A DNA stretch of 64,000 nucleotides, taken from NCBI RefSeq assembly GCF_001649575.2, contig NC_051430.1:32342849-32406848 (forward strand). Reading direction: 5' to 3'. Positions 1 to 64,000 of this stretch are shown here, one piece after another. The first letter of the stretch is position 1; each line of letters begins with the position of its first letter. The stretch is from Kryptolebias marmoratus (lineage: Eukaryota; Chordata; Actinopteri; Cyprinodontiformes; Rivulidae). A program made the translations under genes and the position numbers. The notes below the pieces were generated by a model. The model did not search any database. It worked only from the letters and a program-made list of their open reading frames with translations, and was not told the origin of the DNA.

Positions 1-660
1 ATGGCTCATCTATGAGGTCTCGGCATACAATGTGAGGAAGTATGCAGTATCCCCAGAGGAACAGAACTATATGTCAGCAGGAGCTGACTCGGGACAAGGT
101 GAAGGCAGTATGATCGGAAAGAGAAATAATAATAGAATCAATAATAAATCAAAGGGACCATCTACAACCTGAGCTAGCATCGAGGAGAAACTGGTGTGCT
201 TCAACTCTGATGGAAAGTTGGCTAACCCGGTCTGTTCCCAACCTTGGAGGGGCTAACAACAACTTTCTGGTTGGACAGAGATCGTGAGCTGACAGATAAA
301 ACTCAAGGTGGCAGTGTGTACATCTGCATCAATAACAACTGGTATAATAATGCTAAGATCCAACCGTTGCTCTGCTTCATACAGTTTTTGAATTTAAATG
401 CAGGTCTACTTGGGAGTTTACTGCTGTTAGCATTATGTAATAACACTGCAATAAAAGCAGGCTTCAAAATGTAATAAACAGCATTAAAACTGCATTATGT
501 AATAATCAACACAAAATGTAATAAAATCATTGAATGCATTTTGTAAAACTTTCTGCTGCATTATGTAACAACATTATTAAATTTTGCGGCAATTATTACA
601 AAATGCAGAGGTTGCTAATTTTTAGAAATGATAATATAATAATGTGGTGCATTATGCAAT
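1..660. repeat. Unidentified repeat-rich left edge with GCATTATGTAATAA motifs
   Basis: No exon recognised. From about 430 to 665 the motif gcattatgtaataa or a close variant recurs four or more times, as in a degenerate short-period repeat or decayed MITE. The missing glycogenin C-terminal exon(s) were looked for here on the minus strand and not found. Confidence 0.5.
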
Positions 661-874
661 AAACGATCACAAACCAGTGTTTGTATTCATCCTAATAAAT
701 ACACTTGTAATAATGATCATGTTGCAGATACTACATATTAAAATCTTTGAAATTATGGCCAGAAAAATGCTAAACTTTGTTTTCCTATTTATATAGCCAG
801 ATCCCGTGGTTAGATCCCATAAAGGGGGGGTGGGGGGGCATGTATGCTGCACATTTGTGCAATTTTCCAGTGCT

Positions 875-876
875 TC

Positions 877-960
<84 letters not shown>

Positions 961-968
961 GTCTGTCT
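875..968. repeat. (ATCT)n microsatellite
   Basis: About 20 uninterrupted ATCT units followed by decayed TTCT/GTCT units, in the glycogenin intron after the exon at 1223-1107. Confidence 0.5.
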
Positions 969-1106
969 GAATTTTATGTAGTCTTCCACTCAGGCTCTTT
1001 TCTGAATGCTCGTGAAAACAAATGTAGTTCTGTTCAAATTCAGTAATTACCTGTAGGTTTAATTAAAAAAATATATGTGTAGGATAATTGTGGAGTGACA
1101 GCTTAC

Positions 1107-4100
1107 CATCCTTTCTTCAGTGTGTGAGTGAGGACTCTCAGATGGAGGAGAAAAATGTGCAAGCAGGGAATTGGAGGCGTCCAAGTTTTGTCTAAAGGGC
1201 ACCTCAGCTTCTTGTTCAAGGATCTGTAAGACAAGACCAAAAAAAAAGTCTTCAACACCCAGGCCTTGAGGGAAAGAGTCTGTGTTCGCTGTCATGTATA
1301 TTCAAGATAGCCTTTATGGAAGACTGATATATAGTGCTATTTTAACCATCTGATGGTTTCCTCAATTTTATAAAAAAAAGACAAGTAAAAAAAAAGTACA
1401 AGTGTTTATAATCTGACGTTCCACTCTACTCATTTCTAATCCATTTTGGTTTCTATCAATGACAATAATAATGTCTTTATCTCTACCACCACCAACTCCT
1501 GTCTCCTTGTTTGAATACCTCTACTCCTCACAGTTTCACTGTTCCACCCGTCTCCTTCTCAATCACACACAAATTTTGTCTTGCTTCTGGTGACTTCTGG
1601 TGATTCCTCTTTAATCCTCCACCTCTCTAGGCTCTCCTCTACCTCCACCCTACACACACTACAGATAATTATGTCAGGACAGAGATAAAAATGATCTCTT
1701 GGAAATATCTCAGTGTTTGTACCTGTTGTTGTTGCCTGTCTGGACAAAGCTGAATCTTTGGAGCAGGTGGTGTGGTGTGGTATTCATTCCAGCGGTACTC
1801 TTTCCACCATAAAGAAAAGTAACTTTCTATAAAGTGTGAGGTGAAGTCCTCCCTCTGTGAGCTCCAGGGCTTCACTGCTCCTGCAAAGTGGACTATCTTT
1901 GCATTGTGGCCAAACCTGCAGAAAGTACAATGGAAGACATCAGTCTGTAGGTCATAAATAATACTAACAAGAACTCCACAGGGCAAAATTTGGATACAGT
2001 TTGCTATAACAATTCCCTAAAACACTCAGTAAGTCACGCACAGGACAACTAAAAATACAGTTTAAATTAGCACGTCTGCTGGACAGGAGAAGATCTCGCA
2101 CATGTCAGAACCTTTGAGAAGCCTGATTGGCTAGATAGGTGCTACATAAGTACAGTGCATTTACAACAACAACTTCTGTTGTCCTTTATCAACTTTTTGT
2201 CTCTTTCATCCTGATCTTATGACAAAAAGTACAAGTGCTACCTTAATTTATGTTGTTAGGTGGTTTAATGTTCAGTTGAATATGAAAAAACTGAAAGAAA
2301 GTGCATACACTCACTGTTGGAAAGCAGGGAGGTAGCTGTAGATGGTGTTGGCACAGAGGTTGTAGATAAATGGCAGGTGTTTACTGATGTCTTCCACTGC
2401 CCAGCTGCTGAAGAAGGAGTTCAACAAGCCCTGGTCACCTCCTGATAGCATCAAAAACAATATATGAAAAAAAAAAAATTAAAAATACACACACACACAT
2501 ATATTGGTGTCTGTGGCTCAGTTGTTATACATAGAGTATATAGAGAGATGATGACAAGAGATTTCCATCTCGCCCTATTTCAACCTGGAGAGACTCACAC
2601 GGAGTCTAACTAAAGTTAAAACAAGCAGAACAGAAGTTAAAATTAGCAAAACAGTAGCATAAAAAGACAAAAAAAGAACAGTAGATTTTTTAAAAACAAT
2701 CTTTTTAAAGGAGCAGAAGAGATCTAAATGTATTTCTATGGGGAAAATACTTGTAAATTATGTTCAATATTTTGAAAAGTATAAAAGGTACAAAAAACAA
2801 AATTTGGATTGTTTTCCGTATCAATTACCAGTGACATTCAGAATCAATGTAGGGAATAAGTTCATACCTGCTGATCTGCTGTGCAATCATGTTCCTATGT
2901 CCTATCCTATGTTCGTGTTTAAATCCAGAGCTGGTAACACAATCTTCCTTATACTCTTGTTTTTTCTCTATTTCTGTACATTTATATTCTTACAGTCCTG
3001 CTCACCATTATTGGCACCCATGAAGTTTAAGTACATATAATGGAATATTTACTGAAGGAAATTCATCAAGTGAAAAAACATTTTATTGCTGATAGCTTGT
3101 GCTTGATGCAAAACAGTAAATGATCAAAAACATTTAAAAAGATAAACATTATGAGGAAAACAAAGAAAAACATAATTTTTACCATGCCAATGGTATTGGC
3201 ACCCTTTGCTGCAAATCAATATGAAAACCCAATTCGGCTCACCTGTTGCAAATCACACATAAAGATCACTTGTGATGGACGGCCTCCACACATATGACAT
3301 GAATTAACCAATGAATGATCATGAAGATATTCACTCAGCTATGCAAATCATGAAGGGGTGCCAATAATGGTGAGCAGGACTGTATGTCTTTGTGAATAAA
3401 CAGACTTTAAGTGATCTCTTTTTAATTAGCCTGAATGTTTTTAGCTGAGCCATCAGTATTCAGAGCTCTGCCCAACAGCCTGCAGCCTGAATGTGTATAG
3501 GTGAGTTACCATCGAAGCTGCCGTGGTGCAGGGCATGATGCAGGAGTCTGCTGTGGGTTAGCAGGGACGGCCTGAAGACAAATACACCAGAGTTAAAGCA
3601 GTCGGGCCAGCCAGGATCGGGAGCTGCAGACAACTCGTCCCTGCTGAACAGCTCATCCACATTGCAGAGCACCTGAAGAGGATGAGAATTTAACACAGCT
3701 TGTCTCAGCTTGACTTAAAAGGTTTTTTTTTTTGCCTTTTTCATCCTGTAAAGTTCACTAGGGTGCACATAGTACAATAGCCAATAGCTAAAATGAACAA
3801 AATTCTAGCTAAAAGTAGCAGAAAAATAATTAAAAGTAGCAAAACGTCTAATATATAAAATATAAAAAATGAAGCAAGTTTGCCAAAGTATGCAAATTAA
3901 AAACACAAACATGCAGTTTGGATGCTTAGTACCGACTGACTGATGAAACTCGAAGAAGCTAAAACTGAGTTGCAAAAATAAACAAAGTAGCATGAAAGAC
4001 AAAAACAGAGCCAGTTTGCTTCAGCAGATTTCAAAGAGAACATTGTTTTTGAAGGAACTGCATACATCTCAATTTTATTTTAAACTTCAAATTTAAACAT

Positions 4101-7100
4101 TTAAAAAAATAAAAAAGTTACAAAAACAAAAGCACATTAGTTTCAATTAAGGTGAACATTTTGATTAATGGCTAAACTAGCACAAATGATGAAGAGCTAT
4201 TTTGGTTGCAAAAAAAATGTACAAAAATCTTTAAACAGGAAGAAACCAACAATAGAAGAACATCTTTTTGTGTCTGTTCAATGGAAAAAAACACCGGTGG
4301 ACATTATTATCCCCTAAGGTCTTTTGGTTTGTTGGTGTTCTTAACGAAGACGAATATTCCTGGATTGCTTGGTTTAGGTTTCAGATAAGGCTACAGCTAA
4401 GACTGTGTTTGCAATAACAACAGACAGAAAAGTTAGCACAACCCCGTGAACTCAAACATGTCTGCACTCCTATCAGTTTCCAGTTTCACTAAAAACCATG
4501 TTTTAGATAAAAGAGTCCACGCATTGCTCAATGAGTCAGATAAGGAGGAGATTAGGCCTAAACGAGACTGCTGATGTTTGCTGAGAAGAATCTCCTGTTT
4601 GTGAGTGATTAGGGGATTTTCTCTTTGAAGTGGAATGAAAGTTACATTCTGGTTCAGACTGTGTTATGTACAACAAAGAAGTAATACATTTTTGTTCCTT
4701 CAAACAGCAGCAGCTGGTCTCCTGTGTTCCTGAACACTTGAAGTACATCATTATAAAAAATGAACCTGAGATTAGAAGTATAATATTAATTGAATCCAGG
4801 GTTTGAATGATTGATGATGATGATGAGAACCATTGCCATAGATCCTATAGCAGTAAGAGACACATGAGGTGAAGACAAATATGTCCACATTCTGATGTAT
4901 AAACTGTATCAGAATTGTAAAGATTGTGAGCATAAGAAGAATTTGTTTGCACAAATGTTGGAAAGTTTAAACAACTCAAACATCAGTGTGGCCTCATCAC
5001 TGTGGTAAATGTCCCAAAATTACACCACCTCAACTGGAAATTCAACCTGGAGAGACTCACAACAAAGAGAAGCTGCAATTAAATGGTTTTATTTGACATG
5101 AGTGACATAAGATATTTGGCGCTCGGACCTCGGCGGAAGACGCGAGTGTCGACAATAGCAATGCGCTTTGAGGAGGAGCTCAGGTTGAGCATTAGAGGCG
5201 TCTTCCCCGGGCCGGACGCTGGTGGTGGAGGTCGAAGAGGGGAAGGAAGCTTGAGGGAGCTGGGAAACTAGAGGTCGAGGTGGGCTGAAGTTCGTCCGGT
5301 GAACGGATGAGGCCATGATGGAAGTCCTTTTAAACGAAGGCTTGCTCGCTGATTGGATACGCTGCAGGCGCGGTCGGATGCTGATGGGCTGGAGTGGAGG
5401 TGCTCGACGCAGCGATTAGATGCAGGTGAGGCTGAAGCAGGTCTTCCAGTCTGAATTTACGCCTCGGCTTCATTTTATAAAAACTGTTAAAGATCTCAAA
5501 TTTGTTTTCAGGCACGTAAAGTCAAACTTTCTGTGACAGCTACCATAAGTCATAGGACGTTATTATTATTATTATTATTATTATCATTATTGTTGTTGTT
5601 TTGTACCTATTGCCAACATGCAAAGTTTTTGCTGAGGAAATTTGTTTTTTAAAATTATTCAGAGTAGTGTACATTAGGGCTGCAACGATTAGTCGACATT
5701 GTCAACAATAATCAACAATAAAAATAGTTGAATACGAATTTAATTGTTGTTAATAGTAATTTTTTATTACTGATGTTTTTTTTTTTTTAACTGAGTGAGA
5801 TGTCTTCCTGTCCGTCTACCTCTGGCTAGCATTCAGTGGCATGTTTAGTCATGGCAGCTACTGGTGAAACAACAAGGCGTCCTAAACGATCCAAGGTTTG
5901 GGACAATTCACTGTTGATGGAGGAATCCATTCAAAAGGGACAATGTTGCCGTTCTAGTGGAGCTGGTTCACCTGTATCAGCATTTATATGATCCCTCTGT
6001 GAGACATCACAAATATAATCAAATGGTTCAAAACGTATGGAAGGATACTGCACTGGCGTAAGCGTCAAGTATAAACGCCATCATCACTTGCTTAGGTCCG
6101 TGCGCCATGTGCAAAGCCCTGCGCGACTATGACTGAGCCTTAATGCTGCAAGTGGTGCGGCTTTGTAGTTTACCAAAGTCGTATTAAAACATTATGACTT
6201 CTTACAAATATAAGGCGCTCCGGATTATAAGGCGCACTGTCGTTTTTTGAGAAAATGGAAGGTTTTAAAGTGCGCGTTATAGTCCGGAAAATATGGTGTC
6301 AAAATAATCATTAGTTGCAGCCCTAGTGTGGATAGGGCCTTAGAAAGTAACCTATTCAATAAAAAGACAAAAAAAATATATGTCACTGTGTGTTTGTGTA
6401 CTCACAAGTGTGTCAGCATCTAGGAAGACACATTTACTGTACTGAGTCAGAGTCCAACAGTGGATCTTAGTGTAGGTGATGCCAAGTTCAGGACGTCCCA
6501 GGAAAGACAGATGGACCTGGTCCTTACTGTCCATTATGTCCACTGTGATGACCTTATCAAACTCGTTCTCCAAGGCAAGTCTACAGAAGGATTTAAGAGG
6601 ATCAGTGTTTCAGCATTGCCTTTCAAACCTAAGCTTTGGAGAACATAACAGAAAATAATAATTCAACAGCAGTTCAATGGGATGAAGTATTGGACACATG
6701 TTGTAACAGGAAATGTTTGATTACATTATAACCATGGTTCTCTCTCTCTCTAAGTGGAGAAACTACAGGATCTCTCCACCCATATATGTTTTGTATGTAT
6801 GGTTGATGACCCCCACCCCACCCCCATTGTCATTGTGCATGAATATTTCTTTAACTCTCCAGATACATCCTATAAGTTTACCTATGAAGCACCTGTGCAG
6901 GCATGAAACCAGTGATAGTTTGATTGAAATCAGTCTCCGAGTAGCCTAAAAGCTGAAGAGGAGCCCATGATACAGTAGACAGTGCCAACAACACTGCTAT
7001 TCATCTGAAGGATCACAACAGTTAGCGTCTCTCTGGCTCATAATGTCAGTGTTTCCCGAAACAGAGAGCCATGTATAGAAATGTAGTTATCTGGGAAGGC

Positions 7101-10100
7101 GGAAACCAGTTTATTTAGAGGTTCAGGTACTCAGGAACCAAAGACATCTTGAAGGCAGGACTCAGGCTGCACACACTGAAGCTGTTCTAGACTACACCAC
7201 CTTCTGCATTGGTAATGTCACTGCAGAAAACGTTGGGTATTTCCCAACCAAAAGCAGTGGATGACTATCCAGGTGTGGCGGCTACTCAAGCACTGGGATG
7301 CTGCTTACAGGTCAGGGAACAAAGCTTGATACAGCTCGGCTAGAGCTGACCTAATAATAGTGATCGAAGCAGTAAAGACATGCTATTAGGGGGAAAATAA
7401 ATGTCCACTTTTCAGCAAACAGCACTCAACAGGTGTGGCAGGGCATCAAACAGGTTACAAATTACAGGCAGAATAACACTACAACTAGAGACACAAGCCC
7501 AACTTATCACTGACACCCCCTCCTCACTGACTGTGCAGGAAAATGACATGAGGCAGTTGATGGGAAGTGTGAATCCCAGGAAAGCCTGGGAAAATATTAA
7601 AGGCCTGTGCGTGGCCCCTGTCCCAGGTCTTTACCACCCTTTTCAACCTCTCCTTGCTACAGACCAACAAGCCGGCCTACCTGAAAACCACCACTATTAT
7701 TCCGATCCCCGAAAAATTATCGAAAAATGTTTCGATAGCGCACACTCCCCCCACCCCCCACAACACAAGGAGGCGTTTCTCTGCTACCGACCAAACTGGC
7801 TGGTGGAAACATGATGCTTTTTTTTTTTAGAGCCGAGCCAAGCCAGGCCGAGTAGAGCCAGGCTTCTGAAATAGAGCCAGGGGTGGAAATTAAAAATTTT
7901 GTCCACCAGCCACTCAAATATTTTACCAAAAAGTAATTTCATATGATGATGATGATGGAGGTGGGTGGAAGCAGTTGTGCTGCCCTACAAGCTGAACAAC
8001 TCCTCTTTCTGGACACTGCATGGAAATAACTAGACTTTTCTTATTTTAAACCATTAAAAGATGCATATCTGTACATANNNNNNNNNNNNNNNNNNNNNNN
8101 NNNNNNNNNNNNNNNNNNNNNNNNNNNNNNNNNNNNNNNNNNNNNNNNNNNNNNNNNNNNNNNNNNNNNNNNNNNNNNNNNNNNNNNNNNNNNNNNNNNN
8201 NNNNNNNNNNNNNNNNNNNNNNNNNNNNNNNNNNNNNNNNNNNNAAGTTTTTGTATGTAAGTTGTAATGTTTTTCAGACACTTGCTGCTTTTAATGCATA
8301 GATCTATTTGTGCTACCTGCTTATATTTACCAGGTAGGATATTCTGATGAAGGAAGTGATTTTTGTGGTTTTAGAAAGACCGTTAGACATAGCTGTTTAG
8401 CCGTGCTACGGTAGGAAAATCTGACGAGGAAGCACAGATCGTCAGAACACCAGCTGTAGGCGTGAACGCACACTGACCGATGTCATGATGTCATTGATTT
8501 AGTTAAAAAAAACGTTTAACTTTCGGTTCTTCCCTCGACTACTCTTGAAAAACAGAAAATAAAATAGCTTCTTATCACAACACCTAATTGGTGTCAGACT
8601 GCATGTAATCTGTAGTGGATCGAGTGCATCATATGGGTTTGCAGTGAACTGTTGTAATATTTTTACGTGGGTTTTCTCCGCCTGAAGTGGTATTTCGCTT
8701 TTATCTAAATAACATTCGGGTTGAATGTTTTTCAACAGCATGGAGCCAAGCTTCAACTCAGACAGCCTCGCCTGCAAAGCTACCATAAGACTACGTTTAT
8801 TACATGTACCATTATCACTAAAGGACGCAGGGGAAGAGCTAAACTTTTCAGCAGAAACCCTCACACTTTAAGCGCACAAACTGTGGGTACTACAGGACAG
8901 TGAGTTACTGTTACCTGTACAGGTGCTTTATTGGGTAATCTATATTGGGTGTGCAAGGAAACTGGTGTGTCTTAAAGAAATTTCCATGCAGGGGTTCTTT
9001 TCCCATACATATAAAATATGTAGTACGTGGAGAGATGGTCTTAGGATGATAATGAACAATAATTCAGGAGCTCAGATGTCCTCACCTTGACTGCTCAGAT
9101 ATATATGGCGTGACCATGACAACAATGTGGCGAGTCGTCCCGTGCCGTCGCAGACTTCTGGCCACCACTGTGGCCCCCTGGCAATAAGAGTCTGTGGTGG
9201 CCAGAGTCACAAAGGCCTCGCCAGCTGCAGGCAAAATGGAGACATGAACAGATCAGATGGATGATTTTAGCTCGTGGTTCTTTTACGTTTGATTCTCTGC
9301 CTTTGTTTTTTTTATTTTGGAAGCTGAATATGACTAACTGCACTTATTAATTTTGACAAATTGTTTTTTCTAGGACTGCTGGGGATAGGAATGGAGAAGC
9401 AGGTAAAGAAAATGGATGGATGGATGTTTTCTCTAGATAAGCAGACAATTATAGTATAAAAATGAGTGATTCTTGTGTTACATCTGGTTTCTTCATTTAC
9501 TAACACTGTGATGGAGACCATCTACTGTATAACAGTTCAGTATTTAAAAATGATAAATGTTTCTTAAAGAAAAAAAGTCAGAATGAGAACTGATTTCTGA
9601 TCAAGTACCCCTTTTGTTTGATTGTGAATTTGAAATAATTTCTAATTAACACCAGAAAATGAACTTTTTCTAAGTCAAAACAAATACATTTATTAACCTG
9701 TTATCTTGATTTATTATCCTCAGATAATGAGATAAATAAGTTATTATCCTGAGTTAGGAAAATAATTAAGTAGTTAACTGAAAATAATTAGATAAATGAG
9801 TTATCTCTAGAGGAAAATACATAACTTATCTCAAGAAAACAACCACCATCATCAAGAAATCGATCATTGCTATTTTGAGATAATAAGATAAATAAGTTAA
9901 CTCTAGAAATTGAGATGAGTTAATTATTTCTTGAAGAAATAAAAAAAAATCTCAAGAAAGACAGAAAATTATCTTGACAATAGGTGAACTATGACATTTT
10001 GACATCTCAAGATTTAAAAAAATCTTATCTTGGTAAAAACAAAAGTTATTATCTCAGGATATTGATGGAAATGGGTTATTTTGAGATAAAAGATAACATC

Positions 10101-10922
10101 TTGAGAAAATGAGCAGTTATTTTGAGATAATAAAATATGTTATCTCAAGATGAAATAAACAATATATCTATTTTAAGACAATGGGAAATACACGATTCAA
10201 GATAATGAAATAAATGTATTATTCCAAAATAAAGTTTACAATGTTGAGATAATGTTAGTTATTTCAACATAATAGAAAAATAAGTTGTCTGAAGATCAAA
10301 GTCATACCTTCTGAGGAAACAATTATTATGTTGAAATAAAAAGTAAATTATTAAATAAGTTATGTCAAGATTAAATAATTAACCTATTTTTTTTATTAAT
10401 GCCTTATCTTGAGAAAATTAGGTAAATCTTCAGATAGTGATATAAATAAGTCACTTTTTTGAGTCAATGAGATAATTAAGTTAATCTACCTATAATAAAA
10501 CATAAAAAGGCCCTGGTGTATCTGATTATGAGCTTCTGCCTGTTTTCTGAGCCCAGTTGGAGCAGGTGTGTGAGAGCTTTATCGTCCTTGGCCTGCAGCA
10601 TGACATAGAGCCGTGTAACCTTTTGTCTGCATGTAGTGTTAGATTTCACTTGCTGTTCGATTAGAGCATGAAAAAGCAGAGACTTAGCTCTCATTTCTAA
10701 CAGGTCCCTACAGACATTTGTTAATAATTTAACAGCTCTGATACAGAAGTGGGATAATAATAGTTTGGGCACAGGAGGATTGGGTCACTTTTAGTAGCCT
10801 ACTTCTTATTTTGTTCACCTTAATCGAAGGTCAGCCAGCAGACTGCAGAACATTTGTAGAATCCAAGGCTAGATGTTTTGTATTCATGTCATATATTTCA
10901 AATAAAGTCACTTACCTGACAT
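1107..10922 (-). CDS. gyg2: Glycogenin (glycogenin-2-like), 7 exons, C-terminus beyond window
   Basis: Self-glucosylating glycosyltransferase (GT8 family) that uses UDP-glucose to build the oligosaccharide primer for cytosolic glycogen synthesis. Coding exons: 10922-10916, 9224-9086, 6580-6406, 3672-3510, 2441-2315, 1915-1723 and 1223-1107. All have GT-AG borders and the phases join into one frame of 307 residues. Seen: N-terminal [11 protein letters not shown]; the Mn2+/UDP-binding DxD in FLDADTL (D103, D105); [16 protein letters not shown]; and the acceptor tyrosine region TIYSYLPAF, where Tyr196 matches human GYG1 Tyr195. Start: the first exon holds only ATG TCA G before gtaagt, and it restores the frame exactly into exon 2. 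Exon 6 ends in a short glutamine run. The conserved C-terminal glycogen-synthase-binding segment is absent; the last visible exon ends in phase 0 at a gtaagc donor, so more exon(s) lie to the left. The GYG2 assignment rests on the neighbouring CD99; GYG1 is the alternative. Confidence 0.5.
2991..3384. mobile_element. Tc1/mariner-like MITE with 28-bp near-perfect terminal inverted repeats
   Basis: Starts TACAGTCCTGCTCACCATTA at 2991 and ends with its reverse complement at 3384; at least 28 bp match at each end, with TA at both borders. Length 394 bp, no coding capacity. It lies in the glycogenin intron between exons 4 and 5. Confidence 0.5.
5043..5470 (-). mobile_element. Solo-LTR-like element, copy 1
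   Basis: Read on the minus strand it shows ccaatcagcg, a TTTAAAAGG TATA-like box, a GC-rich middle and AATAAAACC near the end, finishing at gtgagtctccaggttgaa. It aligns with the inverse copy at 40880-41257. The layout (promoter, transcribed middle, poly-A signal) is that of a retroviral or Gypsy LTR. No internal genes accompany it, so it is probably a solo LTR. The terminal TG..CA was not clear. Confidence 0.5.
5675..6325. mobile_element. hAT-like non-autonomous element
   Basis: Ends are inverted copies of TAGGGCTGCAAC. The flanking 8-bp direct repeats GTGTACAT (5667-5674) and GTGTGGAT (6326-6333) agree at 6 of 8 bases, as expected for an old hAT target duplication. At 6200-6298 it contains part of another teleost element recognised by ccggattataaggcgcac. 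Confidence 0.5.
6950..7740 (+). mobile_element. Decayed non-LTR retrotransposon (LINE) fragment
   Basis: Plus-strand translation in shifting frames gives LINE-like pieces: [20 protein letters not shown], then [20 protein letters not shown] in another frame, as in reverse transcriptases of L2/Rex-type teleost LINEs. Several frameshifts and stops make it non-functional. It lies in the glycogenin intron between exons 2 and 3. Confidence 0.5.
7720..7880. mobile_element. Fragment related to the inner element at 54011-54500
   Basis: The stretch with agagccgagccaagccaggc and the following bases matches, in inverse orientation, the ctactccgctctactcggct segment at 54050-54080. Probably a hAT-type relic. 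Confidence 0.5.
8078..8244. other. Gap (167 N)
   Basis: Unresolved bases in the glycogenin intron between exons 2 and 3. Confidence 0.5.
9690..10490. repeat. GATAA-rich degenerate satellite
   Basis: About 800 bp built of imperfect units resembling ttatctcaagataatgagat and aaataagttatt, with both GATAA and TTATC orientations recurring every 20-40 bp. Located in glycogenin intron 1, between the start exon (10922) and exon 2 (9224). No coding. Confidence 0.5.
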
Positions 10923-11239
10923 GTCTGTCTTCAAACGGCTCCAAAACCAGTGGCTTTAATTATCTACAGGGTGATCAGGTACATGCAGTCAATCACGAGG
11001 AAGCATCGCTGCACCAGCTAATCCTGGAACCGTTCCTAAATACTCTGAGAGCGAGTATGGATCTGACGCTGCACCGTGAAGTCACAGCTCCTTTTTTTTT
11101 TTTTTACTGCAGAGTAAAGCATAAGAGCTGCTGTTTCTCTCCCCTGTTTGTCCAACTGGTCATTCAACTAGCAGCCAGGAGGCTTGGAGCAAGAGTTGTG
11201 CAACTAGACAGTGATCAACCTGCCCTCCTGCTCCCCTGA

Positions 11240-12860
11240 TAACCCACATTCAAAAACTCTCACCCTGTTCAGCATTTCTATCTTTTTGTCATCCTAAAAG
11301 CTTAGCGTTACTTAAAGGAAAGCAAATTGACAAGATCATGTTATGTTAAGAAACAAAGTTTTGCTGTACCCATTTTGGGGAACCCTTGAAAATTCCATTA
11401 TGCAGAATCTCATGCAATATTGTGATATCTCACATGATCTGTTCACACTTAGAGTATGTGATGTGATGTGACTCAGCTATATTCCGGTGTAGATTCTCAG
11501 TCATCCAAGCCATGTTAAATAAAAAAAATAAAACTACTGGATGTAATGTTTTGTGCTTTATCTCAATAAAGACATATATCTCACAGCTTCACTAACCTGG
11601 GTTATTATTATCATCTCCTAGCATATACACCGAACATACGTCACATCCGCCTATATCTATGGCAAGCCCACAAGGGCAATAATCGCGATGAGTGACAACA
11701 CTGTAAACGCTACACTGGACTTCTCTTCTGTAGCTGAAGGCAATTTGTTTTTTGGTTTTTTTTTTCAATTAAAAAAACTGGAGAGAGACGAAGCTGCTAG
11801 GTGAACAAAATAACACAATTTTTGTCACGCAACCATGGGAATGAAAGCTGGAGTACGGAAACAGCTTTATCCTTGAGGTGCAGGTATACAGCTGAGTCTT
11901 GTCCAAGAGCTGGCTCTCCTGGAAAGGTTGTTTAGTTTCTCCATTATAGATATATTATATATATATATATATATATATACCACACTGCTCAGTTTGGGGA
12001 TTCGAGCCAATGGTTCCTGTATGCAGAAGGAAAAAAGGGGAGGGTGTGCAGAAAAGGAAGAGAGTTCATCTTCATGGCAACCTGGCAGATGAAGCTGCCC
12101 TAAATTTGATGGTCCTGGTCCAGAGACTTCCCACTCCTCCTGATGAGTAGGTAGGATCACTCCCAACACCGAGAGCTTTGCAGGAGATTCAGTCCAATTT
12201 AAGTTGGCCACAAAAGCTAACTGACAATAGCAAGCACAAAAAAGGCTACAACTTAGTCTGTCCTGGAACGCAGAGCAGTGGGCGACACAGATTCCTTCAA
12301 GGACTGCTGGGCCTGTAATCAAAGTTAGAACTTACTATAAATACTCTCTACAAATGGTGGAACATGTTGTAGGTTGTTGACAGTTGTTGGTGCAAAGCCA
12401 AAATGTCTAATCTTAGCTGAGACTGCACGGTGTTCTAATTCTACCGTTTAAAGCGCAACAGTGTGGTGTGCCTTTTTTTGTTACAGTCAGTGATTCAGCA
12501 AATCTAATCTTTTAGCTTCAAGCTATAGGCTTTGTTAATTTAGCTGAACATGAAATAATATGGAATATTTATTGTTGACAACCGTTTTGAAGTTTCACGT
12601 GTTCATGTGCCTGTCTGTTAGCCAAATGTCTCATGTGTATTTTCACAAGTCATCTGACAATATAACAAGATCGTGCATAAAGTTATTTTCATGTTTTGAC
12701 TAAAATGACTAAACTTTTCCGTTTGTGATAAGATGATCCTAGCGTAAAGATTTGGCACGAGTGGTGACTAGTGGTATGCATTTCTTCGAGGAATGCTAAG
12801 CCTTTGGTATTGTGCTCCTTCTTGGTGAATATAAAACAAATTATGACAGAAACTGTAAAA
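11240..12860. other. Intergenic stretch, nothing recognised
   Basis: Between the glycogenin start exon and the CD99 3' UTR. It holds a (TA)n tract and open frames without recognisable domains. The upstream end probably includes the glycogenin promoter, but no clear TATA or start site was seen. Confidence 0.5.
11950..11980. repeat. (TA)n microsatellite
   Basis: About 15 TA units between glycogenin and CD99. Confidence 0.5.
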
Positions 12861-12862
12861 AC

Positions 12863-15184
12863 TTTATTGAACATTTGTTCATAACAGAAACTTTCAGTTC
12901 ATAATCATGTAACAGAGAACATCAGTACTCATAAAAACATGGCTAAAACAGAGATAGTGAAACACTAAGTCTGAAGGCAGAAAAAAAATCATTATTTACA
13001 GGTATTTCAGTATTTGACCACTATGTCATGGCTGCTTGTGTCTGTTCAGAGCTGAGACTGATGGAGAGAATGTAAAGTGAGGTTTGCCCTAATTTTAACT
13101 GAGTTAAATGACTACTTAAATGTGTTGAAGCTGAAATTGAATTGATAAAATTTAAACAAAAGGAACAGAAATAAAAAATAAACCCAAGTTAAAAGCAGAA
13201 AGTAGCATAAAAGAAAAATAGAATAGGCATGCTGAAGCAGACTTCAAAGAATAGAATATTTTAGTAGAAATTATGAATACTAAAAGTCATTACGCTCCTC
13301 TTGATGAAGCTGAACAATTTTATAAATGAATGGCTAAAATAGCACAAAGCACATGGAAGTAGTTTGATCTATAAAAACTGTTAAAAAGAAAAAAATAGGA
13401 AGAATTACACAACTTTTGGGTGTTTCCCAGCTTTAAGCCTGTTGTTTTAAAGAAACAAAACAAAAACTCTGCAGATTTTCTGAATATTTTATGTCCTAAA
13501 CTTTATTTCCAACATGAAAAAGTGCTTCATAAAACACACATATTTGTCAAAACAAAAATAAAAATGACATTTTTGGAAACAAATGACTTATTTCATGTTT
13601 TTAGGCTTTTCTGATACTTTTAAAAGATTTTTCTGCAATTAAGTATGTAGGATTACCTCTAATGTAAGAACAAAACATAAAACTCATTTTTGTAACATAT
13701 TACAGAAGCATGTTGCTGCCACCCCAACAAAAATAAAAAATATATCACATTATAACGCAAAGGTTTAACCAATCAATGTCTTTTTATGTTATAGCATACT
13801 TTCATCTTTATTTTTTTTTAAAAAGTACTGCTGTAATTACAATATTTAACACAAATTTTAAAAATTGTTACCTTTTTTACGTTCAATGTTATCACATTAT
13901 ACAAAAATAAAAACTATACTGCAATAATGTATCAAGTAAAAACATGAAAACATTGCGTTACCCCATATTTTCCATGTTCTAAATGATTTTTTGCTAGTGT
14001 GGCAACAATACATTTCCGTACATTTATTTATGTGTTGCTGAAAGTCCAAAGCACTTAGAGAAACACGAAACACCTCATTCTGTACATTTACTGTGTGCGT
14101 ACATCTAACACAGTCAGCAGTTTGCATTAAAAACTCCTTCAGCTGGATTTCCATCCAGTTATTTGATGAATAAAATCAGCTAAACACACATCAACACGAG
14201 TGTTTCCTACAAGGCATTCATCCATGTCACTGTGAACGCTCAGAGTTTGTCTTCTCTTTAATTCAAATGTTTGGTGCTTCCGATTATTTACCTTACCTGT
14301 TGTAAATAAGTCTTTAGAGAAATAGACTTTAATTCTGACCAGATTGACAAGCTAAAGGCTAATATGAACACAGCTAAGACCAACGGGGATTGCTGCCACC
14401 TTAAAACAGATCCCATTTCATTGCAGTTTCACATTGCATTATTAATTAGTCTACAACTGATCAGCTTTTTGAACCATCTGGATTCAGTATAAAAACACAA
14501 AATAGCAGTTCCCGTCTAAGTTTCTCCAGGAACTTTCTAGTTAATTCCGTAGATTTCTGCGGTAATTTGCCGGCTCCTTTAACGCAGCAGCAGCTAGCGG
14601 CAGCATGTCTTGCGCAGCCTGGAATATCAGAATATTTCTGCCACTATAACACTGTAGATTTGTAAAATACATTTATAATCCGATTAGCCATTAGGTTGTC
14701 ACCTCAGTCAGAATTAAACTCCAAACTGAGGCCGTTCTACAACAGGTACGTTATTGATTGTTCATATACTTTACAAAAAGCTCCACCTTAAAAAACCTGA
14801 ACTGTCCCTTTAACACACAGCACAATAAGGGTTTTGGTTTAATTTTTAATACAATCATAAGAGAAGAGACACCAACAAACTTCTTGCATCAGTAAACTAA
14901 GGCTGTATACTACTTTAGTGTAATAATCAGCAAAACAGGAAGTAAACACACCAAGCCAAAACACACCAAAATAAAAGAACCACGATCGTTTCTGGGCCGT
15001 TCTGGCAATTTAATTTTTTTTTTTTTCCACGCTTAGAGAAGAACGGTTTTACTGTCTGTTCTTAACTGATAAAATGGAATTCATGGCGTCAAATACACAC
15101 ACACACACACACATACACATACATATACATACACACACACACTTTAAAGATCAAAAATGTCAAACTTTTGGCTGAAGAGACGGA
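12863..15184 (-). other. cd99: Probable CD99 3' untranslated region
   Basis: Sequence after the CD99 stop is AT-rich with no recognised exon. An AATAAA on the minus strand at 12868-12863 could end a ~2.3-kb 3' UTR. Other, closer AATAAA-like hexamers are common in this AT-rich DNA, so the end is uncertain. The stretch includes a CA microsatellite near 15094-15142. Confidence 0.5.
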
Positions 15185-18100
15185 TCAGGTTCTGTCAGAC
15201 TGGAGCAGGTTGCTGAAAACTGTAATATAAAAGAAAGAACAATCAGAAAAATAAAGACCCTTTGGGTCTAGTAGACAGGTTCATTGGTAACTCAAAAATT
15301 GTCCCTAGTTGGGAGTGAGAGTGTTTTGAGACTGTGAGACTGAGAATATAAACAAATGCTGTATATAATGTGTAAAAATATATACATGAAAGCACTGTAG
15401 AAATGGGGGAATGAGAATATCTGCAAATTGCTTTGCAAAACCTGGAGAGGTTAAAAAGGTACTATGTAAGTTGTGAACCATTTAGCTACTTGTTATTTAG
15501 TTACTTTCAAATTTTAAACAGAATTTTGCAGCTTTTAACTAGTGTTGAACTATTGTTAGCTTTTGTTTAGCTAATTTTAGCATTTAGTTAAGTAAAAAGT
15601 TTTGCTTTAAGTCTATAAATAGCCTTTCACTACTTTTATTTTTTTCTTTTGCTTCTGATCGCCTTGATTTAACTTTAACTCGGTTTCCGCCTCATCAGCA
15701 AGTTTCAGCAGTCATTCAGCACTTGGGCTGCAATTGAAATTTCTGTAGTGCTGGTTAGGGTTTGTTGACATCCTGCAGTATTCATAGTTCCTGATTCAGC
15801 AGCAAGTCAATCTGAATGAGAGCTTTAATCATAACAGAAACTTACCTTGAGGTTCTGAATGAGTACCTGGTTGACCCTTACCACTCTCTGGATCCTGACC
15901 TGAACAATCAAAGAGAATTATGTTGAGAGTCAGACACTTCCTGTCGTCTGTGATAGTTTTATAAAAAGCTGAAGAGACAAACACGAACCTCCTTGAATTT
16001 TGAAGCAGAGTTTTTTCTTCTGGTAGGCAAAGTAACTGGATGCTGCTCCCACCAGAGCGACTCCTATGGCACTAATGATTCCTGCCATGGGTCCAGATCC
16101 TTCAACCAGCACAGAAAGGAAACAGCAGCACTGAGTATGGCTCTGGATTTACATTTAGTAAAGTATTTTACAAATATGAGATCTGAGAAAAAAAATATAT
16201 AGGGTCACTTTTTTTTCACAAAATGTCTTTCAAATGTTTTTATTATGTTTGAAAAAATAAATCCAGAAATTACATGGAACTTTTTTACCAGCTAAACACT
16301 TCTTATAAAGCATACAGTACTTAAGCAAAGCAGCAGCTCAGACCTTTTAATGACAGCATGAGCCTAACCCTAACCATTATCGAGGGTCGGAGCGATGCTT
16401 CTCTTTGATGTGATCCAAACCAGAGTTCTGATAGTAATTCCCTCATCGAGGCTTATGGATCCAAATCTGAGGAAGGTTTTTATCTTTCAGGAGGCCAAAA
16501 AATTAAACTCCAGTGGTATTTTCCGGCCGGTTCGAACAATTAATTCCTACAAACTGAACTATGTTGTACCGGTATTCATCCACTCACTGATGAATGGCTG
16601 AATGCTGTGAACCTCAGCAGCTGTGTGGACGTCACACATCAGGGGGGGTCATGGAAAAGTGGCTTCTTCACTATTTAGTATTACTAAAAAAAAAAAAAAA
16701 TTATGATTTATGAATTTATGATTTTCTTTTAACTGATGTTAGCTTCAAAACACTTTTCTGTTCTGCTTTAAAAAGTCTAAATGGTGGGTTATCTATTACT
16801 GAATAAAGTGATTTATCCAGAGTGTGCACAAAATAAAAAATAAAATAAAAAATAGTAAAAAAAAAAGTGACCCTGAAAACNACAAGCCACTGGCTCCAGT
16901 TAAAGTCACTCTGTTATGAGACAAACTGTGATACTGGAAAAGAGGGGAAACAAAAACACACACACACACACACACTTCAGTCTTATAAAATGAAGAATCT
17001 GTTTGGTATTGCAATAACCAAGTTTGGCCACAAGATGGCAGCCAAGAACTTTTATTTGTGGCTGAACAGAGAAGAACTGTGAGGGAAAACCTGCAGGTAA
17101 CACGTGTTACAAAGGTACTAAACTCAACATGTACACACACACACACACACACACACACAGCAAAGGTTGTATTTCTACCATTCTTAGGACTTTCTACTGG
17201 CGTTCATTCATTTCTATAGCCTAACCCTCACCATACCTGCCTATCTCTAACCCTGGGCCTGGAGTTCTGGATAGATGGAGTACATGGATTATGGGCCTGG
17301 AATGGTGGGTTACACACATGAAATAAAAATGGGCTGAATAATGAGGACATCAGCTCTATGTAACCATGACTTAAGACCCAAATAAACCTTGACAGACCCT
17401 AACCAGAACTCAATTCACACCTAAACCCTAACCCCCCAAAAATGTGCCATCATATTAAGACTGAGATTTGGTGTTGCTACTAATTCTGACAAGGCAACAA
17501 AACAAAAACAAATACACAGAAAGTGCAGACAAGGAGCTGGTAGTGAACATAAAGAAAAGAGAAGAATAGGAAAAAGGAGGAGGATTAAAGGCATAAGAAG
17601 GACACACCCAGGCTGCAGGGCGGAGACTGGAACATGACTGCTAACCCTGTTTGTTGTGGCGATATGACTCACACATGTCATGTGACGGCACACAGGACTA
17701 AACCAGGGTGTGGCCTGAACATGCAAAAACAGTCAGGATGCTAACTGCATGAGTTACTGCTGGGGAATTCTGATTCTCACGCACACAGAGAAAATCTGCT
17801 TCTCAGATCTGCTGGTTTTACAAACGGAAAAACCCTCTGATGGTAACTGAGAGTAAACTTGTTCCACTTCAGGGGGCACTAACGTGGCAGAAACCTTCTT
17901 CCTGTTTGGTGTCTGATGAAAACACAAAAGTAGGTCGTAAAAGTAAGAAGGAAGCACCAGTTTAAATGCTGTTTAAGTGGAGTTTGAAGCTGCAAGGGGC
18001 TGAAAGAACAAGCATTAGTTTCTGTCTGGGCAATAATGGTTTTGCCTTTGTCGGTGTGTTCACGTCTGTCTATTAACAAAATATCTCAGAAATCACTGGA

Positions 18101-21100
18101 CGGATTTTAATTGGAACTTTCAGAAAGCAATCATTTGACGTACATCTACAACTATTTACCTTTTGGGGTCAACCAGGTTCTAGATGGCCACCATTGACTT
18201 CGGTAAATAGAAAAATTTGCTGTAACTCAGTAAATTTTTGGTCTGGTGGTACATGAACACATACTCTGAGTCGACAAGTATTTTTGCCTAAAACTTTGAC
18301 GTTTGCTGTTGGTGTCAACCCTATCTGTCTGTTAAGAAAATATTTCAAAAATAGATAGATAAATGGATAGATTTTAATGAAACGTTCAGGAAATAATCAT
18401 TAAATGTACAGCTACAACTCATTAACCCAATTCAAGATGGCCACCACAGCCAACTGACCTTTTAAAAACATGTTTGTAGCTTAGCAAATTTTACAAATAT
18501 TGAGCGAAAATGTAGTGGTATTAGCTGAGGCTGACACGCAACACATACTCTGAGTGGCAACATCTTTGAGGATCCATTCGATCCCTTCTCAGCATGGATA
18601 TATTTAAGTTTAAAACTCTGGCCTGAAAGGCTGCTTTTAATTTATCAAGCAACGCAACAATGTTAGTGATTGTTTCAAATTGTGCCAGTTATCTGTGGGT
18701 CCCACAGAGATAAACCATCATCCGGTCAAAGATCTCTGAGGAAGCTTGCACCTCTGCATGGATCTAACATTCGAGAGCTTTGAATACCGTCAGTCCTCAG
18801 AATGTTGCTGCGGTTTAAAGTGAGTAAGCAGAAAAAAATCAGCCGTGTTTCGACAAGTCAAGACAATGACAACAAGAAGGCTCAAAGCAAAGAGTTCCCT
18901 GTTTTTACTGAAAACCATACAGAGGAGTAAAGCAAATTGATTTAGTTGTAATGTAGCGTAAAATGTAAATAAGAACAGAATGCTATAATTTGCAAATCTC
19001 CTAAATCCATATTTTATTCAGTGTGGAACACAGTAAAGAAATCAAATGCTGAACCTAAGAAATTGTACCATTTTAAGGAAATAGAAAAGGTCATTTTGAA
19101 TTTGACGGCAGCAACACATCTTAAATTAAATATATATACAGACCCTTTCCAAAAAATTCGAATAACATGGAAAAGTTGTTTGATTCCCATAATTCCATTC
19201 AAAAAGTTACACTTTCATAGGTTATAGATTCTGGGACCACAGTTTAAACAATTGCAAGTATTTGTTTGTTTATTTTTACATAATTTGGGCTTCCAGCTCA
19301 TAAAACCCACAAAAACTGGATGTCAAAAAATTAGAATACTGTGGAGAAATCAGAGAATTCTAACTTTTTGGAAAGGGTCTATATGCTCCATAGACTATAC
19401 ATATACAAACATAGACTGTATAATATATACAGTCTATAGTTGAAACTGTAAACACTTGGGGAAAAAAATGAGGCGAATACAAGAGCAAGAACCAAATCCT
19501 TTTCTGTGGACTGACGAAAAGGAACTTCTCTTTTATGTCACAAAGTGCAGAACAGCGAGTGGAGACGTGGAGTCGTCCAAATATGGGGACATGTTAGACA
19601 CTTTTCAGGTCCCGTATTCAGCAAGGGATGTCTGGATAGACAAGTTGTCCTCACAGTGATCAAACCATATTAGGCTTAATTCTTTACACACAAAGATCGG
19701 TCTTTTAAAACTATTTCAATTTCCAAGGGTTAAAAATTTACACTTAATATATATTGTAGGTTTTCTTTTTCCTGCAATGTCTTTTTTTTCATATTGTTTA
19801 TAATTCAATAGTGATTAAAAAAGCTTTATTTGGTGTAATAATAAGGGATTCTTATCTTTATATGCTGTAAAGCACTTTGAACTGCCTTGTTGCTGAAAAG
19901 TGTCACATAAATAAATTTGACTTGACTTATCTGCTCTATTTAAGGCTGGTATTGTTGATCCGCCTTGTCTGTTTATTGCAGTATATTCAGGGTATGAAAC
20001 TTGTGTCTGCAGCATAAACACAAGCATGTCACCTGTCATTATTGTTGTTGCGTCTGTCACATTAGTCTCATCATAGTCGGGCCTTTTTTTCCTTTTTACA
20101 CAATTCAGAAAACTAACATGTACACATTTATTTGTAAACACAGAGTTTTACACATCACAGACCAATAAACCAATAAAAAAGGCAAAGTTTCAAGCAGCCT
20201 GTAGCACAACGGCTGCTGGAGATCGGCACCAGCTCCCCTGTGACCCAGAAAGGAAAAAGTGATGGATGGAAAATTTAAAGCAACAAAATCCAGAGCAAGA
20301 ATCCTCCTTTATCCCAAATAACCCCCCGCAAAACAGTTTTGTTCTCCAGACTGGTATGGTAAACCATCAGTTAAAGTCCAAGCAGGGATCTGAGGTCAGG
20401 GCCCCAGAGAACTGGACCCCCCAGCTCATGGCAGAGCCTGCAACAGGTCCTGTACCCTCTCTAGCAGGGGTGTTAAGACTTGCTTTAAGTTGGACATCCA
20501 AACAAAGAACTCCTCTGGCATGTTAGCATAAAGCATCTTCAGGACCTGGCCCCACTTGTGGTCAGGATCTGCAACGACACACAATCGAAGCAGGCTTTTT
20601 AGGCACAGACACCAGACCAGACCTGCTGATACGAAGAACGTAAAGAGCGCTGACTGGAAACGCACAAACCACTGAGAAAAAACACCAAAACAACAAGCAA
20701 TGAAACAAAAATAAATACCTGTAGAGATCTAACAATTCTCATCTTCTAACGAGACAGAGTCTGATCCACCAGCAGCTCTTAAACCCTAGCATTCCTTCAT
20801 TTCAATTCAGTTCAAATTCAGAACAAAAGTCACCTCAGGGCACTGTACAGAAATATCCACACACATAAAAAGCCAATTAGTAAAAGTTATCTATCTAAGG
20901 AACCCAGAAGATGGATCTGAATCTTCACTTCATTCCAATCTCCCATCCTGAGCAGCACATTGGTGGCAGTGGAAAGGAAAAACTCCTTTTACAGGAAGAA
21001 ACCTCCAGCAGAACCAGAACCAGAACCAGAACCAGGTCCGGGATGGGCAGCCATCTGCTTTGACCGGCTGGGCTCAGAGAGGAAGGATTGTACTGTATAT

Positions 21101-24100
21101 CACCTGCCACCTTTTATGCCAGAGGTTTAGACTAAGATCATCTTACAGAGCTGTTGGCATTGTGGTCGAACCTTGAAGAGAACATCTCAAGACTTTGTGT
21201 TGGAGATCAGTCTTAGCTACTACAACTCCATATTTTGCTCCTTATTCATATAATGAATCAGAAAGACAAACTCACGCACACAGACGTAAGCAAAATGATT
21301 TGACAGCAGGTGATATAAAGTACTGGGTGATTGAGAAGAACCTCCTTCACAGAGAAAAACAGGAAGAACAGTTTGCCACAGAGCTGTTCGACAGCTGCTC
21401 AGCCTGAGTTTCCCTGGGATTTATTCTTATTCAAGCACATATTCTAGGACTTATGGTAATGGATTTTAAGCTTCACAGCTTTTTCAGCATTTACGGTACA
21501 CGGCACCTTGTTCTTGGCCGCAGGTTGTCAATACGAGAAAACAGATGTCACGGGATGAGTTAGTAATCACAGTATAAGTTGGGGATCAGTCTCAGCTACT
21601 ACTATACCAAACTTGAGCTCAGTATCTTTAAAACTGACTGATTTATAATCATTTCCATGTTGGCTAAGGTTGCAAATGTGGTCATCAGGAACTGGGCTGA
21701 CTCCAAAAGTTAATCGGTTGTAGATGTGAAATTAATGATTACTTTCTGAGAGTTTCATTCAAATCTGTCCAGTGGTGGAGAACAGACAAACATCCATTTA
21801 TCGGCAGGTAATAATGACAGCAAAGGAGTTTACAGGAAGTGCATTCTTCATGCACAAACTTGCATTGAAGAGTCTCAACTTCTACTTTAACCGTATTACT
21901 GCCCAACCTGCCTGTTTGTTTTAACACGGCTGTGGGAAAAAAAAGAAGTTCTTGATGATCTACAACAGCAGTGGAGAGTGAGAGGTGGATGTATGGAAAA
22001 CCAAATGGGTCAAACACCATTAATGTCTAATACACATTAAATATGTCCCCAGGACCAACTAATTCAGCTTTACATAACTTTATTTACAACTTTTTCTCAG
22101 AGAAATGCTTTAAGATCTGTTCAAATCTTTAAAAAATTCTGCTCTTTCAAAATCTCATTTTCAGCTTTTGGCAACAATTTTGCTAATTTGAGGTTCTATC
22201 TACTGTTTTTAGCTACTGTTCTGTTGATTTTCAATTTTAGTTACCATATTTTCTGGACTATAAGGCGCACGGCAAGCGGACCTGAACAAGTGGTGTAAGC
22301 TTTTATACTTCGCTTACATCGGTGCAGTATTCTTCTGTGAGTTTTGAGCCATCTTTGTGATCTCTCTAAATGCTGATACAGGCAAACCAGCTCCGCTAGA
22401 GCACCAAAATCGTCCATTTCGATCGGCGCGGGGCACGCGCCATCCGCACGAAGTTACAAAAATTAAGAGGTGAACAATGATGCGCCTTATAGTCCAGTGT
22501 GCATTATATATTACAAAAGTACGAAAATGGACCATTCATTGACAGTGCATCTTATAATACAGTGCACCCCAGTTTAGGTCAAATTAACTGAAACAAACAT
22601 TTTTGTACATTTAGTTAAAAAAAGACATGGCTTGTAGAAGACTGTTTAATATGATTTATCTGTTTTCTCATTACTTTAACGTATAATGATTATTATTTTT
22701 TAAGGGCAATTTAGTTTACAGATTTCATAATCTGCACTGTTTTGGTTGAATGTAGTTTTTCATTTCCATTTTGTTTGTTTTGTTATATTTAGTTTTTATT
22801 CAAGTGCATTTTTTGTTAATGGAGACATAGTTCATTTTATTTTTATTTTTGGTTGTTTTGTTTATTTTGTGTTCCAGTTCCAGTGTTAAGTGCTTAAAAC
22901 GGTCTCCAAACAATATTATCGTTTATCGCATTAATTTTCTGAGACAAGTAGTTGGGAACCTGTTCACTGAATTCATTCTTTATTTTGTATGTACAGTTAA
23001 AAAATTTTAAAAAACAAATAGGGACATACCTTGAGTATCGCTTCCAGGGTCATTTGTACGATCTGAATGCAGAAGAACAGGAAAAAAATTGTCAAGTTAC
23101 TATTTGTGTAAAGCTTTGTTGTCTTCATATTTATTGTAAAATAGAAACCTTTAGAAGCAGAACTAAATACACTGCTTAAATGACAGTGTAAATAAGCATA
23201 AAAACATGAAAACCTGTCTATGGTCTTATGTGTATGTTTATTTACACTATTAACACATTCTTTTTTTCAAAATGTAGAAAAAAATCATTTAGTTTTTTGC
23301 GATTTACTTGGCCATGCAATTCCCTTTTTATGTCATGTTTTATTTAGATGGATGTGTAAAAGATGAAGATCAATACTTGACAAAAAATCTGCTATCAGTA
23401 GGGGGAAAAGCCATAGTTAGAAATTGGCTTTAGGCTGATGCACCTACCTACCTACTGGACTGTAATTATTGATGGTATTAATTAGTAAAAGTCTAGGAAC
23501 TGAGACCAGCTACTGCAGTTTTTGCCATAGATACTAATGCACCCCCATACCATCAGAGACAGGTGCACTGATAACAGGCCCAGATGATCCCTTTCCTCTG
23601 TAGTACGAAGGATGTGGTGTCTCTGGTTTCCAAAAACAATTTATTTGGATTCATCTGACCACAGAACAGTTCTCCTCTTTGCTTCAGTAAATGGACTTTG
23701 ACCCAGAGAAGACAGCAGCGTGTCTTAATGATCTTCACGTATAATGAACTGTTTACAAACAATGATCTGTGGAAATGTTTTTCACTTTTGTTATTGTTGT
23801 CAATGATATTTTTCCTTTGACTGTTTCTGTATTTCTTTTCATGTGAGCTGATGTTGAAATGTACATATCCTGAAAATGTAACTTTCATAAATTTTGAACA
23901 ACATGAACATTTCTTTTTTTGTAGTTAAGAACCTGTTCACTGAATTGATTCTTTTTTTTGTATGTACAATTAAAATAATTAAAAACAAAAAACAAATAGG
24001 GACATACCTTGAGTATCGCTTTCAGGGTCATTTGCACGATCTGAATGCAGAAGAATAGGAAAAACATTGTCAGGTTACAACTTGTGTTGAGTTTTGTTGT

Positions 24101-27100
24101 CTTCATATTTATTGGAAAATAGAAACCTTTAGAAGCAGAACTAAATACACTGCTAAAAAATAAAGGGAACACTTAAACAACACAATATAACTCCAAGTAA
24201 ATCAAGCTTCTGTGAAAGCAAACTGTCCACTTAGGAAGCAGCACTGATTGGCAATCAGTTCCACGTGCTGTTGTTCAAATGGAACAGACAACAGGTGGAA
24301 ATTATTGGTAATTAGCAAGACCCACTCAATAAAGGAGTGGTTCTGCAGGTGGGGACCACAGACCACTTCTCAGTACCTAAGCTTTCTGGCTGATGTTTTG
24401 GTCACTTTTTAACGTTTGCGGTGCTTTCACACTCGTGGAAGCCTNNNNNNNNNNNNNNNNNNNNNNNNNNNNNNNNNNNNNNNNNNNNNNNNNNNNNNNN
24501 NNNNNNNNNNNNNNNNNNNNNNNNNNNNNNNNNNNNNNNNNNNNNNNNNNNNNNNNNNNNNNNNNNNNNNNNNNNNNNNNNNNNNNNNNNNNNNNNNNNN
24601 NNNNNNNNNNNNNNNNNNNNNNNNNNNNNNNNNNNNNNNNNNNNNNNNNNNNNNNNNNNNNNNNNNNNNNNNNNNNNNNNNNNNNNNNNNNNNNNNNNNN
24701 NNNNNNNNNNNNNNNNNNNNNNNNNNNNNNNNNNNNNNNNNNNNNNNNNNNNNNNNNNNNNNNNNNNNNNNNNNNNNNNNNNNNNNNNNNNNNNNNNNNN
24801 NNNNNNNNNNNNNNNNNNNNNNNNNNNNNNNNNNNNNNNNNNNNNNNNNNNNNNNNNNNNNNNNNNNNNNNNNNNNNNNNNNNNNNNNNNNNNNNNNNNN
24901 NNNNNNNNNNNNNNNNNNNNNNNNNNNNNNNNNNNNNNNNNNNNNNNNNNNNNNNNNNNNNNNNNNNNNNNNNNNNNNNNNNNNNNNNNNNNNNNNNNNN
25001 NNNNNNNNNNNNNNNNNNNNNNNNNNNNNNNNNNNNNNNNNNNNNNNNNNNNNNNNNNNNNNNNNNNNNNNNNNNNNNNNNNNNNNNNNNNNNNNNNNNN
25101 NNNNNNNNNNNNNNNNNNNNNNNNNNNNNNNNNNNNNNNNNNNNNNNNNNNNNNNNNNNNNNNNNNNNNNNNNNNNNNNNNNNNNNNNNNNNNNNNNNNN
25201 NNNNNNNNNNNNNNNNNNNNNNNNNNNNNNNNNNNNNNNNNNNNNNNNNNNNNCAGGAGTTGGTGGATGCTTTAGTCCAGGTCTGGGAGGAGATCCCTCA
25301 GGAGACCATCCATCACCTCATCAGGAGCATGCCCAGGTGTTGTAGGGAGGTCATACAGGCAGGTGGAGGCCACACACAATACTGAGCCTCATTCTGACAA
25401 GTTTTAAGGACGTTACATCAAAGTTGGATCAGTCTGTAGTGTGTTTTTCCACTTTAATTTTCCATTGATGATTTTTCTGTGAATCTTTTGTCAGCACATT
25501 TACCTTTTGTACAGAACAAAGTATTCAATGAGAATACATTAATTCAGATCTAGAATGTGTTATTTGATTGTTCCCTTTATTTTTTCGAGCAGTGTATTTT
25601 GCCACTGCATTTTCAAATCTTTTAAAAGTAGACACATTAGATCAGCATCTCTTTTTATGGGACTTTATTTCAACCTGGAGAGACTCACACGGAGAGATAA
25701 AGACAATTAGAGTGTTTTATTGGTTAGAGGTCTTTGGCGCTCGGGCCCCGGCAGAAGACGATTTTGCAGAGAACTGCTGTGAGCTTGAATGATCGAAGTA
25801 GGGTGAGAGATTAGGGTAGTCATCCCCCGAGACCCGGACCTGGTGGTGGCGTAGAGGACGAGGAAGGGGAGTCCAAAGGAGCATACGAAGGAGGGTGGAG
25901 ATCGGGGAGGCGGTGGGACGAGACTTGGCTGGCGAGCAGGAGGAGCCGTGGATGGGGAGGCTTATATCCTGCACCTGGATGCGATTTGACAGCTGGGAGC
26001 AAGGATCCGAGATGAGAAATGATGGACAGCTGGGTGAGTCTGCCAGGCTGAAATTTCGGCTAGCCTTCACTTCTTCCCAGTTATTAGTGGAAATGCAGCT
26101 GAATTCATGGTAGTTTACTGTAGCTTCTGCAGTGAATTTAACATCACGCAGAATCACAACTGAAAAGCAGACATGTGCTTCTGATTAGAGTCCCGTGGCT
26201 TTTTTATTTCCCTCCTTTCTTTGTGTTTTGTCTTTTTTTTTTTTTTTCCCTTCTGGAACAACAACTAATTACTTCCATACTTTAACAAAACATCAGTCCA
26301 GAAACACAAAACCAGGCTGTGTCTGCTTCTTCTTATAAAGAAGCAAGAAAGTACATAACACTCTTTACTCTCTCTACTCTTCATATTTGTATTTATTGCT
26401 GTTATTAATCTGTGATGGGTTTTTTTCTTCCCATAGAAACTGCATCTGGACCACTCCTGTGTATCTGTGTCTTTTTCCTGTCCTCTCAAAGCTGCCGTCT
26501 GCCCCTCCTCCTGAGTCCGGTTCTGCTGGAGGTTTCTTCCTGTCAAAAACGAGTCAATCCTTTCTACTCTCATCAACTTTGATGTTCAGGATATGGGACT
26601 GTAACAAAGTGAAGATTTGACTCAATCTGCTGGCTTCCTTAGATAGATTTTACCAATTGGCATTTCTTAATAAACTGCGCTTTATTGAGGACAGGAGCTA
26701 CAGACGCAGAAATGAAACCAAACTGGTTAGTTAGCATCTTCTGATGTGAACCAGGCTACATGCAATCAATCAGACCTTTTGATGGCATCTGATGAAGCAG
26801 GTGATGCTTCAACCCACTGCAGCAGCAGACAAATTTCAATTTAAACATGGAAATGTTTAATATACTGCTGAGGTCTTACTTCCTGAGCGACCCCCATCAG
26901 GTTTGTAGTCTCCGGCTCCTACTTCAAATAGGTCTGAGTCATCAAATGTTCCACCGCCTGGAAGAAATAATCCATTTCAGCTTTACATCACAATCAATTT
27001 CAGGCGGACATTTAGCTCAGGACACGAGGACACCCCCTTCACTATCACCACTGCCACACACTCATCTTCCACTTGGGACCAAACTATGTTATCAATGTTT

Positions 27101-30100
27101 CCTGGTGACATTGTTAAGGTTAGGGTTAAATTTCTTTAACTGTGTACATAAAAGCCGCCTGAATGAATAAGAAAAATTCACCTCCTCCTCCCTTTGGTGG
27201 AACAATAGCAGGCTTGTCAGTTTTGGCATTGGGGTCTGTGGACACAAAGAAATCAAAAATGAATACAGCAACTTATGTGAATGAAAACTGGAAGAGAAGT
27301 GACATTTTCTGTGAAAACAGTATGAATGCCGAGTGCTGAGGTGTTAAAGTTAAAACAAGTGGAATGGAGACTAAAATGATCAAAATACAGGCTGAAATGA
27401 ACATAACAGAGGCTAATATAAGTAGAACACATGCTACAGTGAGCAGAATGCAGCGTAAAATGAGCAAAACAGGGTAAATCAAGTAAAACAAAAGGCTGAA
27501 ATGAGCAGATAATGAGCTAGAAGGAGCAGAGCACAGGCTAAAACAAGCAAAAGAGGATAAAATAAGCAAAATACAGGCTAAAAGTAGCAGAACAAGCTGA
27601 AAACTCAAATAAGGTAGGACAACTGTAGCAGAACAGTAGCTAAAATTAGCAAAGCGGATGCTAAAGCTAATTTTGACTTAGCATTCACACTAATAGAAGC
27701 AACAGACATTTAAGTGGTTTCCAGAGGTGTAGAGGTCTCAGATTTACCAGGTTTGAGGGCATCCTCCAGATCAAATCTAAAGTCATCTGTAAGAGAAACC
27801 CCAGAGGGTCAGTTTACCTGCATAATCCACCTGCAGGGAGAACTTTTTACATGTTCTCCTGAATTATAAAGTGAAGGGAGCAGCCAAATGTCCAAGAATC
27901 CAACTTACCAAAACCTCCAGAACTTGGTTTCTTGGGTTTTTCAGTTGCCGGGTCATCTACAAAAAAAAAGAGTTCTGATTTAAATAATTAGCTGAATAAA
28001 GGAGCTCTTTACTGTCATGCATATCTAATAATATGATACTCCAGTCATAAAGCACTTAAATACAGTGGGTTCCAAAAGTATCACCCCTTGGTAATTATTT
28101 CTCATTCTTTGCCATATAATCTGGAATTTAATTTGTTTTTTTAATTTGACTCCAAGTAATAATTTTGCACAAAATACTTCCAAATAAATGAGATGAAAAG
28201 GAGAAAAAAACTTACATCCAAAACTTGACTGGTTTAAGGAGAAGCAGTTAAGGTTCTGGAATGATCCAGTCAAAGTTCAGACCCGAGTTCAACTGAGAAT
28301 CTTTGGTTTCTCCTATTAAACTTGATCCATTTGAAGTATTTTGTACCTTGCTGAATATTTCTGCAGCCCACTATATTTATTCAGTATATGCGTAGGCCTA
28401 AAAAGGTGACTGGTATTTTACCTGGTCCAAATGCGTCCGAAAGGTCTAATTCACCTGTAAAAGGGAGAAAAATGAACACAAACATGAGTCTAGAGGGAAA
28501 CAGCTTTAAGCTACCGTTTTGGTAGTTTTCACTTTTCGTCACAGTTTTGCTAATTTAAGCTTTTGTCTGCGGTTTTGCTAATTTAAAATTGTACCTACTG
28601 TTTTGGCTATTTTAAACTTTAAATTACTTGTTTTCGCAAATTTAGGTTTTAGCTAAGGATTGGCTAATTTTAGCTTTTATCAATGGTTTTGCTAATTTAA
28701 GTTTTTAGATGGTGTTTTGCTAACCTTAGCTCCTTGGCTTGTTTAATTTGAACAATTCACCTAACAAATTTCCAGTAAAGTCATTCAGCATTTACATTGA
28801 ATTTTTGCAGAAAATGGCATTGGACTCATTGTTTATTTTTCTTTTGTACAGTGCCCTGAGATGACTTGTTGTGAATCGGTGCCACATACATAAATTTCAA
28901 GTTTAATTCAGCAGAGTTCTTCAGGCTCTCTGTGGGTGGATTCGGCACCCGTCACCTCCTAAGTTTGAAAAATGCCAGCTCCTGATAGGTGGATGTGAAA
29001 CCAGCGTTATGTTCTGTAATGGCTCCTCCTTCATCTGCTGCAGCCATTGTGCCTAAAGACACTCGAAGCTTCGACACTTTGTACACGCCAACTCAATGAC
29101 TCATTTTACATTCTAGTGAGAAATGTTAAACCACATCAATTCAATCTGTTCACTGTGTCCAACACTACAACTTCAGGCTATTAACAAAGCCCTCCTGCCC
29201 CTTTCCTATCAGGTCTAAGGACGAGACTGATTACATAAATGAAATCAGATGAAGTGTTTTCCTGTTTCCTAACAGACTAAATGTGTTTTAGGTGGTTCAA
29301 CCAAAGAATGAGTTTATGTTTTAGATTTTCACATGCACTAAATTTGTTTTAGATCAGTGGTTCCCAAACTACGAAATATCAGCAGAAAAGACTCGTGACC
29401 CTGACTAGTTTTGGTTGGACAATGGAAACTTTGCTATTAGGTCAATTAAACAAAGACTTTAAAGACAACTACAACTTGAATATTTCTTATCAACTCCTAC
29501 TTTTTTATCTCTTGGAACAACTATTTAATATAAACTGAACTAACTAAATTGTTAAAGTTAAAACAAACAGAACAGGCTAAAACCAGCAAAACAAAAGCTA
29601 AAAACTAAAATCAATAAAACCACAATTTAAAAGATAAAAATAGCAAAATGGTAGCTATTAGTCCAAATTGGTAAAACTAAACCTTAAAGCTAAAATAAGC
29701 AAAACAGTATCTAAAAGCCAAAATTAACAAAACAACAGCTAAAAGCTAAAACTAAATTATTTTCAAAAATGCAATGAAAATGCCAAGTTAGTATAATTTG
29801 CAATAGAAGTGTAGCTAAAATCTAAAACCAGCAGAACAGTAAATAAAGGCTACAATTATATAAATAGTAACTAAAAGCTAAAACTACAAAAACAACATGT
29901 AAAAGCTAAAAATGAAGCAAGTTTGCTGAACTGGAATTCAAAGAGTACAAAGTTTTTCAAGGATTTGAAGAATTCTCTCTTCATGTTAATAAGAAAGAAG
30001 GTACAAAAAGGTGCAAAAATCAAAAGTCATTGCAGTAATGCCCTGAACATGCTGAAGAGTTGTGCTAATAATTAGCATCATATCCAAACAATGGGAAGCT

Positions 30101-32254
30101 AACAGCAACGTGCAAAAATACAAACCGTCTGTTTTAGGTTTCTCCGGAGGCTTTGGCTGCAATTTTGGAGGCGGCGTAACTAAAAGTAAATAAATTAGGA
30201 TTATTACAGTGCGTTTGTTGAAATAAAAGTTACCAAGTATGAGTGTAAAAAGTCTTAAGTGCTTCAGAGATATGCTCACCTACATCATCGAAGGCATCAG
30301 CCAGGTCAAACCCTGCAGCAGGAGAACAAAAAGAACTTCAGTCACAATTCAACAGTTTAAAATAAAACTAAAGACCTGGCACCTTTCAAGGTGTTTTAGA
30401 CTAAAATCATCTCATGGTGAGAAATGAGGGAGTCCGACTTTGAAAATAATGTTATGCACGATCTCAGAATGTCCCTCTTAGACTATGTGTTGTGAATGAC
30501 TCATAGTTTCTGCCACACCAGATTTAAGCTTAATAGCTCTAAAATAGAGTTACAGCCATTTTTTTATTTGTTTAAGGTCAGTTGGCTGTGGTAGCCATCT
30601 TGAATTAGGTTGACTCCAAACGTTAATTGTAGATGTACAGCCAGTAATTACTTTCTGAAAGTTTCATTAAAACCCATCCAGTAATTCGTGAGATATTTTG
30701 CTAACAGACACACAAAGCCACACAGATACAGGCTACAACACTACTGCCTGCCCTCGCATTTCAGTGGTGCAGGATCAAAACAGCTAAAACCACATAGCTT
30801 CATCTCCTTCTACTGCTGATGGGTGCAGGATGGCCAGAAGGACTGCAGCTTCTGTGGTCACAGACGTAAAACTCCGACATGGAAGGAATTCTGAGAGGCC
30901 CCGGAGAAGGACTTCTGGTTTTAAAGATAAAGCTGCTGCTTCACATCAGATGGAGTCAGCTGAGGTGGTTCAGACACCTGATTAGGGAGGAGACCCTGGG
31001 ACAGTTTCAGAACTCACTGCAGGCCAGGACTTTGGAATCCTCCAGGAGGAGCTGGATGGTGTCACTGCGTAAAAGGAGTTCTGGGTGTTCCTCCTGGAGA
31101 CCCCGTTGCCTCGGTGATACAACCACAGATAAGAGGAAGAAGTGGAAGCTCATGTGCGTCGTTATTGAAAAACAGGAAGTCTTACAGTTTGTTTGACGGT
31201 TACCATGGCTGCATTCTCATTTCCAAAAATAAACCATGGTTTAGACCATGGTTTATTTTAAATACTCTGGGGTTTTGCCATAGTTCCAAAAACTTTAACC
31301 CACTCTGAGATTAAATTGATGATTCACAGCTCGATAAAAACAGAACAAATTTCAGGTGGATTCAGCTTCACCCACCACAGGCTGATTCTGAATTCCACAT
31401 TAATACGGAAACACAGAAGAGGATTAGGGCCAGAGTCATTTTTTTATTTTTAAATCCCCATAATTCTGACTTAAAACTCACAATTTTGAGAAAAAAAAAG
31501 TTTTGTCACTGTTGTCCTGATCATCTTCAGTAAATAAATGTTCTGAACGGTCAAAAATATACAAATTCAATTTGTAAATGCAGTATATTTCTGTGAGAAA
31601 ATGCAGACTTGCAACATTACTACAACACTCGTCCTTCTTAAGGATGCAGCTGCTGCTGAGCTCCAACAAAACCATCAGATCAGCCTTTCACACCTCAGAT
31701 AAACTCATCTGAGGGATTTTATCAAAAAGAGAAACAGGCTTTCAAAATAAACAAAAAGAAACAGATCGACCAGTGATTATTTAAAAATAAAAAATTGCAC
31801 CTCTGCTTTTAGATTTCAATGAGTGAAGTTAACGAAAGAGCGTGCCACATCTTCTGCACGCCTCCAAGCCTGCGGTTAACCAACTCTATCTCTGCATGTA
31901 CTACAGAAACCTCCTGCAGAGGTTTATCAAGAGTCAAAACTGAAAATCTGTTTAAACTAAAAACAAAATCGAAATTGCCCTAAAAAAAACCCCAGCTATA
32001 CACAGAGCCATCTCTCTATTATATATAGTTCTGAATAAAGTTTGGAGCCAGCCTACCCAGCTCAATATAGCTGGCACTGCCATTTAAACCTAGGAAACAC
32101 CAAAATGGTTAAAACTCAGTTCATTTTACAAATACTGAGCTTAGAATTGGTGTGGCTGAGCGGGATAATCTCGCGATAATACATGAGATCGCGGGAACGT
32201 GACGGAGAAAAACTTTAATAACAGAGTTAAATTCTCACCCACACACACACAAAT

Positions 32255-32308
<54 letters not shown>

Positions 32309-32586
32309 AACTTGCAGCAGAGAGGTTTGCTTGTTTGATGCATTATACAAACAGTTTTACTTTTCTGCTCAAATTGACTAAAATCTTGTTATTCACAAGA
32401 ACTTCAAAAGCGTCCCACCTTCCTGCCGGCGGAAGCTGTAATTACCCTAAAAGGGCAGTCCACTAAAATACACACCGTGACCATAACGGAGGCATTAGAC
32501 AACCTATAGTTGTGTCGCTTACCGTCTTGTGTTGAGCTTCCAGGAACAAGAAATAGGAGTAAAAGTGTCCCCAAACAGAACTTCAT
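15185..32586 (-). CDS. cd99: CD99 antigen, single-pass acidic/proline-rich adhesion protein, 13 coding exons
   Basis: Cell-surface sialomucin-like protein; in mammals CD99 acts in leukocyte migration and adhesion. Coding exons: 32586-32523, 30312-30280, 30179-30126, 28454-28422, 27956-27909, 27786-27748, 27235-27182, 26957-26880, 24040-24008, 23062-23030, 16099-15989, 15899-15846, 15219-15185. Every intron is phase 1, giving 222 residues. Seen: signal peptide (1-19, MKFCLGTLLLLFLV core); repeated acidic blocks GFDLADAFDD, GELDLSDAFGP and DDFRFDLEDALKP alternating with proline/lysine linkers; a GGTFDDSDL block (about 109-117); transmembrane segment about 161-182; then QKKKLCFK, nearly identical to human CD99 AYQKKKLCFK; short cytoplasmic tail ending QSDRT. 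It is longer than human CD99 (185 aa), partly through an extra duplicated stalk exon. Start chosen because ATG at 32586 opens the only signal peptide and splices in frame. Upstream sequence is GC-rich without an obvious TATA box. Confidence 0.5.
15989..16099 (-). CDS. cd99: CD99 transmembrane exon
   Basis: A 111-nt phase-1 exon holding the whole membrane segment (residues about 161-182) and the basic stop-transfer/endodomain motif QKKKLCFK. This is the most conserved part of CD99 and the main reason for the identification. The acceptor is ...ttgaag and the donor gttcgt, which is a weak donor. Confidence 0.5.
16881..16881. other. Single ambiguous base
   Basis: One N in an A-rich, CA-repeat-bearing part of a CD99 intron. 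Confidence 0.5.
16953..17160. repeat. Two CA microsatellites
   Basis: (CA)n tracts at about 16953-16976 and 17131-17160 in the intron before the CD99 transmembrane exon. Confidence 0.5.
18060..18560. repeat. Interspersed repeat (gagatattttgctaacag / gatggccaccacagcc family)
   Basis: Contains motifs shared with 21480-21800, 30480-30760, 34560-34700, 39120-39560, 47945-48190 and 51800-51960: a sentence-like order of tggctataactcagtcagtt, a gatggccaccacagcc block, and ccagtggttcatgagatatt. Noncoding; class unknown to me. Confidence 0.5.
18958..19384. mobile_element. Teleost DNA transposon fragment interrupted by a MITE
   Basis: 18958-19130 belongs to a family with taatttgcaaatctcctaaa and cagcaacacatcttaaa. 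Directly adjoining is a 247-bp MITE, about 19138-19384, with inverted ends acagaccctttccaaaaa and its complement. Related ends of the first family occur at 37169-37530, 43110-43200, 44875-44942 and 63768-63858. Confidence 0.5.
19456..19659 (+). pseudogene. Possible transposon-derived SANT/Myb-like ORF remnant
   Basis: A 67-residue frame with FLWTDEKELLFYVTKCRT and a SSKYGDMLDTF segment resembles the Myb/SANT-like N-terminal modules of some teleost transposases. No continuation, splice partner or start context supports a host gene. Low confidence. Confidence 0.5.
19855..19925 (+). mobile_element. LINE 3' end fragment
   Basis: tgtaaagcactttgaactgc ... aaataaatttgacttgact matches the 3' end of the LINE at 59165-59640 (tgtaaagcaccttgaaatgc ... 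aaataaaatttgattgatt). A related tail with gatggatgg follows at about 20195-20265. Confidence 0.5.
20426..20665 (-). other. Unrecognised open reading frame
   Basis: A minus-strand frame of 79 codons contains the protein-like stretch ADPDHKWGQVLKMLYANMPE followed by FFVWMSNLKQVLTPLLERVQ. I cannot assign it. No clear splice sites were found around it; it could be a decayed retroelement or retrocopy. Confidence 0.5.
20800..21110 (+). repeat. SINE-like teleost repeat
   Basis: Characteristic order: attcagttcaaattcagaac, tcacctcagggcactgtac, cccatcctgagcagcacatt, ggaagaaacctccagcagaa and a cagaac tandem. A fuller copy is at 47391-47935, a minus copy at about 26430-26680, and a head fragment at 34795-34870. 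Confidence 0.5.
22240..22570. mobile_element. DNA-transposon MITE (ggactataaggcgcac family)
   Basis: Begins near accatattttctggactata and ends with inverted, partly decayed copies of the same motif. The same family is embedded in the element at 5675-6325. Lies in the large CD99 intron. Confidence 0.5.
23030..23062 (-). CDS. cd99: CD99 stalk exon, duplicated copy A
   Basis: A 33-nt phase-1 exon (acceptor ...ttcag, donor gtatgt) adding 11 juxtamembrane residues (DRTNDPGSDTQ). It is the near-twin of the exon at 24040-24008 and differs at two residues (A to T, E to G). Both copies keep intact splice sites and frame, so both could be used together or alternatively. It lies just before the transmembrane exon in transcript order. 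Confidence 0.5.
24008..24040 (-). CDS. cd99: CD99 stalk exon, duplicated copy B
   Basis: A 33-nt phase-1 exon coding NRANDPESDTQ, with the same acceptor and donor context as the exon at 23062-23030. The surrounding ~230 bp of intron is duplicated too (23921-24154 versus 22948-23176). A Tc1 transposon begins at the outer edge of this copy. Confidence 0.5.
24146..25596 (+). mobile_element. Tc1/mariner-type transposon, nearly full length
   Basis: Bounded by TA, with inverted ends CACTGCT..aataaagggaacac and gttccctttatttt..AGCAGTG. The plus strand after the gap codes the transposase C-terminus (ELVDALVQVWEEIPQE .. RSMPRCCREVIQAGGG, 25254-25385, stop TGA). The middle (24445-25253) is N. It sits against copy B of the duplicated CD99 exon block. 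A minimal remnant with the same ends (TACACTG..CAGTGTA, 23168-23190) sits at the edge of copy A. Confidence 0.5.
24445..25253. other. Gap (809 N) inside Tc1 transposon
   Basis: Unresolved bases; the transposase catalytic core is hidden here. Confidence 0.5.
25669..26060 (-). mobile_element. Related LTR-like repeat
   Basis: Shares the terminal block with the elements at 5043 and 41257 (minus-strand reading: AATAAAACAC ... gtgagtctccaggttgaa) but its middle has diverged, with a gatataagcc TATA-like site. A short fragment of the same end is at 2577-2605. Lies between CD99 exons 8 and 9. Confidence 0.5.
27300..27690. repeat. AGCTAAAA-array repeat in CD99 intron
   Basis: Degenerate units such as agctaaaacaagcagaacag, with the family's opening block (gaatgccgagtgctgaggtg). 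One of more than ten copies in the window; other clear ones are at 3780-4060, 28510-28740, 29560-30040, 38000-38740, 50340-50600, 52450-52880, 55340-55440, 56330-56600, 58770-59120 and 60190-60420. Confidence 0.5.
28062..28376. mobile_element. Decayed DNA-transposon MITE
   Basis: Begins tacagtgggttcc and ends with an imperfect inverse (cagcccactata), TA at both borders, ~315 bp; no coding. Confidence 0.5.
30780..31160 (+). mobile_element. LINE 3'-terminal fragment
   Basis: aagctgctgcttcacatcag .. agctgaggtggttcagacac .. ctgattagg is the 3' region typical of an abundant teleost retroelement; frames are broken. Confidence 0.5.
32257..32304. repeat. (TA)n microsatellite in CD99 intron 1
   Basis: About 24 TA units, preceded by a short CA tract. 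Confidence 0.5.
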
Positions 32587-32860
32587 CGTGGATCTCGGTT
32601 TTCCTTCGGAGCTGGTCCAGTTGGTTCGGTCAGGGGGGGGGTCAACCGACGCTTTGGTTGGATTTAGTGTGTGTTTGTGGGCCCAAAGTGTTGGCTGGAG
32701 TCCTGTTCCAGCGTGAGTCAGCTCCGCCAGCCTGGGTGTGGTGCAGAGGGAGGGGGGCAGGCCCTGTCAGAGGGCGGTGCAGGCTGGGTTACACCTCAGG
32801 GCAAACAACCCTCTCCACCGGCGAAGGACCGGGGAACTGCAGCACAGCAAGGTTTGGTAT
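32587..32860 (-). promoter_or_regulatory. cd99: GC-rich region upstream of CD99
   Basis: Much more G+C-rich than its surroundings, with ggagggggggcagg and gggcggtgcagg (GC-box-like on either strand), directly before the CD99 start codon. No TATA box. Probably the CD99 promoter, inferred from position and composition only. Confidence 0.5.
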
Positions 32861-33346
32861 CGATCCAAGAAAGAGCAGGGCCAGGGTCAACGATACCGAT
32901 ATCGATCCGATCCTTTTAACGAATTATCAATCAATCAAATCAATCAAATTTTATTTGTTGTTGAGGTAAGGATTTTCACCTGCATTCCTCCTCCTTCACC
33001 TCACCCGGGCTGGTTGATGGAAAGAGACCATAAGGAGACAATACCTTAAATTTAAATATTTATTTTACCGAAAGCAGAGAGAAAACACCGGTTATTACAA
33101 AGATAAAACCAAATGCATTTGGGAGACAATCCTCAAATAAAATGTGGGAAAACACATCACCTCAAAGTGTCAGCAAAGACTGTCTGAGGAAACAAAGGAT
33201 GTTCTCTGGTTTTAATGCTTCCTTCAGAGGATGTCCCTCTTCTCTGGAGGTCAAAGGGCAACTTCTGGCACCATGGCTCAAATCCAGGGCTTCTAACACA
33301 TACCTCTCTTTCCAGATAAACTAAACAACTACTTGTTAAAGCTTTT

Positions 33347-34296
33347 NNNNNNNNNNNNNNNNNNNNNNNNNNNNNNNNNNNNNNNNNNNNNNNNNNNNNN
33401 NNNNNNNNNNNNNNNNNNNNNNNNNNNNNNNNNNNNNNNNNNNNNNNNNNNNNNNNNNNNNNNNNNNNNNNNNNNNNNNNNNNNNNNNNNNNNNNNNNNN
33501 NNNNNNNNNNNNNNNNNNNNNNNNNNNNNNNNNNNNNNNNNNNNNNNNNNNNNNNNNNNNNNNNNNNNNNNNNNNNNNNNNNNNNNNNNNNNNNNNNNNN
33601 NNNNNNNNNNNNNNNNNNNNNNNNNNNNNNNNNNNNNNNNNNNNNNNNNNNNNNNNNNNNNNNNNNNNNNNNNNNNNNNNNNNNNNNNNNNNNNNNNNNN
33701 NNNNNNNNNNNNNNNNNNNNNNNNNNNNNNNNNNNNNNNNNNNNNNNNNNNNNNNNNNNNNNNNNNNNNNNNNNNNNNNNNNNNNNNNNNNNNNNNNNNN
33801 NNNNNNNNNNNNNNNNNNNNNNNNNNNNNNNNNNNNNNNNNNNNNNNNNNNNNNNNNNNNNNNNNNNNNNNNNNNNNNNNNNNNNNNNNNNNNNNNNNNN
33901 NNNNNNNNNNNNNNNNNNNNNNNNNNNNNNNNNNNNNNNNNNNNNNNNNNNNNNNNNNNNNNNNNNNNNNNNNNNNNNNNNNNNNNNNNNNNNNNNNNNN
34001 NNNNNNNNNNNNNNNNNNNNNNNNNNNNNNNNNNNNNNNNNNNNNNNNNNNNNNNNNNNNNNNNNNNNNNNNNNNNNNNNNNNNNNNNNNNNNNNNNNNN
34101 NNNNNNNNNNNNNNNNNNNNNNNNNNNNNNNNNNNNNNNNNNNNNNNNNNNNNNNNNNNNNNNNNNNNNNNNNNNNNNNNNNNNNNNNNNNNNNNNNNNN
34201 NNNNNNNNNNNNNNNNNNNNNNNNNNNNNNNNNNNNNNNNNNNNNNNNNNNNNNNNNNNNNNNNNNNNNNNNNNNNNNNNNNNNNNNNNNNNNNNN
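33347..34296. other. Gap (950 N)
   Basis: Unresolved; the right border runs into LINE sequence. Confidence 0.5.
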
Positions 34297-34935
34297 GATA
34301 GAAGGCCGACTTTGTGACTGTCTTAATGTGGCTCTGAAGGTTCAGGTCAGAGTCCATCACTACTCCCAGGTTTCGGGCCTGATCACTGGTTTTTAGCTGT
34401 AATAACTGGAGCTGCGCATTGATTGTAGTTCGCTCCTCTTTAGGTCCAAAGATAATAACTTCAGTTTTGTTTCTGTTCAGCTGGAGAAATTAAAGGCCTG
34501 GCTCAGCAGCCACCACACCTGGTGTTAGCTCCAAACCTGTTCAACTGGCTGAGTTAGAGCCATCTTCGTGTTTTCTGTTGTCAGGTAGCTGTGAAGGCCA
34601 TCTTCAATCTCACTGACTAGTTGGACTATATTAGTTGTAACTTAAGTCAAATGATTACTTTCTAAAAAATCCATCCAGTGGTTCACACTGTGTGTGTGTT
34701 CTCACTAAAACCAGGAAGATAGAGCACATAACACCAGTTTTAAAGTCCCTACACTGGCTCCCTGTAGCTCAAAGAATAGACTTTAAAATACTGTTGTTAG
34801 GTAGGTAGGTAGGTACATTTATTTATATAGCACTTTTCAGCACAAGGCGACTCAAAGTGCTTTACAACACAAGAACAAAATTACAAAGTTATTTGTCTGT
34901 AATTGTCTAGGATTTGTCCTGTTAAATAAAGGTTA
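34297..34935. mobile_element. LINE reverse-transcriptase fragments in opposite orientations
   Basis: 34360-34297 on the minus strand codes [19 protein letters not shown], a conserved stretch of teleost L2-type LINE ORF2. 34700-34800 on the plus strand codes HITPVLKSLHWLPVAQRIDF from the same kind of protein. A SINE-like head (taggtaggtaggtac .. atttatatagcac) and a LINE-type tail follow to 34935. Different insertions joined together. Confidence 0.5.
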
Positions 34936-35099
34936 ATAAAACTAACAAAGCAATAGCTAAAAACTCAAATTAAAGCAAGCATACTTAGGTAGACTTTAGA
35001 GTTTTTCATTTTATTGAAAGAAAAATTAAATATTCCAAAAGGTATAAAAGTTAGAAAAACCAACAATCATAGTCATAAAGTCATGAATAAGCTATGACA

Positions 35100-36840
35100 A
35101 ATACCTAAATATTTGCAGAATAAAACTCTTTTGATAAAGTCTCCCCCTAGGGAAGAAATGCCAGAACTTTCATGCTGTGTTTGTTTGTGTTCTGAGGTTT
35201 GCACTGTGAATGCACGTGTTGTCATGCTCTGATGCTGTTATCACTCCTGGTCACGAGATGGCACTGCTGTAGGGCTGAAGAGATGTTACACACAACTGCA
35301 GAGAGACAAAGGCTGGAGAGACACCTGGTGTCGTAGCACCACTACTGTTCATGAGTTTACCCGCTCTCTCCATTTTCTCCATTTATTTTTCACATTAGAG
35401 GGAAAATGAAGTGTTTTGAAGCCATTATAAATCAAAAGAAAGTCATAAAGGTATTTGTTTTCAGAGTCTCTCATTTTAAAAAGTTTACAGTCATTTAAAA
35501 CTAATAATAAAAGATCAAAAAAAACTACTAGAGCCTCTTTGGCATTTTCCACGATCACTTGAAAGTGTGATGTATCCCGTGCCAAGCACAGATATTTTGT
35601 TTGTCATCCTGGAGATGAACCCAACTTTGGATTCAGGACCGCCAAAACTGCCAGAATGGCGGTATAGCGATGAATCACCGCCGAGAGAGAAAAAAGGTGG
35701 AAAGCTAAGCGAATGGGTTACTATACAATGTTGTCCACAGAGAATGAGAGCAAAGAAAATGGACATACAGATCATCGTGGACAAATCTCGTCATATGCTC
35801 TTCAAATAGTGGTGAATGGGCCTAAAATACTTCATATTGAAACTGTGTTTGTGAACATGTGGGTCTCTGTGCCAGTTTTACTAAACTTTAACGCTACTGA
35901 TACAGACTCTGAATTGAAATAGGTAAAGTGTGGGTCAATGATCCGATCGCTATCCATGGTGCTGAACTGCTTTGAATTTGTGTTGTTTTATCATTAGTGA
36001 TCACGTAACCTAACGTTTTTGTTGTTCTCTTGGTTTGTTATATTTCATGTCCGTTTGATGGACTTCAGAAAGACACAGTTGCTCTTTGTGGTGCTGAAGC
36101 TTGTACGTCCCGCTGTTGCGGGCATGTGTGGGTTGTTATATGTTGTTATCATGAGCTTTCCTATTTGGGTATATAGGTCCCGGTCATTTGCCCCGCCCCC
36201 AGCCCGCTTGAAATTGGTCCGCCAGTGGTGTGTGTGGTGTGTATATATCATCATTTTTTGCTTTTCTTAAATATATAAATCATTAATATTATGTGATATA
36301 ACCGGCATTTTTAGTGTTAAAATTCTGAATTTAAAGGAAATTTTGATTTTCATAACAGGGACTTAATTTTTTTTTAAATTTTGGGATTTTTTTTTTTCAA
36401 TATACATATTTATTTTATAGCATTTTGGGAATGCAGACAGTGGGTGGCTATTTTTGGCAACAAACTTGCAGAGTAGAAATTTGATCTTGTTTGCTTTCCC
36501 TGCACAAAAATAGCAGTGGACAATAATCAATGTTGTTACATATTCCAGACTATGCTATAAATGATACAAGAAAAGAACATTAGCACTAAAAACATATAGA
36601 ATGGTGATTTTTGAGGTTGTTTTCCAACAAGTGCATTGTACAAACAAACTAACATTTGAAGAGCTAAAAATTAGAAAAGAATGGATATTTATGCTGTTTA
36701 CAAGAACCGAGGTTCATTTAAAATGTATGCAATAAAATAGGCAAAAAAACATAAATCTAAAAACTTACAGACTGAGTGGAAGTGGAGTTTGATCAAAGCC
36801 ACAACACAACCAGATGGGCAAATGTTTCCTACAATCATTT
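35100..36840. other. Intergenic stretch between CD99-like gene and CD99, no gene recognised
   Basis: Holds open frames on both strands around 35515-35922 without known domains, and AT-rich sequence after 36240. A minus-strand AATAAA near 36844-36839 could be the poly-A signal of the CD99-like gene, about 770 nt after its stop; uncertain. Confidence 0.5.
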
Positions 36841-37168
36841 TTATTGAATCGTCAAGATTTTTGAAAAAATAAACCTCAAACAGAGAAGTGTCTCATCAAT
36901 CTGATGGATGGATCAGCCTAAAATCATACATTCTTTCCAACTGACTTTTAGATATACAATACAAAAGTATTTTTACCATAAGAATGATTCAAATATATTT
37001 AAACTACATTGTCTTTCTGTTTACGAACTGATCAGAAAAATGATTAATAGGATTAGATGTGTTCAGGGTGGAATCATCAGGATCATCCTGCTGCCCATAG
37101 GATCTTAAAAACAAAAAAAATCAAAAATGACTCAGATATATTTATGAGTGGAAAAGTGTCAAAGATAT

Positions 37169-37530
37169 AAACCCTAATTCAGACAAAGATGTAAAATGTA
37201 AACTATCATGTACAAATCTCATAAACTCATATTTTATTTAAAATGGAACATATTCAATGTATTAAACACTGAAAGTAAGAAATTTTTCCTCTTTTTAGTT
37301 GAGTCATGAAAAAAGGTAATAATGAATTTATTACCATCTCTTTAACATTGCTCCAGGGTGAATTTAAATAAAAGATGAATTTTAATTTTCTTTCTAAAAC
37401 TGGAACAATATCTTAGTTTAAACATTTGATATGTGGCCTAAATATGGGTTTATGAGATTCTGAAATCATTGCATTTTGTTTTTATTTATATTTTACAAAA
37501 CATCCCAGCTTTTTAAGAATTGAGGCTGTA
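37169..37530. mobile_element. MITE of the taatttgcaaatctcataaa family
   Basis: Left end aaaccctaattcagacaaag and right end cttttaagaattgaggctgt are imperfect inverted repeats; internal catattttatttaaaatgga is typical of this teleost family. Lies just downstream of the CD99-like stop codon (37611), in its 3' flank or UTR. Confidence 0.5.
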
Positions 37531-37610
37531 GAAAGAAGCAGCAATCTTGTTTTCTAAGCTCACCTTGATGTCCCTCGGTGCCACTTTCATCCTGAGCTTG
37601 TTCAGGTTGT

Positions 37611-37711
37611 TCAGGATGAATGTTTAGCAACCAGCTGCTGCAGCAGATGCAGCTCCTGATTCTGGTTCTCAATGACTTGGATTAGCTTTTGGACCACACA
37701 CGGCGGGCAGT
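37611..37711 (-). CDS. CPPC/coiled-coil terminal exon of the CD99-like gene
   Basis: Last coding exon (acceptor ...cctcag, stop TGA at 37613-37611), 33 codons with the stop. It codes D-C-P-P-C followed by an amphipathic helix rich in Leu, Ile, Val and Gln (LIQVIENQNQELHLLQQLV) and ends AKHSS. CD99 has a transmembrane exon at the corresponding place. No helix-breaking residue occurs after the PP pair, and hydrophobic residues recur at 3-4 spacing, as in a short coiled coil. Confidence 0.5.
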
Positions 37712-40700
37712 CTGAGGGAGGAGGAAATGCTTTGTAAGTTTTAAAATGAAAAATGCTGATGCATTATTCACACTAATGTTTGCTAGTTTATAGTTTATTT
37801 TGTAACCTAATTATTTATACATACTTTGTGCTATTTTAACCTTTCATCAATAAAAATGTTTACCTTGATCAGGAATAGTGACTTTTGGTTTTGGTAATTT
37901 TTATACTTTATTTATTTAAACTTTAGTTACAAATATTTTACCCACAGAAATGCTGTGAGCTCTCTTCTATTCCTTCGAACCCATTGATCTGTTTCAATTT
38001 ACTGGCTCTAGTTTTGTCTTCTTATGCTAACTTTAGCTTTAAGCTACTAATCTGTTACTTTTAGCTACTGTTTTGCTAATTTTAGCTACAGCTCTGCTAC
38101 TTTTAGCTTTCAGCTACCATTGTCCTAGTTACAATTTAACTATTCTGCCACTTTTGTCTTTTAAATACTGTTTTGTTACTTTTCTGTTTTCGCTGTACGT
38201 TGCTATGTTTAGGTTTTAGCTAAAATTTTGTAGATTTTAGCTACAGCTTTACTAACCTTAGCATTGGTTTTGCTGATTTTAGCACCTGTTCTGCTGCTTT
38301 TAGCCTTTAGTTGTAGGTTTGTTAATTTTACCTATTTTTTTCCTATTTTCTTTTATCTTTGGAATCTGTTTTGCTAAATTAAGCTACTTTTAACTGCTGC
38401 TTCGCTGCTTTTGACTACTAGCTTTTAATGTGCTGCTTTTAGCTTTTAGCTCTTGTTCTGCTGCTAGGTTGTGTTCTACTCATTTTATCCTCCTTTAAAC
38501 TCATTTAAGTTCAGTTATGTTCATGTTCACGCCTGTTGTACTCATTTTGGCCTCAGTTCTGCTGATTGTAGTCTCTGTTATGCTTTCTTTAACCTCTTTT
38601 AAACTCAATTAACCTTTGTGTTCATTTTAATCTCTGTTACGTCATTATAGCCTTTGTCCTGTTCTGCTTGTTTTAACTTTAACAACTTAATTTTAGCTTC
38701 TTCAGCAACTTTCAGCAATCATTATATTGCATGTCCACAAAAAATGCTATTTCTGTTGTTAATTTTTGTTGTAGTTCTAAAGATTTTCATAGTGGAAGAC
38801 TTTTATTTCAATGCTATTCTAAAATACACATCAGTTTTATTTCCAGAATAAAGGATAAATAAATTGTAGTAAAGAGATTTTGAGCATGTTGCTGCAGACT
38901 CACCTCCTCCATTGGATTTATCATCAGGTTTCACAGCTGGGGATAAATAAAATAAAACATATGTTTAATCACAGGAAGATACAGTAAAATAACACATGAA
39001 GGGTTAATTGGCCTCTTTGGCTAAGTTAAATATTCAACCGGCTTTTAAATGATCATACATGCAGGAAATGTTTAAAGTTGATATTTATTCTTTACTGTAG
39101 TTGGAGCTGCAGAGATTCCAACTCATGAAATGTACTGTAGATTAAAAGCCGTGTTACTGACATTGTGTACTATTGCAAGCTACAACCACACCAAATTTTA
39201 CTTCAATATCTGTAAAACTGACTGAGTTATAGTCATTTTTGTGTTTTGTAAGATTACTTGGCTATAGCAGCCATCTTGAATCAGGTTGACTCCAAACGTT
39301 ATTAAAATGTAGATACAAAAAATTAATAAAATGCATCCAGTGCTTCATAAGATATTTTGCAAACAGACAAAGAGGTGACTGTAATTAGTAATGAGGTGTA
39401 TGTCTAGAACTCGTTAACTTCTGGAGTCAACCACATTTAAGATGGCTGCCACAGCTAATTGATATTAGCAAACAAAAAATGAAATGGCTATAACTTAGTC
39501 AGTTTTACAAATGTTGAGCTCAAACTTTAGGTGGTTTTAGTTGAAACTCTGAGTGTGACTTCTATACTGCTTTCTGCATCTCATTCAAATATATTCTGTG
39601 TAATTCTTTCAAGTTATCAGAACACAACTGCAGATTTGTCTTCCGTGGGTGGGGAATCATTCATGTGCAAGAAATAACATGTAAAAGTAAAACAAATGAA
39701 AAAAAAGTCTAAACTATGAGTTATTTTCTAACATTTTGGTCAGAATTTTCATAAACTATGTTGTTTTATACCAGAGTTCCAACAGCAGTCTCACCTGGAC
39801 GGAGAGCATCCTCCAGGTTGAATCCAAAGTTGTCTGGAAATATAAAAAAATACATCATACATAACTTATATGGACTTTAAAATCAAATTATAAGGAGTTA
39901 GTCAAAACTTAAAAAGCCACATATTAAAGGAATATTTCAGATCTTCTGAAATGTGTTTCTGTAGAAGTTATAAATAAATAATATCTTACCTGTTGCTGAT
40001 AGCTTTTTAATAAACCCCAGTTTAGAGGAACAGAGTATAATTCTGATAGGGCTGATGAGCCTCCTTACTAAAACAACTATAATCTAAAATATAACTTTAC
40101 CATCGCTGTCAATTACTTAACAGATGATTGGTTTAAATTAGAATCCTATGATTATTTTGGATAGCAACTACTAGCTGTAGGATTTCTGGGTCACTTCCTG
40201 CAGGAATGTCGTATTTCTGCAGTAATAAGCATTTAATGTGAAAATGATGGCACTGTGAAAGTTGAAAAAATAGTGTTTGAATGAAACTGGACTTGATTTA
40301 AGACAATAAAAACCACTTTGGATCAGTTCGTCTCACACAGAACTGTCCAATTCTTGATATCAGGGATCTCAAATAAATACTAGGTATGGTTAGTGATTTT
40401 TAAATATTCGAAGAATTCAAACAGAATTCATACAACCCTCACAACCTCCTTTTTTTTCTTTACAATGACACTTGCTTGTGACATGCCAAGTCATTTCCTA
40501 ACACTGATTTTCAGTCAAAGATTTGAAGAAAAAATCGATAATTATTAACAAATTTGAAGAGGTTTTGCTTAAAATACCTGTCCCTAATGTAAGTATTGTG
40601 CACAAACGGGCTGCCATAGAATGTCTCAAAGCACACAACATATAAGGTAACTTTTACAAGCACTTCTAGTCTCATTTTGCTGCTGCTGTAGATCATGACT

Positions 40701-43700
40701 GGGAAACCATTTCCACACATCTGTGGAGTCTTTCAGCTTCTGTGGTCTGAATCTGAACGTACAGGGTTTAACAAGTATCACTTGTTCATTTATGGTTGCA
40801 TGGATGAATGGATGTGATCACCTGTGTACTTCAGTGTACCCGTGCTAAATGAAGCCTAGGCCTAGGCATCTAATCGCTGCATCGAGCACCTCCACTCCAG
40901 CCCTTCAGCATCCGACCGCGCCTCCAGCGTATCCAATCAGCGAGCAAGCCTTCGTTTAAAAGGACTTCCATCATGGCCCCATCCGTTCACCGGCCGAACT
41001 TCAACCNNNNNNNNNNNNNNNNNNNNNNNNNNNNNNNNNNNNNNNNNNNNNNNNNNNNNNNNNNNNNNNNNNNNNNNNNNNNNNNNNNNNNNNNGAAAGA
41101 CGCCTCTAATGCTCAACCTGAGCTTCTCCTCGAAGCGCATTGCTATTGTCGACACTCGCGTCTTCCGCCGAGGTCCGAGCGCCAAATATCTTATGTCATT
41201 CATGTCAAATAAAACCATTTAATTGCAGCTTCTCTTTGTCGTGAGTCCAGGTTGAAATGTCTGTAGTGTGACGGTTTGGTACAAAAACACGGACCATTAT
41301 ATCCCCACTTTACACTACATTTCTGCAGCAGGGCTCCCAGGCAGCACTTGAAGTGCTACAGCTAAAAAATGACAGATTTCAGTGTAAATACCATGTCATG
41401 CAAAGCTGATGATGATGTAAAGATTTGTTAAATAGCGTTTGCATGAACCACTCATACATTTTTCTGATTTAATCACAAGATTGAATTGGTCTTAGCTGCA
41501 TTCAGATACCAGTTAGCTCATCAGTCGTGTCTACAACAGGTTAGATGTAAATTGTTTGAAACCTTTCTATAGCACCGCACTTTAAAACGTCTGAACTATT
41601 CTGTTTACTGACACATGGCTAAAGAATTGAACCTGGATTTTTTTATATTTCATTTCTGCTTCATTTCAGTTTGTTTGATTTTTTTAAAGTTGATTTGTTA
41701 GTTTTATGTTTAAGAGGCGGACTCACTTCCTCCAGCTGGTTTGGACGTTTGGCGATCTGAGGAGCAACAGAAAGTGAGACTTTTATTTGTATTTATTTTC
41801 ATTCAAACAGCAGCATGAAACACTGACCAGATCTATTTTTAATCACTACTCATTCATTTGGTAAATGCTTAAAATCTCAAATAATCATTGTCTTAATCTT
41901 AAAACTGAAGCTCACATAATGTTTGACAAAACAGCTACAACACACTTTTTTCAACATAAGATAATCTGTGGCATAAAAGGCAGAGGGCGATATGAATGCT
42001 TGGCTTTTGATTTATTTATGTCTTATCGTTCTACACTGAATAAATTAAAGGAGTTTTACATATAAGAAGTGTTGTTGTTTCACGTGTCAAAGATAAGTTC
42101 ATTTTGACTTATTCTGAAAGAAAAGAGGATTACCTGGTTTCAGAGAACCTGCCTGATTGAATCCAGAGCCGGCTAAATATGAAGACAAAAAAAAAGGTAT
42201 AAATGCACACACACACACACACAGAAAAAAGAAAAAGAAAAAACAGGTAGCAGATAAACACTGAGGTAAAATGGCGGATTAAACTTCAATAAACTCGGTC
42301 CAGTCACCTCTTGCAGTGGGTTTATTTGTGGGTTTGGTCACTGAAGAACCTCCTGTAAGACAGTGGTCAGTTAAAGGAACAGCTCAACAATTTAGGAAAA
42401 ACATTTAACTGTCACCACTATCATTGTTGCCTGCATCAAAAAGGAAGGTGTGTGTGTGTGTGTGGTGGGTATCGGTCTTGCTACAGTTGGAGAAACCTCT
42501 GTAATTCCTCCAGCTGCTTTCACAACTGTCTTCATCATCAATCTGAGTTTTACTCACTGTTACCACGAAGGGTTTCAAACAAATTGATCCCTGTTTGACA
42601 CAGACAAAAAAACACCATGAGCTCCACCGAGCTTTGAGGAATTACAGTTTGTTGCAAAATGTGTGAAATCTGAACGATTATGTTGAAACGTCTCCTTGAG
42701 TCTGAGTTAACCACAGTCACAATAACATAATAAACACAATAATTACAACACGTTCAGGAAAAGAAGCAAAATTACTAAGGAGATCTTGTCTTGTTGGACT
42801 TGTTTATGTCTGTACTATAAACAAAAATAATATTTTTGCCGACTCACCGCTCCAACGCTTTGGTCGGTTAACAGCAAGGTTCTTTAGGGGATCTGTGAGT
42901 AAAAATACATTTGATACTTCAACAAACAGAAACAAACATTAAGAAAAGATGTAAACAGAAACAGAATCTGAGCCAAGGACCTGTGTTGGTCAACGGGTTA
43001 TTACCAGGCAACACAAAAATAATAATAAACTTTTTCTTAAGATGCTTCATAGTGGGAAATATGACCCTAAACAACTTTAGAGAAATGTGTTGCTGCCATC
43101 AAATATAAAGCTATGCATTTTTTTTCTAAAAATGGAACAATGTTCTACTGTAAACGTTTAATAACCAATAAAATATTGATTTGTAAAATATGCAAATCAT
43201 TACCTCTGCCAAGGAGGTTATGTTTTCGGTAGTATCTGTCTGTCAGTGTACTTTACTCCAAAAATTTTAAACAAATTTTCATTCAAATTTCAGGAAACAT
43301 CAACCATGGCACAAGGAACAAGTGAAAAGTTCAAAGTCAAAGGTCAAAGTCCCAGATTAGCCGGTGCTCTAGCTGCAGCTGTACGACAGGAATGGTAAAC
43401 TGCACAGCTGGACACCTCCTGGGTCAAGGGTGATCACTGTTCATTTCAAGGTCAAGGGGTCAAAGGTCAAGGTCACAGGTATCCCCTTATCTATGCTTCT
43501 ACATGTGTCTATTGTTGTTTTTTTTTTGTCTGTCTGTTAGCAAATGTGTCAGTATGACCCGGAGGCCATGAATGCATCTGTTTCTCATTGGCTCTGGAGC
43601 TCGCTGACCAATCTGACATCACACTGTCGCCTTCTGGTTAAACTCCCACGTCTGTCGGTGCTACACGTGGGGTAAGAGGGCCTTTTTACCATCTCATTGA

Positions 43701-45188
43701 ATTTGTTATTTAAAGTATTTTGTGTTCCCTGTCACCACGTAACAGCCATGCGCAAAAGTGCTCGCGCTCGTGCCGTGTGAAGGACATTTGATCTCTTTCA
43801 TGGTAGGGAGTTTCCCCTGTTTTCCATGCGTTAGTTAGCTTAGCTTCAGCTCAACTTCCTGTCATGATGGGTGGAGATGACAGAGATGAACCCAGTGCGC
43901 AGACTCATTTTAAAGAAAGAAAACTCATTTTAATAAAGTAAGAATGAACAGAACAAAACAAAAAGCTGACGAGGCAGCAAACGAATAAAGAACAAACTAA
44001 AACGAGAACAGAAATGCTAACAGGAACAAACAACCAGTAACGACAATGGACAGCGAGGTATGGGAAGAGTGACCGGGTTTTCAACTCTGAGGATAACGAG
44101 GTGAGTGGGAACAGGTGGAACGATTACAGAGTCGGGACAGGTGAAGATGGGCGTGGCTTACAGGCAAGTGAGAGACTGGGGGAGAGTGAATGGTGACAGA
44201 AAACAAAGGCACAAGTAACAAGACCCAAACTAACTGAACATCACTGAAATCATGAAAACAATTAACAAAACCACAAATAAAAACTCAAAACCCCACACTT
44301 CTATTGGTTTGATAGGCCGCCCGTAGAAGTTTGCCTGGTCTCCTGTCATAGGAGCTACATTTTTGGGCTCAAGTGGTAAGAGTAATACTCATTTTTATCA
44401 TTTTTTAAATTTAACTTTGCTGTTTGCCCTTTGCGGGCTTCGGATTTGTTTGTGACACCCAGCTTCAACTTGACATTCTGTGTGCGTCCCGTCTTTTTCT
44501 GTGGCCCTGTTGGTTCATCTCAGCATTGAACGCACCAAGCCTGCTGCTGTCTGGACTGAACTGTTTTTAATCTTTTTGACTTGGGTTCATTTGTGCGTGC
44601 GTTATTTTTCCTATTTTATGCTTTGTTGTTTCTTTTTTTTTTGTTGTTGCTTGCAGAGAGAGAGAGATAAATAAAATATTGTTAAACTCTGGCCCTATCT
44701 GTAATGCATCTGTGTGCCTTAGAGGTGATTTTAAAGTGGGGCTGTTATTTGTAATTTTCTGTGACACACATGCTGCCACACAAAGATCAAGCAAAAACGA
44801 ATCAACAGATTTGGATGAAATGTTGTGGTTTGTCACAAAAAACAATGGTCTAAATTTTAGTGGTTATCCAGATTAAGGTTTGCATTTTGTTTTTATTCAC
44901 ATTTTACACAACACCCCAACTTTCCATAATTAGAGTTGTACGTTAATGTCTGTCATATGTCACTCACCCTCATCCGAGTGTTCCCCCAGATCACTTCCTG
45001 TAGAAGAAAAACACAAGTAGGTTTGCTAAAATAAATTTTCCATCGTGCTCTTGTTTCTTCGTCAACACCTGTTCCTCAGGAAGATTTAGAAAAACTTGCT
45101 GGTTACTGTATCTGCTACTGTAAAGTATAGGAAAATATGTCTTACCTGTTACAACAGTCAGAAACAAAAGGAAGGCGATCTTCATCAT
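37611..45188 (-). CDS. CD99-like secreted protein with CPPC and C-terminal coiled-coil exon, 10 exons
   Basis: I do not recognise a named orthologue. Coding exons: 45188-45146, 44997-44968, 42892-42848, 42590-42558, 42352-42308, 42172-42134, 41756-41727, 39833-39795, 38936-38904, 37711-37611. All GT-AG, all introns phase 1, one 145-residue frame. Seen: signal peptide MMKIAFLLFLTVVTG; short CD99-type blocks (GSDLGEHSDE, GINLFETLRGN, SGFNQAGSLKP, NFGFNLEDALRP) alternating with Lys/Pro/Thr linkers (VTKPTNKPTAR, AVKPDDKSNGG); then a last exon with C114-P-P-C117 and a leucine/glutamine-rich helix (about 118-141). There is no transmembrane segment or GPI signal. NFGFNLEDALRP closely matches CD99 DFRFDLEDALKP, and the gene lies head-to-tail with CD99, so I infer a tandem paralogue that lost the membrane exon. 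The two cysteines plus helix suggest a disulfide-linked oligomer. Start context GCCACCATGA is near-optimal. Function unknown. Confidence 0.5.
40870..41257 (+). mobile_element. Solo-LTR-like element, copy 2 (inverted relative to copy 1)
   Basis: Same family as 5043-5470 in opposite orientation: ccaatcagcg, TTTAAAAGG, then a gap (41007-41094), AATAAAACC and gtgagtccaggttgaa. It lies between exons X7 and X8 of the CD99-like gene. Confidence 0.5.
41007..41094. other. Gap (88 N) inside LTR-like element
   Basis: Unresolved bases in the solo-LTR-like copy at 40870-41257. Confidence 0.5.
42200..42465. repeat. CA and GT microsatellites in CD99-like introns
   Basis: (CA)n at about 42204-42222 and (GT)n at about 42449-42463, on either side of exon X5 (42352-42308). 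Confidence 0.5.
43205..43520. repeat. Interspersed repeat with ggtcaaaggtcaaggtcac
   Basis: ctctgccaaggaggttatgt at the start and repeated aaggtcaaaggtcaaggtca blocks are typical of a common teleost interspersed repeat. No coding. Confidence 0.5.
43860..44300 (-). repeat. LTR-like repeat (aaaacccggtca family), copy 1
   Basis: Read on the minus strand: ccacgcccatcttcacctgt, tccacctgttcccactcacc, then ttgaaaacccggtcactctt. Same order as the copies at 50870-51180 (+) and 51190-51515 (-). Fits a promoter-bearing LTR family, but no internal genes are seen. Confidence 0.5.
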
Positions 45189-45248
45189 GGTGGCTGGAGC
45201 TCTTTGCTTTTTACAGCAGCTAAACACAGAATGTGTTATTGTGTGGAT

Positions 45249-45268
45249 CCTTTTATACAGCAGATTGG
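45249..45268 (-). promoter_or_regulatory. TATA box and CCAAT box of the CD99-like gene
   Basis: On the minus strand TATAAAAGG lies at 45257-45249 and CCAAT at 45268-45264, about 60-80 nt upstream of the ATG at 45188. A start site 25-30 nt after the TATA gives a 5' leader of about 40 nt ending in a strong Kozak context. Such a focused promoter is typical of tissue-restricted, strongly expressed genes and contrasts with the GC-rich region before CD99. Confidence 0.5.
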
Positions 45269-45792
45269 GTGTGACACTCACACATTATTGCAAAAGGTTG
45301 ATTAAGACAAAAACAACAACCCTGGTGAAATCAAATTACTTCCAAACAAACAGTCATTAAAGAACACTTAGTGGTTAGGGAGGTACCACCGAGTTATTTG
45401 TCTAAGGCCGTTACTGCAAAGTTTGAGGAGCCTCCTGTTTAGTCTGTTTACTCCATCTGAGCAATAACTGCAGTGAAATTAAAGGTCTGCCACCATTTCC
45501 TGCAAGAGTTTTACACTAAGATCCTATTATGTTGAAAAAAGTTTTGATCAAACCTCAGAAATAATGTGTTTATAAGTGAGTCAGTTGGAAATGTACATCC
45601 GATGATTGTGTTTCTGAGTTTTATTAAAATCTTCCCAGTGGTTCCTGAGAGGGTGGCACAGGATCGCCTCTCATCCTGGAGCCTTTCTGTGTGGAGTTTA
45701 CATTTTCTCCCTCTGCACACCTGGGTTTTCTCAAGGTACACCGGTCACATAGGGACCTAACAGCCTGTATCAAAGGGTCTGGTACCCCATAC

Positions 45793-46688
45793 CAGTGCTG
45801 GGCGATATAACGATCCATATCGTGGGGACGATAGAAAAGTGTCTATCGTGATATTTTCTTCTATCGTTTCTATCATAATTGTATCAATGATTCATGTAAA
45901 TATTTCATAACGTAGGCTACGGCGAATGTATTAGTGTTGTCACTTTGCATACATTCAGTTTATAGAAGTGATAAATAANNNNNNNNNNNNNNNNNNNNNN
46001 NNNNNNNNNNNNNNNNNNNNNNNNNNNNNNNNNNNNNNNNNNNNNNNNNNNNNNNNNNNNNNNNNNNNNNNNNNNNNNNNNNNNNNNNNNNNNNNNNNNN
46101 NNNNNNNNNNNNNNNNNNNNNNNNNNNNNNNNNNNNNNNNNNNNNNNNNNNNNNNNNNNNNNNNNNNNNNNNNNNNNNNNNNNNNNNNNNNNNNNNNNNN
46201 NNNNNNNNNNNNNNNNNNNNNNNNNNNNNNNNNNNNNNNNNNNNNNNNNNNNNNNNNNNNNNNNNNNNNNNNNNNNNNNNNNNNNNNNNNNNNNNNNNNN
46301 NNNNNNNNNNNNNNNNNNNNNNNNNNNNNNNNNNNNNNNNNNNNNNNNNNNNNNNNNNNNNNNNNNNNNNNNNNNNNNNNNNNNNNNNNNNNNNNNNNNN
46401 NNNNNNNNNNNNNNNNNNNNNNNNNNNNNNNNATTTGATACTGTTACGTCTAACAGGTACATATATATTGCTGCACTAAAATGCAGCAGATCTCATCTGT
46501 GAAAGTTCAGTTAAATGTCACTTCGAAATAAAGCTTGAAAAAGGTAAGAAATGAGATTATTTTTTTCATATTTTTCAGTGAATAACTGACAACGTACGTA
46601 ATTGGGGTATATCGTGATATATATCGTTATCGTGATATAAAATTATCCATATCGTGATGTAGGATTTTTTCCATATCGACCAGCACTA
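45793..46688. mobile_element. hAT-type element, copy 1
   Basis: Ends CAGTGCTGG at 45793 and CCAGCACTA at 46688 are inverted repeats. Flanking 8-bp duplications CCCCATAC (45785-45792) and CCCTATAC (46689-46696) match at 7 of 8 bases. Subterminal atatcgtgatat palindromes are abundant. The middle is a gap. Inverse copy at 57395-58245. Confidence 0.5.
45979..46432. other. Gap (454 N) inside hAT copy 1
   Basis: Unresolved internal region of the element at 45793-46688. Confidence 0.5.
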
Positions 46689-46849
46689 CCCTATACTCCC
46701 GGAAACCCCCCACAGGATTCCCCGAGGGACACGGTCGAACACCTTCTCCAAGTTGAATATGAAGCAGTAATTTGTTCAGTGGTTGTTTTACTGCCATCTG
46801 CTGTGTCTTCTGAGTACTGCAGCTGTACTGTTACTGTTACAACGCATGC

Positions 46850-47035
46850 TAAAAGGCCTGTTCTCATCATAAGGAGTCTTTGGGCTGCACTTCGTCGGGC
46901 CCCTCACCTAGGACCTGTCTACCTTGGGTGACCCTACTAGGGGCATGAAGCCCCTGACAGCATAGGCTCTTTGGGACACTCAAACCCCTCCACCACCATA
47001 AGGTGGCAGCCCAGGGAGGGGCCAAACTAATGGTC
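46850..47035 (-). repeat. Non-LTR retroelement 5' region-like repeat
   Basis: On the minus strand: gctgccaccttatggtggtg, gaggggtttgagtgtcccaa, cctatgctgtcaggggcttc. Its first block recurs at 59168 (gccaccttaagatggtggag), where it is joined to a LINE 3' end. Confidence 0.5.
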
Positions 47036-47390
47036 TAAATTTAAAATGATAGTTTGAAGCAGGGTTCTGTTGATGGGTCTAAGAATAATAGATTACTTGT
47101 TGTAGATAACTTTTTAAGTTACCTCAGTTTGGACTGAAGTTAAAACGTTTGATTACCTGCAGGTTGAAAATCTGTGTGAGCAAGTTGAATATTCCCGGCT
47201 ATCCCCAACCTCAAAATACAATATGGCTGTCTTGTGCATAATAGGTTTCTACAGCTGCAATAAGAAAAAATAAATAAAACTTCTGTCAGTTTGTATCATT
47301 AAATCAATCCCACGCTTGAACGCTCCCATTCACACTTCATTTTTACAGAAAATACAATTTGTCTAGTTGCTAATGATAGTTTTCCAGGTG

Positions 47391-47935
47391 ATTCAATTCA
47401 CTTTATTTAACACCAATTCACAACAAAAGTCATCTCATGACACTGAAAAAAAAAAAAAAATCCAAATCATACAGCCAGTTTAGATCCAGATTCAAATTTA
47501 ATTAGTCATTTAATTTTTTATAATACACCACATTCACATACAGTTCATTACAAAAAGCCAAATAGTAAAAGTTATTGCAGTGGCTAAAATCTTATATTTC
47601 AGGCTACCCACTGGTTGCTGCTGCATTTATGGGCTTTGGTTATACTTCTTTTATCTTCATTTGACTTATAAATCATAAAGTCATTTATTTTCCTTCACAA
47701 TGTCCCGACATACTCCCCCTAGTGGAGATAAACAGACAAGGTAAATGGCTCTTACAGTTATCTACCCAAGGCAGCCAGCAAACTGCGTTGAAACTTCACT
47801 TCATCACAATCCCCCATCCTGAGCAGCACACTGGCAACAGCGGAAAGGAAATGACTCCATTTTAGGAGGAAGAAACCTCCAGCAGAACCAGAACCAGAAC
47901 CAGGCTCAGGATGAGGGCCCATCTGCCACAACCTG
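47391..47935 (+). repeat. SINE-like repeat, long copy
   Basis: attcaattcactttatttaa, cacaacaaaagtcatctcat, gcagccagcaaactgcgttg, cccatcctgagcagcacact and ggaagaaacctccagcagaa in order. Between sts and the CD99-like gene. Confidence 0.5.
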
Positions 47936-48366
47936 ATATCAAGATTTCAAGATTTTGTGAAATCTGTTATAACTCAAAGTGTGTATTGGCTCTCAGCTAC
48001 TACTGCAACAAATTTTTGTTGATTATTTGTGAAATTAGAGTTTTAAAAATTTGTGTTTGCTGATGTTACTTAACTGTTGTAATAATCTTGAATTGGGTTG
48101 ACTCCTAAAGTCAATCAGTTGCAGATGTATATTCAGTGAATCTGTCCAGTGGTTCATGAGATATTTTGCTAACAGGGAGACAATTTAACCTACACAAACC
48201 CAAGCAAAAACAATATTGCCCTGCCTTCAGTGGTGGGTGATTCTAATTCCCTACTACTTCCAGTGTCAGACAGATGCCTCGGGCCTTTTAGACAAATAAG
48301 AGGGAAATCACAACATGACGCAGTGCAAAGATTGTGCACACAGTATCAAACAGCCTTCATGCTACA

Positions 48367-51300
48367 TCAGAGTGTGTGTTTGCATTGACAGAGCTGTGTA
48401 AGTGTGGAGCAGCAGGGCTGCAGCCAGGGCTTCCACATCAGCTTCCCCGCCGTTATCTGCCTCTCCACAGGCTCCACCGTTCTCTGGTGGCTCTCCACGG
48501 CCTCCTGCACTGCAGCAACAACGGAGTGAAAGCTCGGCTCCGTGTCAGGGGTCAGCGGCCTGCTCTCCGACGGGTCCCTCTGGAGGTCAAAGAGCAGAGG
48601 GGGGTCGTGGTAGGTCACGTAACCTGGGGTGCAGAAGCAAACGTGTGTGTGGAAGCAGGTGGCTTTGTCCTCGGGGTAGAAGTTTGGGGTGAAGAAGAAG
48701 GCTTTCCACACGGAGCTGCCTAAAATACAACAATAATGGGGAATGACTCAGCATTTTTTTACTTTAAGACACACATTAAAAACATTTCAACAACTTTTAA
48801 TATGTTTATTTATTGCAGACATCCTGTAAATGGAAAATTTATTGTACTTATCAGAACTTTTCTAGCCAACCAGGCCACTCAACGCATTTTACAACACAAT
48901 CTGTGCTCTCATTTACCCATCCACACCTTCACGCAGCAAACTACTACATCTCTACAAAGCTAATCTGAAGAAATCATTATTATAGAGCCCAATCAGTGCT
49001 TTAACCTCCATTCATACACTGATGAGGCACATATCAGAGGCAGTGAGGGGTTCAGTGTGCTCTCACCACTGATCCAAAGTCGCCCACAAACAAAACATAT
49101 TCAATCTAGAAAAACTGCTACAAGCATGTAGCTAAAGGCTAGGTAAAGTAGAAAGCAGAAAAAGTTCAACCTAGCTGGTTTGCACAGGATTTCTGTCTGT
49201 GTGCTAAGAAGTGTGAATGGGTGGGTTGGGCCAGTTAGCGGTGCAGTGGGGGTGGCTCAGAGCTGAGCTCTGGGCTGATCCAGGTAATGCTAAACACTAC
49301 CCAATGTCAGAACAAGTTAAAACACAAAGGGCTATAAAACCTTTACAACAACAACAGAACCTCCATCTCTTATGATCCAAGTTGGTTGAAACTTACTGTT
49401 TTTGGGATGCCATCTGACAGCGTTCAGGTAGGAGTTACAGTAATGGAACAAAAACTCATGGCTGGACCTTTTAACTGTCCCCTGCAGTAAATCCATCAGG
49501 TCCTGGCCATCTATTACCCTACAAAGCAGAACAAACAAAGTCACTCTCTCCCCAAGGAGCCCAGGGAATTATTCTCACCCATACCATTGACGACCTGACC
49601 TGTCCTGTGGGACTGAAGCTCCACTCAGATGCACCACCGTAGGAAACAGATCCATGTTACTGGTGGGCTCATCAATCGCTCTTCCACTCAGGATTTTCCC
49701 TGGCCAACTCACAATTCCTGGGACACGTATCCCTCCTTCCCAGTTTGTGGACTTTCCGGCTGCTCAGAGGGAAACACACGTTATAGCTGAACCCTGTTTA
49801 CAGAATCACTGACTCATTGGAATCTAAAGGAATAAAGTGGATCATAAAGATTAACAGTGCAGAAATTAAAAAGAAAAAAAACTGTAGAAGCTCTGAAAAA
49901 TTACTGGATTATCTATGAGAAAACTGTACTGCGAAAACATATAGGAATAATTGATTTATTCTTAATCATTTGGCTCTGATTTTAATTCATGATCAAAACT
50001 GAAGACAATCTGCTGGTTTTCTTAGACATATTTTCAGAAGCAATACATAATACAACCTGGTACTTACCCTGTAATTACCAGGTAACTACCTGTTACATAC
50101 CTTTAAGTACTTTGTTTGTTTTTGCAGTATAACTACCTCTGTATAACTTCACTTTTTGAGCTATTCATTGATTCTAATGTTCAGCTCATTCACAACATGA
50201 GCGATATGTCTTTTGGTTTTTGTAACCTTTTACGCTTCTCAAAATATTTAAGTTCACTGACAAAAAAAATCTGCATTCAAGGACAATGAAATCTCTTCAA
50301 GTCCATCAAAAACATTGTTCTCTTTGAAATCTATTTCAGAGTACTTGGTCTATTTTTGTCTTCTAGCGCTACTGGTCAGCTACTTTTAGCTTTTCTCTGG
50401 CCTGTTGATATTTTTAGGCATTTAGCTAGCGTTCTACTAATTTAAACTGGCTATTGTTATTTTTAGCTAGCATTTTTATACTTTTAGCTAGGCTATTGAT
50501 GTGATTAGCTTTTAGTTAGCCTTTTAGCTCTTAGTTAGGTTTTTGGTCTGTGGATTATTAGCTCATCGACAGACCAAAAATCAGCTAAAAAAATAATAAT
50601 CTTGTAAAAATAAACACAATTACTTTACTAGAACAGAAAAATAAAACCATTAAATGTGGAATATAATCTCTTTCCTCTAAGTCTTAGTTTATTAGTGTTG
50701 TTGTTCGTTAATGATTTGATAAATTATCATCATATTGACTCATTTTGTCCTACAGAAACCTGGCTAAAACAGGTGGGTTTTTTTCTAGTATAAATGAATC
50801 CACTCCTGCTAATTAACTCAATTTTCATGTTCCTAGAACAACAGGTCAAGGTGGAAGAGTAGCTACCATTTTGTTTTTGGTTTTTGCTTTGTCTTGTTTT
50901 TAGGGATTTTTGTATTTGTCTTCTGGGTTTTGGTTTAGTTCTTGTCTTTGTTTTTCATTACCTTCTTGCCCTCAGTCTGCTCCTGCTTTCCTGTCACGCC
51001 CATCTCCACCTGTCTACAATCCTCAGTACTCACCTGTGCCCACTTCTCCTGATTTCCCTCTGTCTTTAAAACCCGGTCACTTTCTCTGGTACGTCCATGG
51101 TTTGTTGTTTGTCTCTGGTTACACCTTGCCCTGTCTTGCCTTGCCGTTTTGTATTCTTTTGTTATAGTTTGCTGACATGGTAGCAAAAACTGAAACTAAG
51201 CACAAACGTGAAAAAACAAAGCATGGAGCAAGACGAAACAGCAGGGAACCAAGCACAATGAACCAGCGGAGTGAGGAGGAAATGACCGGGTTTTTAAAAC

Positions 51301-54300
51301 GCAGGAGGTGATGAGGAAAGTGGGCACAGGTGGAATTATTACCAGAACTCGGGGCAGGTGTAAGTGGGCATGGCAGGTAGACGAATGAATGACAGAGGAG
51401 TGGATAGTGACAGCAAACAAGAACAAGAACTGAACAAGAACTCAAACAGAAAACAAGATGATAATAAAAAAAAACAATAAACTGAAACACAAAAACCCAA
51501 ATCCCGACAAAATGTGCTTCATTCCACTGCTGGGTTCTTTGTTTTGCTCATTTAAACATGGAGAAGCTGGTGATGAAAGCACCCGACAACAGTAATTTCT
51601 ATAATTTACCCACAATTCCTTCTGATAAGTTACCTTTATAGATTCCATTCCATCCTCCATGAACCTCTCCTGAAGCAGACCTTTCCTCGAGGTGAGCACC
51701 CTGATCTGAGGTCAGATAAACCAGCGTGTTTCCTCTCAGATTGAGCCTGTCAAGTGTCTCCATGATCTGACCTAAGAAAAGACACAAAACAGGAGTTAAC
51801 TTGATTCAAGATGGCCACCACAGCGAACTGACCTTATAACATAAAAATGGCTATAATCCAGTCAGTTTTTCAGATACTGTGCTAAAATTTGATGTGGATG
51901 TAGATGACAGTTGTTCACAACACATCCTTACACGAGATTGTACATAATATTATAGAGAGATTATTTACCCCACTTCTCGTCAGACTCAAAGTGCTCAGGG
52001 TTTATGACCCTGACCATTTGGTCAGGTCATAAACCATTCAAAACTTGGTAGAAGGTTACTTGGGCGGTCATAAAAATGTTCTCGTTGAAACGCCTCAGCA
52101 TACAATCAGGCATTATAACAAAGGCTCTGTGTTTAAAAATGCCACATTCATGAAAAGGTTTAGAGTGGTGTATGACAAGAGACGACTTTTTCCTGGCGGT
52201 ACGACGTTGCCGTTTGGTTTCTGACATGATAAAAACAAGGGAAAAAAAACTTACTGATTTTGAAATGGTTATTTTGTTGATTCCAGGTTTAAATTGACCC
52301 TTTTCCTGTTTATTAAAAGAAGGTTTGTGGTGACAATGTCTCATTTGTGAAAACGTTTTAGGTGCTGCGTGACCGTGTTCCTCCGACGAGGTGAAACAAG
52401 AAGAAAGAAATAAAATGGCCCACCTTACTGACTTTGAAGAGGTTAATTTTGATTTCAAAGCTAAAAGCTAAAATTAGCAGAATGTTAGTTGAGAGCTGAA
52501 AGTAGCAAAACTTCAGCTAAAAGCTAAAAGGAGCAGAACAGTAGGTAAAAACTAAAAGCTAAAAATAAAATGATAGCTAAAAAGTAAATGTAGCAGAAAA
52601 AAGCTACAAGTACTAAAATTAATTGATATATATAAAAGCTAAAACTTGCAGAACAGCAGCTATAAGCTAAAAGTAGCATAAGATGACAAAAATAGAGCAA
52701 AGTATGCTGACGCTGATTAAAAGAAATCCATGTTTTGATCTCAGTGTATTAATAAGGGAAATTTGATTTTACACAAAGTATAAAAGCTACAAAAACCAAA
52801 GGTCAAAGCCATTCTGATATATGAATGATTAAAAAAGCACAAGCATGAGGAAGTAGTTTGAGTCCAAATAAAAGCATGGAAGAAAGCATGAACAGAAAAA
52901 CCATTTTGTGAATGTTGGTTCAGCATTCACACTTTTGGTGACCTACCTACACTCCAGTCCACTTCACGGACAGCGTCTCCATAGATGCCGTGGCGGCTCG
53001 TTCCTCTGAAAGGTGCCGAAGCAAATATGGCTGTGTGTACTTGAAGGAAGGAGAAAAACAGCAGAAAAGACCTGTCCGAATTCCTGCAGAAACACAGAAT
53101 CATTTCTGATTACAACAGTGAAATGAGTGAAAGAAGCTTGTTTTAAATCGGTGGTTCTCAAACTTTTTCTGCTTCGCCATTTTTTGGTTTCTAAGATAAT
53201 TCCCCCCGGGAACACACACATATCAACTCCATTGAAGTGTATTTCACACCTCAGTGAGCAGTCTTTGTTACTGCCAGTGGCTTCATCCATCTGCAGAGAA
53301 AAGCTGCGGCTGTCACACACCTTATCATTAAGCTGCTCCTCTGTGTCCTTTGACATGTCATAAATTCACCTGCCGATTGTCTTATTGGACAATGGAATAG
53401 TCTGTAGTTTGCTGGCTGCTGTGTCATTTATCATAGTTGAAACCATAGCACATAGAAGTATTAATTCCTCCGCACACTGTGCCACTCGGTAGGCAACTTT
53501 ATATGAGCTGAGTTGAGCGTTTGCCGGCACGGATGCAGCTTTAGTAAAGACATACTGTTGGGCACAGCAGTTTATGAGTTCTTATCTGAAAAAGTCAACT
53601 GACTTGTCTTTGTGCTCGGGATGTTTTGTCTCTTAGTTTGTTCGGTTTCAAACTGTCACAAGCTAGCACTTAGAGACAGACAACACACTGGGGTCTCTCC
53701 TCATTACCCACCGTTGTGCAGGTGAAGCCAAAGGCAAGATATGCTCAGTCGTATTTTCGACTCTTTGGCTCTGAAGGAAGTTGGTTGGGAAGCATATTTG
53801 GCCATGCTACGTCTTCTGCTTTGGATATATGTGGGAGCCCCATCAAAAACCTGTCCATTATGCTAGTGTCCAAGCATTCATTTTTTTCATTTAGTCCGGG
53901 GGTTGGCAACCCGCGGCTCTTTGGCGCTGCCCTCGCGGCTCCCTGGAGCTTTTTCGAAAATGTTTGAAAATGGAAAAAGATGGGGGAGAGAAATATATTT
54001 TTTGTTTTAATATATGCCTCTTTTACACGGACCCTAATTCAGAAGTCCGGCTCTACTCCGCTCTACTCGGCTCGGCTCGATAAAGAATGCATCCTGTTCA
54101 CATCGGCCAGTTTGGTCTGTAGCAGAGGAANNNNNNNNNNNNNNNNNNNNNNNNNNNNNNNNNNNNNNNNNNNNNNNNNNNNNNNNNNNNNNNNNNNNNN
54201 NNNNNNNNNNNNNNNNNNNNNNNNNNNNNNNNNNNNNNNNNNNNNNNNNNNNNNNNNNNNNNNNNNNNNNNNNNNNNNNNNNNNNNNNNNNNNNNNNNNN

Positions 54301-57300
54301 NNNNNNNNNNNNNNNNNNNNNNNNNNNNNNNNNNNNNNNNNNNNNNNNNNNNNNNNNNNNNNNNNNNNNNNNNNNNNNNNNNNNNNNNNNNNNNNNNNNN
54401 NNNNNNNNNNNNNTTCGCTCTTTATGCTTGCATCTGGTCACACCCACGACCAATGAGTGAACAGGAGCTAAGCTTGCTCCGCCCACGAAGCAGGGCCGGC
54501 CCGGCTGGCCCGACTCTGAAGCAGCTATATTAGCTATATTAGCCTATCAGATAGGCTAATATAGCTAATATAGATACATACAGCATGCGCTGCCTTCATT
54601 ATAAGGCTTATATAAGGCTTTTAATTTTTTGAGGCTCCAGACATATTTGTTTTGGGTTTTTTTTGGTCCAATATGGCTCTTTCAACATTTTGGGTTGCCG
54701 ACCCCTGGTTTAGTCAAATGTCTACTATATGAAAAGGCTTTAGATTTTTGGATCGTTAGGGATTTTAGCATAGTCGAATGTTACAAGCAGCTGAGAAAGT
54801 TTTGACCATAAAAAAAGGCCATCTCCAAATCCAAGAGAATTGGGAAAATTGACCGGTACCTCTCTATGAAGTCCACTGCTTCACGAGTCATTGTCTGCGT
54901 CAGGTTGTCAGCAATGAACGGCTGCTCCACAATACTGTGATCCCTGTAAAGAATGCAGTTGAAGTATGGGATCATCTTGACAAACCCAGCTGCTAGAGCT
55001 GCGGCTATGACCAGCAGGGACAGCAGGCCCACTATCAGCTTCCTGCTGAAAGCGATGACTCTGCTGTAATGAAGGGTCACAACCAAGAGCAACACGGTTC
55101 CAAAAGTCTCGTACGGCATATATTTATGGAACCGAAAAACAGTGCCATGTCCAGGTTGGCAGTCTCGCAGGTTGGTCAAAGGGATGCCGAAGAAGTAATT
55201 AAAGCCGTGAACGCTGGGGTGGTGGCAGTGATCGTCATGGCTCTTACAGTTAAGTCCTAGGTGCCATTTTCCTGGAGACAAGAAGAAATAAAAAAGAGAT
55301 AATATTAAAGAATTTGCTTTTTTTTTGTAAAACACTGAATGCTGAGCGCTTAATGACTTTGCTATAATTTTCTAAAGAAGCTAAAACTGAATAGTTATAG
55401 CTAAAAGTATCAAAAGGCTAGAGAGAGAGAGAGAGATCCAAGATTAATACAAATAGTGCAGATCCTATTGGGCTAACAATCTCCCCACCTGTTGGTGGTT
55501 GTGGAATTCTGAGCATTAGTTAAAACCTTAGGTGCGTGCCCTGGTAAATCATGGTAAAACTATAAACATTGTGAGCATTATTTGTACAAATTTGTTTGAT
55601 GTCCAGTAACAACAAATGTAAAATACTTCTGGGAATGAAATTAGGGGACGGCCTCAGGGATAAGTGAAAAGCTTGTAAATCAGTATTGGATTTCAAAAAA
55701 GTTGTAAATCTCAGAAGTAATTATTGCTTGAAGATTGTGGAAGGAAAAGCAGAAAGGTGAGCAGGAGATCCAGGGAATATGTGTTGCTTTATTTGCCTGC
55801 AAAACTTGGAATAAACCCATCATGGAACTGCAATTTTTGATGTTTTTTGGGCGATGGGACCTGAGTTCCGAGTTGAGACATTGTCTTCAGGTACAATCCC
55901 TCCTTGGGAAGTGGATTGTTGGCCCTTAAGCTAACGATCGTCGGAAACAACTCCAGTAAATGCATATATGGAGGGGTTAGCTGTTGCATGTCTCAAGACC
56001 CCAGCTTATCACCATGAAGGGAATCGAATGTATTTGAATCCATACTGTTAAGGTCCGTCCCAGTGGGATGTGGGTGTTACTCTACAGCTGGGTGTGGTAA
56101 ATGTTTATAAAAAGAAGCAGCCCTGAGAGGAATGGGGGATTTCACTGATTGGGCCAGAAGTCTCGATTCGGCACAGACTGTAAAGTCATTTCTTTGATCA
56201 TTTACATCGCCGCTGAAAACCCAGAGGAACGTCCACCTTTTGAAGACACTTCAATAGTCAATACATGTTCCATGACTTTTGTTTTGTTCTATGTTGACCA
56301 TAAATATAAAACAATTTTAAAACCAATGGCATGTGTTTTTCTTTTTTGCTTTACAGCAATTTGCTTTGTCTTTTTTTGGCCAATTTCAGCATTTGTTTTT
56401 CTGCTTTTAGCTTCTGTTGTGCTAACTTTAGCATTTATTTTTCGGCTTCTGGCCACTCTTGTGCAGCTTTAAGTTCGTGTTCAGCTCATTTCTGCTTATT
56501 TCTCCCGATTTGGGCTCTGTTCTGCTTGCTTTTGTTTTATTTTTAGCTTCTTCAGCAAATTGCAGCAGTCATTCTGCACTCAGCATTCACACTACATATT
56601 TGGAGAAAAAACATTTTCTTTAGTCTTTATTGAACGCATAAAAAATCCAAATCAATTCATTTATTTAATTAGTTTCTTGCCTGACAATGTCCCACTTTAA
56701 CCTACTCATATTAGTCACGTGTGTTACGTACCAATCAGAGCAGTCTCATACCCTTGTTCTTTGACAATCTTTGCAAAGGTAACTTCTTGTTGGGGAAGAC
56801 CTCCAGATGCTGCATTAAATAAAAAGACACCCGGTCTCAAATCACCAACTACACCTGGTAGAAAGAAGAATGGAAAGAAAATGTGTTACTTATTTTATTT
56901 TTCCACTCAAATCAAACGTATTATTTTATTATAACAATAAACTCCTAATTTGAAAATGATGTAGCAGCCTATAACTTCTCTCAGCAGAGTGTTTGAACAC
57001 AGCAACCTCTTCAAAACGGACAATCATCAGTGATTTCAACCACCATCTTCATTTTTGTTCATGCCCTCTTGATGTCTCCTTGTATAGCTCCTCTTAGCCC
57101 CACCTGTTTGCATCCAATAATTATTACAAAGCTTTTGGAGCCTGTAAGAAAATTGTTATTCTATTTTGAATTGTTTAAACTGTTTTATTGCTATTTGTTA
57201 TATGAAATGAGACTTTGTATGTGAAAAAAGAAATGCAAACTATGCTACCACTGTCTGTGTCATAGGAATTGAATTTGTATTTCAAATAAAATAGATTGAA

Positions 57301-60029
57301 ATCATTATTGTGTCTTGTTTAGCAGCACAGTTGTACTACTTAACCATTCTTTAAGTGTCATTCTAGGGTGGGTTCATAGAACATGGTAAGCAATAGTGAT
57401 GGGCGATATGGAACAAATCCTATATCACGATATGGATAATTTTATATCACGATAACGATATATATCACGATATACCCCAATTACGTACGTTGTCAGTTAT
57501 TCTCTGACAAATATGAAAAAATAATCTCATTTCTTACCTTTTTCAAGCTTTATTTCGAAGTGACATTTAACTGAACTTTCACANNNNNNNNNNNNNNNNN
57601 NNNNNNNNNNNNNNNNNNNNNNNNNNNNNNNNNNNNNNNNNNNNNNNNNNNNNNNNNNNNNNNNNNNNNNNNNNNNNNNNNNNNNNNNNNNNNNNNNNNN
57701 NNNNNNNNNNNNNNNNNNNNNNNNNNNNNNNNNNNNNNNNNNNNNNNNNNNNNNNNNNNNNNNNNNNNNNNNNNNNNNNNNNNNNNNNNNNNNNNNNNNN
57801 NNNNNNNNNNNNNNNNNNNNNNNNNNNNNNNNNNNNNNNNNNNNNNNNNNNNNNNNNNNNNNNNNNNNNNNNNNNNNNNNNNNNNNTACTTGTTGCGACC
57901 CCGGGTTTGATACTTCCTGCGTCTCCATCTTTCAGCACTTATGGTGAAAACACGGCGCCGCACAGAAAGCCGCTGCCGTAAAGCATGTCGCAAACCCACA
58001 CGTAAAGCAGCGTCATGTCGCAAAACGGAGGTTCTTCACTAAATAGTTATTTTTTCTTATTATTTATCACTTCTATAAACTGAATGTATGCAAAGTGACA
58101 ACACTAATACATTTGTCGTAGCCTACGTTATGAAATATTTACATGAATCATTGATACAATTATGATAGAAACGATAGAAGAAAATATCACGATAGACACT
58201 TTTCTATCGTCCCCACGATATGGATCCTTATATCACCCAGCACTAGTAAGCAAATAGGAGAGCATCTTTGGAACATGGGAAATAGCTGGAAAAACTTGTC
58301 CGTGAGTATTAACAGCATCATGATTGTCTTCCAACTTTCGCTGTAATCCAACGACATTTTAATGGATCATATTGAGGTTGTTGTTCTGTGTGAAGGGGGT
58401 TCTTGTTTCTGCAAAACAACAATTAGCACTTAAGGTGAGTCAGGGAAGGTGTTTTGTTTTAATGTTGTGAACTCGCCTGATCTTATTGGGTATCGTCCTG
58501 TAAGAAATGCTGCCCTGCTCGGCGTGCAGAGGCTTGCTGCAGCGATGTGGTGCCTCAGCTTCACCCCCTCCTGTGCCAACCGGTCAATGTTGGGGGTCCT
58601 GCAGCCCACATTGTTCACAAGAACAAGCCAGATTTAGCAACGAGAAAAATGTACACCTTTTAGAAACCATTAGCATCAAACCTTTTGTGTGTATCTTTAG
58701 CAAACTGGTAGCCAATCAAGTTTAATTTGGCAGATAAGCAAAATGAACAACGTTAAATCAAAGGAACTGAAAATGATAAGTAAAAAGTTTATATTTTCTG
58801 TGAATGCTGAGTGTTGAATGACTTTGTTGAAAATTGCTGACAAAGCTGAAAATGAGTTGTTAAAGCTAAAAGAAGCAGAATGCAAGCTAAAAGGATAAAA
58901 AGACTAGATAAAAGCTAAGAGAAGCAAAAGATTAGCTCAAAAAGAACGAAAAGGCTAGCCAGACTCAAAAGTATCAAAAGGCTAGCTAAAAGCTAACAGT
59001 ATCATAACTGTAGCTAAAAGCTAAAAGTTGCATTGGAAGAAAAATTAGGACCAGTATGATGAAGCAGATTTCAAAGAGAACAATGGTTCTGAAGGACTTA
59101 ATGACGTCTGCAGAAGTAGTTAGGCTGCAGAAACAAAAACACAAACAAACTAAGGAAACCGATTTGCCACCTTAAGATGGTGGAGGGGTTTGACTACCCC
59201 CATGATCCTGCTAGGGTCTCTTATGGCCTTGTTTTTAGCTTCAGGGGAGGGCTCAGACAAGCATCAAATGAGCTCATCAGCTGGTGCATTTATGTTGGAA
59301 CAGGAAGAGGCCATCCCCAAACTTTTCCCACAAAGTTGGGAGCAACGAGGAGAAGCAGCTTTCAGTTTCTATGCACCACAAATTTGGAACAAACTTCCAG
59401 AAAACTGTAAAACAGCTGAAACACTGGGTGCCTTTAAATCTCAACTTAAAACCCACCTGTTTAGAGCTGCTTATGGCTAAATTAGGGTTAGAGTGCGGGT
59501 TTTTGTCTCTTTCTTACTGTTTATTCAATGTCACATGCTGTTTTTATTTTGGTTTTTAATTATGTAAAGCACCTTGAAATGCCTTGCTGCTGAAATGTGC
59601 TACACAAATAAAATTTGATTGATTGATTGATTGATTGATCATGAAATTGTCTAAAATGTCTCGGTATGTTGAAGCATTAGGAATTCCTTTCAGTGGAACA
59701 AAGCGACTGAGCCCAACTCCTGAAAAACAACCCCACACCATAATCCTCCCTCCACCAAACGTTACACTTGGCTCAGTGCAGTCAGAGAAGTACCGTTCTC
59801 CTGGCGGCAGCCAAACCCAGACTTGTTCATCGATGTGCCATAAAGCAATGTTTTTACCTGAGTGTTTTATTGCTGTAGCAGCCCAGATCTCCTATTCCAA
59901 GATCATCAACCATCATCAGGACAAAGTTTGGCCTGTTCTTTTCGTGAAGAAATCCGGAGCTGATTTCCAGGAGAAGCAGCATCAGACAGTGTGGAGCCCA
60001 AAGCCTGTTCATGTCGTCAGATACAAACT
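48367..60029 (-). CDS. sts: Steryl-sulfatase / arylsulfatase (STS-ARSL group), complete, 9 coding exons
   Basis: ER/secretory-pathway sulfatase predicted to hydrolyse steroid 3-sulfates. Coding exons: 60012-59858 (exon from 60029), 58598-58477, 56854-56732, 55271-54860, 53083-52947, 51771-51634, 49759-49600, 49518-49397, 48719-48367; 573 residues, near human STS (583). Seen: signal peptide 1-20; Ca-binding D36 D37 ([11 protein letters not shown]); formylglycine motif [13 protein letters not shown] with C76 and R80; K135 and H137 in GKWHLG; H287 in LQVHT; D339 Q340 in TSDQGAH; K365 before [10 protein letters not shown]. Sequons at N48 and N256 match the glycosylated sites of human STS. Two hydrophobic helices (about 189-207, 213-235) match the STS membrane hairpin. 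[22 protein letters not shown] and [11 protein letters not shown] favour STS over ARSL/ARSH/ARSD, which have SDHG. The intron after the catalytic exon has a GC donor. ARSH-like is the alternative name. Confidence 0.5.
50870..51515. repeat. Convergent inverted pair of LTR-like repeats
   Basis: The plus copy (50870-51180) and minus copy (51190-51515) share gcccatctccacctgtctac / gcccacttacacctgccccg, cctgtgcccacttctcctga / cctgtgcccactttcctcat and ttaaaacccggtcactttct / ttaaaaacccggtcatttcc. They face each other in sts intron 6 and could form a long hairpin in the pre-mRNA. Confidence 0.5.
54131..54413. other. Gap (283 N) inside nested element
   Basis: Unresolved bases within the inner element of 53897-54707. 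Confidence 0.5.
54525..54573. repeat. 49-bp near-perfect palindrome
   Basis: Left arm 54525-54548 and right arm 54550-54573 are exact reverse complements (24 bp) around a single A at 54549. AT-rich, with tagctatattagcctatc in the arm. It adjoins the right side of the inner element in the hAT copy. Confidence 0.5.
54860..55271 (-). CDS. sts: Sulfatase exon with the double transmembrane hairpin
   Basis: A 412-nt exon starting with GKWHLGLNC (active-site K135, H137), then [21 protein letters not shown] and two hydrophobic stretches separated by a short polar turn, ending near [15 protein letters not shown]. In human STS the equivalent exon codes the two antiparallel helices that anchor the enzyme in the ER membrane. 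Confidence 0.5.
57395..58245. mobile_element. hAT-type element, copy 2 (inverted relative to copy 1)
   Basis: Ends TAGTGATGGG at 57395 and CCCAGCACTA at 58245. The 8-bp target duplication GTAAGCAA is perfect (57387-57394 and 58246-58253), so it is a clean, fairly recent insertion. Same family as 45793-46688. A minus-strand frame right of the gap (57887-58023) is open, but its product is not recognised. Lies in sts intron 2. Confidence 0.5.
57584..57886. other. Gap (303 N) inside hAT copy 2
   Basis: Unresolved internal region of the element at 57395-58245. Confidence 0.5.
58477..58598 (-). CDS. sts: Sulfatase catalytic exon (formylglycine motif) with GC donor
   Basis: A 122-nt exon with the C-T-P-S-R signature, whose cysteine (C76) is converted to formylglycine by SUMF1, and the TGRYPIRS that follows. 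The acceptor is ...gctgcag. The 5' splice site reads TCAG|gcgagt, a GC-AG intron. The next exon at 56854 restores the frame exactly (S-G-V), so this is a real site and not a lost exon. Confidence 0.5.
59165..59640 (+). mobile_element. LINE remnant, 5' leader joined to ORF2 C-terminus and tail
   Basis: Starts with the gccaccttaagatggtggag leader block, then codes the typical C-terminal end [20 protein letters not shown] .. [18 protein letters not shown] with stop at 59478-59480, and ends in a (TTGA/TGAT)n tail near 59640. Most of the element is missing. It is inserted at, and truncates, the Tc1 fragment to its right. Lies in sts intron 1. Confidence 0.5.
59641..59845 (-). pseudogene. Tc1-like transposase fragment
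   Basis: The minus strand reads [20 protein letters not shown] followed by [20 protein letters not shown] and [18 protein letters not shown], a conserved Tc1 transposase segment. Cut off by the LINE tail on the left. It ends within about 15 bp of the donor side of the first coding exon of sts (59858). Confidence 0.5.
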
Positions 60030-60591
60030 CTGGAGGAAATAAACACAGACCTGCCGAGTTTTTAATGTCAGAGTTTTCCAGATTTTTTTTTTAGAAAAAT
60101 TGTTTGATTCTGACCCAGTCATTCAAATTTGATACCAATGCAAAAGAAAATTTCCATGAAAGATTTCCATGAAAATACAGTGTGAAAAACTGCTGAGTTT
60201 TCTTAGTTTAAATAACATCAGCTGTAAGCTAAAATAAAAAAGTCAGCAGAAAAGCTAGCTCTTATTTAGCCTTTTGCTACTTTTTGATTTTAGCTAGCTT
60301 TTACTATTTGTTACTTTTAGTTTTAGTATGTTTAACATTTTGCTAATGTTTTACTACCTTTAGCTTTTAGCTTGTAGCTTGTAGCTTTGGTTCTTTTACA
60401 TTTAAAAACTCACTTTCAGGCATTTACTCTGCATTTTCACAGAAACTCATTTCTCTAGTTGCATCTTTATTCCTATCTGAGATCTATAATGTGATTTTAC
60501 ATCATATTATGTTTATTATTATTATTATATCTTGTTGGTTTTAAATAACCTGTGGTGATCTGAATTTCAAACTTATAACAACTTTCTCCTC

Positions 60592-61260
60592 TTAATGTGT
60601 TCTTCATCCTGTCAGTGCTGCAGTCTGGTTAATAGGTAATCCCAGAATAACTTTGCTCTGCTAACCACACTATTAATCATAGATATCATCTTTATGTCTA
60701 TGCTATAAAAACCAGTGACTGAAAGAGTCCAGCTGGAGTCCTGCTGCTTCTTCCCACTTACCCCCTAGCTCTTCCCAATGACTTGTATACTTTTATGTAG
60801 TATATAAGTCATTGGCTGTTCCACTTCAACACACGCTGTCAGGCTGCTACAGCTGCTACTGCTCTATGCTCTTCCTCATAGAGCTCTACTTCCTGTTCAG
60901 AGTTTCAAAATAAAGCTTAAAGGAAAACAAAGAAAATCAAGAGTGAGACGTTTTGTACCCGTTTAAATAAAGAATACAAATGGTGACAAATCCAAATTTT
61001 GCTTCTAATAATTATTTGTGTCTAAATCAGGCTACTATATAGATATAAATTTGATATATTTTTTGTTGTTGTTGTGGTTCTCCACTGAGCTGTCAGGCTG
61101 CTACAGTCTGATGTTCTTCCTCATAGAGCTGTATTTCAAAATAAAGCTTAACATAAACATTGAAGACATTAAAGGAAAAGAAATATCAAGTGAGATGTTT
61201 TGTGGCGCTCTAATTAAAAAATATAAATGGTGACAACTCCAGATTTTTGCTTTTACTGAT
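60592..61260 (+). repeat. LTR-like region with internal tandem duplication upstream of sts
   Basis: ctataaaaaccagtgactga (TATA-like) at about 60706 is followed by a hairpin (60775-60815) and two direct copies, about 60836-61010 and 61089-61255. Both share gctgtcaggctgctacag, gttcttcctcatagagctg or its variant, ttcaaaataaagctta (AATAAA) and aatggtgacaa. Could be a decayed LTR. It lies just 5' of sts in that gene's orientation. Confidence 0.5.
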
Positions 61261-61510
61261 GTTTGTCTCTGTGTCCCTGTGATGGACTTGATCGACCTGT
61301 CCAGGGTGTCTCCTGCTTCTCACACACTGATTGTCACCCGCCCCCCACCCGCCCGCCGTTCAAAAGATTCAGATTGTTTGTGAATGTTACACCTCTAGTT
61401 TATATGAATTAGCTGTACCTTACAGTTAGTAAAACTGAGGCTGAGTACCGGCAGGTCATAAGAAGTACTTTAATCTTTTTCTAACATTACAACAAATATG
61501 TTTTTTATTA

Positions 61511-61516
61511 TTTATT
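61511..61516 (-). terminator. Polyadenylation signal of the Ly6-like gene
   Basis: AATAAA on the minus strand about 107 nt after the stop codon at 61623, with a second overlapping A/T-rich hexamer beside it. A short 3' UTR fits a small secreted protein. Confidence 0.5.
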
Positions 61517-61622
61517 TCAAACAAACAGACACTGATTTCGATCCAACAGCAGAATGAATCGATGGAGAGCCTCAGAAGTCATGGATCGGGGAATAAATGG
61601 TCCCGGTGTGTAGTGATGAGGC

Positions 61623-64000
61623 TCAGTTGCAGAGGTCAGTAGAGCAGCAGCTGGCGAAGGCTCCAGGTGTTCCAATGAAGCCCTGACACACTGCCATGTT
61701 CATGCACTGACGAAAGGAACGGTCTGAAATGATAAAACAAAATGTGTTTAGTTGGGATACAAAGGTGGATATGTTTCTTGCACAGACCTGCAGCTGCAAC
61801 ATTTTCTAAAGAGCTCAAGCAATCAACTAAACATGCTGTTAGATATTAAAATTATGCTCATGCTCATTGACAAGATCATTTTTTTTTATCTAGGACTGCT
61901 CTGATTCTGAAATAATTTGGTGTACATGCAGACCAGTGATGTTGTAGACACATTATGTCCACTGTCTGTTTCCCAGCCCAGGCCAATCGTGCACCATGTG
62001 TCAATGACTGGTATCAGCCAAACTACAGGCTTATTGTCTCATGTGAAGCTGCAATAAACAACAGAACAGAGACAACTGTGTTTGGAGTGGTGCAGGAATC
62101 AAGAGACGGATGACGAGTGATGAATCCTGCAAAAGTTGTACAGAGGTGCATCACTGTTACCCCTGGATCATGATGTGGGGAGCCATAGGCATGACCGTAG
62201 CTCCCACTGAGGACACCAAGGTCCGGACCTCAGTGTTTTTCTGCTGTGTATATTATAAAAACATGAATCCAAACAAGGCTTTTGAACGGCGTGGTTCTCT
62301 GCGTAGCTCCACCAGTTTCCTGTAGGAGGCGCTGCAACTGTGTGCAGCTGCAGCCAAACTCAATGTCTACGAAGAAGAGCGCAGCTTTGCTACCTTACTG
62401 CTAAAATAAAGACCAGAAGAAGAAGAGCGCCTCCTCTCCTTCAATTCCACGAAGCTGAAGTTGGTTTCCGATTCGGAAAATGGCTAAAGGGCGATTCCAA
62501 CTAATTTTTCCCTCCCTTCAGCATCTTTAATCTCCTCTAGTTAAAAAACTACAACACCTAGACACTTCAAACCTGGAGCAGATTATTCTGCACTGATTGC
62601 AGAACATTTAAAACCAAGTGTGTGATCTGTGGAACCTTCATCTGATTCCTGAAACCTCAATAAAGGGCCACTTCAGCACTTTTTTTACATCCGGACCACA
62701 CTAGAACTGGTCCAGCTCCAAAACTACAACACCTCACTGGTATTTGATAAAAAGGTGAAATCTCTACTAAAATCTTGTGTTTTGAATCAACATTCATATA
62801 AACTAATTCATGGTGCCCTGAGTCCTCTGTTGCTTCAGATGAGGCTGATCCCCATGGATTTACAAACACACACAAATACATGTCATATACACATTTAAGT
62901 CACTTGTTTTAAATAAATGCTTCTATTTTAATTCAGTTTTGGTCTTCATTGTAACTGATGTGCAGGGGGAGAATGAGTGGTTGACCTCAGGATTTGTTAA
63001 AGTCTGGATACGGTCCTGCCCATAGGGTCCGACATCAGGGATGCTGACAATGCAGAGGTACATCAGTGACATCCTGTGTCCAAATTTCTTTCCACGCAAA
63101 AAATTAATTGATTTTAATGCATTTCAAGTGTATATGGTTTGTATAAGGTATATGGCAAATATGCTAAGAAAGAAAAAGATTACACTTATACAATGTATGC
63201 ATAATTACTAAAGTGTAGTTATTTTAGACCACACGTTTTGTGTCTTTTAAAAATGTGCACTTAAAATACATTTACATTAAATTAAATTTCCACCACTCAC
63301 TCTGGTTGATTAATATTTTTTTTTATATTTGCCTTAAACAACAATCTGGGCCAAAAATACATTTTTTAACAGGCTTTTCTTACAGTAATTATTCTATATT
63401 CTGATATTCTTATTGGACGTAATTTAAATAGTATAAAGAACTCACTGATTGGACTTTGGAGGATGACAGCGGCACAAGCATTTTGTGTAAGTGAACAGGT
63501 CTGGATGCTGGTGGGGTTACAGAGGTCAGTCCCCTCAGAGAAACAGTAGTTACACCTCAGTGCCTCCCCTGGAAACAAATAAAAATGAACACATGAATGG
63601 AAACAACGAGCTGTCCGACGGGATACTATACAACACACTGTCAGTTTTTAAAAGCATTGTAGCAATCTGCACCGAACATACATTTATGTGGTGTTTGAGA
63701 CTGCCATCAAATTCAAAATTTCTGACTTTACAACATTTGATACGTTCACTGTGTTCCACTGTGAATAAAATATGGGTTTATGATATTTGTAAATCATTGC
63801 ATTCTGATTTTATTTACATTTTACACAGTGTCCCAGCTGTCAGAATTTGGGTTGTGCACGGTGTGGTGTTGGTGAAGTATTTCGTTAAACACTGATCACT
63901 GATCTCGGCAGCGTTCGGATCACATGTCAGGTTCTAAAGGACAGCACATACCTCGGTACGCAGTCAACATGAGGAAGATGGCGCACACTGTAGCCTTCAT
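61623..64000 (-). CDS. Small secreted Ly6/uPAR three-finger protein, 3 coding exons
   Basis: Exons 64000-63952, 63568-63446 and 61723-61623, all GT-AG with phase-1 introns, give 90 residues. Seen: signal peptide MKATVCAIFLMLTAYRG; a mature domain with ten cysteines (22, 25, 33, 41, 48, 64, 70, 83, 84, 89) beginning LRCNYC and ending CCSTDLCN, the canonical Ly6/three-finger pattern; an N-R-S sequon at N58 whose codon is split by the last intron. The stop follows directly after the final CN, so there is no hydrophobic GPI-attachment tail and the product should be secreted (like SLURP or other soluble Ly6 proteins). The ATG is the last three bases of the window, so promoter and 5' leader are not visible. 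The ligand cannot be told from sequence. Confidence 0.5.
61975..62215 (+). pseudogene. Tc1/mariner-like transposase remnant
   Basis: Plus-strand frames give TSDESCKSC .. CYPWIMMWGAIGMTVAP, resembling the FSDES .. VMVWGAI block around the catalytic aspartates of Tc1-family transposases. Short and broken. Lies in the last intron of the Ly6-like gene. Confidence 0.5.
62230..63440. other. Intron of the Ly6-like gene, little recognised
   Basis: Between the exons at 63568-63446 and 61723-61623. Apart from the transposase remnant on its left side, I see no exon or classifiable repeat. Confidence 0.5.

What the first reader, a model, noticed from the sequence alone, without database searches (positions are those of the whole stretch)
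37611..45188. Tandem CD99 relative apparently converted into a secreted, coiled-coil protein
Seen: ten GT-AG exons join in one frame with a signal peptide, CD99-like blocks (NFGFNLEDALRP versus CD99 DFRFDLEDALKP) and all introns in phase 1. The last exon codes C-P-P-C plus a leucine/glutamine-rich helix where CD99 has its membrane exon. Known: CD99, CD99L2 and XG are single-pass membrane proteins. Inferred: duplication of CD99, loss of the transmembrane exon, and gain of an oligomerisation tail would give a soluble CD99-type ligand or decoy. I know of no described family with this architecture.
Basis: partly seen in the sequence, partly recalled or inferred. Interest (0 to 1): 0.88.

Follow-up and report, generated by a model that had tools for sequence, protein, structure and literature searches.

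The report
Secreted CD99 twin gene in fishes
Next to the cell-adhesion gene CD99, this killifish DNA carries a ten-exon sister gene with no membrane anchor and a conserved tail predicted to be helical, so its product is likely secreted and would act as a free-floating CD99-type signal or decoy; relatives are listed in other spiny-rayed fishes.

Summary
Ten GT-AG exons (minus strand, 45188 to 37611), all introns phase 1, encode 145 aa with no membrane segment. Two homology searches listed 16 related fish proteins, 15 of them named "uncharacterized" or "hypothetical"; 15 of 16 end in the same predicted-helical tail motif. The ectodomain is related to CD99 (profile score 64.9; best of 100 shuffles 17.4).

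Three corrections. (1) The CPPC is not conserved: 1 of 13 aligned tails, while a single Cys is in 11 of 13. (3) CD99 next door is not always anchored either: besides its membrane exon it has an alternative last exon (20568-20426) coding an unrelated helical tail. This form is identical to database isoform X3 of Kryptolebias marmoratus, and the tail ends 85 of the 120 listed hits to it.

So the locus appears able to make soluble CD99-type proteins in two ways. Secretion, oligomerisation, cleavage and ligand or decoy function are inferred; no expression evidence for this gene in this species was seen.

The parts
45146..45188 (-). Exon 1: start codon and hydrophobic signal-peptide-like N-terminus (MMKIAFLLFLTVVT)
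   Evidence: Kozak context GCCACCATGATG
44968..44997 (-). Exon 2: acidic block (SDLGEHSDE), equivalent by position to the first CD99 acidic block
42848..42892 (-). Exon 3: codes NRPKRWS, furin-type R-x-K-R|W site
42558..42590 (-). Exon 4: INLFETLRGN, the FDxLRGK-like block after the furin-type site
42308..42352 (-). Exon 5: Thr/Pro/Lys-rich linker
42134..42172 (-). Exon 6: AGSGFNQAGSLKP, degenerate CD99-like block
41727..41756 (-). Exon 7: Lys/Pro-rich linker
39795..39833 (-). Exon 8: NNFGFNLEDALRP, CD99-like block; same length (39 nt) and phase as the CD99 exon DDFRFDLEDALKP
38904..38936 (-). Exon 9: AVKPDDKSNGG; the corresponding segment is absent from second isoforms listed for Menidia and Gasterosteus
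37611..37711 (-). Exon 10: terminal exon, DCPPCVVQKLIQVIENQNQELHLLQQLVAKHSS-stop; conserved helix-predicted tail in place of the membrane exon
37481..37486 (-). First AATAAA after the stop codon (candidate poly(A) signal; AT-rich DNA with several such words, so weak evidence)
15185..32586 (-). Neighbouring CD99 gene, same strand; exons 32586-32523, 30312-30280, 30179-30126, 28454-28422, 27956-27909, 27786-27748, 27235-27182, 26957-26880, 24040-24008, 23062-23030, then either 20568-20426 or 16099-15989 + 15899-15846 + 15219-15185
   Evidence: translations identical to database CD99 isoforms X3 (P0017) and X2 (P0018) of Kryptolebias marmoratus
20426..20568 (-). Alternative terminal exon of CD99: helical tail DPDHKWGQVLKMLYANMPEEFFVWMSNLKQVLTPLLERVQDLLQALP-stop, gives a CD99 form with no membrane segment
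15989..16099 (-). CD99 membrane exon (GSGPMAGIISAIGVALVGAASSYFAYQKKKLCFKIQGG)

Best explanation
This is a ten-exon sister gene of CD99, lying in tandem with it and listed in other percomorph fishes, that has no membrane exon and ends in a conserved tail predicted to be helical, so its product is likely secreted and would act as a soluble, probably oligomeric CD99-type ligand or decoy. Shown here: the exon structure, the CD99-related ectodomain, the lack of a membrane segment, the conserved tail, a furin-type motif after the N-terminus in 8 of 14 gene models, and a second membrane-less product annotated for CD99 itself. Proposed working: the signal peptide sends the protein into the secretory pathway (predicted from its hydrophobic N-terminus); furin would cut after R-x-K/R-R, removing the first acidic block and exposing a W-S-G N-terminus (inferred); the tail would pair into a short coiled coil, locked in most species by the conserved single cysteine (inferred); the resulting bundle of flexible CD99-like arms would bind or block CD99-type contacts, which in mammals are reported to work largely by homophilic binding between cells (inferred from reviews of mammalian CD99).
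For: Exons, phases and absence of a membrane segment. Related proteins: 7 at E<=1e-3 among 26 candidates and 16, these 7 included, at E<=0.01 among the 7,990 candidates scored; 15 of 16 hold the tail motif K-L-x-x-[VI]-[VIL]-x-x-Q-x-x-x-[LI]-x-L-L-x-Q. Ectodomain homology to CD99: hhalign score 64.9, E 3.6e-11, against a best of 17.4 in 100 column shuffles and 11.5 reversed. Furin-type motif R-x-[KR]-R in 11 of 17 sequences, equal to 8 of 14 gene models, and in 1 of 120 CD99-type hits, there in an N-terminal extension. Cys at the tail start in 11 of 13. C-terminal helix 115-149 in the Lates japonicus member. a/d positions 81% large-aliphatic against 28% elsewhere. The same segment is missing from second isoforms listed for two distant species, Menidia and Gasterosteus, which suggests real transcripts there. 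Co-location: in 3 of the 5 species for which both this protein and CD99 carry a contig length (Menidia, Toxotes, Epinephelus coioides) the lengths are equal. Homophilic CD99 action: passages of PMC5842202 and PMC12109474.
Against: No RNA evidence for this gene in this species was available, and no deposited K. marmoratus protein for it is among the hits. Coiled-coil evidence is modest (permutation p 0.041; 0 residues with pLDDT 90 or more). Cys is absent in 2 of 13 tails; the furin-type site is missing or altered in 6 of 14 gene models. No signal-peptide or cleavage-site predictor was run. The whole model has low confidence (mean pLDDT 56, pTM 0.20), as expected of a mostly disordered protein. 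No binding partner is shown. In Lates japonicus and Scophthalmus the two proteins carry different contig lengths, so linkage is not shown there. Caranx P0006 lacks the tail (a frame-shifted-looking ending).
Confidence: 0.6

Rival explanations
1. The ten exons are the upstream half of one large CD99 transcription unit: exon 10 is only one of several alternative last exons, and main transcripts splice from exon 9 into CD99 exons including the membrane exon, giving a long membrane protein.
For: All introns in both genes are phase 1 and the genes lie head to tail on one strand, so any such splice keeps frame. CD99 itself uses alternative last exons. A fusion longer than about 254 aa would not have been a candidate in searches (length limit of the tool).
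Against: CD99 has its own start and signal exon at 32586-32523, and the three listed K. marmoratus isoforms begin there; 0 of the 16 related proteins carries a membrane-like segment.
Confidence: 0.12
2. The secreted product is a processed peptide precursor rather than an oligomeric ligand: furin cleavage releases a short protein or peptide beginning W-S-G-x-x-x-F-D-x-L-R-G that is the active part, and the rest is carrier.
For: R-x-[KR]-R|W followed by [FW]-[DE]-x-L-R-G in the members that hold the site.
Against: The only dibasic pair in the window protein is the furin-type one, so nothing would cut out a short peptide at its far end; the tail and the FNLEDAL block are at least as conserved as this segment (56% and 67% mean pairwise identity against 50%), and the segment is missing or reduced in the Scophthalmus and Cynoglossus models.
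Confidence: 0.15
3. A decaying duplicate: a CD99 copy that lost its membrane exon and drifts towards loss, transcribed at most as a non-coding RNA.
For: No deposited protein for this species among the hits, and many percomorph lineages that gave CD99 hits (cichlids, for example) are not among the 16; in Lates calcarifer a CD99-like ectodomain is joined to this tail in a predicted protein (P0016). Absence from the hit list is not absence from the genome.
Against: Ten intact exons with good splice sites and no frame break; the tail is conserved across several percomorph lineages, which needs selection over a long time.
Confidence: 0.1

Closest known systems
CD99 (MIC2), including the CD99 gene in the same window
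   Same: Hydrophobic N-terminus, acidic/proline-rich FxLxDAL ectodomain made of short phase-1 exons; same locus and strand; ectodomain profiles match.
   Different: CD99's anchored form has a membrane exon and a YQKKK motif; this gene has neither, adds an R-x-K-R|WSG...FDxLRGK segment and a different tail.
Fish CD99 isoform X2/X3 (membrane-less splice form with a WGQILKMLNANMPEEFYMWMSNLKQ-type tail)
   Same: CD99-type ectodomain followed by a phase-1 terminal exon coding helices instead of the membrane exon.
   Different: The two tails show no detectable sequence relation: hhalign score 9.6, and 13 of 60 shuffled profiles scored higher; CD99's is a predicted two-helix hairpin, this one a single helix.
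CD99L2 and XG (PBDX)
   Same: The two functional CD99-related human genes besides CD99 named in PMC5842202 (passage); XG neighbours CD99 in human (recalled).
   Different: Single-pass membrane proteins (recalled); this protein gives no PF12301 match.
Secreted proteins with a Cys-flanked C-terminal coiled coil (matrilins, thrombospondin/COMP; recalled)
   Same: Works like them if the tail oligomerises: a short helix next to a cysteine.
   Different: No sequence match of the tail to any solved chain beyond chance (best E 0.84).

Membership tests
CD99 / CD99L2 / XG family | Ectodomain of repeated acidic FxLxDAL blocks related to CD99 | tested here: met
   hhalign 64.9 vs at most 17.4 in 100 shuffles
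CD99 / CD99L2 / XG family | Short symmetrical phase-1 exons | tested here: met
   9 of 9 introns phase 1; CD99 neighbour likewise
CD99 / CD99L2 / XG family | Match to Pfam PF12301 (CD99L2) | tested here: not met
   0 families up to E 10 for the window protein; no PF12301 for P0002, P0008, P0011. P0016 matches through its CD99-like ectodomain
CD99 / CD99L2 / XG family | Single membrane span | tested here: not met
   Hydropathy maximum 0.22 after the N-terminus; no CD99-type membrane exon found between 37611 and 32586, 950-base gap aside
CD99 / CD99L2 / XG family | YQKKK juxtamembrane motif | tested here: not met
   Absent from the 145-aa protein; present in CD99 next door
Furin-processed secreted precursors | R-x-K/R-R site after the N-terminal signal region | tested here: met
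   NRPKR|WSG in the window; 8 of 14 gene models
Furin-processed secreted precursors | Actual cleavage | not testable with these tools
   needs protein
Coiled-coil oligomers | Heptad pattern in the tail helix | tested here: inconclusive
   a/d 81% vs 28% elsewhere, p 0.041, about three heptads with an invariant Gln at one core position; helix pLDDT 74-78 in its middle
Coiled-coil oligomers | Oligomer in solution | not testable with these tools
   only monomer prediction was available

The most novel reading that the evidence does not exclude
The CD99 locus of spiny-rayed fishes is a two-source factory for soluble CD99: CD99 switches between a membrane exon and a helical-hairpin terminal exon, and a dedicated sister gene makes only a furin-activated, cysteine-linked coiled-coil form, together giving natural circulating CD99 ligands or decoys.
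Probability: 0.4. Interest if true: 0.75.

Novelty: new variant of a known kind. Interest (0 to 1): 0.56.

Why it matters
[quoted passage not shown] A conserved gene that codes only a membrane-less CD99-type protein, plus a conserved membrane-less splice form of CD99 itself, would give fish a natural soluble arm of this adhesion system and make the ligand/decoy question testable by ordinary knockout in laboratory fish. None of the titles and abstract openings listed by eight text searches describes either product; the library holds open-licence papers only, the listings were cut at 5-20 papers, and apart from passages of three papers nothing was opened, so a description in print is not excluded. 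Both products do exist as automatic annotations.

Tried and rejected
Transmembrane exon downstream of exon 10: tblastn of 25 CD99 membrane/cytoplasmic tails against the whole window found CD99's own exons at 16.1, 15.9 and 15.2 kb; the other clusters were at noise level, and none of the 14 printed lies between 32586 and 37611. My two earlier exon scans also gave no such exon there, but they missed CD99's own membrane exon because its donor was not in their lists, so they prove little; the hydrophobic-frame scan lists several hydrophobic frames in that stretch, none resembling the CD99 membrane exon by eye.

Common origin of this tail and the CD99 alternative tail: not supported. A known fold for the tails: no useful PDB sequence match (best E 0.84 and 1.3) and one Foldseek match, E 8.7, for the CD99 form; the model of this gene's relative was not searched. 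I first took CD99's alternative tail for its only ending, then found the membrane exon further down. XG orthology was considered because the gene lies between CD99 and sts, but the human order relative to transcription differs (recalled) and no tree was built; left open.
Full report
What was checked. The window is most likely from Kryptolebias marmoratus (mangrove killifish): the two CD99 splice forms translated from it are letter-for-letter identical to the proteins named CD99 molecule isoform X3 and X2 of that species (P0017, P0018). This rests on protein identity; the genome search tool did not complete.

The gene. On the minus strand, ten exons from 45188 to 37611 join in one frame. All nine introns are GT-AG and phase 1, donors match 7-8 of 9 consensus positions, and the start codon has a GCCACCATG context. 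The 145-aa product is MMKIAFLLFLTVVTGSDLGEHSDEDPLKNLAVNRPKRWSGINLFETLRGNRGSSVTKPTNKPTARAGSGFNQAGSLKPDRQTSKPAGGNNFGFNLEDALRPAVKPDDKSNGGDCPPCVVQKLIQVIENQNQELHLLQQLVAKHSS. It has no membrane-like hydrophobic stretch beyond the N-terminus.

It is a conserved family. A search with the single sequence found 7 proteins at E<=1e-3 among 26 candidates; a profile of six sequences found 16 at E<=0.01, the 7 included, among the 7,990 candidates that were scored, a capped set. They come from Fundulus diaphanus, Menidia menidia, Lates japonicus and L. calcarifer, Thunnus maccoyii, Toxotes jaculatrix, Caranx melampygus, Scophthalmus maximus, Cynoglossus semilaevis, Epinephelus lanceolatus and E. coioides, and Gasterosteus aculeatus. 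That these are all percomorphs is my knowledge; I looked up only Kryptolebias, Thunnus and Polymixia. P0002 is named 'CD99 antigen-like isoform X1'; the other 15 are 'uncharacterized' or 'hypothetical'. No K. marmoratus protein for this gene is among them. Caranx P0006 ends in what looks like a frame-shifted reading of the tail and was left out of the profiles; P0016 is a special case, below.

Shared features. Tail: 15 of 16 hold the motif K-L-x-x-[VI]-[VIL]-x-x-Q-x-x-x-[LI]-x-L-L-x-Q; P0006 does not. In 13 aligned tails (the window and 12 of the 16; P0004, P0013, P0014 as second isoforms and P0006 were not used) a cysteine stands at the start in 11, and CPPC occurs only in the window sequence. 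In the best register, a and d positions are I/L/M/V/F in 81% of cells against 28% elsewhere, with p 0.041 when columns are shuffled and all registers allowed: suggestive, not strong. AlphaFold on the Lates japonicus member makes residues 115-149 one helix, pLDDT 74-78 for residues 121-140 and about 60 on either side, the rest low-confidence (mean 56). Furin-type site: R-x-[KR]-R directly before W in 11 of 17 sequences, which is 8 of 14 gene models; it is altered in both Epinephelus and missing in Scophthalmus, Cynoglossus, one Caranx model (P0009) and P0016. It is not a CD99 feature (1 of 120 hits, in an N-terminal extension).

Relation to CD99. Between N-terminus and tail, the family profile (12 rows) matches the CD99 ectodomain profile (42 rows, every second of 84 tail-bearing CD99 proteins) with score 64.9 and E 3.6e-11; 100 column-shuffled controls reached at most 17.4 and the reversed profile 11.5. 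The match spans almost the whole ectodomain, with the KRWSG...FDxLRGK segment as an insert. Pfam PF12301 does not recognise the window protein nor P0002, P0008, P0011. So it is related to CD99 but fails the membrane span, the YQKKK motif and the Pfam test; I call it a derived sister gene, not a CD99.

The neighbour changes the picture. CD99 lies downstream on the same strand, 32586 to 15185. After its ectodomain exons there are two alternatives: a terminal exon at 20568-20426 coding DPDHKWGQVLKMLYANMPEEFFVWMSNLKQVLTPLLERVQDLLQALP-stop, and further on the membrane exon 16099-15989 with two cytoplasmic exons. The database holds both as isoforms of this species. Of the 120 hits listed (165 found) to the membrane-less form, 85 end in this tail (76 by pattern and 9 by eye; P0096 is partial), 34 have the membrane exon, and P0019 has another ending; the query carried the tail, so these proportions lean towards it. 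Hits with the tail reach Polymixia lowei, outside the percomorphs, and Myripristis. In an alignment of 45 of them the tail is more conserved than the ectodomain (72% against 63% mean pairwise identity), and AlphaFold gives two helices, 158-171 and 175-201, with block means of 79-88 from residue 161 on. Two tail-bearing hits (P0036, P0076) come from contigs of 980 and 1,164 bases that hold the whole reading frame; as the gene here has 11.5 kb of introns before this exon, these contigs are most likely spliced RNA (inference).

Are the two tails one invention? Not by sequence: hhalign scored 9.6 with an E of 0.18, and 13 of 60 shuffled profiles scored higher. They share place, phase and helical nature only. 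Either they arose apart, or they diverged beyond recognition.

Tandem order. An exon of sts (steryl-sulfatase, E 5e-34 to PDB 1p49) lies at 54784-55335, so the order is CD99 - this gene - sts, all on the minus strand. Elsewhere I could only compare reported contig lengths: in Menidia, Toxotes and Epinephelus coioides the two proteins share one contig length; in Lates japonicus and Scophthalmus they do not.

A hybrid. P0016 of Lates calcarifer has an ectodomain closely like CD99 of Lates japonicus joined to this gene's tail. It is either a further duplicate in which the tail stands where the membrane exon was, or a prediction error across neighbours; if real, it shows that the tail is exchangeable, as uniform phase-1 introns would allow.

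How it most likely works. Shown: gene structure, conservation, relation to CD99, no membrane segment. Predicted: helix. Inferred: secretion, furin cut, disulfide-linked oligomer, binding or blocking of CD99-type contacts. Two reviews, of which I saw passages only, say that CD99 acts chiefly by homophilic contacts between cells, with some heterotypic partners, and one says that no natural circulating ligand is described for human CD99 (PMC5842202, PMC12109474). A soluble multi-armed CD99-like protein would fit as ligand or competitor.

Verdict. The wider finding is that this locus carries two separate ways to make CD99-type protein without a membrane anchor.

Noticed in passing
window 20568-20426 (-): Alternative terminal exon of CD99 with a strongly conserved, predicted two-helix tail, found in many fish CD99 isoforms X2/X3; not described in the paper listings seen.
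   Followed up: yes
window 24040-24008 and 23062-23030 (-): Two near-identical 33-base CD99 exons (NRANDPESDTQ / DRTNDPGSDTQ) about 980 bases apart with similar flanks: a local exon duplication, both used in database isoforms X2 and X3.
   Followed up: partly
window 25717-26157 (-): A third CD99 ending: isoform X1 (P0019) of K. marmoratus reads into this open stretch after the ectodomain; origin not tested.
   Followed up: no
P0016 (Lates calcarifer): Predicted protein with a CD99-like ectodomain joined to this gene's tail.
   Followed up: partly
P0011/P0014 (Gasterosteus) and P0005/P0013 (Menidia): The same short segment (equivalent to exon 9 here) is missing from the second isoform of both species.
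   Followed up: partly
window 54784-55335 (-): Exon of steryl-sulfatase (sts), matching PDB 1p49 at E 5e-34.
   Followed up: yes
window about 63545 (-): Cys-rich reading frame EALRCNYCFSEGTDLCNPTSIQTCSL that resembles a Ly6/uPAR-type exon (recalled resemblance, not tested).
   Followed up: no
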